This document shows positions 1 through 64,000 of a stretch of 64,000 nucleotides of DNA, piece after piece. Every line of letters begins with the position of its first letter. Position 1 is the first letter of the stretch. The stretch lies in the NCBI GenBank assembly GCA_947492905.1, contig CANLOL010000002.1:1-64000 (forward strand). The letters are read 5' to 3'. Origin of the DNA: an uncultured Sphingorhabdus sp. GTDB lineage: Bacteria > Pseudomonadota > Alphaproteobacteria > Sphingomonadales > Sphingomonadaceae. The translations under genes were made by a program, and so were the position numbers. A model generated the notes under the pieces. It did no database searches. It saw nothing but the letters and a program-made list of their open reading frames with translations, and had not been told where the DNA came from.

Positions 1-396
1 ACACCTGGAGCAGGCGCCGTTTCTGCTATCCACCTTCATAATGCACCAGCTGGTTCGAACGGTCCTATCGTTCAAGATATATTGGTTGATGCAGGCGGAA
101 CATTGGATGCAGAGTCTCCAACAGGCGTTACCGAAGATGTCATCGATGAAGTTGTTGAAACGGATACATTGCTCAGCATCGAAAATGTCATCTTCTCTGA
201 CGATGGTGGAACATTAAATGGTGAAACTGATGCATTTACTCTAGTATCAGTAATAGAGACAACGCCATTTTCATCAGATGATACTACGGCCACAGCAAGC
301 AATGGAACAGAAGTTGAATTGCTTCTTACCGATGCATTGGATGCAGCAAATGCATCTGTTGCGACCGCAATGTCAGACATGATGGAAGTCGCCTAA
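1..396 (+). CDS. CHRD-domain protein, C-terminal part; likely type I secretion substrate (partial)
   Basis: The reading frame is open from the first base, so the protein begins upstream of the window and only its last 131 residues are present. Near residues 10-25 it reads AIHLHNAPAGSNGPIV, the HxHxAPAGxNGPxV core of CHRD domains, which are extracellular modules named after chordin. The rest is acidic, rich in T, S, D and V, has no cysteine, and ends in a short hydrophobic/acidic tail, which fits a C-terminal secretion signal for a type I exporter. The three genes that follow encode exactly such an exporter, so I infer that this is its substrate. Domain assignment comes from motif reading; the substrate role is inferred from position. 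Confidence 0.7.
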   Translation, partial: TPGAGAVSAIHLHNAPAGSNGPIVQDILVDAGGTLDAESPTGVTEDVIDEVVETDTLLSIENVIFSDDGGTLNGETDAFTLVSVIETTPFSSDDTTATASNGTEVELLLTDALDAANASVATAMSDMMEVA

Positions 397-399
397 ATT

Positions 400-435
400 A
401 TAGCAAGTGCAGCCTAAATGCGCTGCACTTGCTAT
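400..435 (+). terminator. Perfect 14-bp stem-loop between secreted protein and exporter genes
   Basis: ATAGCAAGTGCAGC at 400-413 pairs perfectly with GCTGCACTTGCTAT at 422-435 around an 8-nt loop. It starts 3 nt after the stop codon of the CHRD protein and lies 72 nt before the exporter gene. No uridine run follows, so it may be a partial terminator or mRNA-stabilising hairpin that lets the substrate be made in excess over its transporter. The structure is seen directly; the role is inferred. Confidence 0.65.
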
Positions 436-507
436 TGCTAACTTACGGTGCCGTATCCGCCCCAGAGCGATATAGCACCGTATTTTGTTATATAAGAGAG
501 ATTTGAA

Positions 508-2253
508 ATGGCTAGCAATGACAAAGAACTGGATAGCGATCAATCCAAAGGAAGATCATTATTCCAATGGTTCGAAGGTATGCACCGTGAACTGCCCGGC
601 TATTTCAAATTGCTCTTGCTTTTTGGTTTAGTCAGCAATTTACTGTTGCTCGTTTCACCACTTTACATGCTACAAATTTATGATCGGGTGATAACATCTG
701 GTTCGATCGACACGCTCATTTGGCTCACAATTATAGCAATATTCCTATTTGGTATTTATGCCGCAGCAGAAATGGCCAGACGCCGCATCTGCGCGCTCGC
801 CGCTGAGGATATTGAAGAAACAATATCAGAGAGAATTTTCACACAATTTGATAAAGAAGTTGATGCAGGAAAATCCTTGCCTCAACAATTAATGACTCTT
901 AGTCGCCTCCGTAGTTTCTTTCAAAATCAAATGATTTTACCATTTTTCGATATTCCATTCGCTCCGTTATTTTTAATTATTTTATTTATCATTCATCCGC
1001 TTATAGGTGTCCTTGGCCTCGTTGGTGGGGCATTGTTATTATTCCTTGCCATTATGGCAGAACGCAAAACGCGCGATATTTCGCAGCGTGCTTCAGCAAC
1101 TAGCGCCTACGCTTTTGAACTTGCATCAGGGCTCGGCAGGCAGCGCTCAGCTATGGTCGCTATGGGCCTTGCGCAAAACTCATTAGCCAAATGGCGCGAA
1201 ACAAAAGCCGCAGCGCGCGACTTAAACCTTGATGCAGGTGCGCAAGAAGGCGCATTTACTGCAGCTTCGCGATCAGGTCGGCAAATTTTGCAGATATTAA
1301 TCTTAGGCGCAGGTGCAGCCTTAGCCATTGCACAAGAGATTTCACCCGGTGCAATCGTCGCAGGCTCTATCATTATGGCACGCGCATTAGCACCGATTGA
1401 TCAAATTGTAGGAAGCTGGCGCGCAATAACACAATCACGCGGTGCATGGGATCAATTGGATAACAGTCTGGACAAGCAAGAAGCGGATCAATTTACGCCT
1501 CTGCCTAGGCCGGCAGCTCATCTGAAACTTGATCGTTTGGCCGTAACTGCGCCCGGTATGTCTAAACCTCTAATCCACCCTTTTGCGGTTGAGTTTACGG
1601 GCGGGAGTTTTATCGCCATCATGGGCGCAAATGGTTCGGGCAAAACGACGTTGCTGCAAACTATCGCAAGTGCATGGCCCGCAGCATCTGGGACTGTATC
1701 ATTGGGCGGACGCAATGTGCACCAATGGCCCAATCAAGATTGCGGCCAATATGTCGGATATGTGCCGCAAGCCATTGAATTAATCCCTGGCACTATTGGT
1801 GAAAATATCGCACGAATGGGCAAAGCTGAACCTGAAGCAATTATCGAAGCGGCCAAAAAAGTTGGCGCTCATGAAATGATCTTAAGCCTATCAAAAGGTT
1901 ATGAAACAGCCGTAGGCAATGGTAATTCGCTATCTGCTGGTCAACGTCAATTGGTTGGATTGGCGCGCGCAATTTTTGGTAACCCAGTCTTACTATTGCT
2001 TGATGAACCCACAGCAAATTTGGATTCTCAGGCGGCTAAATTAACCATTGAAACATTACAGAGATTACAAAAAAATGGGGCAATCATTATGGCTGCTTCC
2101 CATGACCATAATTTAATTTCCAGCAGCTCGCATATTTTGGCAATTCGAAATGGAGCAGCATCAATTGCCAATACGAAACAATATATGCAATCGCTGCAAA
2201 AGCCCGCTGCTAAAGTAAAAGCTAAAACGCAAACCGCAGGAGCCGCAACATGA
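508..2253 (+). CDS. prtD: Type I secretion ABC transporter/permease, PrtD family
   Basis: This is the inner-membrane ATPase of a type I secretion system, which moves unfolded substrates with C-terminal signals straight to the outside. At 581 residues it has the usual PrtD length. The N-terminal half holds about six membrane segments, starting near residue 35. The C-terminal nucleotide-binding domain shows Walker A GANGSGKTT, the signature LSAGQRQLVGLARA and Walker B LLLLDEPTANLD. It lacks the N-terminal C39 peptidase or C39-like domain of HlyB-type exporters. The adaptor gene follows with a 4-nt ATGA overlap, so the two are translationally coupled. The specific substrate is probably the CHRD protein just upstream. 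The family call is secure; the gene name follows the Erwinia/Pseudomonas protease exporter. Confidence 0.9.
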   Translation: MASNDKELDSDQSKGRSLFQWFEGMHRELPGYFKLLLLFGLVSNLLLLVSPLYMLQIYDRVITSGSIDTLIWLTIIAIFLFGIYAAAEMARRRICALAAEDIEETISERIFTQFDKEVDAGKSLPQQLMTLSRLRSFFQNQMILPFFDIPFAPLFLIILFIIHPLIGVLGLVGGALLLFLAIMAERKTRDISQRASATSAYAFELASGLGRQRSAMVAMGLAQNSLAKWRETKAAARDLNLDAGAQEGAFTAASRSGRQILQILILGAGAALAIAQEISPGAIVAGSIIMARALAPIDQIVGSWRAITQSRGAWDQLDNSLDKQEADQFTPLPRPAAHLKLDRLAVTAPGMSKPLIHPFAVEFTGGSFIAIMGANGSGKTTLLQTIASAWPAASGTVSLGGRNVHQWPNQDCGQYVGYVPQAIELIPGTIGENIARMGKAEPEAIIEAAKKVGAHEMILSLSKGYETAVGNGNSLSAGQRQLVGLARAIFGNPVLLLLDEPTANLDSQAAKLTIETLQRLQKNGAIIMAASHDHNLISSSSHILAIRNGAASIANTKQYMQSLQKPAAKVKAKTQTAGAAT

Positions 2254-3548
2254 GTGTGTTCGTACCCAAAAGCGACAGCCTTATCAAAAAAATGTTATAT
2301 ATGTGTTTGATAGGTTTTGGTGGATTCTTAATTTGGGGAAGCTTTGCCCCACTTGAGGAAGGTGTGGCAGCAGTTGGACAAATTGTTGTCGAAGGTGACC
2401 GACAAGTTATTCAGCATTTGGAAGGTGGCATCATCGAGAAAATCGAAGTGCGTGATGGCGCGCGCGTTATAAAAGGTGACACATTGGTCATTCTTAAAGA
2501 AACTGCACCCCTAGCGTCTCGTGATTTGGTGGTACAGGAATATGCAGCATTGTCAGCCTCAGTTGAACGGATGCGCGCTCTTCAGACCAATCAATCTAGA
2601 TTAACATTCGCTGCATTGGATGGTTTGGATCTAGGCGACCAAGAGCGTCTTGATATAATGAACCGCGAAGAAGAATTATTCCAACAACAACGCAAAGCAC
2701 TGACCGCTGACGTACAAGTTTTAAGAGCCCGCCGCAGCGCTGCGGTAAAGACTCAGCAGGCACGTGCGGGTCAAATTCAAATCGCTCGCCGTGCGCTCGC
2801 CTCTGCCAACGATGAACGCAAAGTCATTGTGTCCATGTTCGAACAGCAATTGGCCCGCCGTGATCAGGTCACCAGCGCTGAACGCCTTGTTGCAAGCTTA
2901 GAGGCAGATATTGCCCGTCTAGCCAGTGAACAGCAAGAAGCAGAAGCTAATGAGAGAGACTTACAAGCTCAAATCAACCAAGCAACTGCTCGTTTCTCCG
3001 AAGAAAATGGTACTGCATTATTAGAAGCTAGCGCGGCATTATTGGCAGCAGAAGAGCGGTTAGGCGCTGCACAAGAAGTCCTTGACCGCGCCATTATCCG
3101 CGCGCCAGTGTCGGGTGAGATTCTTAACATGAGCGTTGCAACCTTGGGCGGCGTTGTGCAGCCGGGACAAACTATGATGGAGATTGTTCCTAGTATCTCA
3201 GAAGTCACAGCATCAGTTCGGTTAAACCCAAGCGATCGATCATCGGTATTTGAAGGGCAAACTGTGCGCACTAAATTTTCATCCTATCGAGGTTGGCAAG
3301 CCCCACGTCTTGAAGGTGAAATTATCAATGTAAGTGCAGATTTGAAAACTGATCCAGCGACTTCTGCGCTCTATTATGAAGCCCGTGTGCGCATTTCGAG
3401 CGAAGAAATGAAACGCACAACAGGTGTCGATATTACTCCGGGCATGCCCGTCGATGTCTTTATATTTTCTGGCAAGAGCCGAACATTCCTCGACTATTTA
3501 CTCGAACCTCTATCGGAATCATTGTTCAAGGGATTACGAACCTCATAA
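2250..3548 (+). CDS. prtE: Type I secretion periplasmic adaptor, HlyD/PrtE family
   Basis: This is the membrane-fusion protein that links the ABC transporter to the outer-membrane channel. It is 432 residues long. One membrane segment lies at about residues 15-32. A biotinyl-lipoyl-like half (VVEGDRQVIQHLEGGIIEKI) follows, then a long Q/R/A/E-rich coiled coil at about 90-280. The second half of the barrel-sandwich domain (RAPVSGEILNMSV) precedes a beta-barrel and C-terminal region. The ATG overlaps the exporter stop codon, and TolC follows 18 nt downstream, so all three form one transcription unit. The order ATPase-adaptor-channel is that of protease-type systems. Confidence 0.9.
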   Translation: MSVFVPKSDSLIKKMLYMCLIGFGGFLIWGSFAPLEEGVAAVGQIVVEGDRQVIQHLEGGIIEKIEVRDGARVIKGDTLVILKETAPLASRDLVVQEYAALSASVERMRALQTNQSRLTFAALDGLDLGDQERLDIMNREEELFQQQRKALTADVQVLRARRSAAVKTQQARAGQIQIARRALASANDERKVIVSMFEQQLARRDQVTSAERLVASLEADIARLASEQQEAEANERDLQAQINQATARFSEENGTALLEASAALLAAEERLGAAQEVLDRAIIRAPVSGEILNMSVATLGGVVQPGQTMMEIVPSISEVTASVRLNPSDRSSVFEGQTVRTKFSSYRGWQAPRLEGEIINVSADLKTDPATSALYYEARVRISSEEMKRTTGVDITPGMPVDVFIFSGKSRTFLDYLLEPLSESLFKGLRTS

Positions 3549-3566
3549 ATAACGGGAATTCAGCTT

Positions 3567-4892
3567 ATGACATCAGCTTATAAAATCTGCATTGCCGCGT
3601 CTGCGGCCATTGCGCTAACATCGTCTGCCTTTGCACAAATTACAGCGCCAGATGAAGATAGAAGCAGCACGCAAGATATATGTTTATCGCTAAAAACAGC
3701 GCTTATATTATCAGCTAAACAGGATCCATCGGTCGTTATTGCGCGCGCTCAAGAAACCGAAGCCGAAGCCGACATAATAACCGCGCGTTCATTATTCCGT
3801 CCGCAAGTATCTGCTTTTGCAAGAACTGGAACGGGCAATGTGGGATTGACCGACAGCATCCTGCAAAACCAAATTGGTGTTCGCGCTTCACAGCGAATTT
3901 TTGATTTTGGAGACGCCAAATTTGCTCGAAGTTCCGCCCGTTTTGCTTTTAAGGCGAGCCAATTTGAATTGCGCCAAACGCAATTACAGGCCGCTTTCAA
4001 TACAGGGGTAGCATATCTGCAAGCTGCACGCGCCCAAGAGCAAATGAAGGTCACGCAGGAACGCCGCGCTTTTTTTGCACAACAATTGGAATCGGTTGAT
4101 ACTCTGTTGAGTCAAGGCGCCGCTACTCGCACCGAGCGTGCCAATGTAGCATCACGATTGGCCGATGCCGAAGCTTCTGGCTTGGAATTACAATTTGTCT
4201 TAGATAGCGCCAAGACGCAGGTGCAATTAGACACGGGGTTATTACCGCAAATATGCGATGAGACAGATCATAGAAATTTTCTCACTGCGCTATCATCCGC
4301 TATAACGGATAGGGACAGTGCAGTAAGTATCGCATTGGATAAAAACCCCAATGTTGAGGCATTAAAAAACCGAGTATTAGGATTAGATTCTCAACGCAAA
4401 CGTGAAAAAACTAGCCGCTTTCCGATTATCAGTGTGACCGCAACCTCTGCATTCTCATCAGCAGGTAGTATTACGGATTTGGACCAGCAAAATCGTATCG
4501 GCCTAGATGTCTCTTTCCCATTATATTCGGGTAACGCATTGGGTGCAGCCAATCAGCGTGTCGGAGCACAGCAAGCCGCAGCGCAAGGCCGTGTCCAAGA
4601 ATTAGAGCGTCAATTGACCGAAGAGGTAAGCATTGCTTATCAACGCATCGCCTCTTTGAGCAAACAATTGGCAAGCCGCAGCGAAGTTGAAAAACAGAGC
4701 CGTTTGCGTTTCGAAGCCGCGCAAATTGAATATGACGCTGGAACACGGACCTTATCTGAATTTATCGAGGTGCGATTAGAATATGAGCAGGCAGCCATTC
4801 AACGTATCAATGTTGAATATGCAATGCTTGATGAGCAACTTGAGTTTTTGACATTGACAGCACAATTGCCGATTGTTTTTGACGCGCTCTAA
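3567..4892 (+). CDS. tolC: TolC family outer-membrane channel of the type I secretion system
   Basis: This is the trimeric outer-membrane duct that completes the exporter. The 441-residue protein has a signal peptide (hydrophobic core followed by TSSAFAQ, cleavage near residue 23). It then shows the duplicated TolC/OEP helical repeat: two halves, each with long amphipathic helices and short beta strands (for example RASQRIFDFGDAKFARSS and LDVSFPLYSGNALGAANQR). A CGGGA stretch lies about 12 nt before the ATG. It is the last gene of the secretion operon, and about 80 nt separate it from the next gene. Confidence 0.9.
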   Translation: MTSAYKICIAASAAIALTSSAFAQITAPDEDRSSTQDICLSLKTALILSAKQDPSVVIARAQETEAEADIITARSLFRPQVSAFARTGTGNVGLTDSILQNQIGVRASQRIFDFGDAKFARSSARFAFKASQFELRQTQLQAAFNTGVAYLQAARAQEQMKVTQERRAFFAQQLESVDTLLSQGAATRTERANVASRLADAEASGLELQFVLDSAKTQVQLDTGLLPQICDETDHRNFLTALSSAITDRDSAVSIALDKNPNVEALKNRVLGLDSQRKREKTSRFPIISVTATSAFSSAGSITDLDQQNRIGLDVSFPLYSGNALGAANQRVGAQQAAAQGRVQELERQLTEEVSIAYQRIASLSKQLASRSEVEKQSRLRFEAAQIEYDAGTRTLSEFIEVRLEYEQAAIQRINVEYAMLDEQLEFLTLTAQLPIVFDAL

Positions 4893-4974
4893 AAGCTTTT
4901 TCGCCCTATAAGCGGATATTATACTAGCACTTATCTTCCTTGTCACATGAAGTGGAACTGAATATCGGTTTCTT

Positions 4975-5567
4975 ATGACCAATATACTCATTATTAACGG
5001 GCATCAGCCATTTCCGTCTTCATCTGGGAGACTAAACGCTGAATTTATATCGCGAGCAGAACAATATTTTGAAACAAATGGTGATAGCTGCCGTACTGTT
5101 AAGGTCGCAGAAGCATGGGATGTTGAAAATGAAATCGATAATCAGCTCTGGGCGGATTTGATATTGTTACAATTCCCGCTCAATTCTATGGGGCTGCCGT
5201 GGCCACTAAAACGATATCTGGATGAGGTTTATACCGCTGGAATGGATGGTAGTCTTGCAAAAGGTGATGGACGCACGCGATCCGATTCTAGCCGCCAATA
5301 TGGTTCTGGTGGGTGTATGGGGGATACCTCCTACATGCTATCAGTTACAATGAACGCGCCTAGTGAAGCTTTTAATGATCCTGCTATGAATCTTTTTGCT
5401 GGCCGCTCTGTCGATGAACTCTTGGCTCCGGTCCATATTAATTTGCATTTTTTGCATTAGCGCAATTACCAACATTTTGTGCTTTTGATGTAAATAAAAA
5501 CCCAACTGTGGAAGCAGATTTTGAATGTTTCGATAACCATCTAAGCAATCATACAAAGCTCAGTTAG
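4975..5567 (+). pseudogene. MdaB-like NAD(P)H quinone reductase, frameshifted near the 3' end
   Basis: The first 158 or so codons encode a flavodoxin-fold NAD(P)H:quinone oxidoreductase of the MdaB/KefF type: NILIINGHQPFPSSSGRLN for the flavin phosphate site, LILLQFPLNSMGLPWPLKRY, and YTAGMDG. The frame then hits a TAG at 5458-5460 after NLHFLH. Restoring one base just before 5454 gives an uninterrupted continuation [19 protein letters not shown] to the stop at 5565-5567. This has the family's FLGMxxLPTF spacing and a normal total of about 198 residues. The break therefore looks like a single-base deletion by a T run, unless it is a sequencing error. It falls exactly at the left edge of the first 166-bp direct repeat. 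No strong ribosome-binding site precedes the ATG. Confidence 0.8.
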
Positions 5568-5619
5568 GCACTAATACTAATATCCGCTTTTGTATCTCAT
5601 CAGAATTTAGAAGATAAAT
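5454..5619 (+). repeat. 166-bp direct repeat, copy 1 (mdaB 3' end plus downstream)
   Basis: This segment is repeated in the same orientation at 7167-7332, with only two differences, both in one codon (TGT here, CGC in the other copy, so Cys versus Arg). It comprises the last 37 codons of the quinone reductase and about 50 nt beyond the stop. Beyond the strict repeat, weaker similarity seems to continue towards the AraC start (TATAAAA...GTCATcTTCTC). Confidence 0.95.
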
Positions 5620-5653
5620 TTGACGAACCAGACAAATGTTATAAAAACATAAT

Positions 5654-6439
5654 ATGTCATCTTCTCAAATATCGGTATTCTCAATATCACAGGCAACGAC
5701 TGCTACTTTAGTAGATGTATATATCAATGATACTTCGATTTTCTTCATCCAAAACGGCAGTAAAAAAATACAAATATCGAGAGAACAACAGATAATTGGC
5801 GATGTTGGTGATATCATAATTTTACCGCCTGATTCTACTATAACCATGGAAAATAGAACTTGGTCTGGAATAGATTACCAAGCCATAGGCATGACCTTTC
5901 CGCATGAAATAATCAAAAATATTTTCTCTGAAACATCTAATTATATAGAAGATAAAACGCCTCAACTAATTTCACCTAGTCGTGAAGATGGTGAGTTTAT
6001 AGTTAAGACTATTCAGCAAATTCAACATGTAAAAGATGTTCCTGAAGCCATCGTGCAGCATCGTCTTATTGAGCCTCTTATTTGGCTTAAGTCATTAGGC
6101 GTGAAGCTCTCAACCCCACGTGATATAACAGCTATTGCACAAGTGCGCTCCTTAATTGAGACTGATTTAGAGCGCTCTTGGCGATCAGAAGATGTTGCGC
6201 AATACTTTGCAATGAGCGAAGCAACAATGCGACGTTGGTTGGCAAAGTCGAATATAAGCTTTTCTAAATTATTAAAAAACGCACGCCTTGAAAAAGGTTT
6301 AAGTCTCTTGCAAACGACTGAAACCTCTATCTCTGAGATTGCATATATATGTGGTTTCTCAACACCGTCTCATTTCTCTGACTCATTTAAGGATCGTTTT
6401 AATGTAAGTCCAAGAGCTATTCGCGTGCCAGAAAATTGA
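5654..6439 (+). CDS. AraC family transcriptional regulator
   Basis: This is a DNA-binding regulator of 261 residues. An N-terminal cupin-like sensing region covers about 1-130 (FFIQNGSKKIQI, DIIILPPDSTITM). The C-terminal AraC double helix-turn-helix covers about 165-258, with WRSEDVAQYFAMSEATMRRWL as the first motif and ISEIAYICGFSTPSHFSDSF as the second, ending in the usual F-x-V-S-P-R. The gene is clearly AT-richer than the secretion genes upstream. It sits with the PEBP gene between the two 166-bp repeats, so the pair seems to have arrived or been rearranged together. The target is unknown; the PEBP gene or the broken quinone reductase are candidates. No good ribosome-binding site is visible and its start region abuts the repeat. 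Confidence 0.85.
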   Translation: MSSSQISVFSISQATTATLVDVYINDTSIFFIQNGSKKIQISREQQIIGDVGDIIILPPDSTITMENRTWSGIDYQAIGMTFPHEIIKNIFSETSNYIEDKTPQLISPSREDGEFIVKTIQQIQHVKDVPEAIVQHRLIEPLIWLKSLGVKLSTPRDITAIAQVRSLIETDLERSWRSEDVAQYFAMSEATMRRWLAKSNISFSKLLKNARLEKGLSLLQTTETSISEIAYICGFSTPSHFSDSFKDRFNVSPRAIRVPEN

Positions 6440-6535
6440 TCGAATTTCGATATAACTTGACGGTATAATAGATGTAGCACGAGCTATTGGAACCTATGAA
6501 GTAGTTATCAATCACTACAAAAAAGGTTCTATAAA

Positions 6536-7093
6536 ATGAAAATTAAATATTCTATTATGACATTAATCAGCGCTCTAATATTCTATTCGAATCCTGCATC
6601 TGCGAGCGAATTTAAGCTTATAAGCAATGATATCTCAGAGGGGCATCAACTATCTTTGGATCATGTGTTCAAAGGCTTTGGCTGTGAAGGAAAGAATGTC
6701 TCCCCACATTTATCATGGTCGGGAGCTCCCGCAGAAACGAAAAGCTATGCTATAACTGTATATGACCCAGATGCCCCAACTGGTTCTGGGTGGTGGCATT
6801 GGAATCTTGTTAATATTCCAGCCACAACCTTATCAGTTGCTCGCGCAGTTAAAAGTGGAGATCAGAGCCTAGATGGATCAATCTCATTTAAAAATGATTA
6901 TGGTTCTGTTGGCTTTGGCGGTGCGTGTCCACCTCCAGGCGAAGTGCATAGATACCAATTTACTGTGCATGCTCTTGGAGTTGAAAAGATTGAATTACCA
7001 GAAAATGCGAGCAATGCTCTGGCAGGCTTTATGATAAATGCGAACTCTCTAGCTAAATCTAAAATTACTGCTGTCTACACGCGTGATAAATAA
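6536..7093 (+). CDS. YbhB/YbcL family (PEBP) secreted protein
   Basis: This is a phosphatidylethanolamine-binding-protein homologue of 185 residues. A signal peptide ends near NPASAS (residue 24). Family signatures follow: FGCEGKNVSPHLSWSGAP, YDPDAPTGSGWWHWNLVNIP and GGACPPPGEVHRYQF, the last three forming the conserved anion-binding pocket. The bacterial role of the family is poorly defined; export to the periplasm is predicted here. The gene lies 96 nt after the AraC regulator and is followed by an intrinsic terminator, so it may be under AraC control. Its upstream gap contains a TATAAT sequence near 6467, but I see no convincing -35 partner. Confidence 0.9.
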   Translation: MKIKYSIMTLISALIFYSNPASASEFKLISNDISEGHQLSLDHVFKGFGCEGKNVSPHLSWSGAPAETKSYAITVYDPDAPTGSGWWHWNLVNIPATTLSVARAVKSGDQSLDGSISFKNDYGSVGFGGACPPPGEVHRYQFTVHALGVEKIELPENASNALAGFMINANSLAKSKITAVYTRDK

Positions 7094-7112
7094 ATTATAA
7101 AAATTACAATAT

Positions 7113-7143
7113 AAAAAGCGGTCTTGTGAAGGGTCGCTTTTTT
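7113..7143 (+). terminator. Intrinsic terminator after the PEBP gene
   Basis: AAAAAGCG (7113-7120) pairs with CGCTTTTT (7135-7142) around a 14-nt loop, and the 3' arm runs straight into a T tract. It is 20 nt past the stop codon. The T-rich end merges with the start of a segment that resembles the AAA ATPase gene. Confidence 0.7.
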
Positions 7144-7146
7144 ATA

Positions 7147-7170
7147 CTCCAACACTTTTTGAGCAAGCAT
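7147..7170 (+). repeat. 24-bp perfect copy of an internal piece of the AAA ATPase gene
   Basis: These 24 bases recur exactly at 8514-8537 in the same orientation, inside the ATPase gene, where they encode part of LMLAQKVLE on the minus strand. Looser similarity extends leftwards over the T-rich stretch to about 7136. The segment joins the second 166-bp repeat through the shared four bases GCAT at 7167-7170. Confidence 0.85.
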
Positions 7171-7332
7171 TAGCGCAATTACCAACATTTTGTGCTTTTG
7201 ATGTAAATAAAAACCCAACTGTGGAAGCAGATTTTGAACGCTTCGATAACCATCTAAGCAATCATACAAAGCTCAGTTAGGCACTAATACTAATATCCGC
7301 TTTTGTATCTCATCAGAATTTAGAAGATAAAT
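7167..7332 (+). repeat. 166-bp direct repeat, copy 2 (detached mdaB 3' end)
   Basis: This is the second copy of the quinone reductase 3' end, same orientation as 5454-5619, 164 of 166 bases identical. It keeps the open frame [17 protein letters not shown] to its TAG but has no 5' part of the gene, so it is a gene remnant. The differing codon encodes Arg here, which fits the family (DFxRF) better than Cys in copy 1 and suggests this copy kept the older sequence. Confidence 0.95.
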
Positions 7333-7379
7333 ATTATAAAATATAAGACGTCATTTTCTCTTGTCCTTGCCAATCTATA

Positions 7380-9344
7380 TCATCTACCAAAGCCAAGGCG
7401 AACGCCGCCATCAGGTTTCAACTCTGCTTCTTTTTCTAAGGCTTTGAATATCTCAAGCGCAGTTATATTTTTGCAGAAACGAATTTGTTTTTTGACAACA
7501 GCAAAATCACCAGGCGTGAGGTTATCAAGATTGGTGATCTTTGCCGGTGCTTTCATGCCAAAAAATGTTTCAAATGCATGATGCAGCCCTTCTTCATCGA
7601 GCGGTCTTAATTCGAGTTTGAAATCAAAACGCCTCAGAGTAGCTGGATCCAATTTGGAAGCATGGTTGGTTGCCGCTAATACAGGCTGATCGTGCTTGTC
7701 GAGCCAAGACAATAATTCATTCACTTGTCCAACTTGCCAGTTTGCATTGGCAGAATTTCTATCAAACATAAGCGAGTCTGCTTCGTCAAAAAATAAAACA
7801 GCTTGCTCTGCTCGGGCATCAGCAAATGCATTGGCTATATTACTTTCTGTTTCTCCAACCCATTTGGAGAGTAAATCAGATGATTTTTGCGCTATTAGAG
7901 GCTTATCCAATTGGCGTGCAAAATGATGTGCCAATTCAGTTTTACCCGTGCCGGGTGGCCCACTTAACAGTATAGAAACATCGCGGTGATTGCTGATTGC
8001 AATATCATTGAGCAATTCCTTTATGGGGCTACTACAATTATACAGGTTCATATCGACATTTACCGATTTTACTAAAGGTAGATTTCCGTTACGCAAAGTT
8101 TTGATTAAGACCTTCGCTGGTTTTTGAATATCATAACATTCCCCAGCCAAACGTGCAGAGCGTGCCGCATTACGCAGGACAGTCGTTGCCTCTTTGGTTT
8201 GATCAATTAGTCCCATCATTTCTTGAGATAAATGGACCTTCTCATTATCACAAATACTTCTACCTATGCGCTGAGCGGCTATACGTGATGGATAATCAAG
8301 CTTTAAAACAAAGCTCATTCGGCGAATGATGGCATCATCAATATTGCCAACCGCATTGCTGGTCCAGATAACGGGAACATTATTATTCTCAAGCATTCGG
8401 TTGATGAAAATTTTACTGCCTTCACGCCGCGCCATCCAATCACCTATGCTTGGTTGACTGTCACCGATAAAATCTTCCATCTCATCAAATAAGATTATAG
8501 CTTCTTTTTTACCCTCCAACACTTTTTGAGCAAGCATCAATGCGCTAACGCGATCAAATCGGTTGGGTTCATCGCCATCATCATCAACTTCGCCAACGGC
8601 ATGTAAACGCAAATCATTATTCTGCGCCAATACACGCGCTAATTCGGTTTTACCTGTCCCTGGAGGACCGTGGATAAGGATATTAATGCCCTTAGCATTC
8701 TGCTCGACAGCTCCATTGATTAATTTTGCTAGAAATGAAGCATCCTCAACTTCTGCGAAATCGGACATCGTAAGTTTGGTTTTTTGACGCGGACCAATAA
8801 GCGCATCGACCAATTCACGATCCAATGCAGGTGCTTTGTCCAATAAGTTTTCAAGTGTCCATTTTACGTCGACTTCAGTCTCGCTACTATAGTTGACCTT
8901 AAATCCTATCAATCCCAATCGCAGAACAGGGCTGCGTCTGACGAAGTGCATGGCATCATCAGCACCGCAAAGTTCACCCAATATCTCAGGCAACTCCACG
9001 CCCTTTGATGAGATGAGATTTGCGAGTTTCCGAACCATTGGTAAACGGTCGCAAGAAATTAATAATGATAATAAACAGTGGTTTTCTGCATCTAATTCTA
9101 AAATATCGGCGATACCGTCTGCAAGTTCCAATACATAAGGCGACGAAGCTTCTGGTAAACGCCATTGATGGAGGGCCTCTTGTAAGAGGCTCCACTGCTT
9201 TGCTTTTTTCTTTGATAGCCCTAAATCTAGCCAAGCAAGATTATTGAGTATCCATTCTTTAAGCCCTTTTGCAAGGGGCGCGTCTTCTGTGAGCCCGCTG
9301 CATAAATGACACAGCATGGCTTTAACAATTTGATATTCAGTCAT
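7380..9344 (-). CDS. Tandem-AAA ATPase downstream of the RNA-repair genes
   Basis: The 654-residue cytoplasmic protein has two AAA modules. The first shows Walker A GPPGTGKTE near residue 226, Walker B ILFDEMEDF near 285 and sensor-1 WTSNA. The second shows GPPGTGKTELAHHF near 462, VLFFDEADSLM and AATNHASKLDPATLRRFD. The N-terminal 200 residues are helical and unrecognised. ATG at 9342-9344 was preferred over an upstream GTG because GGGA lies seven bases ahead. It points the same way as rtcB and rtcA and begins 296 bp after rtcA, so it may be part of, or a separate unit beside, the RNA-repair cluster. Two ring modules suggest an unfoldase or remodeller; the substrate is unknown. A 24-bp internal piece is duplicated at 7147-7170. 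Confidence 0.8.
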   Translation of the reverse strand: MTEYQIVKAMLCHLCSGLTEDAPLAKGLKEWILNNLAWLDLGLSKKKAKQWSLLQEALHQWRLPEASSPYVLELADGIADILELDAENHCLLSLLISCDRLPMVRKLANLISSKGVELPEILGELCGADDAMHFVRRSPVLRLGLIGFKVNYSSETEVDVKWTLENLLDKAPALDRELVDALIGPRQKTKLTMSDFAEVEDASFLAKLINGAVEQNAKGINILIHGPPGTGKTELARVLAQNNDLRLHAVGEVDDDGDEPNRFDRVSALMLAQKVLEGKKEAIILFDEMEDFIGDSQPSIGDWMARREGSKIFINRMLENNNVPVIWTSNAVGNIDDAIIRRMSFVLKLDYPSRIAAQRIGRSICDNEKVHLSQEMMGLIDQTKEATTVLRNAARSARLAGECYDIQKPAKVLIKTLRNGNLPLVKSVNVDMNLYNCSSPIKELLNDIAISNHRDVSILLSGPPGTGKTELAHHFARQLDKPLIAQKSSDLLSKWVGETESNIANAFADARAEQAVLFFDEADSLMFDRNSANANWQVGQVNELLSWLDKHDQPVLAATNHASKLDPATLRRFDFKLELRPLDEEGLHHAFETFFGMKAPAKITNLDNLTPGDFAVVKKQIRFCKNITALEIFKALEKEAELKPDGGVRLGFGR

Positions 9345-9446
9345 GATTATCCCAATTTCCCAAGGCACATGCAGACACAGTCAGCAAATGCTTAATTTAA
9401 TAATATAAATGAGGGTTTGTCGCGGCCATCTTTTCAATCAAGCCGC

Positions 9447-9463
9447 AGCATAGAGACTATGCT
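9447..9463 (-). promoter_or_regulatory. 7-bp hairpin overlapping the leader-peptide stop
   Basis: AGCATAG (9447-9453) and CTATGCT (9457-9463) pair around AGA. On the minus strand the stop codon of the small frame is at its 5' edge. A second weak stem (GCGGC/GCCGC, 9422-9446 region) follows. No T run is present. The role is inferred only from position. Confidence 0.35.
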
Positions 9464-9524
9464 ATGGGAGAATATTAAAGATGGAGCGGCGCAGACCCGA
9501 AATATAAACGATATTATTTTTCAT
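9462..9524 (-). CDS. Possible 20-residue leader peptide upstream of the AAA ATPase
   Basis: A short frame (MKNNIVYISGLRRSIFNILP) is preceded by a very good ribosome-binding site (AGGAG, seven bases before the ATG). Its TAG stop lies at the edge of the hairpin at 9447-9463. It is about 120 nt upstream of the ATPase start on the same strand. Such an arrangement could be an attenuator, or chance. I do not recognise the peptide. Confidence 0.3.
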   Translation of the reverse strand: MKNNIVYISGLRRSIFNILP

Positions 9525-9539
9525 CGCGTTTCTCCTGTG

Positions 9540-9561
9540 ACATTCGCAATATTGTGAATGT
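9540..9561. promoter_or_regulatory. 22-bp near-perfect palindrome, candidate operator
   Basis: ACATTC-G-CAATATTG-T-GAATGT reads the same on both strands apart from one mismatched pair. It lies in the 295-bp gap between rtcA and the AAA ATPase gene, directly upstream of the AGGAG of the small leader frame on the minus strand. Its symmetry and length suit a dimeric repressor or activator site controlling the ATPase gene separately from rtcBA. Confidence 0.5.
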
Positions 9562-9639
9562 GGAGCGCTATTATGACTGTTAATTTGAAAATGCAACTAT
9601 TAATTTCAATCTCAATCAATATAGATGCTCAACTTACTG

Positions 9640-10659
9640 TTATTTTGATCCTATAAGAACCAAAAACGCTCCAGTTTTTGTTGGACTAAATTCAATTTTA
9701 ATATCCGTGAATAAACTAATGATTTCTGCGTTGGTAAGGCTATGCTGACTAGGCTTAACAGTCGTGAATTTCCCGCCACCTGCTATTGCCATCGGCAATA
9801 ATAATTGATCAGCCAAATAGGGGCCAGCAAATGCCTCGCTATTCATATATCCTTTCAATCTATTGGCCGCCGTTTTCGCAAGACGTTCGGCTTTTAGGCC
9901 TAACTTGCCAAAGCCGCTTACGATTTCTGTGACATGTTCATACTGAGCTTCTAAGAGCAAGATATTCCCTGGGCCTTGATCTTCGGGCAATTGACGTACT
10001 CCAATTGCTTCTTCATCCCAACTTAGAACCTTACGTGCGGCTTTTACTTCGCGATCAGCCACATCAAATGGTAATCCAGTAAACATTGCAGTGCCATTGA
10101 CGCTCTTCAACTCGCCGCGATCAATGCAATCTATGCGTTTTAACGGAGCGGGATTAATATCAATCTCGATACGGCCGCCGCCGCGCGGAAAGAAACCATG
10201 ACGGATTAACCGAGCAGAGACTGACGGTCCCATGCGATTGATTATCGGTAAAAACACTCGTTCGATAAAATCAAAAGGAGGCGCCATCATATTATGCGTG
10301 CCGCCTTCCAATATAATGTGCGAAGGTCCATCAGCATAAAGCAGAGGTATCAATATTGTTTGCAGGACTAGGCCAGTGCTGCCGGCCGTCCCAACTTTAA
10401 AATTATAATTCCCAGATTTAATTTTCCCAGGATGAAAAATAATTTCTGAAGAGCCAACATGCAGTCCTTCGCAGCTGGAATCGCTGATCGCACATGCCGC
10501 TTCAATGCATGTAACATGCTGGCGCATCATCCCTGGCTTTTCACGTTTGCCGCGAATATCTGTGATATGAAATGGTTTTCCAGTCAACAAAGAAAGAGCG
10601 GCTGAGCTTCGTAATATTTGACCGCCACCTTCGCCTTCTGATCCGTTAATTTTAATCAT
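9640..10659 (-). CDS. rtcA: RNA 3'-terminal phosphate cyclase
   Basis: RtcA converts an RNA 3'-phosphate to a 2',3'-cyclic phosphate using ATP, through an adenylated enzyme; it can also adenylate 5' ends. The 339-residue protein starts with the family motif NGSEGEGGGQILRSS and carries RGGGRIEI near residue 160. The nucleotidyl-accepting histidine is in KPSQHSLTNAE (His305, equivalent to E. coli His309). It follows rtcB by 51 nt on the same strand, so the two should be co-transcribed from the sigma54-type promoter upstream of rtcB. Length and motifs are complete. Confidence 0.95.
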   Translation of the reverse strand: MIKINGSEGEGGGQILRSSAALSLLTGKPFHITDIRGKREKPGMMRQHVTCIEAACAISDSSCEGLHVGSSEIIFHPGKIKSGNYNFKVGTAGSTGLVLQTILIPLLYADGPSHIILEGGTHNMMAPPFDFIERVFLPIINRMGPSVSARLIRHGFFPRGGGRIEIDINPAPLKRIDCIDRGELKSVNGTAMFTGLPFDVADREVKAARKVLSWDEEAIGVRQLPEDQGPGNILLLEAQYEHVTEIVSGFGKLGLKAERLAKTAANRLKGYMNSEAFAGPYLADQLLLPMAIAGGGKFTTVKPSQHSLTNAEIISLFTDIKIEFSPTKTGAFLVLIGSK

Positions 10660-10700
10660 GAGTTTACCAATTCCAAAAAAATTACCTCTTTATTGCTGCA

Positions 10701-10721
10701 TGAAGGGTAATTATCCCTTCA
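10701..10721 (-). other. Hairpin between rtcB and rtcA
   Basis: TGAAGGG (10701-10707) and CCCTTCA (10715-10721) form a 7-bp stem around TAATTAT, overlapping the last codons and stop of rtcB. No T run follows on the minus strand, so it is more likely an intercistronic processing or stability element than a terminator. Confidence 0.5.
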
Positions 10722-11940
10722 CGCACACAATTTGTTTTAACGTATGGACAATCTCTACCAGATCATCCTGCGCAACCATTACCGCTTCAATAGGCTTATA
10801 GGCCTTTGGCGTTTCGTCAAGCACACCAATATCTTTGCGGCATTCAACGCCCATAGTATCTTCTACATGTTCCTCCAAGGATACAGCTTTTTTGGCCTCT
10901 GTACGTGACATGACACGACCAGCACCATGGCTGCAACTTTCGAAAGCATCTCTGTTACCAAGGCCGCGAACGATGAATGATTTAGCACCCATTGATCCTG
11001 GGATAATACCCATCATACCCTTTGATGCGCGCACTGCGCCTTTGCGGGTAATCAAAACATCTTCGCCAAAATGCCGTTCGCGATTGACATAATTATGGTG
11101 GCAGTTAATCGCCTCCATTTCTGCATCAAAAGCTTTGGCTATTTGACCGCGTAATGCTTTAATGACATTTTTCATCATCATTTGACGGTTGGCCAGAGCA
11201 AAATCTTGTGCCCACCCCACGGCCTCGACATAATCATCGAAATGATCTGTGCCTTCGGGAAAATAAGCCAGATTGCTATCGGGCAAATTGATATGCCATT
11301 TACGCATATCTTGTTTTGCCAATTCGATGAATTGTGAACCGATAGCATTACCTACTCCGCGTGATCCGCTGTGCAGCATCACCCATACACGGTCCTCGGT
11401 ATCAAGGCATAATTCAATAAAGTGATTGCCTGTACCGAGCGTTCCGAGATGGTTGATATTATTTGTATTCTTAAAGCGCGGATATTTATCTGTAATACGC
11501 TCAAATCGAGCAGATAAAGGCGCCCATGCATCGGTGATCTCATTTGAGGGTTCACCCCATGAACCAACATCGCGGCGACCACGACCCACTGAACGACCAT
11601 GCGGTACAGCAGCTTCTATTGCGCTTCTGATCCCTGAGAGATTATCAGGCAAATCGCGTGCATTTAGAGATGTTCTAGCCGCCATCATGCCACAGCCAAT
11701 ATCAACACCAACTGCGGCTGGAATGATTGCACCTTTGGTAGGGATAACCGAACCAATGGTTGCACCAATACCGACATGAACATCTGGCATTACTGCTACA
11801 TGGCTGAAAATAAATGGCATTTTAGCCGCTTTGGAAAGCTGACGTTTTGCTCCATCATCAACGGGAACACCGCGTGTCCACATTTTAATGGGGCGACCAC
11901 CTTCTACATCCATATATTCATAATTTGTATCGGTCATCAT
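10711..11940 (-). CDS. rtcB: RNA-splicing ligase RtcB
   Basis: RtcB joins RNA 2',3'-cyclic phosphate or 3'-phosphate ends to 5'-hydroxyl ends in a GTP- and manganese-dependent reaction, repairing broken tRNA or rRNA. The 409-residue protein has the metal-binding Asp and Cys in VGVDIGCGM (Asp80, Cys83), further metal ligands in GTGNHFIEL and NCHHNYVN, and the guanylylated histidine in SCSHGAGRVMSR (His338, equivalent to E. coli His337). A GGGAGA stretch lies just before the first ATG. It heads the rtcBA unit, divergent from rtcR. Confidence 0.96.
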   Translation of the reverse strand: MMTDTNYEYMDVEGGRPIKMWTRGVPVDDGAKRQLSKAAKMPFIFSHVAVMPDVHVGIGATIGSVIPTKGAIIPAAVGVDIGCGMMAARTSLNARDLPDNLSGIRSAIEAAVPHGRSVGRGRRDVGSWGEPSNEITDAWAPLSARFERITDKYPRFKNTNNINHLGTLGTGNHFIELCLDTEDRVWVMLHSGSRGVGNAIGSQFIELAKQDMRKWHINLPDSNLAYFPEGTDHFDDYVEAVGWAQDFALANRQMMMKNVIKALRGQIAKAFDAEMEAINCHHNYVNRERHFGEDVLITRKGAVRASKGMMGIIPGSMGAKSFIVRGLGNRDAFESCSHGAGRVMSRTEAKKAVSLEEHVEDTMGVECRKDIGVLDETPKAYKPIEAVMVAQDDLVEIVHTLKQIVCVKG

Positions 11941-12004
11941 GACTCTCCCGTAATATTTTGTACGCCGTAGCGAAATTTTTACTTAATATGATTGAGGTTC
12001 CTCG

Positions 12005-12032
12005 GGAGCGGTTGGCCCATTCCAACCGCTCC
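12005..12032 (-). ncRNA. Strong 11-bp hairpin in the rtcB leader
   Basis: GGAGCGGTTGG (12005-12015) is perfectly complementary to CCAACCGCTCC (12022-12032) with a 6-nt loop. It is far more GC-rich than the surrounding leader. It lies between the predicted sigma54 promoter and the rtcB start, about 65 nt before the ATG, so it would be in the untranslated leader of the rtcBA transcript. There is no T run after it on either strand. It may be a regulatory or stabilising RNA structure. Confidence 0.6.
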
Positions 12033-12087
12033 GGTACTTGCTCTTACAATTGACCATGTTTGAACAATCAATTGATAGTTAACACAT

Positions 12088-12103
12088 AGCAGGAGCCGTG
12101 CCA
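12088..12103 (-). promoter_or_regulatory. Sigma54 (RpoN) promoter for rtcBA
   Basis: On the minus strand the sequence reads TGGCACG-GCTC-CTGCT, a perfect -24 element and a close -12 element with the invariant GG and GC at the required spacing. Transcription would start about 12 nt downstream and give a leader of roughly 135 nt before rtcB. The divergent gene encodes RtcR, the sigma54 activator of rtcBA. Confidence 0.9.
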
Positions 12104-12149
12104 GTTTTTGGTTAAGAGAATATTTTGTTCATTAAAATACTGTTTTTAT

Positions 12150-12167
12150 ATCATAATATTATATGAT
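12150..12167. promoter_or_regulatory. Inverted repeat between rtcR and rtcB, possible RtcR binding site
   Basis: ATCATA and TATGAT are inverted around ATATTA, some 50 bp upstream of the sigma54 promoter, where an enhancer-type activator site would be expected. The region is very AT-rich, so chance palindromes are common. No other structured element is seen in 12170-12252. Confidence 0.35.
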
Positions 12168-12252
12168 AACTAATAATATGCATTTTCTCTTGTTTCCAAT
12201 AACTATCTAAAATATATCTTAATATATAAATTATTATATAGTAGGATAAATA

Positions 12253-13857
12253 ATGAAGCCTCTTGTTGTCATTGGATTTCTAGGTTCGACCTTAGACGCT
12301 GCAAAATTTGACCCATCGCGTTGGAACAAGTGGCGGCCATCTGTATCCATTGGGATGCATGAAGATTTTCGTGTCGATCGTTTTGTGCTTATCCATGGCA
12401 AGCAGCATGATAGGTTGGCGGGACAAGTTGCAGAGGATATAGAGTCTGTCTCACCCGAAACTACGGTCAATCAAAAGGTGCTGAGTTTTGATGATCCATG
12501 GGATTTTGAAGAAGTTTATGGCAAGCTCCTTGATTTTGCTCGCGACTACCCATTTGACCCTGATAAAGAAGATTATTTGATCCATATCACAACTGGTACC
12601 CATGTGGCGCAAATATGTCTGTTTCTTCTGACCGAGGCACGGTATTTGCCAGGACGATTATTGCAAACGCAACCTTCAGCAAGATCGAGGGTGGCAAATA
12701 TATTCCCTGGCAGTATTAATATCATCGATTTAGATATCTCGCGTTATGATAGTATTGCGTCCCGTTTTGCAATCCAAATGACGGAAGCTGCTTCTTTTCT
12801 TAAATCTGGTATTGAGACTAAGAATAAAGCCTTCAACAGCTTGATAGATGAAATTGAACAAGTTGCGGGACGATCAAAAGCTCCGATTTTACTAACTGGA
12901 CCAACGGGCGCTGGTAAAAGCCAATTGGCGCGGCGAATATTTGAACTTAAGAAATCAAAGCATCAAATGTCAGGTGATTTTGTCGAGGTCAATTGTGCAA
13001 CACTGCGCGGTGATAGCGCTATGTCGGCTCTTTTTGGTCATAAAAAAGGAGCATTTACGGGTGCAGCCGCTGATAGAGCTGGTCTGCTGCGCACAGCGAA
13101 TAAAGGAATGTTGTTTCTGGATGAGATTGGCGAACTTGGCGCCGATGAGCAAGCTATGATTTTACGTGCAATCGAGGAAAAGCGATTCCTGCCGGTTGGT
13201 GCTGATAAAGAAGTAGAGTCCGACTTTCAGTTAATTGCTGGGACGAATAGAGATTTGCTTACTGCGGTAAACAAAGGCACTTTTCGAGATGATTTACTGG
13301 CACGACTAAATCTATGGACATTTGCTTTACCGGGTCTCGCTGATCGCAAAGAAGATATTGAACCCAATTTGGATTATGAGCTCGACCGTTATGCAGAGCG
13401 AGAAGGAAGCCGTGTTACGTTTAACAAAGAAGCGCGGCAATATTATCTGGAATATGCAACATCTTCTAAGGCGTTATGGAGTGGTAATTTTCGTGATCTT
13501 GCTGCCAGTGTGACGCGCATGGCGACATTATCGCCAGAGGGTAGAATTGATCGTCAAACGGTCGATTTAGAGATAAAGCGACTATCGATTTTGTGGGATG
13601 ACCATGTTGCCGAGAAAGCAGACGGTTTGGATACAATATTGAGCAATCAAGCTTTGGAAGAATTGGACCCTTTTGACCGTGTGCAATTGTCCGAAGTGAT
13701 CCGCATATGCCGGAATAGCAAATCCTTGTCAGAAGCAGGACGGATGTTATTTTCTTCGTCCCGAAAGCGAAGAACAAGCGCGAATGATGCAGATCGTTTG
13801 AAAAAATATCTCAACCGCTTTGGGTTAAGTTGGGCTGAAATTAATGCTCAAAATTAA
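12253..13857 (+). CDS. rtcR: RtcR, sigma54-dependent activator of the RNA-repair genes
   Basis: This is an enhancer-binding protein that activates rtcBA when damaged RNA is sensed. The N-terminal 180 or so residues are the RtcR regulatory domain, a CARF-like fold thought to sense an RNA-derived ligand, with the conserved HITTGTHVAQ near residue 111. The AAA+ domain follows: Walker A GPTGAGKS at 216-223, the sigma54-contacting loop GAFTGA at 266-271 and Walker B LFLDEIGE at 287-294. A C-terminal DNA-binding region (EVIRICRNSKSLSEAGRML) completes the 534 residues. It is transcribed away from rtcBA, with the sigma54 promoter in the shared 312-bp gap. Confidence 0.95.
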   Translation: MKPLVVIGFLGSTLDAAKFDPSRWNKWRPSVSIGMHEDFRVDRFVLIHGKQHDRLAGQVAEDIESVSPETTVNQKVLSFDDPWDFEEVYGKLLDFARDYPFDPDKEDYLIHITTGTHVAQICLFLLTEARYLPGRLLQTQPSARSRVANIFPGSINIIDLDISRYDSIASRFAIQMTEAASFLKSGIETKNKAFNSLIDEIEQVAGRSKAPILLTGPTGAGKSQLARRIFELKKSKHQMSGDFVEVNCATLRGDSAMSALFGHKKGAFTGAAADRAGLLRTANKGMLFLDEIGELGADEQAMILRAIEEKRFLPVGADKEVESDFQLIAGTNRDLLTAVNKGTFRDDLLARLNLWTFALPGLADRKEDIEPNLDYELDRYAEREGSRVTFNKEARQYYLEYATSSKALWSGNFRDLAASVTRMATLSPEGRIDRQTVDLEIKRLSILWDDHVAEKADGLDTILSNQALEELDPFDRVQLSEVIRICRNSKSLSEAGRMLFSSSRKRRTSANDADRLKKYLNRFGLSWAEINAQN

Positions 13858-14052
13858 AAATGCTTGATTGCTATATCTTGTGACAGAGTAACAGTTTCTG
13901 AAGAATGTCTAATATCATAGAACAATGAATATATTGATCTATCTCGACATAAAAATCACTTTGATATGTAATAGAATAAGTAAACCAATAGTTATGTATT
14001 TCATAAGATTCGCCACTTGCTAAACTGCAATCTCTATGAGAAAGAATAAAAT

Positions 14053-15759
14053 ATGATTATTGGTATAGATTTAGGTACTACAAATAGTGCTTGTTCAATT
14101 TGGCGTGATGGTAAGGCTGAGTTAATCCCTAATGCACTTGGAGACTTTCTAACGCCATCAGCAGTTGGGTTAAATGATGATGGTGAATTGCTGATTGGTA
14201 AATCAGCACGTGATCGCGAAGCCTATAACCCCGAATTTACTACATCCGCATTTAAGCGTTTAATGGGCACCGACAAAAAAATCACTCTGGATAATAAGAA
14301 ATTCTCACCTGAAGAACTTTCAGCATTGGTGCTTCGGCAGTTAAAAGAGGATGCTGAAAACTTCCTAGGAGAGAGTGTTAACGAGGCAGTTATAACGGTT
14401 CCTGCATATTTTAATGATCGTCAGAGAAAAGCTACGCGCCTAGCAGGTGAATTAGCGGGATTGAAAGTGCAGCGTCTCATTAATGAACCGACTGCAGCGG
14501 CTTTAGCACATGGTATTCATGAGAAAGATGATGAAGACCCATTCCTTATTTTTGACCTTGGTGGTGGTACTTTTGATGTTTCCCTTGTTGAGATATTCGA
14601 TGGCATCATAGAAGTCCATGCATCGGCAGGCGATAATTGGCTTGGCGGTGAAGACTTTAACGATGCGATGATCAAATTAGCGCGCAGCAGGATTGATACT
14701 TGGGGTTCCATTAAGGTTGATGATGAAACAGCCTTTCGCGAAGTCATGCGTGCGGCTGCGGAACGCACACGCCGCGCACTTACCGATGAAGAGAGCGCCC
14801 AATTTTCTATAGTGTGGAACGATCAGGAACATCAATGCTCCATCACAAGATCATTATTTGAACAGGAAGCCAGTCCGTTAATTGAGAGGTTGCGTCAACC
14901 GCTCAGCCAATCCATTCGTGATAGTGGATTACAGTCTGAACAATTGGGTAAAATCATATTGGTTGGTGGTGCGACAAGAATGCCGATAGTCAGGCGCGCC
15001 GTCACCAAATTATTTGGAAGATTCCCTGATACGTCTCTTGATCCCGATCATGCAATTGCTTTGGGCGCTGCTATCCAAGCTGGTTTAAAACAAAAAGATG
15101 CGGCCCTTGAAGAGATTCGTTTGACTGATGTTTGTCCGTTCACACTTGGTGTTGATACATCTCATCAAGATGCTAGCGGTAAAGTCATCGAAGGTTTTTT
15201 TGCCCCTATTATAGAGCGAAATACGGTCATACCTGCTAGCCGAGTAGAATCATTCTACCCAATGAACGCACAACAAAGATCAGTTTTATTCAACATTTAT
15301 CAAGGTGAGTCACGGCGTGTTGATGGTAATGTATTTCTCGGCAAGATTGAAGTAGCAGTTCCCCCCGGACGAAAAGGGGAGGTGTCATTAGATGTTCGCT
15401 TTACTTATGATGTGAGTGGATTGTTGGAAGTCGATATTCATGTTCCTAAAACGGGATTGAGAGAGCAATTGGTTATTCAAGATGGAGCAGGAAACCTCTC
15501 GGAGGGCGATATACAAAAACTTCGCAAATCTCTTGAAAAGTTAAAGGTTCATCCTCGCGATCAGAGTGAGAATGCTGCGCTTATGGCGCGTGCAGATCGC
15601 TGTTTCCAAAGTGCTCTTGGAGATGAGCGGGCTTATATTGGGGGGCTAATTTCACAATTTACGGCTGTGCTTGAAAAACAAGACCCCAAATTAATTAAGC
15701 AATCGCGAGATGAAATTTCAACCATATTGAACGAGATTGAAGGTGCGCCAATATTGTGA
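14053..15759 (+). CDS. hscC: HscC-type Hsp70 chaperone
   Basis: This is an ATP-dependent chaperone of the Hsp70 superfamily. At 568 residues it is shorter than DnaK and matches HscC. It shows the N-terminal phosphate loop GIDLGTTNSACSIW, the second phosphate motif FDLGGGTFDVS near residue 168, the adenosine motif VGGATRMPIVR near 313, and a reduced substrate-binding region with a short C-terminal lid. A J-like membrane protein follows with a 4-nt GTGA overlap, recalling the E. coli HscC and DjlB/DjlC pairing. The 195-nt gap upstream is AT-rich, and I see no clear heat-shock promoter in it. It follows the RNA-repair genes, but a functional link is only positional. Confidence 0.88.
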   Translation: MIIGIDLGTTNSACSIWRDGKAELIPNALGDFLTPSAVGLNDDGELLIGKSARDREAYNPEFTTSAFKRLMGTDKKITLDNKKFSPEELSALVLRQLKEDAENFLGESVNEAVITVPAYFNDRQRKATRLAGELAGLKVQRLINEPTAAALAHGIHEKDDEDPFLIFDLGGGTFDVSLVEIFDGIIEVHASAGDNWLGGEDFNDAMIKLARSRIDTWGSIKVDDETAFREVMRAAAERTRRALTDEESAQFSIVWNDQEHQCSITRSLFEQEASPLIERLRQPLSQSIRDSGLQSEQLGKIILVGGATRMPIVRRAVTKLFGRFPDTSLDPDHAIALGAAIQAGLKQKDAALEEIRLTDVCPFTLGVDTSHQDASGKVIEGFFAPIIERNTVIPASRVESFYPMNAQQRSVLFNIYQGESRRVDGNVFLGKIEVAVPPGRKGEVSLDVRFTYDVSGLLEVDIHVPKTGLREQLVIQDGAGNLSEGDIQKLRKSLEKLKVHPRDQSENAALMARADRCFQSALGDERAYIGGLISQFTAVLEKQDPKLIKQSRDEISTILNEIEGAPIL

Positions 15760-17525
15760 GCGACAGCTATTATCCTTGGAAAGATCTACAAATTGAGAAA
15801 ACCGATGACAAACGGGCTATTAAGCGAGCTTATACAAAAATATTGAAAACAATAGATGTTGATGCAGATCCCGAAGCATTCATAGCTTTGCGCGCGGCGT
15901 ATGACTATGCACTGGGGCCAGCGCAATGGATATATGATGATTATGAAGATGAATATAGTGACGATGATAGCGATGCGGAAGATGAGGATTTAGATGATAG
16001 TGATACGAGTGATGGTAATCAAGCTGAGCTAGATTGGGGGCTTATATCTCAGCTATTCTCTGAATCAGATGAGTATGATTCCGAGGGCCAAAAACACCAA
16101 ATTGAGTCCATTTCTTCTAGTGCAATAAATGAAAGTCTTAACGCGTTAAATAAATTGCTGGACCCTACTGAGAATGAACCCTTGGATATAACAGCAATAA
16201 AATCCTATTATCGCACTATTCAAAATGATCCGGCATTGGAACAATTATATATTGCAGACTCCGTGGAAAATTCTCTAGCGGATATAGTTGTAGATGCTGG
16301 TCAGAATGCTGCTCCATTACTACGTTTAGCTGACCGAGATTATGGTTGGGCAAAACGTGCCAATATGATCAATCTGAAATGGCCTGTATCGCAAGCTGCT
16401 GAAATGGCGGCGGCGCAGCTTTGGCTTGATGAACAAGAAAAAGGCGGCCCGTATAGAGCAGAGGTAGAATTATTAAAAGACGCGAGCAAACAACCTTCAA
16501 AATTTATGTGTTTAATCAATGGGATTTCTGTTCAAAACTTTATTGAAATAATGGATGAGAAATATCCTGAAGCTGAATCGCTATTAAATCAAGAGGCTGT
16601 TGATCTATGGCGCAGCCCACCACAGGCTCCTTCAGCAATCTGGGTTTCAATATTCCACTATTGTCTTTGTTTGCCAGCCATAGCCTATTTGTTGAGCCTT
16701 CAATATGGCCAGCAGTATAGATTCATTGATTATGATAGATTTAGTCTGGATTCACTTTTTTTAATTGCTTATATGTTAAACTTATTTATGTTTTTTGGAT
16801 GGCTACGGAATAATTTTATAAACTTTCATATTCCGATAGAAGATAAAATAGAAAGCCGATCAAAATCGTTACTCATAGAAATAGCAAGTTATATATGCCT
16901 AATGTTTTTGCCGCTTATCGCTGCATTACTGCCTAATTTGCTATCGGTAACAATATTTCTGGCAATTGTATCTGGCGCTGCTGTAATCGGCAGTGGAGTG
17001 CGTTATAGTGATAACGAAGAGAGTTTTCTGATCCGCTGGCATTTAAGGATAGGTCCTTTGCTATGCATTTTATTGCTTGCTGGATATCAATTAGCGTTTT
17101 TCAGTGTGCAGGTATTAATAGCAAGCTATGCGTTGATTTGGGTCATGATATATGGCCGCAAACGTTTTGATGAATTACGTTTTTTATTGAGTGATAAAGT
17201 TCAGAAATATTTCATTTGGGCTATAATTATCTCTGCGCTTATTCTGTTTGCAGCTAATATTTTTGTCCCCCAATATTCAAATTCAGATATTTTCACACAG
17301 ATTTTTGGATTTGAATCTACTTATTTTCGACCTATTCTTATTACATCCGTAATCGCATTATGCGTTGCTACAGAATTTTTTCATATCCGAGAGGATAGAG
17401 AAATTCGCATCTATTTCTATTTTGGCTATTTGGTATTGCTTGCAATCATTTTTGTTTTTGCTGTGCCAATCGCATGTCTATTTTGTATAATGAGAATGAG
17501 GCAGTCCTTGGATCAATTATCCTAA
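15756..17525 (+). CDS. Membrane-anchored J-like protein paired with the Hsp70
   Basis: This 589-residue protein is likely the co-chaperone of the preceding Hsp70. Residues 1-55 resemble the J-like domain of DjlB/DjlC proteins (YYPWKDLQIEKTDDKRAIKRAY...DPEAFIALRAAYDYAL). The catalytic HPD of classic J proteins is missing; IDVDADPEAF stands in its place, and DjlC-type proteins also differ there. Residues 61-87 are a very acidic linker, followed by a helical region. From about residue 290 the protein holds eight or so hydrophobic segments, so the J-like domain would face the cytoplasm from the inner membrane. Start is GTG overlapping the Hsp70 stop. Confidence 0.75.
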   Translation: MSDSYYPWKDLQIEKTDDKRAIKRAYTKILKTIDVDADPEAFIALRAAYDYALGPAQWIYDDYEDEYSDDDSDAEDEDLDDSDTSDGNQAELDWGLISQLFSESDEYDSEGQKHQIESISSSAINESLNALNKLLDPTENEPLDITAIKSYYRTIQNDPALEQLYIADSVENSLADIVVDAGQNAAPLLRLADRDYGWAKRANMINLKWPVSQAAEMAAAQLWLDEQEKGGPYRAEVELLKDASKQPSKFMCLINGISVQNFIEIMDEKYPEAESLLNQEAVDLWRSPPQAPSAIWVSIFHYCLCLPAIAYLLSLQYGQQYRFIDYDRFSLDSLFLIAYMLNLFMFFGWLRNNFINFHIPIEDKIESRSKSLLIEIASYICLMFLPLIAALLPNLLSVTIFLAIVSGAAVIGSGVRYSDNEESFLIRWHLRIGPLLCILLLAGYQLAFFSVQVLIASYALIWVMIYGRKRFDELRFLLSDKVQKYFIWAIIISALILFAANIFVPQYSNSDIFTQIFGFESTYFRPILITSVIALCVATEFFHIREDREIRIYFYFGYLVLLAIIFVFAVPIACLFCIMRMRQSLDQLS

Positions 17526-17679
17526 TTTTTATTTCATTTCAAATATTTGAGATAATATTTGTTTATATTTTTAACCGCAATCCTCTCCTAAAACAGTGAA
17601 ATATAATATTAGTTGCAATATAAATTTAACAAACTACTTTGCGATACAAAGTTAATGTTATTGTAAAGTTGATTCGGTC

Positions 17680-18291
17680 ATGTCAGAAATTGATAAAGCA
17701 CTGTCAGATATAGAATATATTCGGCAGCAACTAGCAGCTAATGAGAGGTTTCAGGGATTTACGCCTCCAATAATCGCACTCACAGGTGTGCTAGCGCTCG
17801 CTTTAGCGGCTTTGCAGACAATGCGCGGAGATGTATTTTTGCAAATAGTCCCATATTTCACACAATGGATATTATTAGCGGTGATATGCACTTTTTTAGT
17901 TGTTACGGATGTGATTATTCGGGCGCGTATAGCTCATCGTGATATGGCGGACATGATGATAATTACAGCATTTCGGCAATTTGTGCCAGCTGCATTAATG
18001 GGCGTTGTATTTGGTTTATTCGTGCTTTTCAACGCACCTGAATCGGCATGGTTGTTACCAGGGGTCTGGCAGATGCTAGTTGCCCTTGGGGGTTATTCAG
18101 CATTGCCAAATTTACCAAAGAGAATGTTTTGGGCCGTAATATTTTATGCTCTCATGGGATTGTTATCCCTAATATTAGCAGACCCCACATCTTTTTCACC
18201 ATGGCTGATGGGCGCAACTTTTGGCGTTGGGCAGTTGCTGGGTGCATGGGTTCTTTATGACGCAAGAAAGCAAGCACAAAATGACGAATGA
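17680..18291 (+). CDS. Hypothetical multi-pass membrane protein, first gene of the exosortase locus
   Basis: The 203-residue protein has a short charged N-terminus (MSEIDKALSDIEYIRQQLAANERFQGF) and then about six hydrophobic segments, ending in a basic tail. I do not recognise an enzymatic motif. Its last codons overlap the start of the winged-helix regulator by 11 nt, which indicates co-translation. Membrane proteins of this kind are often paired with such regulators, and it may modulate or anchor the regulator. The gap upstream (17526-17679) is AT-rich with no clear element. Confidence 0.7.
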   Translation: MSEIDKALSDIEYIRQQLAANERFQGFTPPIIALTGVLALALAALQTMRGDVFLQIVPYFTQWILLAVICTFLVVTDVIIRARIAHRDMADMMIITAFRQFVPAALMGVVFGLFVLFNAPESAWLLPGVWQMLVALGGYSALPNLPKRMFWAVIFYALMGLLSLILADPTSFSPWLMGATFGVGQLLGAWVLYDARKQAQNDE

Positions 18292-18691
18292 TAAAAATAT
18301 AGCACCCTATGCATTCGAAGGACTTGATCGGCTTTTTCATGAGAAAGCAAGATTAGGAATATTGACATCGCTTATCTCTCATCCGGATGGACTTGGTTTT
18401 AAGCAGTTAAAGGAATTGTGCGGGTTAACAGATGGAAATTTAAGTCGTCATATGCAGCTACTCGAAGAAGCAAATATGATAGAATTGCATAAAGGTTATA
18501 AAGGGAAAAGACCGCACACAAATTGCCGGTTAACCGATGAAGGTCGCAAGCGTTTTAATGAATATTTATCTGTTTTAGAGAATGTCATTCGTGGCGCTAG
18601 TGGCGAGACTGTCTCTAGCGATAGGGGCGAAATTAGCGATGATATAAATACCAATCTAAGCCCTAATACTCTCTCAACTAAGCCTGTTTGA
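18281..18691 (+). CDS. Winged-helix transcriptional regulator (HTH_34 type)
   Basis: This is a small DNA-binding protein of 136 residues. Residues 10-95 match the winged-helix fold of the HTH_34/MarR-like group: LDRLFHEKARLGILTSL, then FKQLKELCGLTDGNLSRHMQLLEEANMI with the recognition helix, then the wing GKRPHTNCRLTDEGRKRF. I chose ATG 18281 because the family starts near there and it overlaps the upstream gene by 11 nt. It lies 10 nt ahead of the VIT-protein gene, so it probably controls this locus. The last 40 residues are polar and unstructured. Confidence 0.8.
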   Translation: MTNDKNIAPYAFEGLDRLFHEKARLGILTSLISHPDGLGFKQLKELCGLTDGNLSRHMQLLEEANMIELHKGYKGKRPHTNCRLTDEGRKRFNEYLSVLENVIRGASGETVSSDRGEISDDINTNLSPNTLSTKPV

Positions 18692-18701
18692 AGGATAAAT
18701 T

Positions 18702-21104
18702 ATGAGCATTACCGAAGTTGCTAAACCAAAACATTTGGGTGTTCCTGCTCTTATTTATGGAGTTATTCTTCCAACCCTTACCATTTTGATTGAGCTTACC
18801 ACTCAATTATGTGCTGACACTTTCTTTGACCCTTTGCCAACATGGCAAATGACACTATTGGTCATGGCCGTTCCGGCAGCAAATTTTCATTTATGGTATA
18901 AACTGCGATCAAGCTCTACAATATCGACTATGGCATTATATTGTTATGGAGCTACTTTTATAATATCAATCATATATGCTCTTATCATGTTGCCGCTCAT
19001 CCCATTGGCACTGATTGCAATAATATATTTTGGTTTGGGATTGTTACCATTAGCGCCTATATTCACCGCTATATACATGGGGATGGCAACGCGAAATCTA
19101 TCTATGGTGAAGCCTGACTTTTGGAGAGCCTTTGGCTCGGGAATGGGTATCGGCTTCGCTTTATTATTTATTGCTGATTTGCCTGCCAGCGCAACACGGA
19201 TAGCCATTGATATGGCTAATGATGGCGATGATAAAAATGCCATATCGATAATGCGTTGGGTTGGCAGCGAGAATGATCTGCTGCATCTTGCTAATGGATC
19301 TACGGGGCGTGCAGGCGGTATTAGCAGTATATTTTTAACCGGAAAGTGGGGTTTTAATATTTGGGGTTTTAGCAACCTGACTGAGAGCCAATCGGAAATT
19401 ATAACGGCCCGTATACTATATTATAGGGTAACAGGCCAAGCATATAATCAAAGCGAGGCCATACAATCGTTAAAATCTAAAGGCGCTCGATGGCGTTGGG
19501 ATAATGATCAAGGCGGCGATGTCGTTGGTGGTTATATCGATACTTTATCGTTGGAATCTTCGCGTATTGACGGTTCTATTTCTGTTGAAAATAATGTTGC
19601 CTATAGTGAATGGACAGTCGAGGTAGCTAATAATGGTAACCGCAATGCAGAAGCGCGTTTCACTATGGTGCTTCCAGAGGGCGGCGTTGCATCTAGGGCG
19701 ACGCTATGGATTAATGGCGAACCAAGAGAAGCAAGCATAGCAGGTCGCGCTGAAGTAAAAGCTGCGTATAAAAAGATTGTAACACGCCAACGCGATCCGT
19801 TGCTAGTGACAACATCTGGTAATGGACGATTATTGGTTCAAGCCTTCCCGATATTAAGCAATGATGTAATGAAATTTAGAGTTGGTTTTTCCGCTCCGCT
19901 TCACATTGCAAGCGATGGTAGTCGATCAATAGCAATGCCAGCTATAGTAGAGCAAAATTTTCGGATTAAAGAAAGCTTGCAGCATAATATATGGATGGAA
20001 GGGGATGTATCGCCAAAACAAAATGGTTGGTCAGGTACAACAATAGAAAATGGGGCTTCAAGATTAAAAGCTCAGATAAGTGATACAGAATTACGGTCGA
20101 AACGGCCACGTATAATGGCCAGCAAGATTGCTTCACCCATCGTAATGACGGCAGTTATAGATCAAAATAGAAAAGGGCCTGCTATTGCGATACAGCAGAG
20201 TATCGCAAAACAGAGCAAAGAAAAACTGAATGGACTTACAATTTTGTTGGATGGTTCGGTTACAAATAATGAAGCTGCTCAAGCCCTCTCAAAAGCATTA
20301 GATGGTATAGAAGAAAACACATCTGTTGGTTTAATAATCGCTAGAGATGATTCGATTATAATTGAGCGAGCTCCATGGTCTCAAATGCAAAAGAGCAAAT
20401 TTGTCGATGCCATTGATGATACAGACTTTGTAGGCGGCGTTGACAATATAGCTGCGCTAACAACTGCGCTTGAAAATAGTACTAAAAAGCAAGAGGCTAT
20501 TCTTTGGATACATGGTCCGCAGCCCATTATATTTCCTGCATCAACGGCTGCACTTGAGCAATTTTTAGAACGCAACGGATCGGTTATTCCACAATTAATA
20601 CGCTATCAATCAGTAGCAGGCCGTTCTTATGTGCTACAAGAAAAAGCTCTCTTTGAAACAGCCCATGAAATTGCGCCGAGCGGTGATGCGAAAAGCGATT
20701 TACAAGCATTATTATCTGATATCACATCGGATCAACCTCGGTGGGAAATTGAACGCAGTGAAACGAATGGAACGGGGCCTGGGTCACCACATATTATCAG
20801 ACTTTGGGCCGCAGATAAACTTGCTAATGGGGCTCCTTATAAGGATGATGCGCGCGATGAAGCTATTGATTTGGCTCATAGACTTAATATCATTACGCCG
20901 GTTAGCGGAGCCGTCGTATTGGAAACAGAGCAAGATTATGATGAAAATGGTTTGCCAATACCAACATCGGATGAAGTTCCTAGCGTACCTGAGCCCCATG
21001 AATGGGCTTTAATCATTTTGTTGATATTATTTGTCGGTTGGACCTTGCATCGCAGAGGTTATAAAATTGAACAATTGTTCCCCAAAAGGCAAAGTTTCGC
21101 ATGA
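18702..21104 (+). CDS. VIT-domain protein with PEP-CTERM-like sorting tail
   Basis: The 800-residue protein starts with about four membrane segments (residues 15-165). A VIT-like domain follows at about 285-420 (YSEWTVEVANNGNRNAEARFTMVLPEGGVASRATLWINGEPREA, given in part). A von Willebrand-like part comes next (LTILLDGSVTNNEAAQAL). The extreme C-terminus is a sorting signal: VPEP at 762-765, a hydrophobic helix, then a basic cluster LHRRGYK. That tripartite tail is what exosortases cleave. The exosortase gene overlaps its stop codon by 4 nt, so this is very probably its dedicated substrate. VIT proteins linked to dedicated exosortases are known in other phyla (XrtN systems); I cannot say which subfamily this is. 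Confidence 0.8.
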   Translation: MSITEVAKPKHLGVPALIYGVILPTLTILIELTTQLCADTFFDPLPTWQMTLLVMAVPAANFHLWYKLRSSSTISTMALYCYGATFIISIIYALIMLPLIPLALIAIIYFGLGLLPLAPIFTAIYMGMATRNLSMVKPDFWRAFGSGMGIGFALLFIADLPASATRIAIDMANDGDDKNAISIMRWVGSENDLLHLANGSTGRAGGISSIFLTGKWGFNIWGFSNLTESQSEIITARILYYRVTGQAYNQSEAIQSLKSKGARWRWDNDQGGDVVGGYIDTLSLESSRIDGSISVENNVAYSEWTVEVANNGNRNAEARFTMVLPEGGVASRATLWINGEPREASIAGRAEVKAAYKKIVTRQRDPLLVTTSGNGRLLVQAFPILSNDVMKFRVGFSAPLHIASDGSRSIAMPAIVEQNFRIKESLQHNIWMEGDVSPKQNGWSGTTIENGASRLKAQISDTELRSKRPRIMASKIASPIVMTAVIDQNRKGPAIAIQQSIAKQSKEKLNGLTILLDGSVTNNEAAQALSKALDGIEENTSVGLIIARDDSIIIERAPWSQMQKSKFVDAIDDTDFVGGVDNIAALTTALENSTKKQEAILWIHGPQPIIFPASTAALEQFLERNGSVIPQLIRYQSVAGRSYVLQEKALFETAHEIAPSGDAKSDLQALLSDITSDQPRWEIERSETNGTGPGSPHIIRLWAADKLANGAPYKDDARDEAIDLAHRLNIITPVSGAVVLETEQDYDENGLPIPTSDEVPSVPEPHEWALIILLILFVGWTLHRRGYKIEQLFPKRQSFA

Positions 21105-21886
21105 TACAGGCTCGACATGCTTTGCTATTATTAGCAATTATATATTGGGATGCTTGGCGATTGCTGATAATACGGATTGGCGATGGGGCTGCGGCAGTGC
21201 CTGTGGCGATACTATTGTTGGGTATAGCCATTGCATGGAATAAACTCTCTCAAAACAAGCAACTTTCTATATTACCTATAGGGGCAGCTCTTATTTTTTA
21301 TATCCTCGCAGCCTTATGGGGAACGGCGATGATGAAAATTGGTATAGCCCTTGTCACAATATTATTGGTATTAAATTATGGTTTAGGAAGGAAGAAACCT
21401 CCATATGCGGCTATGGGGGTCGGTTTATTGGCTTTGCCTATATTGCCATCGCTCGATTTTTATCTTGCATGGCCGATGCGGCAAATATCGGCATCACTAA
21501 CGGCCGGTTTGCTCCGTTTAAATGGCTTTTCTGTGCATGTCGAAGGTGTAGCAATCGCGTGGCAGGATCAATTATTATTGTTCGATGGCCCATGCAGCGG
21601 CATCAATATGCTCTGGGCGGCATTATTATTAACTAGCATATTATCGTTGATTGGACAGGTTGGGCCCATTCGATATGGTACGGCATTAATAATTACGGCG
21701 TTGATGGCAATATTTGCAAATGCCTTGCGCGCATCGAGCTTATTCTATTTAGAAACTGGTTTTATCCCTGCAATGCAAGGTCCGGTTTTTCATGAATTGG
21801 TTGGCATCTCATCCTTTGTTATCTTGGGTGTAGGGCTTGTATTCGCCTTTCATAAGCATAATCAGAGGGTGCAAAAATGCGTATAA
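21101..21886 (+). CDS. Exosortase/archaeosortase family transpeptidase
   Basis: This is an integral-membrane cysteine protease-transpeptidase that recognises PEP-CTERM-type tails. The 261-residue protein has about eight membrane segments and all three catalytic positions: Cys165 in FDGPCSGINM, Arg210 in ANALRAS and His231 in FHELVG. Its ATG overlaps the stop of the VIT protein, and its own end overlaps the next gene by 10 nt, a tight operon. It is likely devoted to the VIT protein upstream, because no other tail of that kind and no exopolysaccharide genes are found in the window. Confidence 0.88.
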   Translation: MIQARHALLLLAIIYWDAWRLLIIRIGDGAAAVPVAILLLGIAIAWNKLSQNKQLSILPIGAALIFYILAALWGTAMMKIGIALVTILLVLNYGLGRKKPPYAAMGVGLLALPILPSLDFYLAWPMRQISASLTAGLLRLNGFSVHVEGVAIAWQDQLLLFDGPCSGINMLWAALLLTSILSLIGQVGPIRYGTALIITALMAIFANALRASSLFYLETGFIPAMQGPVFHELVGISSFVILGVGLVFAFHKHNQRVQKCV

Positions 21887-22401
21887 TCATTTTCATCATT
21901 CTTTCTATTGCAGCAGGCCTATCTCCATTATTATCAAATGACGATGTTCCAGCGCAAAAAGCATCTTCTTGGCCAGTTCAGTTCGACGGTAAAATTTTAA
22001 CGCCATTGCCCGCTGCTGCTGCAGACCGGTTTTTCCAAAATGGTTTCCCTGGACATGTCGCTAGATTCTCTGATGGCCGGCGCCAAATTGTATTGCGGCA
22101 AGTGAATAAGGCAACACGTAAATTGCATCCTGCACGCGATTGCTTTCAGTCTCTAGGATATAGTATAGATAATGCTGCTATGATACGCACAGAAAATGAC
22201 GAAACACGATCATGTTTCGATGCAACAAAAGACGGTAAGATTTTGCGTATTTGTGAGCAAATTACTGATTCACAAGGAGGAGCCTATCCAGAGGTGGCTG
22301 CATGGTATTGGCCTGCGTTAACAGGACAATCACAAGGCCCATGGCTAGCTGCAACTATAGTAGAAACTATTCGTGATCAAGGAGCGGGAAACTCTTCATA
22401 A
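21877..22401 (+). CDS. EpsI-like exosortase-associated periplasmic protein
   Basis: The 174-residue protein has an N-terminal hydrophobic anchor or signal (residues 1-20) followed by a periplasmic domain. The stretch ATRKLHPARDCFQSLGYSI recalls the H-P-x-x-C-x-x-x-x-G core of EpsI proteins, which accompany exosortases, and a second Cys pair lies further on (SCFDAT, RICEQ). It overlaps the exosortase by 10 nt and ends the operon, 6 bp before the convergent acyltransferase. The family link is by motif and position; overall similarity may be low. Confidence 0.65.
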   Translation: MRIIIFIILSIAAGLSPLLSNDDVPAQKASSWPVQFDGKILTPLPAAAADRFFQNGFPGHVARFSDGRRQIVLRQVNKATRKLHPARDCFQSLGYSIDNAAMIRTENDETRSCFDATKDGKILRICEQITDSQGGAYPEVAAWYWPALTGQSQGPWLAATIVETIRDQGAGNSS

Positions 22402-22407
22402 ATATAG

Positions 22408-23778
22408 TTACCCGATGCGTTTAGTGAGATTATATAGTGCCCCAAACCGAACAAGTGCTGCGCCAATAAAAGGTAAAACGACAATCCATAATCTAACGCC
22501 GGTCACGCCATCTGGACTTGCGATACTGAATGCTGCTGTTGCGCCCAAACCTGTACTAGCCAACAAGAGTCCTAATATTAATCGCCAGTTAGGCACGTCG
22601 CCTTTGTCCACTCCATCTTTGGATTTTGCTTGAGGAGGGCCACCTTGTTCAAACTTGGCAAATATTATGATGAGCGGCAAAGAAACACCGATATAAATCA
22701 TAAACCAAATAGGTCTCATCAACCACCAATTGCTGCTACCGGGAATAACATCTAAGCCAATACCTCCGAGAAGCCAAGCCACCACCATAACCAGAACAAA
22801 TGCGGTTAAATGCCATAGATATATTGTCATAATCATACCGTTAATTAGTACCGTGCCAGTCCATACCTTAATATTATCTAACCAGCGGCGTGCGATAGGC
22901 TCTAGAGCTAGAGCAAAACCAGTTTGGGTTATGCCAAGCGCAAGTAAAGCAATAGTTGGCGGCATGCTATTGCTTAAATCATTGCCCGGAACCCCAATCA
23001 TTGCAATCGGATAAGGACCATAGGATATGAGTGCTATCAAAGAAGTTAAACCAAATACACCCATGATAAAGGCTTTGAAAGGTGCTTTAAAATAACCTTC
23101 ATTCCATGCATAGCCCAGTTGGTGAATAGCAAACCAAACAAAAGCAAAATTTAGAAAATTAATATGAGGTATTTTGAATGACAATGCCAGAACATCAATA
23201 ATAATCGCTCCTGCAATAAATAATATGATGGAACCAGCACCCATTTTTTCCCATAATGCATATGATAATGGAACAAGTGCTGTAATCATAATATATACAG
23301 ATAGAAACCATACTGGGATCAAGGCTAATTGTGCCGCCATGGATACTATACTGCGTTCAACCCCCGCCCAAGTGCCGAACATGGCAAATGTAGTCCAAAT
23401 GAAAAAAAGAGGTAATACTGGATATATTAACCGTTTGAAACGGTTCGTGAACCAATGGGAATAGGTACTATTGTCTCGCCTATTCGCCGACCAAGATACA
23501 CCATTTGAAAAACCACCAACAAGGAAAAATAATGGCATAACTTGAAAACCCCAAGTGAGCCATTGTGTCCATGGAATAATGCCTAATAAGTTCCCACCAT
23601 TTACTACACCATCTTCTATATATGGGGCAGCCACTAACCAATGGCCAACAACGACAGCTAATATAGAAAAAGCCCGCAGAAAATCTACATAACGGTTACG
23701 TTCAGCAGGTGCTTTTTCGGCAATTTTCATGGCTTGTGACCAAGCTGTTTTCTTTTGCTTGGCTGTTTTATTGGTCAT
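22408..23778 (-). CDS. Acyltransferase family 3 membrane protein
   Basis: This is an integral-membrane O-acyltransferase of the AT3 superfamily, which transfers acyl groups, often to surface sugars. It is 456 residues long. After a basic cytoplasmic N-terminus it reads RNRYVDFLRAFSILAVVVGHW, with the R-x-x-x-D-x-L-R-x-x-x-I and the catalytic-type histidine typical of the family, and PLFFLVGGFSNG follows. About ten hydrophobic segments are spread to the end. It is convergent with the exosortase operon and separated by 160 nt from the lipoxygenase gene behind it. The acceptor is unknown. Confidence 0.85.
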   Translation of the reverse strand: MTNKTAKQKKTAWSQAMKIAEKAPAERNRYVDFLRAFSILAVVVGHWLVAAPYIEDGVVNGGNLLGIIPWTQWLTWGFQVMPLFFLVGGFSNGVSWSANRRDNSTYSHWFTNRFKRLIYPVLPLFFIWTTFAMFGTWAGVERSIVSMAAQLALIPVWFLSVYIMITALVPLSYALWEKMGAGSIILFIAGAIIIDVLALSFKIPHINFLNFAFVWFAIHQLGYAWNEGYFKAPFKAFIMGVFGLTSLIALISYGPYPIAMIGVPGNDLSNSMPPTIALLALGITQTGFALALEPIARRWLDNIKVWTGTVLINGMIMTIYLWHLTAFVLVMVVAWLLGGIGLDVIPGSSNWWLMRPIWFMIYIGVSLPLIIIFAKFEQGGPPQAKSKDGVDKGDVPNWRLILGLLLASTGLGATAAFSIASPDGVTGVRLWIVVLPFIGAALVRFGALYNLTKRIG

Positions 23779-23940
23779 ATTGCCCCCACGCTAATAAAAT
23801 AGTTATAATATCATGTAGGAATCAATATTGTAATAACAAGCATTATTATATGCTCTTAATACTATGACATTTGATATGGTTAATGATGTAGGAGCTTAGA
23901 ATTTCAATAATTATCCACTCAATAGTTTGTTTATTTCCAA

Positions 23941-25926
23941 TCAAATATTAGTACTGACGGGTATCAAACTCGGCTGTAAATAATGATAAGGGTGCATGCG
24001 TTGCTGATTGCGTTCTATGATGCGTTTTTCAACCTCTCGAAGAGCAGCTTGGAAGCGTGCTAATGGGCCTTCACTTTGTGTGATAGACGTGTCTTGGAAC
24101 CATGATTTATAAGGCAAGCGATTGGTCTGATATTGACCCAATGGCCGATAATAAACAGATCCCAAAAGAATTAAGGATGATTGTTGCAACAAAGCCAAAG
24201 ACATTGGCGGCATATAATCTAACCATATTTTTTTTGTATGACCATCTTGATTATTAGGAGCAGCGACCCAGCCTCCGCCAGTGATAGCGGGAGCAAATGA
24301 CATCATTTCGCGTTGCGGGAAATTAACGGCAGCATGCTGCGCGCTGGCCGTGAAAATAATCATTGTACAAACATCAATGAGTTGTTCACGTGATGTTATA
24401 GATTTAAAATCAAGGATGCGACCTTCTTTCGCACTAGCAATTGATTTAACCCAATTTTTCAGTTCATTGTCATTGGTGATATCTACATCATCTTTATAAT
24501 AGGTCTTGATATATTCTGATACCCAATCATGAATAGCATCCCATACCAATAAAGCATCATCGCGATAAGGATATTCTGCTAGTTTTGAAGCATTATCTAC
24601 TCCGCGCGCTATAAGATCATTGCGGATCATCTTCCTGTAAAAATCAAATGATAGGCGGCCTTCGGCTGCGGCCAGTTGGCTGGATGTAATCGTGCCACCA
24701 AAAAACGCATCAATTGGGCCTCCTTTGTTGATTAATGTCTCAACTGCCAAATTATTGATAAATAATGTACCTTCAAAATGCGGCACTAATAGAGACCATA
24801 AAGGGTGCACCTCAGCAAGGTTACGGCGAGTGGCAACGGCAATTGCTTCGCTTACTAAATGCGTGCCAGCAAGATGCACAAATAACTCATGATAATTACA
24901 ATCAGCAACTTGAACGACAAATTTCGCCATTTGCCATCCCCAGTTTTTGTTGGATTGTGTGGATGGCAACATGACAGGATATCTTGTTGGATCCTGCCCG
25001 CATTGGATTGCAACCGGTGTTAATGATGAACTATTTGGTGGAATCGCAAATAGGGCCATCGGTTGATAGACATATTTGGCATTACCTTCCCAGACTCCAG
25101 CTACTAATATATTAAGATCAACATAGTCGCAAAGAAATATTCGACCTTGGCTGAGAGCATCGCTTAGATTGTCATTCGCTATTGAAGATGCATAATGCCC
25201 GTTCGTGATAGGGAAATTTTCAGGTATCTCTTTTATGTTTTTTAATAACATTGGATTTGGACCTGCTACGCGCAGACGTGCAAATTCACTATCATCTAGG
25301 AATGTATAGGCTGTGCTCGGTATTTCAAAAGTTTGGAAAAGATTTTGATAAGATTCTAAGGACTTCGTCTCTGCTGTGTCTACTGCTTTTAGGACGTTAA
25401 TAATAATATCGGTAACATCACGTAGGTCACTTGCTAGATTTTCAAGTTTTTCCATGTCATGGGATTGTTCGGCTTCGCTAATGATTTTCTCAAGACTATC
25501 CTCGTCACTTTTGTTACCAGCGCCATGTTTTTTACGGAGTTGTTCAACCTTATTTGAAATTTGATTGGCACGATTTATGGCATTATTGATAATTTCTAAT
25601 CCGGCGTTTTCGATACCTGTGAATATAGGCTTTTCTATCACGGCAACAATATTAGTTATTATCGCAATCCCTGTATTTAAAACCTCGAACCACCAGAAGA
25701 TAGACGGCTTGTCATCGCTTGGAACACCATTAGCAACAGGAACGCCAGGCAGCGCTTCAGCACTGGCCCACTGATAAATTTCTCGTGTGTCAGAAATTTG
25801 TTGTTTACGTTTCTGGCGAGCACTCTTTGTATCATCTTGAGGGAGGCTAGGGTTAGCAGCACCGCGTTTTATATGGAGAATATTCTCATCGGAAGGGCTT
25901 AGGTGTTTCTTACTTTCGAATAACAT
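23941..25926 (-). CDS. Bacterial lipoxygenase
   Basis: This is a non-haem iron dioxygenase that adds oxygen to polyunsaturated fatty acids. The 661-residue protein keeps all five iron ligands: His351 and His356 in HELFVHLAGTH, His532 and Asn536 in SAQHAAVNFPQ, and the terminal Ile661 of the sequence, whose carboxylate binds iron. The conserved RRNLAEVHPLWSLLVPHF also fits. There is no plant-type PLAT domain; residues 1-200 are a charged, partly coiled-coil region. ATG at 25924-25926 was chosen over an upstream GTG because AGGA lies six bases ahead. No signal peptide is visible. Bacterial lipoxygenases are uncommon. Confidence 0.92.
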   Translation of the reverse strand: MLFESKKHLSPSDENILHIKRGAANPSLPQDDTKSARQKRKQQISDTREIYQWASAEALPGVPVANGVPSDDKPSIFWWFEVLNTGIAIITNIVAVIEKPIFTGIENAGLEIINNAINRANQISNKVEQLRKKHGAGNKSDEDSLEKIISEAEQSHDMEKLENLASDLRDVTDIIINVLKAVDTAETKSLESYQNLFQTFEIPSTAYTFLDDSEFARLRVAGPNPMLLKNIKEIPENFPITNGHYASSIANDNLSDALSQGRIFLCDYVDLNILVAGVWEGNAKYVYQPMALFAIPPNSSSLTPVAIQCGQDPTRYPVMLPSTQSNKNWGWQMAKFVVQVADCNYHELFVHLAGTHLVSEAIAVATRRNLAEVHPLWSLLVPHFEGTLFINNLAVETLINKGGPIDAFFGGTITSSQLAAAEGRLSFDFYRKMIRNDLIARGVDNASKLAEYPYRDDALLVWDAIHDWVSEYIKTYYKDDVDITNDNELKNWVKSIASAKEGRILDFKSITSREQLIDVCTMIIFTASAQHAAVNFPQREMMSFAPAITGGGWVAAPNNQDGHTKKIWLDYMPPMSLALLQQSSLILLGSVYYRPLGQYQTNRLPYKSWFQDTSITQSEGPLARFQAALREVEKRIIERNQQRMHPYHYLQPSLIPVSTNI

Positions 25927-26047
25927 ATCAAATCCTTCATATAGGGTCACATGTATGAAACTTATGTAAACATAGTTAAAACTCTGTAAATTTATCAGAA
26001 TGTCACATCATGTTGCGAAGCCCTAGCTTTCTTGTTAATGAATCCAC

Positions 26048-27175
26048 ATGAAGGAATTTTTTCAGCTATTGTTGCAACTTATAGTGCCGCCAGTACCTGA
26101 AAAAGTGCGCGATGATTTTGCTGTATTAGGCGCTAGCCGTCTGCAAAACCAATCACGATTATTATCATTGGCAATGGCATTTACGGTGCCATTCGTTCTT
26201 TTCGCTTCGGACTTTGGCACTACACCCGCAGTGCGCTATGGAATTCCGATTGCTGTTGGTACGACATGTTTCATCTGCTTTATATCATTGATAAAAGATC
26301 GCAACGCTTCCGGTGATCCTGCACTTGCGAGACAATTTATGGTGGAAGCGGCTGTTTTTTCAGCCTCTGTATGCACATTGGTTAGCATTTGGTGTGTCGT
26401 GGGTTGGTGGAATGCGGCCCCTTCTTTAAAGCTATTTTATCCTTTCACTTTGGCCGCAGGATCATTGACGACAATTTATTGCCTCTCAACTGTTCGCGGG
26501 GCTGCGATACTGAATATTGTCATAGGTATTTTCCCCATCACATTGTTGATGCTGCTCTCAGGCGAGAGAATTTATATCTCGGCAGCTGTCAGTTTGATAA
26601 TGGTGACATTTTTCTTATTCCGAATGGTAACACAGCAAAATAATCAATTCATAAATTTGTTGCTGCTGCAAAATGAGATGAAGGCTCTAGCGGAAACTGA
26701 TCCATTAACGGGATTATATAATAGGCGTGCTTTATCGGTATTTCTTGAAAAAGAGATTGCGCAAGAGGAGTCCGAAGAGACATTTTCTGTTGCTTTAATC
26801 GATTTGGATGATTTTAAACCTGTGAACGATCAATATGGACATGCGGCTGGGGATAAGCTCTTGGTTGAAGTCTCAAAACGATTTCAGAGCATTTGCGGCG
26901 ATAATGCGATTGTCGCTCGAATGGGCGGGGATGAATTTGCAATATTGGTGCCGCGCGGTTCAAGCTTGCCACATGACCAAATTGCCAAACAATTAATATC
27001 CGCACTAGACATGCCCTTTAATATCGAAGGACATGTCGTCAATATTGGTGCGAGCATCGGCGTAGCGATTTGGCCCCAAGACGGAAAGACAGCCAAAGAA
27101 TTATTCGAAATTGCGGACCAAGCTTTATATGCCGCAAAAGAGGAAGAGCCTAAAAGAAGATTAGCGAGAGCATAG
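26048..27175 (+). CDS. Membrane diguanylate cyclase (GGDEF)
   Basis: This enzyme makes cyclic di-GMP from two GTP. The 375-residue protein has an N-terminal membrane module of five or six segments (residues 50-200) and a GGDEF domain from about 215 to the end: DPLTGLYNRRAL, DLDDFKPVNDQYGHAAGD and ARMGGDEFAILV with an intact active site. The inhibitory RxxD site upstream of GGDEF is absent (GDNA in its place), so product inhibition through that site is not expected. It is divergent from the lipoxygenase gene with 121 bp between starts. No separate sensor domain is recognised. Confidence 0.92.
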   Translation: MKEFFQLLLQLIVPPVPEKVRDDFAVLGASRLQNQSRLLSLAMAFTVPFVLFASDFGTTPAVRYGIPIAVGTTCFICFISLIKDRNASGDPALARQFMVEAAVFSASVCTLVSIWCVVGWWNAAPSLKLFYPFTLAAGSLTTIYCLSTVRGAAILNIVIGIFPITLLMLLSGERIYISAAVSLIMVTFFLFRMVTQQNNQFINLLLLQNEMKALAETDPLTGLYNRRALSVFLEKEIAQEESEETFSVALIDLDDFKPVNDQYGHAAGDKLLVEVSKRFQSICGDNAIVARMGGDEFAILVPRGSSLPHDQIAKQLISALDMPFNIEGHVVNIGASIGVAIWPQDGKTAKELFEIADQALYAAKEEEPKRRLARA

Positions 27176-27224
27176 TTTTAACTGCTGAATTTGAATCTGC
27201 TTTGGCGCATATTCATTGCTAAGC

Positions 27225-27245
27225 CGCATATATAATGCGTTTTTT
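27225..27245 (+). terminator. Short intrinsic terminator after the diguanylate cyclase
   Basis: CGCAT (27225-27229) and ATGCG (27235-27239) pair around ATATA and are followed by six T residues. It lies in the 75-bp gap between convergent genes. The stem is short, so efficiency is doubtful. Confidence 0.45.
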
Positions 27246-27250
27246 AATCT

Positions 27251-27658
27251 CTAAGACAGAAATAATATCGCGGCGGATACGCTAATCGCTGCGAAAGTTA
27301 CCACTATGGCAATCATTCGAAAATTGCTGGCCCCCATAATCTCTATGTCATGCGTCTCAAGCCTTTTTACCAGTAAGGTAGCCTTATTTTGTGCGCTCCA
27401 AATGATGAAAATGGCGAGCAAGAAGAAGAGCGTTGCGATGGATTTTGGTATCCATGCAGGTTCTATTTCGCGAAATAAAGCTTGGAAACCCAAACCGATA
27501 CCAATGGAAGCAAAGGCCGTGCGGCCCCATCCTGCGAATGTGCGTTCATTGGCTAATATTGTTCTATTCTCGGCATAATCTGTGCGCTCTGCCGCCATAT
27601 CGGTGCGATCTTCAGCAAGTTCATTGCTGCTATTCGTCTTGTTCACTTTTTTGCTCAT
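27251..27658 (-). CDS. DUF202 (YidH family) membrane protein
   Basis: The 135-residue protein has a polar N-terminus of about 40 residues, then the DUF202 signature NRTILANERTFAGWGRTAFA followed by three hydrophobic segments. The function of this family is not established. Its ATG overlaps the stop of the sugar dehydrogenase gene by 4 nt, so it is translated from the same mRNA. Family assignment is by motif. Confidence 0.85.
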   Translation of the reverse strand: MSKKVNKTNSSNELAEDRTDMAAERTDYAENRTILANERTFAGWGRTAFASIGIGLGFQALFREIEPAWIPKSIATLFFLLAIFIIWSAQNKATLLVKRLETHDIEIMGASNFRMIAIVVTFAAISVSAAILFLS

Positions 27659-28842
27659 TTTGCGATTACGCGCAATATACGGCTGTCTGTTCCCTCTTCG
27701 GTCAGCAAATATAATGCGCCATCAGGACCAGTGCGTACATCGCGAAAGCGCACATCCAGTTCACCAAATAATTCACTTTGTTTGCCCAGCGAACCATCTG
27801 CATTCATCTCAACATGGCGCACATGCCTTAGAGCAAGCGCAGATAGGAATAGATCATCTTGCCAGTCTGGAAACATATCCCCCTTATATTGCGCAAAACC
27901 CGATGGCGCTATGGATGGAGTGAAATGTACCAAAGATTGCTCGGTGCCATCTAATGCCTCAAATGGCGATACGCGGCCGCCCGAATAATCTATAGCATAG
28001 GTCACCACAGGCCAGCCATAATTGGCGCCTTTCTTAATCTCATTAATCTCATCGCCGCCCGCTGGCCCATGTTCGTTCTCAAGCAGGCGTCCATCGCTCG
28101 TCAATAATATGCCTTGCGGATTGCGGTGACCATAGGACCATATTTCTGGCAGCGCTCCATCTGTATTTACAAATGGATTATCAGCAGGGATTGAACCATC
28201 TTCGTTGATACGGATGATCTTACCAAAATGATTGTCCAATGTTTGGGCTTCTTCGCGAAAATGAAAAGCATCACCGGTTGGCATGACCAATGTTCCATCG
28301 GGCAAAAATGCAATGCGCGCGCCATAATGATTGCCTTGGATACGCGATGGCGTAGCGGCGAATAATTCTTTGCCGCCGCTTATGGCTTTTCCATCTTCGC
28401 TCAGATTAAAACGATATAAGACGTGCGTATTTTTATCATCGCCTTGTTCAGCGGCATAGCTGATGAAGATAACCCGCTGATTTTCAAAGTCAGGATGCAA
28501 CACTACATCGAACAAACCCGCTTGGCGGCCCGCTCCATGATGCACTTTGGGATAATCAGAACCTTGATTGAAATCATAGATAAGGCTGCTCTCGCCGGCT
28601 GCATTTATATGCAATAATTTCCCAGTACGCTGCGTTACCAATTTTCCGCCATCGGGTAAAAAGGCGAGCGACCAAGGGTGGTCTAAGCCTTTTGTAATTG
28701 TTTCAATTTTATAATTGATAGGAGCAGCTTTTGCGCGCTCTGCCAATTGGCTAGTTTTCTCGCCAGAGGATGATGCACCTTGGTTTGAACAAGCAGCCAA
28801 AACGGCTGATAATGCCATAATGCTCAGCGTTTTAATTTTCAT
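27655..28842 (-). CDS. PQQ-dependent sugar dehydrogenase-like lipoprotein
   Basis: This is a periplasmic beta-propeller of the glucose/sorbosone dehydrogenase family (soluble aldose dehydrogenase type), which uses pyrroloquinoline quinone to oxidise sugars. ATG at 28840-28842, with GGGGA ahead, gives 395 residues and a proper lipoprotein signal (SAVLAAC). Family motifs include LDHPWSLAFLPDG, IWSYGHRNPQG, ENEHGPAGGDEIN and GPDGALYLLTEE. It overlaps the DUF202 gene downstream. I see no PQQ synthesis genes in the window, so the cofactor would come from elsewhere in the genome or the surroundings. Confidence 0.9.
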   Translation of the reverse strand: MKIKTLSIMALSAVLAACSNQGASSSGEKTSQLAERAKAAPINYKIETITKGLDHPWSLAFLPDGGKLVTQRTGKLLHINAAGESSLIYDFNQGSDYPKVHHGAGRQAGLFDVVLHPDFENQRVIFISYAAEQGDDKNTHVLYRFNLSEDGKAISGGKELFAATPSRIQGNHYGARIAFLPDGTLVMPTGDAFHFREEAQTLDNHFGKIIRINEDGSIPADNPFVNTDGALPEIWSYGHRNPQGILLTSDGRLLENEHGPAGGDEINEIKKGANYGWPVVTYAIDYSGGRVSPFEALDGTEQSLVHFTPSIAPSGFAQYKGDMFPDWQDDLFLSALALRHVRHVEMNADGSLGKQSELFGELDVRFRDVRTGPDGALYLLTEEGTDSRILRVIAK

Positions 28843-28953
28843 AATAACTTCCCCTAATTTACGCTTATTATCCGACAAAGTGCATAGATTGTCCACCATA
28901 TATGCTTGATTGATAGCATAAATAAGCTAGGCTTAATCCTTAAGGAGAAAATC

Positions 28954-29427
28954 ATGAATGGCGCTGTGTTATTTATATCGAAACTATTGGGATTAATTTA
29001 TGCCCTAGTGATAGGATCACTCATCGCCTATGTTGTGGCTTCTATCATAAATACGCAATTTGTTCTTGGGGCATATGATGTGCCAATTTCATTTGCGGAC
29101 CGTTTCAATATGACCATGTTCGACATTTCCAATATGGTGCCTTATTTGGCGGTTATAGCTGTTGCATTCATAATCGGTTTTTCAATCGCAGCAGTGCTTA
29201 AACGCTTTATACCAAAATTGGCGTCTATTGCTTATCCTATCGCGGGAGCAGCAGCCATTGGAGTAACGCTTGGCCTCATGTATATTTTCTTTCAAACCAT
29301 TCCCATTAGTGGCGCACGTTCTATAGCTGGCTATTTAGGGCAAGTTTTTGCCGGTGCTATCGGCGGTTATATATTTGGAAAGATTTTATATAGCAGGGCG
29401 AAATCAGAGCCTATGATGAGCAAATAG
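28954..29427 (+). CDS. Hypothetical four-helix membrane protein
   Basis: ATG 28954 has AAGGAG eight bases ahead, giving 157 residues with four hydrophobic segments (about 5-27, 58-82, 90-112, 125-147) rich in G, A, I and F. No motif is recognised. Its 3' end overlaps that of the convergent RoxA-like gene by 17 bp. It may be a structural membrane protein; no function is claimed. Confidence 0.75.
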   Translation: MNGAVLFISKLLGLIYALVIGSLIAYVVASIINTQFVLGAYDVPISFADRFNMTMFDISNMVPYLAVIAVAFIIGFSIAAVLKRFIPKLASIAYPIAGAAAIGVTLGLMYIFFQTIPISGARSIAGYLGQVFAGAIGGYIFGKILYSRAKSEPMMSK

Positions 29428-30514
29428 CATTTTGCGTGCATAGTTTTTGAATTAATGTTTTAACATCATCGCTCATACTGTCTTGATAGATTAACGCTAC
29501 ATAGCTGCATAATGCTTTAGCGAAATTGGCCGTTTCACCGGTGCAATCATAATATATGCCATCGACATAGAGCGACCGGCCATCATCAGTATAGACAAAA
29601 CGGCTCGCAGGATTGCGGATAATTTCATCACCATTTTGCATATTATGAGCCATAATATCTGATGGATGGGACTCACCATATTTGGGCGCGCTGACAAATT
29701 TCCCAAGCCAATGCGCAAAATCGGCTTTGTCGGATATTTTGCTCAATATCATTTTATGCAGCCTATCAATACTATTCTCTGCAATTGCGCCGCTATTATC
29801 TTGGCCATGAAAACCAGCATCTTGATAGCGCATATCCGCTTGCATATTATCGAGCAAATAATCGCTATAATGGCTGATTAATTCATATTGCGATGGCGCG
29901 CGAAACCCAATGGAATAGGTCATGCAATCATCGCTCTGCGCTATACCATTATGCGCGATCATCGGAGGAACATATAATATATCGCCGGCACTTAAGACCC
30001 ATTCATCCTTAACTTGGAAATCGGCCATTAATCGCAAATCATCATGCGGCAATAATGCGGTATTACCATCGCACATCTGACCAATTTGCCAGCGCCTTTG
30101 GCCCAACCCTTGGAGCAGAAAAACATCATATTGATCATAATGCGCCCCAACGCCGCCGCCCTCATTGGCATAGCTGACCATCACATCATCAATCCGCCAA
30201 TTTGGAATGAAACGAAACGCATTTAATAGCGCGCTCACCTCGGGGATATGGTGATCGACGGCTTGAACGAGCAATGTATAGATTTTATTTTCTAACGCTG
30301 CAAATTGATCGCCATCAAATGGCCCATGCCGCATTTCATAGCCATCGCTGCTGATGATGAGGCGCGTTTCAATATCCTCTTCACAGGCCAATCCCGCCAA
30401 TTCATCGGGCTCCAATGGGCTTTGCCAATTTGGGATAGCGTCTCGGATTAACAGAGGTTTCTGTTGCCAATGATGTTTTAAGAAATTTCCAACGTCAAAA
30501 TTATGTAATGTCAT
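29411..30514 (-). CDS. roxA: RoxA/YcfD-like ribosomal oxygenase (JmjC cupin)
   Basis: This is a 2-oxoglutarate- and Fe(II)-dependent hydroxylase of the type that modifies an arginine in ribosomal protein uL16. The 367-residue protein has the early motif FLKHHWQQKPLLIRDA and the iron ligands His and Asp in GAHYDQYDVF, with the distal His in MIAHNG after the GDILYVPP turn. A C-terminal winged-helix-like region follows. ATG at 30512-30514 has GGAG ahead; the longer frame has no such signal. It is divergent from rluE with a 76-bp gap. The ribosomal substrate is assumed from the family. Confidence 0.88.
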   Translation of the reverse strand: MTLHNFDVGNFLKHHWQQKPLLIRDAIPNWQSPLEPDELAGLACEEDIETRLIISSDGYEMRHGPFDGDQFAALENKIYTLLVQAVDHHIPEVSALLNAFRFIPNWRIDDVMVSYANEGGGVGAHYDQYDVFLLQGLGQRRWQIGQMCDGNTALLPHDDLRLMADFQVKDEWVLSAGDILYVPPMIAHNGIAQSDDCMTYSIGFRAPSQYELISHYSDYLLDNMQADMRYQDAGFHGQDNSGAIAENSIDRLHKMILSKISDKADFAHWLGKFVSAPKYGESHPSDIMAHNMQNGDEIIRNPASRFVYTDDGRSLYVDGIYYDCTGETANFAKALCSYVALIYQDSMSDDVKTLIQKLCTQNAICSS

Positions 30515-30590
30515 AGATGCTCCATACAATATATGATGGCGAAACGCATTATTTGGTTTGGTTCTGGCGCATAAACTTCTATCAAGCGTT

Positions 30591-31142
30591 ATGGCTCTCA
30601 TTTTATTTAATAAACCGCATGGGGTATTATCGCAATTTACCGATAAAGGCAGCCCGACAAAGCGCGCGACATTATCCGATTATATTGACGTGCCAAATGT
30701 CTATCCGGCTGGTCGATTGGATCGCGATAGTGAAGGCTTATTATTGCTAACCGATGATGGTCGGCAGCAATCCCGAATTTCTGACCCGCGCTATAAAATG
30801 CCCAAAACCTATTATGCACAGGTTGAGGGTATAGCGGACGAGGCCGCATTGCAGGTCCTGCGTAAAGGAGTTGTTCTGAAAGATGGGAAGACATTACCCG
30901 CAGAAGCTTCATTAATGGATATGCCCGATGTCTGGCCGCGAAATCCGCCAATTCGAGTGCGCAAGAGCGTTCCCGATAGCTGGTTATCGATTACCATTAC
31001 CGAAGGGAAGAACCGCCAAGTGCGGCGCATGTGCGCTGCTGTTGGGTTTCCTGTGCTGCGCCTTATTCGTTGGCGTATCGGGGATTGGCGGCTGGATGGC
31101 ATAGATAGCGGGACTTGGATTAAGGAGCAGCCGCGTGGCTGA
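30591..31142 (+). CDS. rluE: 23S rRNA pseudouridine synthase RluE
   Basis: RluE converts one uridine of 23S rRNA (U2457 in E. coli) to pseudouridine. The 183-residue protein has the short RsuA/RluB/E/F catalytic domain without an S4 domain, as in E. coli Rlu[12 protein letters not shown], then the catalytic aspartate in [17 protein letters not shown], then [20 protein letters not shown]. It starts at ATG 30591. The following kinase gene overlaps its end by 8 nt, so the two are likely co-transcribed. Confidence 0.9.
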
Positions 31143-32454
31143 TAAAGATAGCAAGGGCAGCAAAGTTCCATTTGGGCGGTTATCGCGCTTTGCACGTTTT
31201 GGTGGCATGGCAACGCAGGTCGCGGGCAATATGATGTTTGATGGAGCACAGCAATTATTGTCGGGCAAACGCCCCTCGGTAAATGATTTGCTATTGACCC
31301 CCGCGAATGCCCTAAAAGTTACCAATCAATTGGCCAATATGCGCGGTGCGGCGATGAAATTAGGTCAAATGATGTCGATGGATAGCGGTGATTTTCTGCC
31401 TCCTGAGCTGACCGAAATTTTGGCCCAATTGCGATCCGATGGACAGCATATGCCGCGCAAACAATTGGAAAAGATGCTCTCATTTGGCTGGGGTGATGAT
31501 TGGGAAGATAGGTTCGAGACATTTTCCTATGCGCCTATTGCAGCAGCATCGATCGGCCAAGTGCATCGCGCGAAGGCGAAACCCAATGGCGATGACCTGG
31601 CTATTAAGGTGCAATATCCTGGCGTTAAAAATAGCATTGATAGCGATATTGATAATGTTTCTGCTTTGCTCCGATTGACGGGATTGCTGCCCGATACATT
31701 GGATATTAAACCAGTATTAGAAGAAGCAAAACGCCAATTGCACGAAGAAGCTGATTATGAACGCGAAGCGCAATATTTGGTTCGCTTTGGCGCGTTGCTG
31801 GGCGGTGATGATAATTTCATCGTTCCGCAATATTATCCTGATTTATCGACGCGCAAAATATTGGCAATGACTTATGTAGAGGGCGTTGCCATAGAGGCTA
31901 TGGAGCGAGCATCACAAAATGATCGCAACCATATAGCGCATTTGTTAATCGATTTATTGCTGCGTGAATTATTTGAATTTCGCTTGATGCAAACCGATCC
32001 AAATTTCGCCAATTATCGTTATAATCGGGATCAAAAGAAATTGCTGCTGCTCGATTTTGGGGCAAGTCGAGAGATTAGCAAAAAGACATCTAATATGTAT
32101 CATAATATGATGATGGCGGTATTATCGGGAGATGGTAAAGAGAGTTTCAATGCTGCCACAGCAATGGGCTTTATCGCCGAAGATATGCCAGAAAAATATC
32201 GCGACACAATATTGGATATGCTCAATATGGCTATGGAGCCATTACAATTTGATGGAGATTTTGATTTCGGCAATAATGACATATCCGCTACATTACGCGA
32301 CAAAGGCATGGAAATGGCAATGGATAAGCAGATGTGGCATTTGCCGCCCGTTGATACTATTTTCATCCAACGGAAATTTAGCGGTGTATTTATGCTGGCA
32401 AGCCGATTAAAGGCAAAGGTCAACGTGCGCGCATTGATGCAAAAATATAGTTAA
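31135..32454 (+). CDS. ABC1/UbiB (ADCK) family atypical kinase
   Basis: The 439-residue protein belongs to the UbiB/COQ8 family, linked to ubiquinone metabolism. It shows the signature [10 protein letters not shown] (KxGQ), [14 protein letters not shown] as the family's alanine-rich loop, [10 protein letters not shown] with the nucleotide-binding lysine, EADYEREAQ, and [13 protein letters not shown] as the DFG metal site. There is no C-terminal membrane pair, so it resembles the soluble ADCK-type branch. The GTG start overlaps the rluE stop region; a rhodanese lipoprotein follows after 7 nt. Confidence 0.88.
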
Positions 32455-32461
32455 GGATTGA

Positions 32462-32881
32462 ATGATGAAATATGGTTTGGTTTTGGTCGCATTATTAATG
32501 GCAGGCTGTAGCAATGCGTCCGATGATGCTGTTGCAAACGCGCAAGAGCAAGCAATTGGGCAATATGATAATATTGATGCAGCCAATGCTCAAGATTTCA
32601 TCATTGCGCATCCCGATGCCATTGTAATGGATGTGCGTAGGCCAGATGAATTTTCCGAAGGCCATGTTGCTGGCGCCATTAATATTGATTATCATGGCGA
32701 TGATTTTCGCGATCAATTGGCTAAGCTCGATAAAGATGCGCATTATGTTTTGCACTGTAAATCTGGCAATCGCAGTGGTAAATCTGTGGAGATAATGAAA
32801 GAATTGGGCTTTCAGCGCGTTACGCACATGGATGGCGGTTTTGATGCTTGGAAAGCGGCTGAGTTACCAGTGATACAATGA
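32462..32881 (+). CDS. Rhodanese-like lipoprotein
   Basis: This is a single rhodanese domain, a sulfur-transfer fold, of 139 residues. A lipoprotein signal (VALLMAGC) at the N-terminus points to a periplasmic location. The domain shows VMDVRRPDEFSEGHVAGAINI and the active-site loop HCKSGNRSG with the catalytic cysteine. It follows the ABC1 kinase by 7 nt and converges with a methyltransferase gene only 2 bp beyond its stop. The sulfur acceptor is unknown. ATG 32465 is an equally possible start. Confidence 0.88.
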   Translation: MMKYGLVLVALLMAGCSNASDDAVANAQEQAIGQYDNIDAANAQDFIIAHPDAIVMDVRRPDEFSEGHVAGAINIDYHGDDFRDQLAKLDKDAHYVLHCKSGNRSGKSVEIMKELGFQRVTHMDGGFDAWKAAELPVIQ

Positions 32882-32883
32882 AC

Positions 32884-33465
32884 TTAATGATCTAAAATAT
32901 AGAGCGCTTGTTTGTAAAATTTGGCGAGCGGATATACTTTACTATGCTGTAATTTAAGTCCCAATTTTTCAAAACATTCTCTCCACTGCTTATCGCTGCG
33001 ATTTGTATGGGGATGCCCGAAAAATTCCATATTGGTAATGCTATCCGTTATCTTGGTGTAGGTTGCTTGAAACGGTGTGTCATAGACATCTTCAATGATG
33101 ATGATGCGCTTAGCGATACGCTTGGCTTCGGTGATAATAGCATCGGGATTGGGCGTATGATGTAAAGTCGTTAGGATCAATGCACAATCGAATTGATTGT
33201 CGGCATAGGGCATAGTTAGCCCATCATAAATATCGGGTATAAGACTGTCGTCATAGCTATTATCGGTTATGTCTAAACCCGTTACGTCATGACCATGTTT
33301 TGTGAAAACTTTGATTATACTACCTGGGCCAGAGCCAATTTCTAATAGGTTTTTTTGGTCCTCTATCCATGGCGCGCACCATTTATATTTGCGTTCTGCA
33401 TCCAATTTCCAGATTTTGAAAATTGCTCTGCTCAGAAAAGGGATTTGCCAATAAAGTCTCATCAA
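32884..33465 (-). CDS. Class I SAM-dependent methyltransferase
   Basis: The 193-residue protein has the methyltransferase fold: motif I LLEIGSGPGSIIKVF, an acidic end of beta-2 in VTGLDIT, and FDCALILTTLHHTPNPDAII for motif II/III. The N-terminus is short and somewhat hydrophobic. The substrate cannot be told from the sequence. It converges with the rhodanese gene. Confidence 0.8.
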   Translation of the reverse strand: MMRLYWQIPFLSRAIFKIWKLDAERKYKWCAPWIEDQKNLLEIGSGPGSIIKVFTKHGHDVTGLDITDNSYDDSLIPDIYDGLTMPYADNQFDCALILTTLHHTPNPDAIITEAKRIAKRIIIIEDVYDTPFQATYTKITDSITNMEFFGHPHTNRSDKQWRECFEKLGLKLQHSKVYPLAKFYKQALYILDH

Positions 33466-33550
33466 AGCCCTATAGGTTGAAAAGAAATTATCGGCAAATC
33501 TTCTGTGAATAGTAGCGCATCAGAGGGGAGTATGCGCTGCTGGTGGGTAA

Positions 33551-33715
33551 TTATGCTGTTTGCTTGGCTTTCATAAATGCCAATTTATCTTTTATGCGCA
33601 ATCGCATGCGCTTTAGAGATTTCATTTCTTCTTGGCGGCCAAAGGATTTGCTATTGTCAATCATACGATTAAGACGCCTGTGAGCTGCACTTAGTTTTGC
33701 GATATGGTTTTTCAT
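33551..33715 (-). CDS. DUF465 (YdcH family) small protein
   Basis: A 54-residue frame begins MKNHIAKLSAAHRRLNRMID and continues with RQEEMKSLKRMRLRIKDKL, the helical hairpin pattern of DUF465/YdcH proteins, which are common in Proteobacteria. The ribosome-binding site AAGGAGATG is excellent. Function of the family is not defined. It is divergent from the OxyR-like gene with 109 bp between starts. Confidence 0.88.
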   Translation of the reverse strand: MKNHIAKLSAAHRRLNRMIDNSKSFGRQEEMKSLKRMRLRIKDKLAFMKAKQTA

Positions 33716-33824
33716 AATCATCTCCTTTGTTGTTGAATTAGATATGGAGCAATTTATTCCAATAGTCTAATTGAAAGATATAGTGTTTTATGATAGATTT
33801 TATCTATCAAAGGATTTGTAATTT

Positions 33825-34724
33825 ATGACCAGTTTACGCCAGCTCGAATATTTGGTTGCAGTCGCGGACTTAAAACATTTTGGTAAGGCCGCAGCATCGG
33901 TAAATATAAGCCAACCAACATTGAGCCAACAGATTAAAACGCTTGAAAACCGATTGGCTGTTAAATTGGTCGAGAGAAATGAAACGCCAGTCAACCTGAC
34001 GCCCATTGGTCGCGAAATAGCTAAAAGAGCGCGCGAGATTATTGTTCAAGTTGATGATATTGCTTCTTTTGCCAAGCGCAGCAAAGATGGTCTTTCTGGA
34101 ACAATTAGATTTGGAGTGACCCCAACATTAGGGCCCTATCTGATGCCGCCGATAGTTGCTGAATTGCACAAAAAATATCCCGATATGCGGCTGCATATAA
34201 GAGAGGGAATCCCTGATGTCCAAATTGATGAGCTTAGGCGTGGGCAATTGGATATGTTGCTATCTCCGTTCCCCGTTTCCCATGATGGCGTTGAGATAGA
34301 AGCTTTATTTAGAGAGTCGCTTCATATCGTTGCGGCACCAGACCATATATTGTGCAGCATTGATGATTTAGAGATTTCAGACCTAAAGGGGAAAGGGTTT
34401 TTAAGCTTAGAGAAAAGTCATCATTTACATAGGCAAACACGCGCTATTTGCGATCAATTAGGTGCTATTCTATTGGAAGATTATGAAGGGACTAGCTTAG
34501 ATAGTTTGCAGCAAATGGTGGGCTCAGGATTGGGCTTGGCAATTTTACCGCGACTCTATCTTGATTCCGAAACCAGTGGCAGCGATATGATTACTAGGTT
34601 AGAGATTAAGGGTTGGAGCGCTCACAGATCTATTGCGGCAATATGGCGCAGCGGAGCGGCTTATGCAGATAGCTATCAGCTCATTAGTGATATGATAAAG
34701 AAGCGATCATATGCCATTTTATAG
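33825..34724 (+). CDS. OxyR-like LysR family regulator lacking the peroxidatic cysteine
   Basis: This LysR-type regulator has 299 residues: an N-terminal winged helix (FGKAAASVNISQPTLSQQIKTLE) and a C-terminal sensing domain aligned without gaps to OxyR around the redox site. OxyR reads LEDGHCLRDQAMGFC; here it is LEKSHHLHRQTRAIC. The peroxide-reacting Cys199 is therefore His200, while the partner Cys208 is kept as Cys209. GTSLDSLQQMVGSGLGLAILP continues the OxyR likeness. Disulfide sensing of peroxide by the known route should not work; a different signal is inferred. The gene is divergent from the DUF465 gene. Confidence 0.85.
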   Translation: MTSLRQLEYLVAVADLKHFGKAAASVNISQPTLSQQIKTLENRLAVKLVERNETPVNLTPIGREIAKRAREIIVQVDDIASFAKRSKDGLSGTIRFGVTPTLGPYLMPPIVAELHKKYPDMRLHIREGIPDVQIDELRRGQLDMLLSPFPVSHDGVEIEALFRESLHIVAAPDHILCSIDDLEISDLKGKGFLSLEKSHHLHRQTRAICDQLGAILLEDYEGTSLDSLQQMVGSGLGLAILPRLYLDSETSGSDMITRLEIKGWSAHRSIAAIWRSGAAYADSYQLISDMIKKRSYAIL

Positions 34725-34762
34725 CGTTACAGAATTTACAGTAATTATTTCATTCATTGAAT

Positions 34763-34790
34763 AGAAAGGGCAATGAGGGCTGCCCTTTCT
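34763..34790. terminator. Bidirectional terminator between convergent genes
   Basis: AGAAAGGGCA (34763-34772) pairs with TGCCCTTTCT (34781-34790) around an 8-nt loop. On the plus strand AATCCTTTTC follows. It lies in the 81-bp gap between the OxyR-like gene and the outer-membrane protein gene. Confidence 0.7.
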
Positions 34791-34805
34791 AATCCTTTTC
34801 TTCAA

Positions 34806-35354
34806 TTAAAAGTTAAATTGAAGTCCAACGGTTGCACGTGTTGTATCAAATGAAATTGTATCAAATACTGCACGAATGCTTACATTCTCACTGACTTGAA
34901 CTTGAGCACCAATACCAACCAGATAGTCATCGATACTATCATCAACGCCAAATTGGTTTGCACCGCTTACGCCAGTAAGACTTTCAAGGTCTAAATCTAC
35001 AAATTGATAGCCACCGCGTAAAAAGATTTGTCCGCCTTCACCTAGTTGAGCGCCCAATTTTGCTGTGATGCCATATTCTGTATCGATCGCACCAGTGCCA
35101 AGGTTGAAATTACCTTCAACGCCGACAATTAATGTTTCACCAGCAGGAACATCAACGCCTATATAACCTCCGTAAATGAAGCTATCATCATTTTCTATAA
35201 GAGCGATATCACCAGCTCCAAGATCATGATAACCTGCATTAACGCCAGCATATACTGTGCTTCCACCTTCAGATTCTTGTGCGAAAGCCGGAGTAGAAAT
35301 CAAAGTGGTTGCAATTATTGCTGTAGTTAAAATATTTTTTTTCATATTATTCAT
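34806..35354 (-). CDS. Small outer-membrane beta-barrel protein
   Basis: The 182-residue protein has a signal peptide (KKNILTTAIIATTLISTPAFAQ in part, cleaved after AFA) and then alternating beta strands rich in G, Y, V and aromatic ends, finishing in VGLQFNF with the C-terminal phenylalanine typical of barrel proteins. It resembles OmpA-barrel/opacity-type eight-strand proteins in length. Function is unknown, perhaps structural. A 157-bp AT-rich gap separates its start from the queA stop. Confidence 0.8.
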   Translation of the reverse strand: MNNMKKNILTTAIIATTLISTPAFAQESEGGSTVYAGVNAGYHDLGAGDIALIENDDSFIYGGYIGVDVPAGETLIVGVEGNFNLGTGAIDTEYGITAKLGAQLGEGGQIFLRGGYQFVDLDLESLTGVSGANQFGVDDSIDDYLVGIGAQVQVSENVSIRAVFDTISFDTTRATVGLQFNF

Positions 35355-35511
35355 CCATATATATTATTTTAATGAACTACTAACACGTCTACATGAAAAA
35401 ACTCTTCGTATGACTTCTTCCCTATGCCGTTTAATGTTACTAAAAAAAACAAGAAAAAATCATATGAATATTTTTAATATCGATTTGTGATAAAAATATT
35501 ACATAACTATA

Positions 35512-36543
35512 TTATGGGATTAATAAACTACTGTCGCCATAGGAATAAAAGCGGTAATTATTTGCAATGGCATGATTATAAAGTGATTGCATGCGATCAA
35601 CGCCCATCAATGCACTGACGAGCATGAACAATGTGCTCTTGGGCAGATGAAAATTGGTGATAAGTCCGTCAATGCCGCGAAATTTATAACCAGGGGTTAT
35701 GAATATATCGGTATCGCCTTTGAATGGTTTGATGATGCCATCTTCATCGGTTGCGCTTTCAATGAGGCGCAATGATGTTGTCCCCACTGAGATTATGCGC
35801 CCGCCATTTTTACGCGTTTCATTCATCTGGTCAGCTGTGCTTTGCGTTATTTCGCCCCATTCGCTGTGCATGACATGATTGTCAGTGTCATCGACCTTTA
35901 CGGGTAGAAATGTTCCCGCTCCAACATGCAGGGTCAGCGATATATGATTGATATTAGCCGCTTGTAATTGACACATCAATTCGGGCGTGAAGTGCAAGGC
36001 CGCTGTTGGGGCGGCAACTGCTCCATCTTTTTGCGCAAACATGGTTTGATAATCTTCATAATCACGTTCATCGGTAGGCCGCTTACCCGCAATATAAGGC
36101 GGCAGCGGCATAGTCCCCGCACGATTAAGCAATATTTCGACAGCTTCATCGCCTTCGAAATAGAGTGTGAAACTGCCATCTTCATGCCGCTCTTGCGCTG
36201 TTGCAAAAACCTCAGCTCCGAAATCAATCCGATCGTTGGGCTTTAGTCTTTTGGCATTGCGGATAAAGGCTTGCCATCTGCGCAGATCAATACGCTTATG
36301 CAATGTAGCTCCAAACATGGCTTCGCCACCGACTTTTGTGCCCGATAATTGTGCAGGAATTACGCGTGTATCGTTGAATATGAGCAAGTCATTTGGTTGT
36401 AATAGATTGGGTAAGTCCGATACAATATGATCTTGCGTACCTCCATTTTGTGCTACCAAAAGCTTTGCGCTATGGCGCGGTGAAGCTGGCCGCAGGGCAA
36501 TGCTTTCGGGCGGTAATTCAAAATCAAATATATTGGTTTGCAT
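35512..36543 (-). CDS. queA: S-adenosylmethionine:tRNA ribosyltransferase-isomerase
   Basis: QueA transfers and rearranges the ribosyl part of SAM onto 7-aminomethyl-7-deazaguanine in tRNA, giving epoxyqueuosine. The 343-residue protein has family motifs: FDFELPPESIALRPASPRHSAKLLV at the start (given in part), LLIFNDTRVIPAQL, LTLHVGAGTFLPVK and GTTSLRLIESA, and ends FYSYGDSSLLI. Cyclophilin lies just upstream on the same strand, an order seen in related genomes. Confidence 0.96.
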   Translation of the reverse strand: MQTNIFDFELPPESIALRPASPRHSAKLLVAQNGGTQDHIVSDLPNLLQPNDLLIFNDTRVIPAQLSGTKVGGEAMFGATLHKRIDLRRWQAFIRNAKRLKPNDRIDFGAEVFATAQERHEDGSFTLYFEGDEAVEILLNRAGTMPLPPYIAGKRPTDERDYEDYQTMFAQKDGAVAAPTAALHFTPELMCQLQAANINHISLTLHVGAGTFLPVKVDDTDNHVMHSEWGEITQSTADQMNETRKNGGRIISVGTTSLRLIESATDEDGIIKPFKGDTDIFITPGYKFRGIDGLITNFHLPKSTLFMLVSALMGVDRMQSLYNHAIANNYRFYSYGDSSLLIP

Positions 36544-36594
36544 AGCAACCCATTAGTATCACTCGCCCAAGGGAGCAATAGAGATAATATCCGA

Positions 36595-37245
36595 TTAATC
36601 GATGATAGACAATTCGTCGTCACCGGGCAGTGATCTATCTACAACTTCAATCGCAGGAGCTGGTTTATTATCTGCAGCAATAGAGGCTTGAACGATGCGA
36701 TCCGGTGTTTTTGGCGGTTCGCCGCGCTGAATAGCATCGACATATTGCATGCCGCTTTTGACACGTCCAAATAATGAATAATTATTATCCAGTGTGAAGC
36801 GCGGTTGGAAGACGATGAAAAATTGACTGTTACCAGAGTTTTCATCGGTTGCAGTTCGTGCCATAGATACTGTTCCGCGAACATGCACATGGCGGGTAAA
36901 TTCTGCTTCTAAATCGGGTAATTCTGAACCGCCTTGGCCAGTGCCTGTTGGATCGCCCGTTTGCGCCATAAAGCCTTCTATCACGCGGTGGAAAACAATC
37001 CCATCATAGAAACCTTGACGCGTAAGTGTTTTGATGCGTTCTACATGATTGGGGGCTATGTGCGGGTATAGCACAATGGTTACGCGGCCGCCGGTCGATA
37101 GATCGAGGACCAAATGATTTTCTGGATCATTGGGATCAAATTGAACGGCAGGTTCCGCTGCTTCGCTCTCTTGAGCCATTGCAGGTGATAAATTCATGGC
37201 GGCTAACAAAGTAAGGAGTAGGGGAAAGATACTTTTCAAACGCAT
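36595..37245 (-). CDS. Periplasmic cyclophilin-type peptidyl-prolyl isomerase
   Basis: This folding catalyst isomerises proline bonds. The 216-residue protein has a signal peptide ending in SPAMAQ and one cyclophilin domain: FYDGIVFHRVIEGFMAQTGDPTGTGQGG, with the catalytic Arg in FHRV, then GTVSMART and NSGNSQFFIVF. It is exported, unlike cytoplasmic PpiB. It lies 51 nt before queA on the same strand and probably shares its mRNA. The 172-bp gap upstream to the acyl-CoA dehydrogenase holds no clear element. Confidence 0.92.
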   Translation of the reverse strand: MRLKSIFPLLLTLLAAMNLSPAMAQESEAAEPAVQFDPNDPENHLVLDLSTGGRVTIVLYPHIAPNHVERIKTLTRQGFYDGIVFHRVIEGFMAQTGDPTGTGQGGSELPDLEAEFTRHVHVRGTVSMARTATDENSGNSQFFIVFQPRFTLDNNYSLFGRVKSGMQYVDAIQRGEPPKTPDRIVQASIAADNKPAPAIEVVDRSLPGDDELSIID

Positions 37246-37417
37246 TTTTTATAATCCTAATGTTAAAATATATGTCTTCATATCCAAATTGCCTGTCGCT
37301 GTCATGAACGAAGTGATTTAATGTGCAAATTTATTTTAATTGCGCGATTAAAAAACTTGACCATTTTATCATTCTTCTGCCATGTGATTGTGAAAATAAA
37401 AACCTCAGGAGCAATAT

Positions 37418-38572
37418 ATGTCTTTAGATACAATACCGCGCAATGCTTATGATGAAGACCAAGAAGCATTTCGCCAAACCGTGCGCCAATTCTTACAAAA
37501 AGAAGTCGCTCCCAATGCAGAACAATGGGATAAAGACAAAATCATTCCAAAAGATATTTGGCCAAAAGCTGGCGAGCTTGGGATGTTATGCCCAACAGTT
37601 CCAGAAGAATATGGCGGCCTAGGGCTTGATTTTGGTTATAATGCGATTGTTGATGAAGAAGTGGCCTATGGCGCTGGCGCGGCGCTAGGTTTCTCGCTTC
37701 AATCAGATATTGTTGTAAATTATATCATCTCTTACGGCAGCGAAGAGCAAAAGAAAAAATGGCTTCCTCGCCTTGTCTCTGGTGAGACTATTACAGCGAT
37801 TGCCATGACAGAACCAGGCGTTGGTAGCGATTTGCAAGGCATTAAAACCTCTGCGAAAAAAGACGGTAATCATTATGTTATTAATGGTTCAAAAACCTAT
37901 ATCACAAATGGTCAAAATGCTGACCTTGTGTTGGTTTGCGCCAAAACTGATCCGGATGCAGACCCAGCATGGAAAGGCGTTTCTATCATATTAGTAGAAG
38001 CCGATACCGAAGGGTTTGAGCGTGGCCGTAATCTCGATAAAATTGGGATGGATAGTGCGGATACATCAGAATTATTCTTCAATGACGTGCGCGTACCCAT
38101 GACAAATTGTTTGGGCGAAGAAGGTAAAGGCTTCATCTATTTGATGAGCGAGCTACCGCAAGAGCGCCTGTCTATAGCCGTTAGTGCCCAAGCATCGGCG
38201 CAAAAAGCATTTGATGATACGGTTGAATTTGTGCGCGAGCGTAAAGCTTTTGGTAAGCCTGTGATTGATTTTCAAAACACCCGTTTTGTTTTGGCTGATT
38301 TGAAATCCAAATTACAAGTCGGCTGGGCGCATCTTGATTGGGCTTTGGTTCGTCACAATAAAAAAGAATTGACCGCCGAAGAGGGAGCTGCTGCGAAATT
38401 ATGGCATACTGATTTGCAGTGGGAAGTGATGGATAAATGTTTGCAGCTTCATGGCGGTGCAGGTTATATGAACGAATATAGCATAGCTAAACAATGGCGC
38501 GGTGCACGCGTTACCCGCATATTTGGCGGTACTAATGAGATTATGAAAGAATTGATAGGGCGCACGCTTTAA
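37418..38572 (+). CDS. Acyl-CoA dehydrogenase
   Basis: This FAD enzyme introduces the alpha-beta double bond in acyl-CoA during fatty- or branched-acid degradation. At 384 residues it has the standard three-part fold: helical N-domain, middle beta-domain with AMTEPGVGSDLQGIKT and the FAD/substrate motif YITNGQNADLVLVC, and C-terminal helical domain ending in LHGGAGYMNEYSIAKQWRGARVT and FGGTNEIMKELIGR. AGGAG precedes the ATG. The chain-length preference cannot be read. An intrinsic terminator follows, so it is probably a single-gene unit. Confidence 0.93.
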   Translation: MSLDTIPRNAYDEDQEAFRQTVRQFLQKEVAPNAEQWDKDKIIPKDIWPKAGELGMLCPTVPEEYGGLGLDFGYNAIVDEEVAYGAGAALGFSLQSDIVVNYIISYGSEEQKKKWLPRLVSGETITAIAMTEPGVGSDLQGIKTSAKKDGNHYVINGSKTYITNGQNADLVLVCAKTDPDADPAWKGVSIILVEADTEGFERGRNLDKIGMDSADTSELFFNDVRVPMTNCLGEEGKGFIYLMSELPQERLSIAVSAQASAQKAFDDTVEFVRERKAFGKPVIDFQNTRFVLADLKSKLQVGWAHLDWALVRHNKKELTAEEGAAAKLWHTDLQWEVMDKCLQLHGGAGYMNEYSIAKQWRGARVTRIFGGTNEIMKELIGRTL

Positions 38573-38596
38573 TTTTTATTCTTTACCGTTATAAGG

Positions 38597-38629
38597 GCCA
38601 TTCTGATTTTATATCGGGATGGCTTTTTT
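38597..38629 (+). terminator. Intrinsic terminator after the acyl-CoA dehydrogenase
   Basis: GCCATTC (38597-38603) and GGGATGGC (38616-38623) form the stem, and a run of six T residues follows. It starts 25 nt after the stop codon. Confidence 0.6.
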
Positions 38630-38668
38630 ATTTCCGATACCTTTATGCCCACTAAGGAGACTTGATCC

Positions 38669-39169
38669 GTGACACAATATAAGATGAGCTTCTTTCTGGT
38701 CTGCGCTGCTATGATGACGCCAGTTCATGCTCAAGAGGTTAAGCAGGAAAAAGAATCCGAAGCGGCAACATTGGGCGTCAATCATGTTGGTTTTGCGGTT
38801 AAAGATTTGGATGCTACAGCGGCATTCTTTGTCGAAACGCTGGGCTGGTCACCTGCGGGCGGTAGGCCGGATTATCCTGCAAAATTTGTCACCAATGGCA
38901 ATATTTTTGTCACTTTATGGCGCGTGAATGATCCTGAAAATGCAGTAGCATTTGATCGCAAGAATAATGTTGGTTTGCACCATATGGCGATTACGGTTCG
39001 TGATTTGGATGCGCTGAATGCGCTTCATGAAAAATTCAAAGCGCATGATGGTGTAATTGTTGAATTTGCCCCTGAATTTTTGGGTAACGGGCCAACCACG
39101 CACATGATTATCAGAGAACCCAGTGGTTTGCGCCTCGAATTTATTGTTCCCGCAAACCGCATCAAATAA
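38669..39169 (+). CDS. Exported VOC/glyoxalase-fold protein
   Basis: The 166-residue protein starts with GTG behind AAGGAGA, has a signal peptide ending MTPVHAQ, and then a single vicinal-oxygen-chelate domain: LGVNHVGFAVKDLDATAAFF, VGLHHMAITVRDL and PSGLRLEFIVP. The His and Glu positions expected for metal binding are present. Such proteins are usually cytoplasmic, so the signal peptide is notable. The enzymatic activity is not predictable. A thioesterase gene follows after 27 nt. Confidence 0.82.
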   Translation: MTQYKMSFFLVCAAMMTPVHAQEVKQEKESEAATLGVNHVGFAVKDLDATAAFFVETLGWSPAGGRPDYPAKFVTNGNIFVTLWRVNDPENAVAFDRKNNVGLHHMAITVRDLDALNALHEKFKAHDGVIVEFAPEFLGNGPTTHMIIREPSGLRLEFIVPANRIK

Positions 39170-39196
39170 TAATATAATCCATTAAGAAAGAATAAT

Positions 39197-39631
39197 ATGA
39201 CCCGTCCAGAAGCTTGGCAAACGCAAATTGATAGCTATCCATTTAGCCACCGTACCGAAACACGTTTTGCGGATTTGGATATATTGGGGCATATCAATAA
39301 TGTTGCTATGGCGGGCTTGTTTGAACATGGGCGCGGCATGTTTAACCACAGCATCGAAGTTACGCGCCGCACCGAGGGACAGCGCTGGCTTATCGCGCGT
39401 GTTGAGCTTAATTATATAGCCGAAGCGCATTTTCCTGAGCATGTTTTCATATCAAGCGGCATATCACGCATCGGCAGCAGCAGCTGGGATATTGCATCGG
39501 CTGCGTTTCAAAATGATGAATGCAAAGCAGTGTGCATGACAACGATTGTGTTGACCGATAAAAATGGCTCGACGCCCATTGGCGATGAATTACGTAAAGA
39601 ATTTGAACGACTTATGGTCGTAAAGGGTTAG
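39197..39631 (+). CDS. Hotdog-fold acyl-CoA thioesterase
   Basis: The 144-residue protein resembles 4-hydroxybenzoyl-CoA thioesterase/YbgC-type enzymes: FADLDILGHINNVAMAGLFEHGR contains the catalytic-type Asp and the H-x-N-N core, and the second half has the ARVELNYIAEAHF strand. It would release free acids from acyl-CoA. AAGAAAG precedes the ATG. It follows the VOC gene closely and converges with the hypothetical gene at 39659. Confidence 0.85.
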   Translation: MTRPEAWQTQIDSYPFSHRTETRFADLDILGHINNVAMAGLFEHGRGMFNHSIEVTRRTEGQRWLIARVELNYIAEAHFPEHVFISSGISRIGSSSWDIASAAFQNDECKAVCMTTIVLTDKNGSTPIGDELRKEFERLMVVKG

Positions 39632-39658
39632 AAATTATAAGATAATTAATATTGAAAC

Positions 39659-40198
39659 CTAGCCTATAATTTTGATCCACTCTTCTGGGTAAATTTTATC
39701 ATTTATAGGGTAGTCTAATGTATCTGGTCCAACGAATAGGGCTTTACCTTCAAATAATTCTTTTAGTTTCCAAAATTCTTCTATTGCCGTCTTAACGGCT
39801 AATTTAGGGTTAGTGGAATCTAATATGGGGGCTCTGTAGCAAATAATTTCTATATTTAATCGTTCTCTCCAATTATCGATAAGTAATTTAAAATGTAGCG
39901 TAATATCTTTTAATACCATTTGATATTCTGGACACAGAGTTGTGATTTTGCCATTATCAAAAAAGTGAATATATTCTTCAATTGAATATATCTTATTCCA
40001 ATCCTCTTCTGTCGTATCATTTGCCCAAGAAGAATAATCAAAACTCATCCCTTTTGACAAATTACTAAGCTTCAATAAGGAGTCTCTGAAATTTGATTGC
40101 GAATTATCGAGTATGTATCCTTCGAAAAAACACATACCATCCTGCATTTCTTCGATTATATAACTGAATTCTTGCCAGATATCATCGAATGTTTGCAT
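39659..40198 (-). CDS. Hypothetical acidic protein
   Basis: The 179-residue protein is acidic and rich in W, Y, F, D, E and I, with no signal peptide or membrane segment (opening MQTFDDIWQEFSYIIEEMQD). I do not recognise the family. The coding sequence is markedly AT-richer than the crotonase gene ahead of it, which ends only 3 bp before the ATG, so they share an mRNA while differing in composition. Small acidic, AT-rich orphans are sometimes immunity proteins, but no toxin gene is near and I make no such claim. Confidence 0.65.
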   Translation of the reverse strand: MQTFDDIWQEFSYIIEEMQDGMCFFEGYILDNSQSNFRDSLLKLSNLSKGMSFDYSSWANDTTEEDWNKIYSIEEYIHFFDNGKITTLCPEYQMVLKDITLHFKLLIDNWRERLNIEIICYRAPILDSTNPKLAVKTAIEEFWKLKELFEGKALFVGPDTLDYPINDKIYPEEWIKIIG

Positions 40199-40201
40199 AT
40201 A

Positions 40202-41011
40202 TCAATCCACGAAATTAGCAGCGCGTTTTTGCATTTGTGACATAACGGCTTCTATCTGGTTGGGCTGGCGCATAACGCGGTTTTGCTCTACGCTTTCAGC
40301 GATTAAAATGGCATCTTCATCCATGTCGGGCAATTCATTGATAAGCGATTTTGCGCGCTGCATAGCATCGGGATTGCGGTTTGCTATTTCCGTCGCAATG
40401 GCCATCGCACGAGCAACGGGGTCTGCATCGACATAAGTCACAAAGCCCAATTCTTGGCCTTCTTCGCCAGAAAATTCGCGGTTGGTATAGGTGAGCTCGC
40501 GCAATATATCATCACGCACATTGCTGCGCCATATGGTGAAGCCGCCCATATCGGGGATTAAACCCCATTTCATTTCCATGATCGACATGCGCGTATCGGG
40601 CGCTGCAATACGGATATCAGCACCGCTAGCAATTTGCAGACCGCCGCCAAAGCATACTCCGTGCACTGCTGCGATTACTGGCATGGGTAGCTCACGCCAG
40701 ACCGTGCAAACATATTGGAAATCATTGGCATTACCATAGGTGCGTTCGGTAAGCGATTTTGCAATACCGCCGCTTGCATTGCCGCCGCTTGAGCTGCTTT
40801 TTGCCATGCTAGCCATGTCCAGCCCAGCGCAAAAACTGCGACCTTCACCGGATAAAACGACCGCTCGAATGGCGGGAGTTTCCATCAATTCTTGCCCAGC
40901 CTCTATTATGCCTTGGAACATATCAGGGTCCAGCGCGTTCATTTTTTCTGGTCGGTTCAAACGCACATGAGCAATATGGTTTTCAATCGAAATGGTAACG
41001 CGGTCAGTCAT
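40202..41011 (-). CDS. Enoyl-CoA hydratase/isomerase (crotonase family)
   Basis: This is a cytoplasmic crotonase-fold enzyme of 269 residues acting on acyl-CoA esters. It has the CoA/oxyanion motifs AVVLSGEGRSFCAGLDM and AAVHGVCFGGGLQIASGADIRIA, and ISIENHIAHVRLNRPEKMNALD at the start (given in part). The first catalytic Glu of classic hydratases is replaced in the G-G-G-L-Q-I segment (Gln), while MEMKWGLIPD keeps the second region. The exact reaction is uncertain. It is followed 3 bp later by the hypothetical gene. Confidence 0.88.
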   Translation of the reverse strand: MTDRVTISIENHIAHVRLNRPEKMNALDPDMFQGIIEAGQELMETPAIRAVVLSGEGRSFCAGLDMASMAKSSSSGGNASGGIAKSLTERTYGNANDFQYVCTVWRELPMPVIAAVHGVCFGGGLQIASGADIRIAAPDTRMSIMEMKWGLIPDMGGFTIWRSNVRDDILRELTYTNREFSGEEGQELGFVTYVDADPVARAMAIATEIANRNPDAMQRAKSLINELPDMDEDAILIAESVEQNRVMRQPNQIEAVMSQMQKRAANFVD

Positions 41012-41056
41012 AAGATGTCCCTTTATTGGGTTTGTTTATAAAATTTCGGTATGATT

Positions 41057-41668
41057 CTATTTTTTACCTTTAATCGCACGATTAACCAGCGGCAACTGAT
41101 CATTTCCAAAATACATATCATCACCGATAAATATTGAGGGCGAACCAAAGCTACCGCGATCTATCGCTTCTTGGGTATTGTTGCGAAGTTTAAGCTTTAT
41201 GGCATCGCTTTGGATTTCATTCATCAACCAATCACTATCAATTGCGCATGATTTGGCTATGGATATTAATATATCTGGGTCATCTATATTATGCTGATTT
41301 TCAAAATAAGCCTTGAAACAGGCGCTAGCAAATTTGTGCAATATATTGCCATCATCCTCTAAAGCGCAGCAGCAGCGCATGGCATATACGGATTTTAAGG
41401 GATGATGTTTTGAAGGAAAGTTAAGCGGTAATCCGCTCCAATCGGCCCAATCATTCAGGCTTTTTAGAAAAAATTTCATTTTTGGGTTTTTGCTATCTGC
41501 GCGACCAGCATAAACGCTTTGGTTGACGGCATTAAAAACGCCACCCACCAGAAAAGGTCGCCAGATGATTTGCGCATCATTTTGCTTGATAATGTCCTGA
41601 ATGTTGTGAAATGCTAAATATGTCCATGGACTAGATAGATCAAAGAAAAATTCGACTGTCTTGCTCAT
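41057..41668 (-). CDS. 2-hydroxychromene-2-carboxylate isomerase-like (DsbA/kappa GST) protein
   Basis: The 203-residue protein has the kappa-class GST/DsbA-like fold: VEFFFDLSSPWTYLAFHNI at the active-site end with the catalytic-type Ser, IIWRPFLVGGVFNAVN, a helical insert, and GSFGSPSIFIGDDMYFGNDQL with the cis-Pro. It would be a glutathione-dependent isomerase or transferase. ATG at 41666-41668 has AAGGA ahead and begins just at the end of the upstream GST gene, so the two are coupled. Confidence 0.85.
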   Translation of the reverse strand: MSKTVEFFFDLSSPWTYLAFHNIQDIIKQNDAQIIWRPFLVGGVFNAVNQSVYAGRADSKNPKMKFFLKSLNDWADWSGLPLNFPSKHHPLKSVYAMRCCCALEDDGNILHKFASACFKAYFENQHNIDDPDILISIAKSCAIDSDWLMNEIQSDAIKLKLRNNTQEAIDRGSFGSPSIFIGDDMYFGNDQLPLVNRAIKGKK

Positions 41669-41669
41669 A

Positions 41670-42365
41670 TCAATCTTCCTTATCTTTGATACCAAATAAT
41701 GTTTTGCGCGCCTTTGCATTGTCTTGGGGATTGCGGTTCAATAACTCTTTACCCAAATCCAAGCCTCTGCGTAGGGCAGGGCGCTCTTTTAGCAGATCAT
41801 ACCATCTTCTAACATTTGGGAAATATATTAAATCAATCTCTTGGCGTTTATAGGTGCGTACCCATGGAAAAATAGCCATATCGGCTATGCTATAGTCGCC
41901 AGCGACATATTTATTATTAGCCAATTGCCTGTCGAGTACGCCATAAAGTCGCTCTGTTTCTGAGCGATAGCGATCTATGGCATATGGGATTTTTTCGGGC
42001 GCATAGAGTTTGAAATGTCCGTGCTGACCAAGCATCGGACCAAGGCCGCCCATTTGCCACATGAGCCATTGCATAACATTGGCTCGGCCGCGTGGGTCAG
42101 AGGGCAAGAATTGACCATATTTATCGGCTATATATTCCATAATAGCCCCCGTTTCAAAAACCGAGATAGCTGCACCGCCATCGAGAGGATCATGGTCTAT
42201 AATTGCGGGAATACGATTATTGGGACTGATTTTAAGAAATTCTGGAGCAAATTGCTCGCCACCCATAATATTCACATATTTCACATTATAAGCTATTTTG
42301 CATTCTTCCAACAAAATAGAGACTTTCCAGCCATTTGGTGTAGGCGCATAATATAAATCAATCAT
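41670..42365 (-). CDS. Glutathione S-transferase, YghU/YfcG-like (nu class)
   Basis: The 231-residue protein has the thioredoxin-like domain (YYAPTPNGWKVSILLEE, with the T-P-N-G-x-K motif of nu-class enzymes, and NNRIPAIIDHDP with the cis-Pro), and an all-helical C-domain (GDYSIADMAIFPWV). Nu-class GSTs bind glutathione disulfide and often have disulfide-bond reductase activity. It is followed directly by a second glutathione-fold gene, suggesting a small glutathione-linked operon. Confidence 0.9.
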   Translation of the reverse strand: MIDLYYAPTPNGWKVSILLEECKIAYNVKYVNIMGGEQFAPEFLKISPNNRIPAIIDHDPLDGGAAISVFETGAIMEYIADKYGQFLPSDPRGRANVMQWLMWQMGGLGPMLGQHGHFKLYAPEKIPYAIDRYRSETERLYGVLDRQLANNKYVAGDYSIADMAIFPWVRTYKRQEIDLIYFPNVRRWYDLLKERPALRRGLDLGKELLNRNPQDNAKARKTLFGIKDKED

Positions 42366-42423
42366 ATATATCTCTCATCCAAAAAACTATGTTGGACGCA
42401 GCTTTGCTATGAGTCAAATAGGC

Positions 42424-43125
42424 TTATGCCCCTTGAGCCACAGCGGAGAGTTTTTCTTGCCTAAAGCTACTTATGGCAATGACATAGCCTTTATTTTTGA
42501 TCGTTTGAATCTGGGGAGCATGGGGTGCATATTCTAACATTTTTTGCCGCAACCTCCATATATGAACCTCTACGCTATTGGTTCCGGGATCATGCCTGCA
42601 ATTCCATAGATGGTGCAATATATTCGTCCGCGAGATAGGCTTTGGTGAATGTTTAATCAAATATTCTAACAACAGATATTCACGCGGTTTCAGGGGGATA
42701 TCAATTCCATTATGGGAAATATTCCTATCCAAATAGTCAATATGGAAATCACCGATTTTTTTAACATATTGCCCCTTATCATAACGTTTATGCAATCCGA
42801 TAATACGCGCATATAATTCTATGGGATGAATAGTGGGGGATACGACATCATCCAAACCTTTGGTCAGAAGCTCGCCGCGAATATAGCTGCTACAATGACA
42901 TATAATAATCGCGGGGATGTGCGGAATGGTGCGGCGAATATCTGTTGCCACTTTTATCATCTTATCGCAGTAAATCATCTCGCACTTTATCAATAACAAA
43001 GATATTTTTGTACAATCAGTTTCAAATAAGCAAACAATATCAATGCCAAACCGTGATAGATTCTCAACCAGAGATAAATTGCCATCATCGGAAAAAGACA
43101 TCCAACTTACACGCAATCTTTCCAT
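42424..43125 (-). CDS. OmpR-type regulator with a degenerate receiver domain
   Basis: The protein (233 residues from ATG 43123-43125, which has GGGG six bases ahead) combines a receiver-like N-domain and a complete C-terminal winged helix (PLKPREYLLLEYLIKHSPKPISRTNILHHLW, in part, and SVEVHIWRLRQKM...IKNKGYVI). The receiver keeps an acidic pair and an Asp in the phosphorylation position (YCD) but lacks the conserved Lys (SPTIHPIEL instead of KP) and has cysteines in place of usual residues. No histidine kinase gene is adjacent. Control by phosphorylation is doubtful. Confidence 0.8.
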   Translation of the reverse strand: MERLRVSWMSFSDDGNLSLVENLSRFGIDIVCLFETDCTKISLLLIKCEMIYCDKMIKVATDIRRTIPHIPAIIICHCSSYIRGELLTKGLDDVVSPTIHPIELYARIIGLHKRYDKGQYVKKIGDFHIDYLDRNISHNGIDIPLKPREYLLLEYLIKHSPKPISRTNILHHLWNCRHDPGTNSVEVHIWRLRQKMLEYAPHAPQIQTIKNKGYVIAISSFRQEKLSAVAQGA

Positions 43126-43219
43126 TTCCATCCCCAATATTATGGAAATGTAAAACATTGTAAGAATGATTAAAGCTTGCTTATATCCGATATGGATGAT
43201 TGGTTGTTTCGCGCAGCAA

Positions 43220-44407
43220 TTAGCCTTGGTTCAGAAACTTTTTAATATTGCGTGCGGCCTGACGAATGCGCTGCTCATTCTCTACCAGAGCAAGCCTAAC
43301 ATAGCCTTCGCCCTCATCACCAAAACCCACGCCAGGCGCAACAGCAACGCCAGCTTCGGCAATTAAACGTTTGGAAAATTCCATCGCACCAATATCTTTA
43401 AATTGTTCAGGAATAGGGGCCCATGCAAACATGCTAGCCTCTGGCGAGGGGATATCCCAACCTGCGCGGCCAAAGCTATCAACCATGACATCACGGCGCG
43501 CTTTATAGAGCGCACGGTTCTCATCTATAATATCTTGTGGTCCATTTAATGCCGCCGTAGCAGCGACCTGAATGGGAGTAAATGCGCCATAGTCCAGATA
43601 TGATTTTACCCGCGTCAGGGCGCTAATAAGGGTTTGATTGCCAACTGCAAATCCCATACGCCAACCGGGCATACTATATGTTTTGGACATAGAGGTAAAT
43701 TCTATGGCAACATCTTTTGCGCCCTCGACTTGTAATATAGAGGGCGTTGGTTTGTCGCCAAAATATATTTCGGCATAGGCCAAATCGCTAATGACCCACA
43801 GATCATGCTCGCGCGCAAAATCCACCACTTTTTGATAAAAATCGAGATCCGCAACATAGGCTGTTGGATTGGATGGGTAACCCATAACCAAAACCGATGG
43901 CTTTGGCACGGAATAGGACATTGCATATTCAAGGCGTGTAAAAAAATCTGGGCCAGGCGCTGCTGGAATAGAGCGGATAGAAGCGCCAGCTATGATAAAT
44001 CCAAATGTATGAATAGGATAGCTTGGGTTAGGGGCCAATACGACATCGCCTGGAGCTGTGATAGCTTGGGCAAGGTTAGCAAGCCCCTCTTTGGAACCAA
44101 GGGTAACGATGACTTCGCTATCTGCATCTAAATCAACGTCAAAACGGCGTTTGTAATAAGCCGCTTGCGCATTGCGCAGACCTTTTATGCCTTTTGATGC
44201 ACTATAACGATGCGCATTAGGATTATTGGCTGTTTCAGATAATTTATCAATAACATGCTGCGCTGGCGCACCATCAGGATTGCCCATACCTAGATCAATT
44301 ATATCCTCACCACGCGCGCGTGCTTCTGCTTTCATAGCATTTACTTCGGCAAATACATAGGGAGGCAAACGGCGGATTCGATAAAAATCTTGGGATAATT
44401 TAGGCAT
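43220..44407 (-). CDS. AlaC-type class I/II aminotransferase
   Basis: This is a PLP-dependent aminotransferase of 395 residues in the AlaC/LL-diaminopimelate-type group, usually transaminating pyruvate/alanine or related substrates. Motifs: IIDLGMGNPDGAP, YSASKGIKGLRNAQAAYYKRR (in part), NPSYPIHTFGF, VMGYPSNPTAY, and the PLP lysine in EFTSMSKTYSMPGWRMGF. It runs away from the PHA synthase gene, with a 406-bp gap containing a palindrome and short tandem repeats. Confidence 0.9.
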   Translation of the reverse strand: MPKLSQDFYRIRRLPPYVFAEVNAMKAEARARGEDIIDLGMGNPDGAPAQHVIDKLSETANNPNAHRYSASKGIKGLRNAQAAYYKRRFDVDLDADSEVIVTLGSKEGLANLAQAITAPGDVVLAPNPSYPIHTFGFIIAGASIRSIPAAPGPDFFTRLEYAMSYSVPKPSVLVMGYPSNPTAYVADLDFYQKVVDFAREHDLWVISDLAYAEIYFGDKPTPSILQVEGAKDVAIEFTSMSKTYSMPGWRMGFAVGNQTLISALTRVKSYLDYGAFTPIQVAATAALNGPQDIIDENRALYKARRDVMVDSFGRAGWDIPSPEASMFAWAPIPEQFKDIGAMEFSKRLIAEAGVAVAPGVGFGDEGEGYVRLALVENEQRIRQAARNIKKFLNQG

Positions 44408-44462
44408 GAGCTAGATAGTGAACTTTCTTAAATTAATGGCTAATTTCTGTGATAAATTTATT

Positions 44463-44475
44463 TCGGTTAAACCGA
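44463..44475. promoter_or_regulatory. 13-bp perfect palindrome upstream of the aminotransferase
   Basis: TCGGTT-A-AACCGA lies 56 bp upstream of the aminotransferase start, in an AT-rich gap where it stands out as the only GC-containing symmetric site. It may be an operator. The rest of the gap (44476-44650) shows no recognised element. Confidence 0.4.
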
Positions 44476-44658
44476 TACTCGGTTGAGTAGCGCATAGTCC
44501 AGAATAATGATATAAATTTAGTTATGATATTGATATATTAATATAGGAAAGCTTAATATAAGGCTATATGATTACGGGCAAGTGAACCTTATCTGCTGAT
44601 CATATGAGCGCTAAAGTCCGAGTTCATAATAGATTTGGCCCTAACTAACCTAGCTCTC

Positions 44659-44698
44659 AAATAATCCAGCCCTTAAATAATCCAGCCCTAAAATAATA
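44659..44698 (+). repeat. 16-bp short tandem repeat upstream of phaC
   Basis: AAATAATCCAGCCCTW occurs twice in exact succession (44659-44674, 44675-44690) and is followed by a partial third unit AAATAATA. It lies about 115 bp before the PHA synthase start. Confidence 0.8.
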
Positions 44699-44813
44699 TA
44701 GTCTCCTTATTTAAGATGTAAAAATATAAATATCGCCTTATCATTATAGCGCTTCATAATATTATGATTTACCATAGGGAAATCACATTGCTTAGCGAGT
44801 CGGGGAAAATAAG

Positions 44814-46664
44814 ATGATAAATGACAAAAATAGCGATGGCGATGACGGCAATGATACTGACAGTCATGATACTGACGATACCCGCGATAGCGGTGCTGAT
44901 AATTGCACAGAAAATGGTCAGGATTACGCCCTAGATTATATGGAGAGTTTTGCCAAAATGCAGGCAAAGCTGTTTGAAAATATGTCCCCAATGATGGAGC
45001 AATTCTCACCCGATACATTCTCAGCCGATACTATGCAAAAGACAATGCAGACTATGTTCGATCCCAGTAAAATGATGGATCCAAATGCATGGACTATGAC
45101 TAAGGGCATGATGGGCACTGAAGGCCTTAGCGAATTATGGAGCGGCTGGACGCAAGCAATGAGCGGCGATCTTGACCAGTCCAATTCCAAAAATAGAGAC
45201 AAAAGATTTGCGCATGAAGCTTGGGAGAAAAATCCTTTTTATGCCTATTTGCAGCAACAATATCTCTACCTCAGCACCCAAGCTGATGCATGGTTGGAGC
45301 AGCAGGATAATATTTCGGACAAAGAAAAAGAGCAGCTAAAATTTCAATTGGCGCAGTTTTTTGATGCAGCCTCGCCGAGTAATTTCATGTTTTCCAATCC
45401 TGAAATTATAGAAAAAGCCATAGAGACCAAAGGCGAATCTCTGCAAAAAGGACTGCAAAATGCAGCCAATGATATGAGCAAGGGGCAGCTAACCCATACG
45501 GACCCAGATGCTTTTGAGCTTGGCGTTAATATTGCCATGACCCCCGGTAAAGTTGTGCATGAAACGCCCCTATATCAGCTCATCCAATATGATCCGATGA
45601 CAAAGGATCAATTGGCAACGCCGTTGGTAATTTTCCCACCTTGGATAAATCGTTATTATATTTTGGACCTTAATCCGCAAAAAAGCTTTGTGAAATGGGC
45701 TTTGGAACAGGGCATTACAGTGTTTATGGTTTCATGGAAATCAGCCGACAGCAGCATGGCCAATGTCATTTGGGACGATTATGTAAAGGCTGAAATTGAT
45801 GCAATAGACACGATCTGCGGTGGATTAAATGTCGATGCAGTGCATGCCATCGGCTATTGTGTTGCGGGAACGACGCTCAATGCAGCATTGGCAGTTTTGC
45901 ACAGCCGCGGCGAACAAGGCAAAGTGAAGAGCGCAACATTTTTCACAACACAAGTTGATTTTGAAGATGGTGGTGATTTGAAAGCCTTTACCACGGATGC
46001 ACATGTGAAAATATTGGATGCAGCATCATCGAAAGGCTATTTAGATGGTCGCGTCATGGCTGCAACATTCAATATGCTGCGCAGCAAAGACCTGATATGG
46101 AATTATGTCGTTAATAATTATCTGCTGGGTAATGATTATCCAGCCTTTGATTTGCTGCATTGGAATGGCGATACGACAAATTTGCCCGCTGCATGGCATA
46201 AAAGCTATATTAACGATCTCTATCGTGAAAATTTATTGGTAATACCCAATCGTTTGACCGTGGATGGCACGCCAATAGATTTAAGGCGTATCAAAACGCC
46301 AGCTTATATCCAAGCGGGTATAGAGGATCATATTGCCCCGGCAAAAAGCGTCTGGAAATTACGCAATCATCTTAGTGGCCCTGTGCGTTTCACCTTAGCA
46401 GGATCGGGTCACATCGCTGGTGTGGTTAATCATCCTGATGCACAAAAATATCAATATTGGCGTAATGATGCTGAAGGGCTTAATTCATTGGATGATTTTA
46501 TCGCAGGTGCCACAGAGACTAAGGGCAGCTGGTGGCCAGATTGGTTCGATTGGTTGAAAGACCAAGATGATACTATGGTGCCAGCGAAGGGCGCACGCAT
46601 AGCAGGCAAGGGTGATTTGCCCGTCCTTGAGGATGCTCCTGGGCGTTATGTGCGGATGCGATAA
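44814..46664 (+). CDS. phaC: Class I polyhydroxyalkanoate synthase
   Basis: PhaC polymerises 3-hydroxyacyl-CoA into storage polyester on the granule surface. The 616-residue protein has the alpha/beta-hydrolase catalytic domain with the lipase-like box GYCVAG (Cys349), the Asp in AGIEDHIAP and the His in GSGHIAGVVN, plus the N-terminal PhaC_N region. The first 36 residues are an Asp/Asn-rich acidic stretch (NDKNSDGDDGNDTDSHDTDD) not usual for the family; translation could instead begin at a later Met. It is followed by the phasin gene, and phaB is at 50387. Confidence 0.94.
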   Translation: MINDKNSDGDDGNDTDSHDTDDTRDSGADNCTENGQDYALDYMESFAKMQAKLFENMSPMMEQFSPDTFSADTMQKTMQTMFDPSKMMDPNAWTMTKGMMGTEGLSELWSGWTQAMSGDLDQSNSKNRDKRFAHEAWEKNPFYAYLQQQYLYLSTQADAWLEQQDNISDKEKEQLKFQLAQFFDAASPSNFMFSNPEIIEKAIETKGESLQKGLQNAANDMSKGQLTHTDPDAFELGVNIAMTPGKVVHETPLYQLIQYDPMTKDQLATPLVIFPPWINRYYILDLNPQKSFVKWALEQGITVFMVSWKSADSSMANVIWDDYVKAEIDAIDTICGGLNVDAVHAIGYCVAGTTLNAALAVLHSRGEQGKVKSATFFTTQVDFEDGGDLKAFTTDAHVKILDAASSKGYLDGRVMAATFNMLRSKDLIWNYVVNNYLLGNDYPAFDLLHWNGDTTNLPAAWHKSYINDLYRENLLVIPNRLTVDGTPIDLRRIKTPAYIQAGIEDHIAPAKSVWKLRNHLSGPVRFTLAGSGHIAGVVNHPDAQKYQYWRNDAEGLNSLDDFIAGATETKGSWWPDWFDWLKDQDDTMVPAKGARIAGKGDLPVLEDAPGRYVRMR

Positions 46665-46738
46665 GATAAGAACAAGCATTTTTTAATACACAACCGTCAT
46701 TTTTATATGATATAAAACAGTGACTTATAGGATATATG

Positions 46739-46749
46739 CTGCACTGCAC
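46739..46749. promoter_or_regulatory. PhaR-like TGCACTGCA site, distal
   Basis: CTGCACTGCAC has TGCA-C-TGCA symmetry and resembles the TGC-rich sites bound by PhaR repressors upstream of phasin genes. It is 79 bp before the phasin ATG and 47 bp before a second such site. No phaR gene is in the window. Confidence 0.5.
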
Positions 46750-46785
46750 AAATTTCTATTGACTTCATTGAATATCATTCTTATA

Positions 46786-46796
46786 TTGCACTGCAA
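46786..46796. promoter_or_regulatory. PhaR-like TTGCACTGCAA site, proximal
   Basis: This is an 11-bp palindrome (TTGCA-C-TGCAA) 22 bp ahead of the phasin ATG, just before the ribosome-binding site. Together with the similar distal site it suggests repression of phasin expression by PhaR until polymer forms. The role is inferred from known phasin promoters. Confidence 0.6.
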
Positions 46797-46817
46797 CATA
46801 AAGATGGAGACGTTTCG

Positions 46818-47462
46818 ATGGCAACAGTGAAAACAAAAACTGAAAAGACAGCTGCAAAAGCTGTTTCTGCCAAAAGCAAAGCTACGCAGCCTGTTAAAAA
46901 GACTGCTAGCCCGAAAGCTGAAAAGCCCAAAGCAGAGAAATTAGTCACCAATATCGTTGAAGTGAAATCAAATAAACCCTCAAAATCAGGAGTTTCTAAA
47001 ATGACAAAAGCAACCGAGAAAAAAGCTGAAAAAGCAAAAGAAGCAACCGCAGAAGCAGCAACAAGCTTCTTTAGCGATGTGCGTGAGCGCGCTACAACAG
47101 CAGCGGAAAAAGGCCGTGAGCTATTGAGCGAAGCAACCACAGTAACACGTGCTAATCTAGAAGCTGTGACTGAAAGCGGTAAAATTGCTGCTAAAGGCAC
47201 ACAAGAATTAGCAAAAGAAAATCTAGAATATGCTAAATCAAATTTAACCGAAGCTCAAAGCGCTGCTAAAACTTTGGCCGCTGTAAAAAGCCCAACTGAA
47301 TTTGTAAAAGTTCAAGGCGACATTGCGCGCAAAGGTTTTGACACAATGGTAACACAGGGTTCAAAAAACACTGAAACCATGATCAAATTGGCTGGCGATA
47401 TTTTCCAACCATTGTCAAATCGTTTGGCAGTAGCTTCTGATTTCTTCAAAAAAGCTGCCTAA
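46818..47462 (+). CDS. Phasin
   Basis: Phasins coat polyhydroxyalkanoate granules. The 214-residue protein has a Lys/Ala/Pro-rich, AlgP-like N-terminus (residues 1-60) and a phasin_2 helical domain with TSFFSDVRERATTAAEKGRELL, LAAVKSPTEFVKVQGDIARKGFD and a C-terminal amphipathic helix. A second good start exists: ATG 47001 with AGGAG eight bases ahead would give a 153-residue phasin without the basic tail. The gene lies 153 bp after phaC, with two PhaR-type palindromes in between, and is closed by a strong terminator. Confidence 0.9.
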   Translation: MATVKTKTEKTAAKAVSAKSKATQPVKKTASPKAEKPKAEKLVTNIVEVKSNKPSKSGVSKMTKATEKKAEKAKEATAEAATSFFSDVRERATTAAEKGRELLSEATTVTRANLEAVTESGKIAAKGTQELAKENLEYAKSNLTEAQSAAKTLAAVKSPTEFVKVQGDIARKGFDTMVTQGSKNTETMIKLAGDIFQPLSNRLAVASDFFKKAA

Positions 47463-47542
47463 TTCTAATTGCTGATTTTCGGTCGAAGCCCTCTCTCTCC
47501 TCTCTCCTCTGAGGCTTTGATAGAAAATTATAGTGATGAATG

Positions 47543-47578
47543 GAAAGCCGTTCTCTTAATTGAGAGCGGCTTTTTTTT
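47543..47578 (+). terminator. Strong intrinsic terminator after phasin
   Basis: AAAGCCGTTCTC and GAGAGCGGCTTT form a long, nearly perfect stem around TTAATT, followed by eight T residues. It separates the phasin from clpS. Confidence 0.9.
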
Positions 47579-47711
47579 GATTTATGAAACTCTGCTCTTG
47601 CGGCAGAGAGCATTAATAGCTTATTTTGGATATATGAAAATGAATCTTAAAAATGATATCACAGCCATCAATATGCAAAATAGAATCGATAATAGATTCA
47701 TAATGCACAAT

Positions 47712-48056
47712 ATGATGCCGCCAATAAAGATGGCAGATGAAGATGATAATCATCCTGATGATCCTGATGTTGGGGTGGTCACGCGCACCAAACCGAAAAC
47801 GGCAAAGCCAAAACAATATAAAGTATTATTATTGAATGATGATTATACACCGATGGAATTTGTTGTGCATGTTTTGCGAACATTTTTCCAAATGGACACC
47901 GATGAAGCGACTCGGGTCATGTTACATGTGCATCAAAAGGGTTTTGGCGTATGCGGTATTTTCACCTATGAAGTAGCCGAGACAAAAGTAACGCAGGTAA
48001 TGGATTTTGCGCGCAAAAATGACCATCCATTGCAATGTACATTAGAAAAAGCGTAA
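47712..48056 (+). CDS. clpS: ClpS, adaptor of the ClpAP protease
   Basis: ClpS delivers N-degron substrates to ClpA. The core is complete: [20 protein letters not shown] with the Asn-Asp and Met of the N-end binding pocket, [26 protein letters not shown] and the closing PLQCTLEKA. The disordered head [20 protein letters not shown] is usual for alphaproteobacteria. The upstream open frame runs back through the phasin terminator, so the true start must be later; 47712, 47715 or 47730 are possible and none has a strong ribosome-binding site. With 47712 the protein has 114 residues. No clpA follows. Confidence 0.9.
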
Positions 48057-48139
48057 AATATTAGCATTAAAACATAATTATTATCGTTAATATCGCGGGC
48101 CTAACTTGCTTGAAAATAAAATGCCGTTAAACAGTTGCG

Positions 48140-49423
48140 ATGGATAAGATTCTCGTACGCAGCGGTAACGCTCTCAAAGGTAAAATTCCCATTTCAGGCG
48201 CAAAGAATAGTGCATTGACATTATTGCCCTGTGCTTTGCTCACTGATGAGCCACTGACGCTGCGCAATCTGCCGCGTCTTGCGGATATTGATGGGTTTCA
48301 GCATTTGCTGAATCAATTTGGCATTTCAACCATGATTGCGGGATCACGGCCAGAGGATTTTGGACGCGTAATGACTTTATCCGCAACGCGCCTTACTTCG
48401 ACAGTTGCGCCTTATGAATTGGTGCGCAAAATGCGCGCCTCCATTTTGGTGCTTGGCCCAATGCTTGCGCGCGCAGGTGAAGCGACGGTGAGCTTGCCCG
48501 GTGGTTGCGCCATTGGTAACCGTCCAATTGATTTGCACTTAAAAGCCCTCGAAGCCATAGGCGCCGAAATTGAAATGGCGGCTGGTTATGTGAAGGCTGT
48601 TGCACCCAAAGGCCGCTTAACGGGCGGTACATATACATTCCCAGTAGTTTCCGTCGGAGCAACCGAAAATGTTGTGATGGCAGCAGTGCTTGCCAATGGA
48701 ACGAGCGAAATTAAAAATGCAGCGCGCGAGCCTGAAATTGTCGATCTGTGTAATTTGCTGGTTGCTATGGGCGCCTCTATCGAGGGTATCGGCACATCTG
48801 ATCTTATCATACATGGTAAAGACCGATTGCACGGTGCTACCTATCGCGTGATGTCGGACCGCATCGAAGCTGGCAGCTATGCCTGTGCAGCAGCCATAAC
48901 GGGCGGCGATGTTGAACTTGTTGGTGCAAAGATGAGTGAAATGGATGCCACCGTAGAAGCATTGCGCGCAGCGGGCGTGATAGTGGATGAGACCGCCGAT
49001 GGTATTCGCGTTGCAGCCAATGGTAAGTTGCAAGCTTTGACATTGGAAACAGCGCCTTATCCAGGTTTTGCCACCGATATGCAGGCGCAATTTATGGCGA
49101 TGCTATGCATGGCGGACGGCGCTAGTGTTCTGACCGAAACGATTTTTGAGAACCGTTATATGCATGTTTCTGAACTCAACCGTATGGGCGCAGATGTTGA
49201 GACAAAAGGGCGCACCGCTATTGTACGCGGCGTAGAAAAATTAACGGGCGCGCCTGTGATGGCGACCGATTTACGTGCATCAATGAGCCTTGTGATTGCG
49301 GGATTAGTTGCAGAAGGTGAAACCGAAGTAAGTAGGCTATATCATTTGGATCGCGGTTATGAGCGTCTCGAAGAAAAATTACAGCTTGTAGGTGCGGATA
49401 TTGAACGGGTCGGCGCTGAATAA
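48140..49423 (+). CDS. murA: UDP-N-acetylglucosamine 1-carboxyvinyltransferase
   Basis: MurA transfers enolpyruvate from PEP to UDP-GlcNAc, the first committed step of peptidoglycan synthesis in the cytoplasm. The 427-residue protein has [16 protein letters not shown], the catalytic cysteine loop [20 protein letters not shown] (the Cys modified by fosfomycin), [11 protein letters not shown] and [17 protein letters not shown]. It is complete and of normal length. The extensin-like gene begins within its last codons. Confidence 0.97.
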
Positions 49424-50069
49424 TAATGGGATTAATATTATTGGAAGCATTATAAAATTTGCATCTATAGTTTTGCTAAGTTTTGCGATAGTCGGTTGTA
49501 TCCCATCGCCGCGTCCAGACATCAGCAATGGCCGTAATCTCTCAAACTCACAATGTATTGCAAATCTGCAAACGCGCAATGTGAAATTTGCTCTCAATGA
49601 AGGACGCGTTAATGGGTCGTGCAGCACAAAAAATACGATTATTTTGCAACAATATGGAATTACAGCCAGTAATTTAGGGCCGATGACATGCGGCGTTGCT
49701 ACGCAATTTATTAATTGGAGCAATGGCAGTGTTAATCGGGCTGCATTGCAAATATTTGGCTCTGCTATTGCGCGAATAGAGACTTTTGGAACTTATAGCT
49801 GCCGCAATATTGTGGGTAGTGCGCGGCGTTCGGAACATGCCAGCGCCAATGCCGTTGATGTATCTGGCTTCATACTAAAGGATGGTCGCCGCATATCAGT
49901 GCTGAGGGATTGGAATGGTAGCCGCGATGAAAAACGATTTCTTCGTCAAGTGCGCGATGATGCCTGCAGACATTTTGGCACGATATTAAGCCCTGATTAT
50001 AATGCCGCTCATAAAGACCATTTTCATTTCGATAATGCGCAGCGCGGCTTTGGCAGTTTTTGCCGCTGA
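49392..50069 (+). CDS. Extensin-like family lipoprotein
   Basis: The 225-residue protein has an N-terminal hydrophobic signal with a lipobox-like LLSFAIVGC (start uncertain: GTG 49392 overlaps murA, later alternatives are weak). The extensin-like C-terminal domain of bacteria follows: [10 protein letters not shown], a Cys-rich [34 protein letters not shown] and HKDHFHFD, in which the spaced His and Asp resemble metal-dependent peptidase folds of the LAS type. A cell-wall role is therefore plausible but unproven. Confidence 0.82.
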
Positions 50070-50312
50070 TTAGCCTTCTTTAACGTTATTTTGAACCAAC
50101 CAAACCCGTATCGCGCTGGCAAGGCCAGGCGGGGTGGGGCTTTGGATCCGCTGTGCATCGATCATCGCAACAAGAGCATTAATCGCCATATCGCCCTCTT
50201 GCGCTGCATTTTTGAGCATATCCCAATAAAGCGGCTCTAGGCTGATAGAGCTTTGATGACCATTGATGGTGATCGAGCGTTTAACTGGTGGATGATAATC
50301 AGATAAATCCAT
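50070..50312 (-). CDS. Ribbon-helix-helix domain protein
   Basis: The 80-residue protein fits the RHH_4 group: a short beta strand KRSITINGHQSSISLEP followed by two helices (LYWDMLKNAAQEG and INALVAMIDAQR). Such proteins are small DNA-binding dimers. It directly abuts the extensin-like gene (convergent) and lies 74 bp after phaB on the same strand. Its target is unknown. Confidence 0.8.
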   Translation of the reverse strand: MDLSDYHPPVKRSITINGHQSSISLEPLYWDMLKNAAQEGDMAINALVAMIDAQRIQSPTPPGLASAIRVWLVQNNVKEG

Positions 50313-50386
50313 AGCGGCTTTATGGCATTGCCGCGCCGCTATGGGAAATATTTATTTCATATATTGGCAGAGCGCATTGCACCCCA

Positions 50387-51109
50387 TCAATACATATGTT
50401 GCCCACCATTCATAGATATGGTTGAGCCTGTTACAAAGGCAGCATCATCAGAGCATAGAAATTTAACGCCGCGCGCTATTTCATGCGCTTGACCCAATCG
50501 GCCAACTGGAATTTTTGCAACGATTTTTTCTAACACTTGTTCTGGTACAGCAGCTACCATTTCTGTATCAATATAGCCGGGAGCTAGAGCATTAACGGTC
50601 ACACCTTTTTTAGCACCTTCTTGTGCCAATGCTTTGGTAAAGCCATGGATGCCCGATTTAGCAGCAGCATAATTGACTTGCCCATATTGACCGCCTTGGC
50701 CATTGATTGACCCTATATTGACAATGCGGCCCCATCCTTGATCGCACATCGCAGGAAAACATGCCTTTGCCATGTTGAAACAGCCGCCTAAATTAACGCG
50801 AATGACTTCGTTCCAATCATCAAAGCTCATTTTCTTCATCACGCCATCGCGCGTAATACCTGCATTGTTAATCAAAACACCAATAGGCCCCAAATCTTCG
50901 GCGACTTTTGCACATCCAGCGATACAGGCGTCATGATCACCGACATCCCATTTATAGGTTGCGATTCCAGTTTTTTCTGTGAACTCGGCAGCTTTTTTAT
51001 CGTCACCGGCATAGGTTGCCGCCACGGTAAAACCATTTTCTTTTAGAACGAGTGAAATAGCCTCGCCAATGCCTCTTGTACCGCCTGTTACTATCGCCGT
51101 TTTGCTCAC
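50387..51109 (-). CDS. phaB: Acetoacetyl-CoA reductase
   Basis: PhaB reduces acetoacetyl-CoA to (R)-3-hydroxybutyryl-CoA with NADPH, supplying the PHA synthase. The 240-residue short-chain dehydrogenase starts at GTG 51107-51109 with AAGGAG nine bases ahead. It has VTGGTRGIGEA for the cofactor, NNAGITRD, the catalytic Ser in NIGSINGQGGQYGQVNYAAAK with the Tyr-x-x-x-Lys pair, and the PhaB tail STISMNGGQHMY. It is separated from phaC and the phasin by about 4 kb and has its own upstream gap. The ketothiolase phaA is not in the window. Confidence 0.94.
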   Translation of the reverse strand: MSKTAIVTGGTRGIGEAISLVLKENGFTVAATYAGDDKKAAEFTEKTGIATYKWDVGDHDACIAGCAKVAEDLGPIGVLINNAGITRDGVMKKMSFDDWNEVIRVNLGGCFNMAKACFPAMCDQGWGRIVNIGSINGQGGQYGQVNYAAAKSGIHGFTKALAQEGAKKGVTVNALAPGYIDTEMVAAVPEQVLEKIVAKIPVGRLGQAHEIARGVKFLCSDDAAFVTGSTISMNGGQHMY

Positions 51110-51206
51110 TAATGTTCTCCTTTTGAATAGGCGAATATTATGCAGCGCAATCAATATGACCGCAAGTTACCGCAAGCGTAAACAGTCATTTATATGGAGA
51201 TTTATT

Positions 51207-52220
51207 TCAAATCCATCCCGCCAATTCACGGCGAATAATTTTTTCTAGCATTTCCATGCCAATATCGCTGGTGTTGAGGCATGGGATATAGGCAAATTTT
51301 TCGCCGCCTGCTTCCATGAAAATTTCTTTACCTTCGATACATAATTCTTCGAGTGTTTCAACACAGTCAACGGCAAAGCCCGGAGCAAAAATAGCAATCT
51401 TGCTTTTGCCTTCATGGGCAAGGCGCTCCAAAGTTGTATCGGTTGCGGGTTCCAACCATTTTGCTTTGCCGAAACGCGATTGAAAAGAAATCGTTAATTC
51501 ACGGCCCATAGCTTCCGATAATAAGCGCGCTGTTTTCTGGCAATGGCAATGATAAGGATCGCCTTTGTACAGAGTATTCTCTGGCATCCCATGAAAGCTT
51601 ATCACTATAGCATCAGGATCATAATCTAATTGCGATAACCCAGTTTCAACAGAATGTTTGAGCGCATCTATGTGCAACGGGTCATCATAATAAGGCGGCA
51701 AAGTGCGGACCGCAGGTTGCCAGCGCATATTAGAGAATATTTCATAGGCTTTATCGTGCACGGTCGCTGTCGTAGCACCGCTATATTGCGGATACATAGG
51801 CGCAAAAAATATACGGCTGCATCCAGCTTCCTTTAAGGCTGTGATTTGTTTCTCTATCGATGGATTGCCATAGCGCATGGCATAATCCACCATGACATTA
51901 TCGCCGAAACGATCGTTCAAAATTTTAGCTTGGGCTTTGGTATGAAACGCCAATGGAGAGCCATCTTCGGTCCATACCTTGCTATAGGCTTTTGCCGATT
52001 TTTTGGGCCGCGTGTTGAGGATGATGCCGCGCAAAATGGGTTGCCATAATATTTTGGGTAATTCGACCACGCGCTGATCGGATAAAAATTCTTTCAAATA
52101 GCGTTTAACGGCCTTTGGCGTAGGCGCATCGGGCGTTCCCAAATTGATGAGCAATAAACCAACCTTTGGCGTTTTTACGGGCGGGTGATCGCTGGGTAAA
52201 TGAGACGATATTTGTGACAT
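51207..52220 (-). CDS. hemH: Ferrochelatase
   Basis: HemH inserts Fe(II) into protoporphyrin IX, the last step of haem synthesis, at the inner membrane. The 337-residue protein has GLLLINLGTPDAPTPKAVKRYL, PMYPQYSGATTATVHD, the conserved His in ISFHGMPENTLYKGDPY, SFQSRFGKAKWLEPATDTTLE (in part), and FAPGFAVDCVETLEE. It stands alone; the molybdenum hydroxylase gene lies behind it on the same strand. Confidence 0.96.
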   Translation of the reverse strand: MSQISSHLPSDHPPVKTPKVGLLLINLGTPDAPTPKAVKRYLKEFLSDQRVVELPKILWQPILRGIILNTRPKKSAKAYSKVWTEDGSPLAFHTKAQAKILNDRFGDNVMVDYAMRYGNPSIEKQITALKEAGCSRIFFAPMYPQYSGATTATVHDKAYEIFSNMRWQPAVRTLPPYYDDPLHIDALKHSVETGLSQLDYDPDAIVISFHGMPENTLYKGDPYHCHCQKTARLLSEAMGRELTISFQSRFGKAKWLEPATDTTLERLAHEGKSKIAIFAPGFAVDCVETLEELCIEGKEIFMEAGGEKFAYIPCLNTSDIGMEMLEKIIRRELAGWI

Positions 52221-52252
52221 GATTATCCTTTAATTAGCTATCATAGCAAAAT

Positions 52253-54565
52253 TTATAAACCGAGCGACAATAATGGTAATTCACGCAGCCTAACTTTACT
52301 GGCTGAAAATAAAGCATTGCCAATGGCTGGTGCAACGGCAGGAACGCCCAATTCACCAATGCCGCCGCTTTCTTCTTGGCTGCGAATAAATTCTACTTGT
52401 ATCTCTGGAACATCGGCCAGCGTGGGTAAATTAACATCGCGTAGCCTGCGCGCAGTGGGCATGCCGCCGCGAAAGCCAACCGATGAACCAACGGCTTGGG
52501 CAAGACCAAATATGATACCGCCCTCTATTTGTGCGCGGGCAGTGGCTGGGTTTAATATACGTCCGCAATCAACCGCTGCGGATATGCGGCGCACCCTAAT
52601 GCCTTGTTCGCCGCTTTGTGCTTCGACGATAATTGCAATATGGCTGCCGCGCATGCTGTGACAGGCTATGCCTTTTCCGCTTCCCTCTGCTCCGCCGTCC
52701 CAGCTCGCTATTTTGGCGACATTGGTTAAACAGCGCGCAAGGCGCGTTTGATTGACGAGCATTTGCATGCGATAGGATAGCGGCTCAATGCTAGCCGCAT
52801 GCGCCAATTCATCGACAAAGGATTCGATGCAAAAACAAGAAAAAATATGACCATTACCGCGCCATCTGCCCGTTGGAATATCAATCTTAGCAGGATGTTG
52901 ATTGATGCTGATGTTCGGAATAGTATAAGGCGGTTTGAACCCTTCTATAGCCAGCGGATCATATATTTCCGCGCTATCTTTGATGGCCGTTAAAGGATCA
53001 TAGCCGCGCAGCCTTAGCATTTGTTCGCGCATGGTAGGCGCTATCGCAATTGAAGCTTTTAATCCTCTAAATCGTCCAGCAATATCTATAGACCCGCTTA
53101 ATAAAGCCTTGGCAGGAGTGCGCACAGTATCGCGCATAAAATCCTCGGCACGTGACCATATAAGCTGCACTGGTTTTTCAATATGTTTGGCCAATATAGC
53201 GGCTTGCGCAGCAATTTGATTGTCCATATTGCGGCCAAAGCTGCCGCCTCCAAACATGGAATGCAAAATCACATCATTGATAGAAATCCCAATCGCATTT
53301 GCCGCAAGCTCGCGCGCATTCTCTGGGCTTTGGCTATTCATCCAAAGCTGTAATCTGCCATCACGAAAAAAGGCTGTCGCGGTTCGTGTTTCTATGGGCG
53401 CATGGACGGCGGGGCTAGCGCGATATTCACCTTTTAATATGCGCGTGTTAGAGGATTTTTTGAAGCTTTCAGTGACAGACCCTTGCGCATGATATTTCCA
53501 ACCGACGCCATCTAATGCACTGTTAAAGGCATCATCAATGGTTTCACTGTCGGGCAAGATTCCTCTCGTTGCATAAGTAGGTGCTAATTTATCAAGCGCA
53601 TTATTGGCCGCCCACCAATTGCTGGCAATGGCCGCAACCCAATGATCTTGGGTGACGACATCTATTAAGTCGCGCACCCGCGATGCGCCTTCTCTATTAA
53701 TGGATTTTAATCTGGTATTGCCATGCGGTCCTGCCCGAACCGATGCATATACCATATCTGGCAATCTAATATCGCCAGCAAAATTGGCGCTGCCATCGAC
53801 TTTGGCGGGTAGATCTAGTCGCGATAATTCTTTGCCGTAGAGCAAATCATTTTCGATAGGGCGCGGTGTTATGGGTGCATCAATTTGATTTTTACTGGCC
53901 TCTGCTGCGAGTTCAGAAAAAGCAATCTTCTTGCTTTCATAACGGACAAAACCAGAGAGCGCCTCGCAATCTTCCCATGCGACATCCCAGCGTTTAGCAG
54001 CTTCTTGACAGAGCAGCATGCGCGCCGCCGCAGCAGCCTCACGGGCTATGGGTTCAAATTGCCTTTGAGTTGATGACCCCGCAGTAACCATGAAGGTTGA
54101 TCGATCGGCAACCTCTGTGATGGACCAATCCCCCCATGTGCCAAATTGATCCAAATCCCAACCATCAGGAATTATGGCGGGCGTCCATTCTTTGGCCAAA
54201 AGATGATTGGCAAATAGCGGACTGGTATTTGCAGGCTGTATCGCAATGGTGCGCCAGTCTGCGCCCAATTCACCAGCTATTATTTGCGCTAGAAGGCTAT
54301 AGCTGCCTTGGCCCATTTCGCTCTGAGGGATTGCAACTATGATTTTGCCATCCTCGGCAATTTTTATCCAACTGCTAAAAACATGTTCGCCTTTGGCGGC
54401 TTGCAGATTTACTGCATATTCTCTTGGCCAAAGCGCCCAACCTATTATTAAACCAACGCCGACACCGCCGCCAACTAATAAGGCACGGCGCGAAACTCCT
54501 TTTTTGGGAGCGGCTTGATCCGTATCAGAGGCTTCGGCGTTAATAGGGGTATCACTTTGGTGCAT
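52253..54565 (-). CDS. Molybdopterin-binding large subunit, isoquinoline 1-oxidoreductase/aldehyde oxidase type
   Basis: The 770-residue protein belongs to the xanthine dehydrogenase superfamily, beta (IorB) type. A Tat-like signal with twin arginine SRRALLVGGGVGVGL lies near residue 25, so export to the periplasm is expected. It has PQSEMGQGSYSLLAQIIAGELG, MFGGGSFGRNMDNQIAAQAAILA (in part), PTGRWRGNGHIFSCFCIESFVDEL (in part) and GGIGELGVPAVAPAIGNA with the catalytic Glu. Such enzymes normally need a small 2Fe-2S subunit, usually encoded next door; none is visible on either side here. The substrate is not predictable. Confidence 0.88.
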   Translation of the reverse strand: MHQSDTPINAEASDTDQAAPKKGVSRRALLVGGGVGVGLIIGWALWPREYAVNLQAAKGEHVFSSWIKIAEDGKIIVAIPQSEMGQGSYSLLAQIIAGELGADWRTIAIQPANTSPLFANHLLAKEWTPAIIPDGWDLDQFGTWGDWSITEVADRSTFMVTAGSSTQRQFEPIAREAAAAARMLLCQEAAKRWDVAWEDCEALSGFVRYESKKIAFSELAAEASKNQIDAPITPRPIENDLLYGKELSRLDLPAKVDGSANFAGDIRLPDMVYASVRAGPHGNTRLKSINREGASRVRDLIDVVTQDHWVAAIASNWWAANNALDKLAPTYATRGILPDSETIDDAFNSALDGVGWKYHAQGSVTESFKKSSNTRILKGEYRASPAVHAPIETRTATAFFRDGRLQLWMNSQSPENARELAANAIGISINDVILHSMFGGGSFGRNMDNQIAAQAAILAKHIEKPVQLIWSRAEDFMRDTVRTPAKALLSGSIDIAGRFRGLKASIAIAPTMREQMLRLRGYDPLTAIKDSAEIYDPLAIEGFKPPYTIPNISINQHPAKIDIPTGRWRGNGHIFSCFCIESFVDELAHAASIEPLSYRMQMLVNQTRLARCLTNVAKIASWDGGAEGSGKGIACHSMRGSHIAIIVEAQSGEQGIRVRRISAAVDCGRILNPATARAQIEGGIIFGLAQAVGSSVGFRGGMPTARRLRDVNLPTLADVPEIQVEFIRSQEESGGIGELGVPAVAPAIGNALFSASKVRLRELPLLSLGL

Positions 54566-54574
54566 AGGATGATG

Positions 54575-55537
54575 TTACTGATTATCGACCCAATCGCTAA
54601 TCTTTTTTGCGATTGCTGCAAAATTTTTCGCAACTATATTATCATCGAGTGCAGGGGGATGACCTGCATCGCTCAATTGCCTGATGCTCATATCAAGTGG
54701 GATGCGGCCCAAAAATTCTATATCCAATTGCTTGGCTGCTGCTTCTGCACCGCCGCTTCCGAATGGATTACTGACGTCACCGCAATTTGGACAAATATAT
54801 CCAGACATATTTTCAACCAAGCCGATAATCGGCACTTTGGCCGCATCAAAGAAATTTATCGCACGGGTTGCATCAATGAGCGCTAAATCTTGGGGCGTAG
54901 AAATAATGACAGCACCCATGGGTTTATGTTTTTGTACCATAGACAATTGCACATCGCCTGTCCCCGGAGGTAAATCCAAAATCAGGTCTTTAATATCTTG
55001 CCATTTGCCATCAACCAATTGGGTGAGCGCATTGCCCGCCATTGGCCCACGCCATGCGATTGCTTGACCCGGTTTAACCAATTGCCCCATTGATAAAAAT
55101 GGGATGTCATATTTGCTCATCACAGGAATAAGCTGTTTGGTGACCGATTCAGGTTTTATACCCTCTGCATCGAGCAGCCTTGTTTGCGAAGGCCCGTAGA
55201 TATCGGCATCGACCAATCCTACTTTGCGCCCTGCACGTTGCATCGCAACTGCTAAATTTGTTGATAATGTAGATTTGCCAACTCCGCCTTTGCCGCTTGC
55301 AATGGCAATCAGGTTTTGGCTGACGCGTTCAGAGGTCTGAATGATTCGCACATCATCAACTCCATCAAAAGATCGGCAGAGCGAATCGCAATCTTTTAAC
55401 ATTGCATTGGCAAGGCCAGAGCTGAGTCCGCCAATATCTAAAATAAAGGATATTCTGCTATCTTTCAGCTTTAACCCGCTGTGACGGCCATTTGTGAGGC
55501 CTGTTAACGCCTTTTCTATGTCATTTATTTGATTCAT
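54575..55537 (-). CDS. mrp: Mrp/ApbC Fe-S cluster carrier ATPase
   Basis: This is a P-loop ATPase that carries and delivers iron-sulfur clusters. From ATG 55535-55537 it has 320 residues. The short N-terminal MIP18-like region is followed by the deviant Walker A IASGKGGVGKSTLSTNLA, DADIYGPSQTRLL, DLPPGTGDVQLSM and the cluster-binding ICPNCGD. It is divergent from hflK, sharing a 71-bp gap. Confidence 0.94.
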   Translation of the reverse strand: MNQINDIEKALTGLTNGRHSGLKLKDSRISFILDIGGLSSGLANAMLKDCDSLCRSFDGVDDVRIIQTSERVSQNLIAIASGKGGVGKSTLSTNLAVAMQRAGRKVGLVDADIYGPSQTRLLDAEGIKPESVTKQLIPVMSKYDIPFLSMGQLVKPGQAIAWRGPMAGNALTQLVDGKWQDIKDLILDLPPGTGDVQLSMVQKHKPMGAVIISTPQDLALIDATRAINFFDAAKVPIIGLVENMSGYICPNCGDVSNPFGSGGAEAAAKQLDIEFLGRIPLDMSIRQLSDAGHPPALDDNIVAKNFAAIAKKISDWVDNQ

Positions 55538-55608
55538 TTCGATGAAATAGAGACAGTTTCCGATGATTGACACTGTTTTTCTGCATCACTCATCACTATA
55601 AAGGAATA

Positions 55609-56748
55609 ATGAGCAATAAATTTTTTCAAATCAAAGGCCTTATATCGGCCATGAGTGGTCCTTGGGACAGTGGTAGCGGATCAAATGATGGAGGCTCCAA
55701 TGGGAAGCCCTCCAATCCTTGGAATGCTGATAATGTAGAACCAATTCGTAAAAAGGGTAAGAAACCCTCTTTAGAAGAATTATTCAAAGGCGGCGGCAGT
55801 GGTTTTGGCGGAGGATTGCCAACACGTCCTAATGGCAAACCATTATGGCCCTTGGCGATACTAGCTATAGTCGCCTTATGGATATTTTGGACCAGCATTC
55901 ACCGTCTTGAACCAGCAGAAAGCGGCGTTGTCACAACATTCGGTAGCTATTCGCAAACTATTGGTTCCGGTGTGTCCTTCACTGCGCCTTATCCCATTCA
56001 GAATGTGCAAAAAGTGAATACTAACGAGGTCCGCACGATTACGATTGGAACCTTAAGCTCTGATAATAGTGCAAATAGCGTTGAAGCCAGCAGCAATAGC
56101 AGCAGCAAAGAAAATCTGATTCTGACGCGCGATCAAAATGTTATTAACATGGCGTATAATGTGCGTTGGCAGGTTAGCGATCCCTCGCTCTTTCTCTTTC
56201 AGCTGGAAAACCCAACTTCTTCTGTATCGGAAGTAGCAGAAAGCGCTATGCGCGCCGCCATTGCCAATTTTGATTTAATCCAAGCTATTGGTCCCGGAAG
56301 AGCGGCGATCCAAGCAGATGTTCGCGATCGTATGCAAAAAATATTGGACGAATATAATAGCGGAATTTTTATTCAGAGCATTGATATTCAACAAGCCGCT
56401 GCACCCGCAGAAGTGCGCGAGGCGTTTAACGCGGTGAATGCTGCGAAACAAAATAAAGAAGCCGCTTTGAACGAAGCGCGCAAATATTCGCGCCAAGTTA
56501 CAGAGCGCGCATTGGGTGATACGGCGCAATTTGACCGAATTTATGAACAATATGCGCTTGCTCCGCGGGTTACGCGCCGCCGTCTATATTATGAGACAAT
56601 GGAGAGCATTTTAGCCAGTGTTGATAAAACCATATTAGAAAGCGACAATGTAACGCCATTCTTGCCGCTTCCAGAAATCAAGAGACGCGTTGATAGGGCT
56701 GCGCAACAAAATGCAAAGCCTGCTGAAAATGCAGCGGAGGGGAATTGA
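55609..56748 (+). CDS. hflK: HflK, FtsH protease regulator
   Basis: HflK forms with HflC a large membrane assembly that surrounds and controls FtsH. The protein (379 residues from ATG 55609, AAGGA just ahead) starts with a Gly/Ser/Asn/Pro-rich cytoplasmic stretch with the usual PWDSGSGSNDGG style. One membrane helix follows at about 80-98 (WPLAILAIVALWIFW), then the SPFH/band-7 domain (ESGVVTTFGSYSQTIGSGVSFTAPYP, in part). The stop TGA is directly followed by hflC, with no gap. Confidence 0.92.
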   Translation: MSNKFFQIKGLISAMSGPWDSGSGSNDGGSNGKPSNPWNADNVEPIRKKGKKPSLEELFKGGGSGFGGGLPTRPNGKPLWPLAILAIVALWIFWTSIHRLEPAESGVVTTFGSYSQTIGSGVSFTAPYPIQNVQKVNTNEVRTITIGTLSSDNSANSVEASSNSSSKENLILTRDQNVINMAYNVRWQVSDPSLFLFQLENPTSSVSEVAESAMRAAIANFDLIQAIGPGRAAIQADVRDRMQKILDEYNSGIFIQSIDIQQAAAPAEVREAFNAVNAAKQNKEAALNEARKYSRQVTERALGDTAQFDRIYEQYALAPRVTRRRLYYETMESILASVDKTILESDNVTPFLPLPEIKRRVDRAAQQNAKPAENAAEGN

Positions 56749-56749
56749 T

Positions 56750-57598
56750 ATGAGCATGTTTAAAAACCCTATCGCCATTGGTGCTGTTGCTGTTGGATTA
56801 GCATTATTGGGCAGCATGTCCGCTTATACTATCCCAGAGACCAAGCAAGCCATTGTCACAAGCTATGGTAAGGTGAAATACCCCGTTAATCAGTATCAAA
56901 AAGATAAACCATTTGGTTCAACCAATGCGGGACTTCATTTTAGAATACCATTTATTGACCAAGTGCAATATATTGATAAGCGCGTTCTCAACCTGCAAAT
57001 GGAACCACAAGAAGTTCTCTCAACGGACCAATTGCAGGTACAAGTAGATGCTTTTGCACGCTTTCGTATTATCGATCCTGTCAAAATGTTTAAAACATTG
57101 CGGACAGAAGATTCAGTGATTTTGCGCCTTGGTGAGACATTGGGTTCATCTGTGCGTAACGAACTGGGTAAACGTTCTTTTGCTACTATGTTGAGCGCTG
57201 AGCGCGGTCAGATTATGGCGAATATTCAAAAGCAACTCAATCTCGAAGCGGCTAGATATGGCGCAGAGGTCATTGATGTGCGCATTAAGCGCGCAGATTT
57301 ACCGCAAGGCACACCGCTTGAATCCGCTTATGGTCGGATGCGTTCAGCCAGAGAGCAAGAGCGCGCAACAATCGAGGCAGAAGGCCGTAAAGAAGCACAA
57401 ATTATTCGTGCTGATGCCGAAGCAGAAGCCGCTCGTGTGTACGCAGAGAGCTATGGTAAAGATCCTGAGTTTTATGATTTTTATCGTGCGATGGAATCCT
57501 ATCGGACAACTTTCCGCCAAGGCGAAGGCCAAGGTGAAACTAATTTCGTATTATCACCGAATAGTGATTATCTGCGTAAGTTTCAAAATGCCCAATAA
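56750..57598 (+). CDS. hflC: HflC, FtsH protease regulator
   Basis: This is the partner of HflK, 282 residues. It has an N-terminal membrane helix (AIGAVAVGLALLGSMSAY) and a band-7 domain (IVTSYGKVKYPV, AGLHFRIPFIDQVQYIDKR, VQVDAFARFRIIDP). A charged coiled coil (RSAREQERATIEAEGRKEAQ) leads to the short C-terminal region. ATG 56750 begins 1 nt after the hflK stop, with GAGGGG ahead. degP lies 196 bp downstream. Confidence 0.93.
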   Translation: MSMFKNPIAIGAVAVGLALLGSMSAYTIPETKQAIVTSYGKVKYPVNQYQKDKPFGSTNAGLHFRIPFIDQVQYIDKRVLNLQMEPQEVLSTDQLQVQVDAFARFRIIDPVKMFKTLRTEDSVILRLGETLGSSVRNELGKRSFATMLSAERGQIMANIQKQLNLEAARYGAEVIDVRIKRADLPQGTPLESAYGRMRSAREQERATIEAEGRKEAQIIRADAEAEAARVYAESYGKDPEFYDFYRAMESYRTTFRQGEGQGETNFVLSPNSDYLRKFQNAQ

Positions 57599-57794
57599 AG
57601 TATGAAGAACAAAGGCATGAGGAATTGACGATAGAATATTAGTTAAGTTAACAGATGTTTTAGATGCTATTCAAGCAATATTCAGAATCGAAACATCATT
57701 ATAAAACTTGTAAATTGGACCTCAAATCCACATATATTATCTGTGAAATGATTTGAGTTTTGATGTTGAAATTAATTTGAGAGGAATCAAAATA

Positions 57795-59288
57795 GTGCGT
57801 TACGCTTATAGTTTTACAGCAGCTCTTTTACTAACCGGGAGCGCCTTTGCTCTGGTAAATGGCAATAGTGCTACCGCTCAAGCCGTTAACACGTCCCCTG
57901 TAACCTATTCTGGCAAAGCCCCTGGAGGAGCCCCGGATAGTTTTGCTGATTTGACAGAGGCGTTGCAACCATCAGTGGTGAATATTAAAACCAAAAAAGA
58001 AGTTACCGTAGGCGGCGGTAATTCAATTTTTGGTCGTAGCCCTCCGCAAACGCGCGAACAAGAAAGCGGCGGTTCGGGTTTTGTTATTTCGGCCGATGGC
58101 TTGATCGTTACCAATAACCACGTGATTGTTGGTGGCCGTAACAATGAAGTGGTTGACCAAGTCACCGTTATTTTCGCGGATGGCAAAGAATATCCTGCCG
58201 AGATCGTTGGCCGTGATGAGCAATCTGATCTTGCGCTATTGAAAATTAATGAGACTAATCTGCGTTATGTGGAATTAGAGAGCAAGCCAACCTCACGCGT
58301 GGGCGATTGGGTGATTGCTATCGGTAATCCGCTTGGCCTTGGCAGCACAGTGACGGCTGGTATCGTGTCCGCATTGCAGCGCAATATTGGTGCTGGCGGT
58401 GCATATGATCGCTTCATTCAAACCGATACAGCGATTAACCGTGGTAACAGCGGTGGTCCATTGTTCAACCTAGAAGGCAAAGTGGTCGGCATTAACAACC
58501 GTCTAATTTCGCCCGTAGCTGCGAATATTGGTATTAACTTTGCTATTCCATCGGAAGAAGCTGTACCCGTAATCGAGGCTCTAAAAAGAGGTGAGCGTGT
58601 TGAACGCGGTTACTTGGGCGTTAGTATCAGCCCCGTCGACGAAGCGACTGCGGAAGCCATTGGTTTAGAGCGTAACCGTGGTGAGATTGTCCAGTTGGTT
58701 CGTAAAGGCGATGCTGCTGATAAATCGGGCATCAAGGCTGGCGACATCATTACCAAGATTAATGGTTTGGATGTTAAGCCCGATCAGACATTATCTTTCA
58801 TTGTCGCGAATATTAAACCGGGAACTCAAATTCCTGTTGAATTATTGCGCAAAGGTAGCCCGCAAAAATTAACGGTTACCGTGGGCAAACGTCCGCCAGA
58901 AGATAAATTGGCGCAGGAAGATTTTAATCCTGATGAAGAAAAAGAGTTTGAAGAAAAGCCAGAATCGGACAGCAGCAATGCGCAAACCATTCGCGAGGCT
59001 CTTGGAATTAGAGTGATTCCGTTGACGCCCGATATTGGTCGCGTCATGCGCGTTGATGATGATGTGACAGGTGTGGTTATTGAAATTGCTGGTCGCGGCC
59101 CTGCTGCGCAAGCTGGATTACGCCGCGCTGATATCATTAGCTCGGTTAATTATAAATCTGTAACCAGCGCCGAAGAATTAGCCACGCAAATAAATGAGGT
59201 TAAAAAATTAGGCCGCAAAAATGCATTGCTTGGCGTGCGTCGTCGCGGCGGTGAATTACGTTATATTACGGTGCGCCTCGGCGGCTAA
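57795..59288 (+). CDS. degP: DegP/HtrA family periplasmic serine protease
   Basis: This is a protease-chaperone of periplasmic quality control, 497 residues from GTG 57795 (AGAGGA nine bases ahead). It has a signal peptide, then a trypsin-like domain with the catalytic His in NNHVIVGG, Asp in EQSDLALLKI and Ser in NRGNSGGPLF, followed by two PDZ domains (RGYLGVSISPVDEATA and the C-terminal one ending RRADIISSVNY...RRGGELRYITVRL). The linker between the PDZ domains is highly acidic (EDFNPDEEKEFEEKPESDSS). It follows hflKC, an order common in alphaproteobacteria. Confidence 0.95.
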   Translation: MRYAYSFTAALLLTGSAFALVNGNSATAQAVNTSPVTYSGKAPGGAPDSFADLTEALQPSVVNIKTKKEVTVGGGNSIFGRSPPQTREQESGGSGFVISADGLIVTNNHVIVGGRNNEVVDQVTVIFADGKEYPAEIVGRDEQSDLALLKINETNLRYVELESKPTSRVGDWVIAIGNPLGLGSTVTAGIVSALQRNIGAGGAYDRFIQTDTAINRGNSGGPLFNLEGKVVGINNRLISPVAANIGINFAIPSEEAVPVIEALKRGERVERGYLGVSISPVDEATAEAIGLERNRGEIVQLVRKGDAADKSGIKAGDIITKINGLDVKPDQTLSFIVANIKPGTQIPVELLRKGSPQKLTVTVGKRPPEDKLAQEDFNPDEEKEFEEKPESDSSNAQTIREALGIRVIPLTPDIGRVMRVDDDVTGVVIEIAGRGPAAQAGLRRADIISSVNYKSVTSAEELATQINEVKKLGRKNALLGVRRRGGELRYITVRLGG

Positions 59289-59309
59289 TCCATATAAATA
59301 TAAGATTAG

Positions 59310-59338
59310 AAAAGCCCGGCCATTGCGCTGGGCTTTTT
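59310..59338 (+). terminator. Intrinsic terminator after degP
   Basis: AAAGCCCGGC and GCTGGGCTTT form the stem around CATTGC, followed by more T residues. It lies 22 nt past the degP stop. Confidence 0.88.
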
Positions 59339-59367
59339 TGTATGAGCAATTAAAATAGTTTTTCAAA

Positions 59368-59383
59368 TTTGACATATGTCAAA
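59368..59383. promoter_or_regulatory. FNR/FixK-type box
   Basis: TTTGACATATGTCAAA is a perfect 16-bp palindrome containing TTGAC-N4-GTCAA, close to the TTGAT-N4-ATCAA consensus of FNR/FixK proteins. It is centred about 63 bp before the next ATG. A TATTCA sequence at 59405-59410 would place a class II promoter with the box near -41. An FNR-type protein is encoded 0.5 kb away. Confidence 0.8.
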
Positions 59384-59438
59384 GCATATATTGTTACATA
59401 GGGTTATTCATATCTCCAACAGATAAGGAGTATGAACA

Positions 59439-59861
59439 ATGGCTTTTCAACATGATCATAAGATATTTACGCAAACTTTAAATGCTGAAACTAAAACTAA
59501 GAAACAGACTATTGTCGATCGCAGTTTTGAATTACCCAAAGGTTTATATATCGCAACAGTGGCTATTTATATGGCTTATTTGGTGCTCATGTGGAGCGCT
59601 TTCCAAGCAGGGCATATGGCTGTGATTATGAGTATATGTATCATATCTGTTGGAGCAGGATTTGGCGTTCCAGCATTGTGGGCGTTAATGAAGCCAGATC
59701 ATGATCACAGCAATATGAGTTGGCAGCAATTTGTTCGTAACGGTATCGAAACCCATACGGGTATATTAAAAGCCAAAGACGCCACAATTCAAATGATGAT
59801 ATTACCTGTTCTTATATTAATGTGGGGCGTTGCCGTTGTAATTATTGCTTCTTTTGTATGA
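59439..59861 (+). CDS. Hypothetical membrane protein under an FNR-type box
   Basis: The 140-residue protein begins with a polar 34-residue stretch, then three hydrophobic segments (about 37-55, 60-82 and 118-139). Between the last two lies a His-rich loop (KPDHDHSNMSWQQF). I do not recognise the family. AAGGAG precedes the ATG. The perfect FNR-type palindrome upstream suggests low-oxygen control; the loop histidines could bind metal, but that is speculation. Confidence 0.75.
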   Translation: MAFQHDHKIFTQTLNAETKTKKQTIVDRSFELPKGLYIATVAIYMAYLVLMWSAFQAGHMAVIMSICIISVGAGFGVPALWALMKPDHDHSNMSWQQFVRNGIETHTGILKAKDATIQMMILPVLILMWGVAVVIIASFV

Positions 59862-59884
59862 ATTAGATTAACAAATAGGAGAGA

Positions 59885-59925
59885 TGTGATCAGATAGTTA
59901 AGCCTTCCAAAGCTATCTGATCACA
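59885..59925. terminator. 13-bp perfect inverted repeat at the convergent ends of the membrane protein and fnr
   Basis: TGTGATCAGATAG (59885-59897) and CTATCTGATCACA (59913-59925) pair perfectly around 15 nt. The structure covers the fnr stop codon and its last codons, and on the plus strand AAATTTT follows. It could end transcription from the membrane-protein gene. Confidence 0.6.
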
Positions 59926-60588
59926 AATTTTAACGCCGCGATTTCCTTCTAATTTGATAATTCCATCGCGGTCAAATTTACGGATAATCCGGCTTACAGT
60001 CTCTATTTTCACGCCCAGTAAATTGGCAATGTCTCCTCGGGATAGAGGTAACTCAAAATAATCTGCAATATGACAGGGTGAATGGCTGGCCGCTCTGGCA
60101 AATTCCAATAATAGTCCAGAAATACTTGCGGATGCGCTTTGCCCTATTAATTCAATTAAATTACGGCTTTGATGAAGCTCATCGCTAGTGCGCTGTAATA
60201 ATGCGATTGCCAGAGCAGGAAATCTCTCAATCGCTTCTTCATATCTTTTGCGGTCAAATATACAGAGCTGAGAATCCGTTAAGGCGATAATGTGATGATG
60301 CGCTGAAGGGGCGAATAATTCACCAACAAAACCAGCGGGATGAACCAATGATAATATATGTTCATTTCCATCACTATCAAAGCTAGAAATTTTTAATGCG
60401 CCAGATGTAAGTGTTGCACTTATATCATTATTATCACCAGCGCTAAAAACGGTCTCGCCGCGCTTTACTGTTAAATGATGTCCTATCTTTGAGAGTTGAG
60501 CACGTTCCTCTTGTTTAAGCACTTTACATGCGGCCCTATCTTTTAATGGGCATGTTTCACACGAGAGAGAAGAATTATTTTTCATCAT
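59890..60588 (-). CDS. fnr: FNR-type oxygen-responsive regulator (Crp/Fnr family)
   Basis: The 232-residue protein has the FNR cluster ligands: Cys10, Cys13 and Cys21 at the N-terminus (SCETCPLKDRAAC) and a fourth at Cys109 (DSQLCIF), so it should hold an oxygen-labile 4Fe-4S cluster. The cyclic-nucleotide-like barrel is followed by a helix-turn-helix with the FNR recognition pattern E-x-x-S-R (VKIETVSRI), which reads TTGAT-type sites like the one at 59368. Its ATG overlaps the nadB stop by 4 nt. Naming could also be fixK-like or fnrN. Confidence 0.92.
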   Translation of the reverse strand: MMKNNSSLSCETCPLKDRAACKVLKQEERAQLSKIGHHLTVKRGETVFSAGDNNDISATLTSGALKISSFDSDGNEHILSLVHPAGFVGELFAPSAHHHIIALTDSQLCIFDRKRYEEAIERFPALAIALLQRTSDELHQSRNLIELIGQSASASISGLLLEFARAASHSPCHIADYFELPLSRGDIANLLGVKIETVSRIIRKFDRDGIIKLEGNRGVKICDQIALEGLTI

Positions 60589-62171
60589 GGCACCAAAATT
60601 GTATCGCGCACTTCATCAATGAAATCAGGATAATCAGTGTTGAAATGCAGGCCGCGACTTTCTTTGCGCTCTAATGCGCTGCGTACAATGAGTTCGGACG
60701 TTTGCAGCAAATTGCGCAATTCTATTAAGTCCGTGGTAACGCGGAAATGCGCATAATAATCAGCAATTTCTTGTTTTAATAATCCGATACGATTTTGCGC
60801 CCGTTCCAGACGCTTTGTGGTGCGCACAATTCCGACATAATTCCACATGAAACGGCGGATTTCAGTCCAATTTTGTTTGATGATGACTTCTTCATCGCTA
60901 TCGGTGACGCGGCTTTCATCCCAAGGCCTAATCGAAGGAACATCTTCTAGCGCATCCCAACGTTCCATAATATCTCTGGCGGCCGCTTCGCCAAATACGA
61001 AACATTCGAGCAGGCTGTTCGATGCCAAGCGATTAGCGCCATGTAAGCCGCTCTCAGATACTTCGCCGGCTGCATATAATCCGGGTAAATCGGTGCGACC
61101 ATTAAGATCAATTAGCACGCCGCCGCAGGTATAATGTTGGGCCGGAACAACGGGGATAGGCTCTTTGGTCATATCAATTCCAAGGCCGATCAATTTGTCG
61201 TAAATATTGGGGAAATGAGAGCGCACAAATTCAGGGTCTTTGTGGCTAATATCAAGATGCACATAATCAAGGCCAAGGCGCTTAATCTCATGGTCATTGG
61301 CGCGTGCAACAATATCGCGCGGGGCTAATTCTTCGCGTTTATCAACGGCGGGCATATAGCGCGTGCCGCCGCCAGGATATCCATCGGGTATTTTGAGATG
61401 ACCGCCTTCGCCGCGCACCGCTTCGGTGATTAGAAAGTTTTTAACCTCATGATTATAGAGACAGGTGGGGTGAAATTGCATCATTTCCATATTGGCAATG
61501 CGCGCACCAGCTCGCCATGCCATAGCGATACCATCGCCCGTTGCGCCGCGCGGAGCGGTAGAAAATAAATAACAGCGCCCAGCGCCACCACTGGCCAATA
61601 TAGTGGCTTTGGCGGTATAAGTCTCGACTTCACCATTTTCTTGATTCAGCGCATATACGCCCCAGACATGGCCCGCGCCCGAGAATTTTTCTTCATGCTT
61701 GCCAGTAATCAGATCAATCGCAGCACGGTGCGGCTGAAGGGTGATATTGGGGTTTGCTCTGGCCGCATTGAGCAAAGCTTCTTGAACGGCCCAACCTGTC
61801 GCATCATCAACATGCACGATACGGCGATGCGAATGGCCGCCCTCGCGAGTTAGATGCAGCGCGTCTTCATCTTTGTTGAACGGCACGCCCATTTGGACCA
61901 ATCGTTCAATTGCCTCAGGGGCATTTTCTATAACAAATTCTACGGTTTCGCGGCGGTTTAATCCCGACCCTGCGACCATCGTATCTTCGATATGGTTTTC
62001 AAATGTGTCGCCAGCATCTAGCACCGCAGCAATGCCGCCTTGCGCCCATGCGGTTGACCCGCCCGTTAAAGACCCTTTGGCAAGCACCAAGACTTTATGT
62101 TTTTCGGCCAAGGAAATAGCGGCGGTTAAACCCGCTGCTCCAGAACCGATAATGATGACATCATGCGTCAC
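60585..62171 (-). CDS. nadB: L-aspartate oxidase
   Basis: NadB oxidises L-aspartate to iminoaspartate with FAD, starting NAD synthesis. The 528-residue protein has the FAD motif VIIGSGAAGLTAAISLAEKH, STAWAQGGIAAVLDAGD, the active region EGGHSHRRIVHVDDATG, MMQFHPTC, HYTCGGVLIDLNGRTDLPGLYAAGE (in part) and GLHGANRLASNSLLE. It overlaps the ABC ATPase gene upstream and fnr downstream by 4 nt each, forming a tightly coupled three-gene unit. nadA and nadC are not in the window. Confidence 0.95.
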   Translation of the reverse strand: MTHDVIIIGSGAAGLTAAISLAEKHKVLVLAKGSLTGGSTAWAQGGIAAVLDAGDTFENHIEDTMVAGSGLNRRETVEFVIENAPEAIERLVQMGVPFNKDEDALHLTREGGHSHRRIVHVDDATGWAVQEALLNAARANPNITLQPHRAAIDLITGKHEEKFSGAGHVWGVYALNQENGEVETYTAKATILASGGAGRCYLFSTAPRGATGDGIAMAWRAGARIANMEMMQFHPTCLYNHEVKNFLITEAVRGEGGHLKIPDGYPGGGTRYMPAVDKREELAPRDIVARANDHEIKRLGLDYVHLDISHKDPEFVRSHFPNIYDKLIGLGIDMTKEPIPVVPAQHYTCGGVLIDLNGRTDLPGLYAAGEVSESGLHGANRLASNSLLECFVFGEAAARDIMERWDALEDVPSIRPWDESRVTDSDEEVIIKQNWTEIRRFMWNYVGIVRTTKRLERAQNRIGLLKQEIADYYAHFRVTTDLIELRNLLQTSELIVRSALERKESRGLHFNTDYPDFIDEVRDTILVP

Positions 62172-63088
62172 GCGGCATTGCTCGTTAAACTTAAGAAGAC
62201 ATCTTCTAAATCCGCTTCTTTGGTGGTCACATCAACGATGTTGAGTCCCATAGATTGAATGACGCTGAGCACTTCGCCTGCATTCATTTTATCTTTATTA
62301 TAGGTGATTTCCAATGTGCTACCTGCGATTATTTCGACTTTTTCAAATGCATCATGGATGGGCGTTTCTGTAATGTCATTTTCAAGCGTGAGCTGTACGA
62401 TTTTTTCGCGCGCCATGTTGATTAATTCTTTGGTGGGTTTGTTGGTAATTAATTTGCCATGGTTTATGATGGCGATACGATCACATAATTCTTCGGCTTC
62501 TTCCAAATAATGGGTGGTGAGCACAACTGTTACGCCTTGTTTGTTGAGATCGACCACATATTCCCACAATTGCTGACGTAATTCGATATCAACGCCAGCG
62601 GTGGGTTCATCCAATATGATGACGGGCGGGGAATGCACCATTGCTTTGGCCACCAACAGGCGTCTTTTCATACCGCCCGATAAAGTACGGGCATAGGCAT
62701 CTGCTTTATCATCTAAGCGTACGGCTTTGAGCAGTTCCATTGAGCGGCGCTGAGATTTTGGAACACCATATAGGCCCGCTTGTAATTCCAATGACTCGCG
62801 CGGTGTAAAAAAGGGATCGAACATTATTTCTTGCGGGACGATTCCGATATTCGCTTTGGCATTGCGCGGATTATCATCAATATCAAAACCCCAAATGCTG
62901 GCTGTACCGCTGGTTTTTTTAACCAAGCCCGCCAATGTGTTGATCAATGTTGATTTTCCAGCACCATTGGGGCCTAGCAATCCAAAAATACTGCCGCGTT
63001 CAACATTGAAACTCACATCGTCTAATGCTTGCTTTCCGCCTGCATAAATTTTGGAGAGGTTTTGAATAGATATTGCATTTTCTGTCAT
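62168..63088 (-). CDS. ABC transporter ATP-binding protein without adjacent permease
   Basis: The 306-residue protein is an ABC ATPase of the drug/polysaccharide exporter (ABC-2, CcmA/NatA-like) group: Walker A GPNGAGKST, signature LSGGMKRRL, Walker B VIILDEPTAGVD, the H-loop in LTTHYLEEAEELC, and a C-terminal regulatory region. From the ATG at 63086-63088 it starts MTENAIS. It heads the operon with nadB and fnr. No ABC-2 permease gene is found on either side, so its membrane partner must lie elsewhere. Confidence 0.9.
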   Translation of the reverse strand: MTENAISIQNLSKIYAGGKQALDDVSFNVERGSIFGLLGPNGAGKSTLINTLAGLVKKTSGTASIWGFDIDDNPRNAKANIGIVPQEIMFDPFFTPRESLELQAGLYGVPKSQRRSMELLKAVRLDDKADAYARTLSGGMKRRLLVAKAMVHSPPVIILDEPTAGVDIELRQQLWEYVVDLNKQGVTVVLTTHYLEEAEELCDRIAIINHGKLITNKPTKELINMAREKIVQLTLENDITETPIHDAFEKVEIIAGSTLEITYNKDKMNAGEVLSVIQSMGLNIVDVTTKEADLEDVFLSLTSNAA

Positions 63089-63170
63089 GTCATAGCGTTT
63101 ACATAAGCATATGGAAGGGTGCAATCATTAGCTTATATTTTTGCTATATCTATTGGGCTAAGCGACAATC

Positions 63171-63809
63171 ATGATTAAAACCGCATTAATCATAGCTATT
63201 ATTAAATTGATAGAGTGTTTTGATTATAGCAAAATTGTGAAATCAAATTTATCTTCACATGCGCAGGATATAGGAGCTGGTAAAAAGCTGTTTATCCAAA
63301 AGGCATCTATTGGGGCGGCTATGCTTATCGTAGGCCTATGCCTTAGTGCTACGGCATCTGCGCAATCTCAAGGCAATGTGAATACCCGCGTTTTAACGCC
63401 TTTAACTATTGCTAATACGAATGATTTAAATTTTGGTCGAATCATTCCTGGGACTGTGCGCTCCGTCATCAGAATAGGCCGCGATAATGGGACTTTGGAT
63501 ATTCGAAGCGGTGATGCTCTGCCTATTGGGGGCACTGTCGAACGTGCAGGATTTACGATTGTAGCAGATCCTTCTACGCAGGTTCAGATTACATTGCCCA
63601 ATACGCTTAATATTGTTCGCGTTGGCGGCACAGAAACGATGCGTGTGAATAGATTTCGTCTTGATGGCCGCGGCGGTAGAATTGCTTCGCGCAACATAGA
63701 CAATAGCGGAATATTAGACATATTGGTCAGTGCTCAGCTTCGCGTTTTACCATCGCAGGCTGCTGGTGTTTATCGGGCTAATTATGACGTAACCGTCGAA
63801 TATAATTAA
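63171..63809 (+). CDS. DUF4402 secreted protein
   Basis: The protein is 212 residues in the longest frame. The real signal peptide (KKLFIQKASIGAAMLIVGL in part, then SATASAQ) starts only near residue 38, so the true start may be internal. The mature part is a DUF4402 domain: LTIANTNDLNFGRIIPGT, GGTVERAGFTIVADPSTQVQ in part, and a beta-rich end YRANYDVTVEY. DUF4402 proteins are exported, fimbria-like beta proteins of unknown function, frequent in sphingomonads. No chaperone or usher gene is nearby within the window. After it, 63810-64000 is AT-rich with no feature seen. Confidence 0.85.
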   Translation: MIKTALIIAIIKLIECFDYSKIVKSNLSSHAQDIGAGKKLFIQKASIGAAMLIVGLCLSATASAQSQGNVNTRVLTPLTIANTNDLNFGRIIPGTVRSVIRIGRDNGTLDIRSGDALPIGGTVERAGFTIVADPSTQVQITLPNTLNIVRVGGTETMRVNRFRLDGRGGRIASRNIDNSGILDILVSAQLRVLPSQAAGVYRANYDVTVEYN

Positions 63810-64000
63810 ATTAGGGTATACGCCCTAAGCGATTCAAAATTTCAAAAAAAAGCACATCAAAAAATATTATTAATAGAATGATTAACGGTGTTGATCGCTA
63901 TGAGCTTATGAGGTTTACATATAGGTCATTGATATTATATGATTTAGTGCGCAATTATTTTGATAATATTCAAATAGGTTAATATTGGTTAACTTTAGTC

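Follow-up and report, generated by a model that had tools for sequence, protein, structure and literature searches.

A gene pair enclosed by a duplicated mdaB-like gene end in an uncultured Sphingorhabdus: a probable trace of imprecise DNA repair

The region between an mdaB-like gene and a double-AAA ATPase gene in an uncultured Sphingorhabdus sp. is most likely the scar of untidy DNA repair and not of a jumping element. We give slightly less than an even chance (roughly 0.48) to the reading that illegitimate copy-based repair took an AraC-PEBP gene pair to the mdaB 3′ end without a recognisable mobile element; in our best reading, this capture also duplicated that end and left a filler patch whose template was the AAA gene. 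The window, that is, the whole stretch of DNA analysed, is 64,000 nucleotides long (contig CANLOL010000002.1, positions 1 to 64,000), and its relevant features are as follows.

4975..5567, plus strand: mdaB-like oxidoreductase gene (Flavodoxin_2), of whole length with a frame change; TAG stop at 5565-5567
5454..5619, plus strand: copy 1 of the 166-bp repeat, the mdaB 3′ end with 52 bp of downstream DNA, attached to its own gene
5620..7146, plus strand: AraC-PEBP unit with flanks, its limits set by the repeat and the AAA-derived filler
5654..6439, plus strand: AraC-family regulator gene, 261 aa (Pfam PF12833, E 5.2e-18)
6536..7093, plus strand: PEBP (YbhB/YbcL family) gene, 185 aa (Pfam PF01161, E 1.6e-38; NCBIfam TIGR00481 above cut-off)
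7113..7142, plus strand: hairpin with T tract 3′ of the PEBP gene, a probable terminator (-11.8 kcal/mol, z -2.96)
7147..7170, plus strand: filler of 24 bp, identical to 8514-8537 within the AAA gene
7167..7332, plus strand: copy 2 of the 166-bp repeat, separated from its gene, its first four bases (GCAT) common with the filler
7333..7379, plus strand: short stretch from copy 2 to the AAA stop codon, of which 7334-7360 is like 5639-5666
7380..9344, minus strand: double-AAA ATPase gene, intact (Pfam PF00004, two stretches)
8504..8537, minus strand: filler source, within the intact CDS of the double-AAA ATPase
9640-10659: rtcA (Pfam RTC), adjoining the AAA gene side
10711-11940: rtcB (Pfam RtcB), after rtcA

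The two copies of the repeat agree at 164 of 166 bases, with mismatches only at 5526/7239 and 5528/7241, and the filler agrees with its source at all 24 bases, or at 32 of 34 when the match is extended leftward (7137-7170 and 8504-8537). The overlap of the two matches is exactly GCAT (7167-7170), where the identity ends on either side; given four equally common bases, an overlap of at least 4 nt would be expected in about 1.6% of random joins. A sequence-only reading of this DNA had already described the 166-bp direct repeats, the 24-bp exact match inside the AAA gene and the GCAT common to both pieces at their junction, and all of these were reproduced, as was the enclosure of the AraC and PEBP genes, whose unit fills the space between the copies. 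It had also expected three repeat pairs in a self-comparison; whole-window self-BLAST (word 11, E <= 1e-3) recovered the 166-bp pair and the filler pair and gave no third. The additional families of 16-24 nt (75-83%) returned by a seed-based repeat finder look like chance. In the whole genome, the 166-bp sequence occurs at two sites, both at this locus.

The structure is thus chimeric, with a 4-nt microhomology and an intact AAA source. Microhomology was seen at one join, as GCAT, while the join at 7332/7333 or 5619/5620 is without a known second parent. The join between hairpin and filler is not clean, as 8 common bases are followed by 2 mismatches and then by the 24 identical bases. Beyond copy 2, 7334-7360 and 5639-5666 are alike in 23 of 28 columns (score 29), a score reached in 2/1100 and 0/1100 control windows, or in 3/1100 and 5/1100 with softer scoring. 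Control windows thus do as well in about 1 to 5 cases per 1000, and the likeness is much more diverged than the 166-bp repeat. It may or may not represent a longer copy that extends past the repeat; if real, it would mean that copy 2 continues into the AraC start, which the order of steps in the capture reading does not predict.

The name mdaB is taken over from the sequence-only reading, which regarded the gene as broken. Its product matches Pfam PF02525 (E 2.6e-23, residues 1-161), and the only NCBIfam match, KefF, is below cut-off. We found the gene to be complete in length; its reading frame changes within a T6 run (5448-5453) that abuts the left edge of copy 1, and its 3′ end is in place as that copy. 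The N and C parts adjoin in relatives, with nothing between them in 80/80 of those aligned (the best 80 of 206 matches in named genomes). At one codon, copy 2 has the same Arg as 78 of these 80 relatives and copy 1 has Cys, which is a two-base change. A frame change that coincides precisely with the left edge of copy 1 is expected of a real joint, and this change and the Arg-to-Cys replacement both sit in or at copy 1, with Arg kept in copy 2; both points argue for the capture reading. Ordinary slippage could also account for the frame change, since the run is the sole A/T run of at least 6 in mdaB. Furthermore, sequencing errors commonly take the form of frame changes in runs such as T6, which, together with the fact that the locus is known from an assembled contig alone, would speak for an assembly artefact. 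We consider an artefact hardly credible, however, because two bases distinguish the copies, the joins are precise to the base and the contig extends over 233 kb.

The AraC start lies 34 bp from the repeat edge and the PEBP hairpin, as good as which was only 1 of 200 shuffles and which is absent from the list of a consensus terminator scan, ends 4 bp ahead of the filler; the GC content of 5620-7166 is 0.379 versus 0.433 for the window. AraC adjoins PEBP at 11 of the 16 other loci examined, plasmids included; at the remaining five, no PEBP lies within about 1.5 kb of the AraC relative, and these are the weakest hits, with matches confined to the DNA-binding part. Of seven AraC hits that include these five, the other two have an adjoining PEBP. 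In one genome (G210) the AraC relative, 56% identical, has an adjoining PEBP gene. A PEBP gene likewise stands beside an AraC-family gene in the YbcL-YbcM pair of enterobacteria (an E. coli plasmid and a Citrobacter plasmid), although in reversed order, whereas the Roseobacter plasmid pROLI83 has AraC and then PEBP, as here. Within the genus, both genes are absent from the 44 other genomes searched, so that each is found in the window's own genome only (1/45). No AraC relative was found among viral contigs, and phage records gave three partial matches (75-76%) within the PEBP gene. The modules of this locus occur separately elsewhere, and the capture reading draws on the recurrence of the pair, its restriction to this genome in the genus and its lower GC, as well as on the base-precise repeats and filler with their GCAT overlap and on the way in which the pair fills the space between the repeats.

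A further reason for the capture reading is that no recombinase or integrase was found in a scan of 21 translations from the stretch 508-27172 (ORFs of at least 90 aa and the 37-codon mdaB end; four had no Pfam match), so that the earlier statement that no transposase or integrase is present holds among these translations. The 35 AAA-type families matched by the AAA protein include IstB_IS21, a match of the generic P-loop kind. The absence of an integrase in the scanned translations bears on the idea that the locus is the remnant of an integrative element in the mdaB 3′ end, with the 166-bp copies as attachment sites. Such elements typically insert into the 3′ end of a gene and leave it duplicated, which speaks for this idea; yet AraC-PEBP elsewhere is without such flanks, as self-BLAST (E <= 1e-3) found no repeat around any of 9 pairs, within the stretch compared, and the idea does not explain why AAA-derived filler lies at the inner edge. 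We therefore hold a remnant of this kind to be very improbable. With the seed-based finder, a weak 37-nt, 76% pair flanked AraC-PEBP in one of four stretches (L161).

In the capture reading, a break or stalled end would have arisen at the T6/GCAT point of mdaB (5453/5454). The left end may first have been extended by copying 166 bp of the mdaB end once more, giving copy 1, before synthesis switched to incoming AraC-PEBP DNA; a brief switch to the adjacent AAA gene would have copied 24-34 bp, and the new strand would finally have paired through GCAT with the right-hand side of the break, leaving the original mdaB end as copy 2. We infer this order of steps, their union in a single event and the break point. 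That a single repair event captured a foreign two-gene unit through three or more template switches, with a 24-34-bp patch from a neighbour and a duplicated gene end, is possible but somewhat doubtful. Template switching goes by the names MMBIR, FoSTeS and polymerase-theta end joining, and is best described in eukaryotes; a one-event capture would resemble the patchwork repair by polymerase theta in eukaryotes, an enzyme that, to our knowledge, is not known from bacteria. With regard to templated insertion, both sources are near and in place (the AAA gene intact, and the mdaB end in a frame-changed gene), and in template switching, as at the GCAT join here, short patches from nearby sources are fused at microhomology (compare PMC5120786 and PMC12426944). 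The proposal of microhomology template switching in the sequence-only reading thus stands as far as the chimera of AAA and mdaB-end pieces fused at the 4-nt GCAT is concerned, while the history it drew is one of several with equal junctions.

In that history, AraC-PEBP was present beforehand in the interval from mdaB to the AAA gene, and a later event copied 24-34 bp of AAA, switched at GCAT to the mdaB end, copied 166 bp there and rejoined. Replication or break repair would have acted behind PEBP, with copy 2 as the new piece. The junctions would be identical to those seen, copy 1 is still attached to its own gene, and the filler begins 4 bp past the PEBP hairpin. However, such a history requires a separate earlier arrival of AraC-PEBP, makes the frame change at the repeat edge an unexplained coincidence and has both later base changes fall in copy 1, and we judge it unlikely. 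Another possibility is a tandem duplication of 5454-8537, joined at GCAT and followed by two deletions, of one AraC-PEBP and of part of one AAA gene. Here the join of 8537 to 5454 at GCAT is exactly as expected, and one of the trimming deletions may have been guided by CTTTTTTA (7137-7144 and 8504-8511). In its favour, a tandem duplication with 9-bp microhomology borders was selected in E. coli, although the accessible part of the same report adds that microhomology is not required (PMC11111574). Nevertheless, three events would be needed after the arrival of AraC-PEBP, the AAA gene is doubled over 24-34 bp only, and no other trace of a second copy is seen, the AraC and PEBP genes each being present once in the genome; we regard this as rather improbable.

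The sequence-only reading took mdaB beside the AAA gene as the ancestral order, which we met in no relative. Neighbourhoods of mdaB/AAA or mdaB/AraC/PEBP were found in none of the searches of the genus (mdaB, PEBP and AraC in 45 genomes; AAA in 99), the class (385 genomes; mdaB and AraC), the family by DNA (397 genomes) or named genomes (mdaB); the neighbourhood comparison excludes family DNA matches in G014, G590, G662 and G706. mdaB was near the AAA gene at 0/10 family AAA loci, within the stretch compared, and the flanks of 88 mdaB loci held neither an AAA gene nor a PEBP gene (for PEBP, the flanks of 8 were only about 1.5 kb); at 7 of the 88, an AraC-type sequence was matched in part, over the DNA-binding portion. 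Conversely, mdaB was absent from all 16 AraC or PEBP loci (flanks of about 1.5 kb in 12). Relatives of the AAA protein in the family are 38-61% identical over most of its length; in the genus, 97 of 99 genomes matched, mostly through generic AAA domains, and the best long match besides the window's own was 31% (G029). The left neighbour, an outer membrane protein (3567-4892), was matched in 42 of 45 genus genomes, the best other match being 29%, so that there is no left flank for comparison. In the close relative G011, the 60 kb outward from the shared block had no match to 1-23930 of the window, and the insertion site cannot be compared there. An empty mdaB/AAA boundary site was not found in the relatives searched; this, the unclean hairpin-filler join and the five of 16 AraC loci without PEBP stand against the capture reading.

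The same neighbourhoods bear on the integration of a circular incoming piece (mdaB end, AraC, PEBP and a piece of AAA) by a single crossover within the 166 bp. Its geometry fits, with foreign DNA between direct repeats, and conjugated DNA in E. coli was integrated as a circle with duplications of 109-950 bp in 14 sequenced clones, likewise combining foreign DNA with a duplicated chromosomal segment; in contrast, the accessible part of that report describes no AAA-type filler (PMC3240628). A donor with mdaB beside AraC would be needed (0/88 mdaB loci with PEBP, 0/16 AraC/PEBP loci with mdaB), and the AAA filler must have another source, which leaves this history quite improbable.

Such scars might also be common in this genome, an idea that we considered and set aside, since among the matches listed none of 20 sampled 20-kb stretches had a repeat of at least 100 bp at 95% identity or more. 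Repeats of at least 100 bp in L181, L183, L185, L187 and L198 were each at most 93% identical, the strongest match listed in L181 being 90%. L189 has two repeats of 29-31 bp (about 97%), one inside one gene and the other intergenic and similar in appearance to a REP palindrome.

The locus is a clean case, found in nature, of an accident whose type and mechanism class are already known. In Acinetobacter baylyi, double illegitimate recombination, including its short-patch form, reportedly joins pieces without long homology on either side, as would be the case here. In homology-facilitated illegitimate recombination (HFIR) of bacteria, foreign DNA is joined via shared sequence on one side and microhomology, mostly of 3-10 bp, on the other, a range that includes the 4-nt GCAT; as far as the accessible part of the report goes, HFIR generally deletes recipient DNA of a size like that of the insert (PMC3240628), whereas here recipient DNA is duplicated. 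No deletion of that type was seen when the genes were compared, as mdaB and AAA are of whole length, although DNA between genes may have been lost.

Once a site is old, it is hard to tell how a small foreign unit came to settle there without a transposase or integrase. At this locus, the joins can still be read to the base, as a duplicated gene end, a microhomology and a patch from the next gene. A single case is no proof of a general route, but genomes can be searched for the signature, in which two copies of the 3′ end of a neighbour enclose a foreign pair together with a local filler. If the one-event capture is true, it would be a way for small gene units to settle at gene ends without a mobile element.

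Self-BLAST of the whole 64-kb window (E <= 1e-3) returned two repeat pairs, both part of the structure described here. These pairs, and the two genes with profile matches enclosed between the copies of the longer one, are as follows:

5454-5619 and 7167-7332: 166-bp direct repeat (copies 1 and 2), 164 of 166 bases alike (self-BLAST)
7137-7170 and 8504-8537: filler pair, 32 of 34 bases alike, the final 24 exact (self-BLAST)
5654-6439: AraC-family regulator gene (profile match)
6536-7093: PEBP gene, YbhB/YbcL family (profile match)

The direct repeats, the match of the filler to the double-AAA ATPase gene (AAA gene) and the GCAT overlap, all proposed in the sequence-only reading, were thereby confirmed base by base: GCAT at 7167-7170 is common to both matches, and identity ends simultaneously on either side. 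The 166-bp sequence occurs at two places in the genome, both at this locus, and no repeat of at least 100 bp with at least 95% identity was found among the matches listed in 20 sampled 20-kb stretches of the same genome; the tandem array in L181 alone gave more matches than the 12 listed per stretch, its strongest having 90% identity. An intergenic 31-bp repeat in this genome (L189, 9227-9257 and 9510-9540) resembles a REP palindrome. Just outside the 166-bp repeat, 5639-5666 is weakly similar to 7334-7360 (23 of 28 columns), a likeness equalled by 2/1100 and 0/1100 control windows, or by 3/1100 and 5/1100 with softer scoring.

The mdaB-like oxidoreductase gene (mdaB) has an open frame at 4975-5460 that matches Flavodoxin_2, and its frame shifts within a T6 run at 5448-5453, immediately before the repeat starts. 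In relatives, the part resembling 4975-5460 continues directly, in the same frame, into a part resembling the repeat's first codons; the two were continuous, with zero sequence between them, at 80/80 aligned loci (the best 80 of 206), and the short second part gave a separate match of its own at 75 of 88 loci. Since relatives read through and the repeat begins at 5454, directly behind the frame change, copy 1 is the 3′ end that mdaB has kept at its original position, and the detached one is copy 2. The earlier description of mdaB as broken was not borne out by this comparison, which shows a whole-length gene with a frame change and no truncation. The sole codon that differs between the copies encodes Arg in copy 2 and Cys in copy 1; the relatives have Arg (78/80), His (1/80) or Gln (1/80). 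A second mdaB-like match in another genome (L042, G246) covers part of the query only and has an internal TAG.

mdaB, AraC and PEBP were each present in one of 45 genus genomes, the window's own every time. AraC and PEBP were adjacent at 11 of 16 other loci (L143-L145, L147-L153 and L172), these 16 comprising three plasmid loci, all 12 foreign loci of the AraC search and one family locus; L149-L151 belong to one genus, and L172 was picked for fetching since its DNA matched both genes. Some of the neighbour pairs are on E. coli, Citrobacter and Roseobacter plasmids, and the order AraC to PEBP held at eight of the 11, being reversed at L143, L144 and L153. The five loci without PEBP within about 1.5 kb (L154-L158) were the weakest AraC matches. 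GC content is 0.379 for 5620-7166 vs 0.433 for the window, and a hairpin with a T tract (7113-7142, z -2.96), which a simple terminator scan did not list, ends the unit behind PEBP. Comparable flanking repeats were found by self-BLAST (E <= 1e-3) at none of nine pairs (the 11 minus L151 and L153), and a more permissive repeat finder gave nothing in three of four stretches around such pairs; at L161 it returned short local repeats and one 37-nt, 76% pair flanking both sides.

Next to rtcA and rtcB lies the intact AAA gene, on the minus strand at 7380-9344. Its relatives at ten family loci share 38-61% identity, and none has mdaB, AraC or PEBP nearby in fetched stretches of 3.5-11 kb. Elsewhere, then, three modules are found apart from one another: mdaB, AraC-PEBP and the AAA gene. 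Both rtcA and rtcB lie beside the AAA relative at two of the ten (L170, L171) and are absent from the fetched stretch of the other eight; L170 has a second RtcB-like gene behind its AAA gene. An RNA-repair cluster at 7380-13857 comprises the double-AAA ATPase gene, rtcA, rtcB and a divergently oriented rtcR; an HSP70 gene comes next (14053-15759). The window begins to resemble the close relative G011 at 23931, where a lipoxygenase gene lies (23941-25950, PF00305, E 1.2e-71), and 1-23930 had no match in the 60 kb of G011 adjoining the shared region; the first 24 kb of the contig thus look variable between species. An exosortase-like pair lies at 18702-21886: an exosortase gene (PF09721) and, next to it, the gene of a VIT-domain protein whose match to TIGR04477 (XrtN system) is below cutoff. 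Contig C1 starts with long imperfect tandem repeats (L181:1-3229, up to 1.9 kb at 90%), and contig C2 has the window at its start, where type I secretion genes are close by; our guess is that both ends lie inside one giant repeat protein gene.

Any reading must yield three features: the join of hairpin to AAA filler, the GCAT join between the filler and the mdaB end, and the point where the 166-bp match stops. We tentatively favour, with a probability of just under one half, a single event that brought in AraC-PEBP where the T6 run of mdaB meets GCAT. The left end at this point would copy the 166 bp again, synthesis would switch to incoming AraC-PEBP DNA and then briefly to the AAA gene, and GCAT would finally anneal to the right end. 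Such an event would account for the unit lying between both copies, for the frame change coinciding exactly with the edge of copy 1, and for copy 2 being the conserved version. Against it count that no empty site was found among the relatives examined, that the hairpin-to-filler join consists of two shared blocks separated by two mismatches, that the likeness of 7334-7360 to 5639-5666 is left unexplained, and that T6 slippage or a sequencing error may alone have given the frame change, since mdaB has no other A/T run of at least six. The order proposed in the sequence-only reading, with AraC-PEBP already present and a templated insertion behind the pair later, yields the identical sequence, and we consider it unlikely, at perhaps half the weight of the single event. 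That 5454-8537 was duplicated in tandem and trimmed afterwards seems improbable, and a single crossover of a circle very improbable; PMC3240628 describes incoming DNA in E. coli that integrated as a circle, with 109-950 bp of the shared segment duplicated.

The same paper gives microhomology of 3-10 bp, generally accompanied by deletions, for HFIR, and PMC5361080 proposes HFIR-like arrival of gene modules in Vibrio T6SS arrays; with these and the template-switch papers, the mechanism class is already known. The earlier template-switch interpretation is partly supported: it keeps its patchwork joins, GCAT and lack of a recognisable mobile element, and loses the mdaB truncation. We regard the locus as the scar, still well preserved, of an illegitimate and probably templated recombination without a recognisable mobile element.
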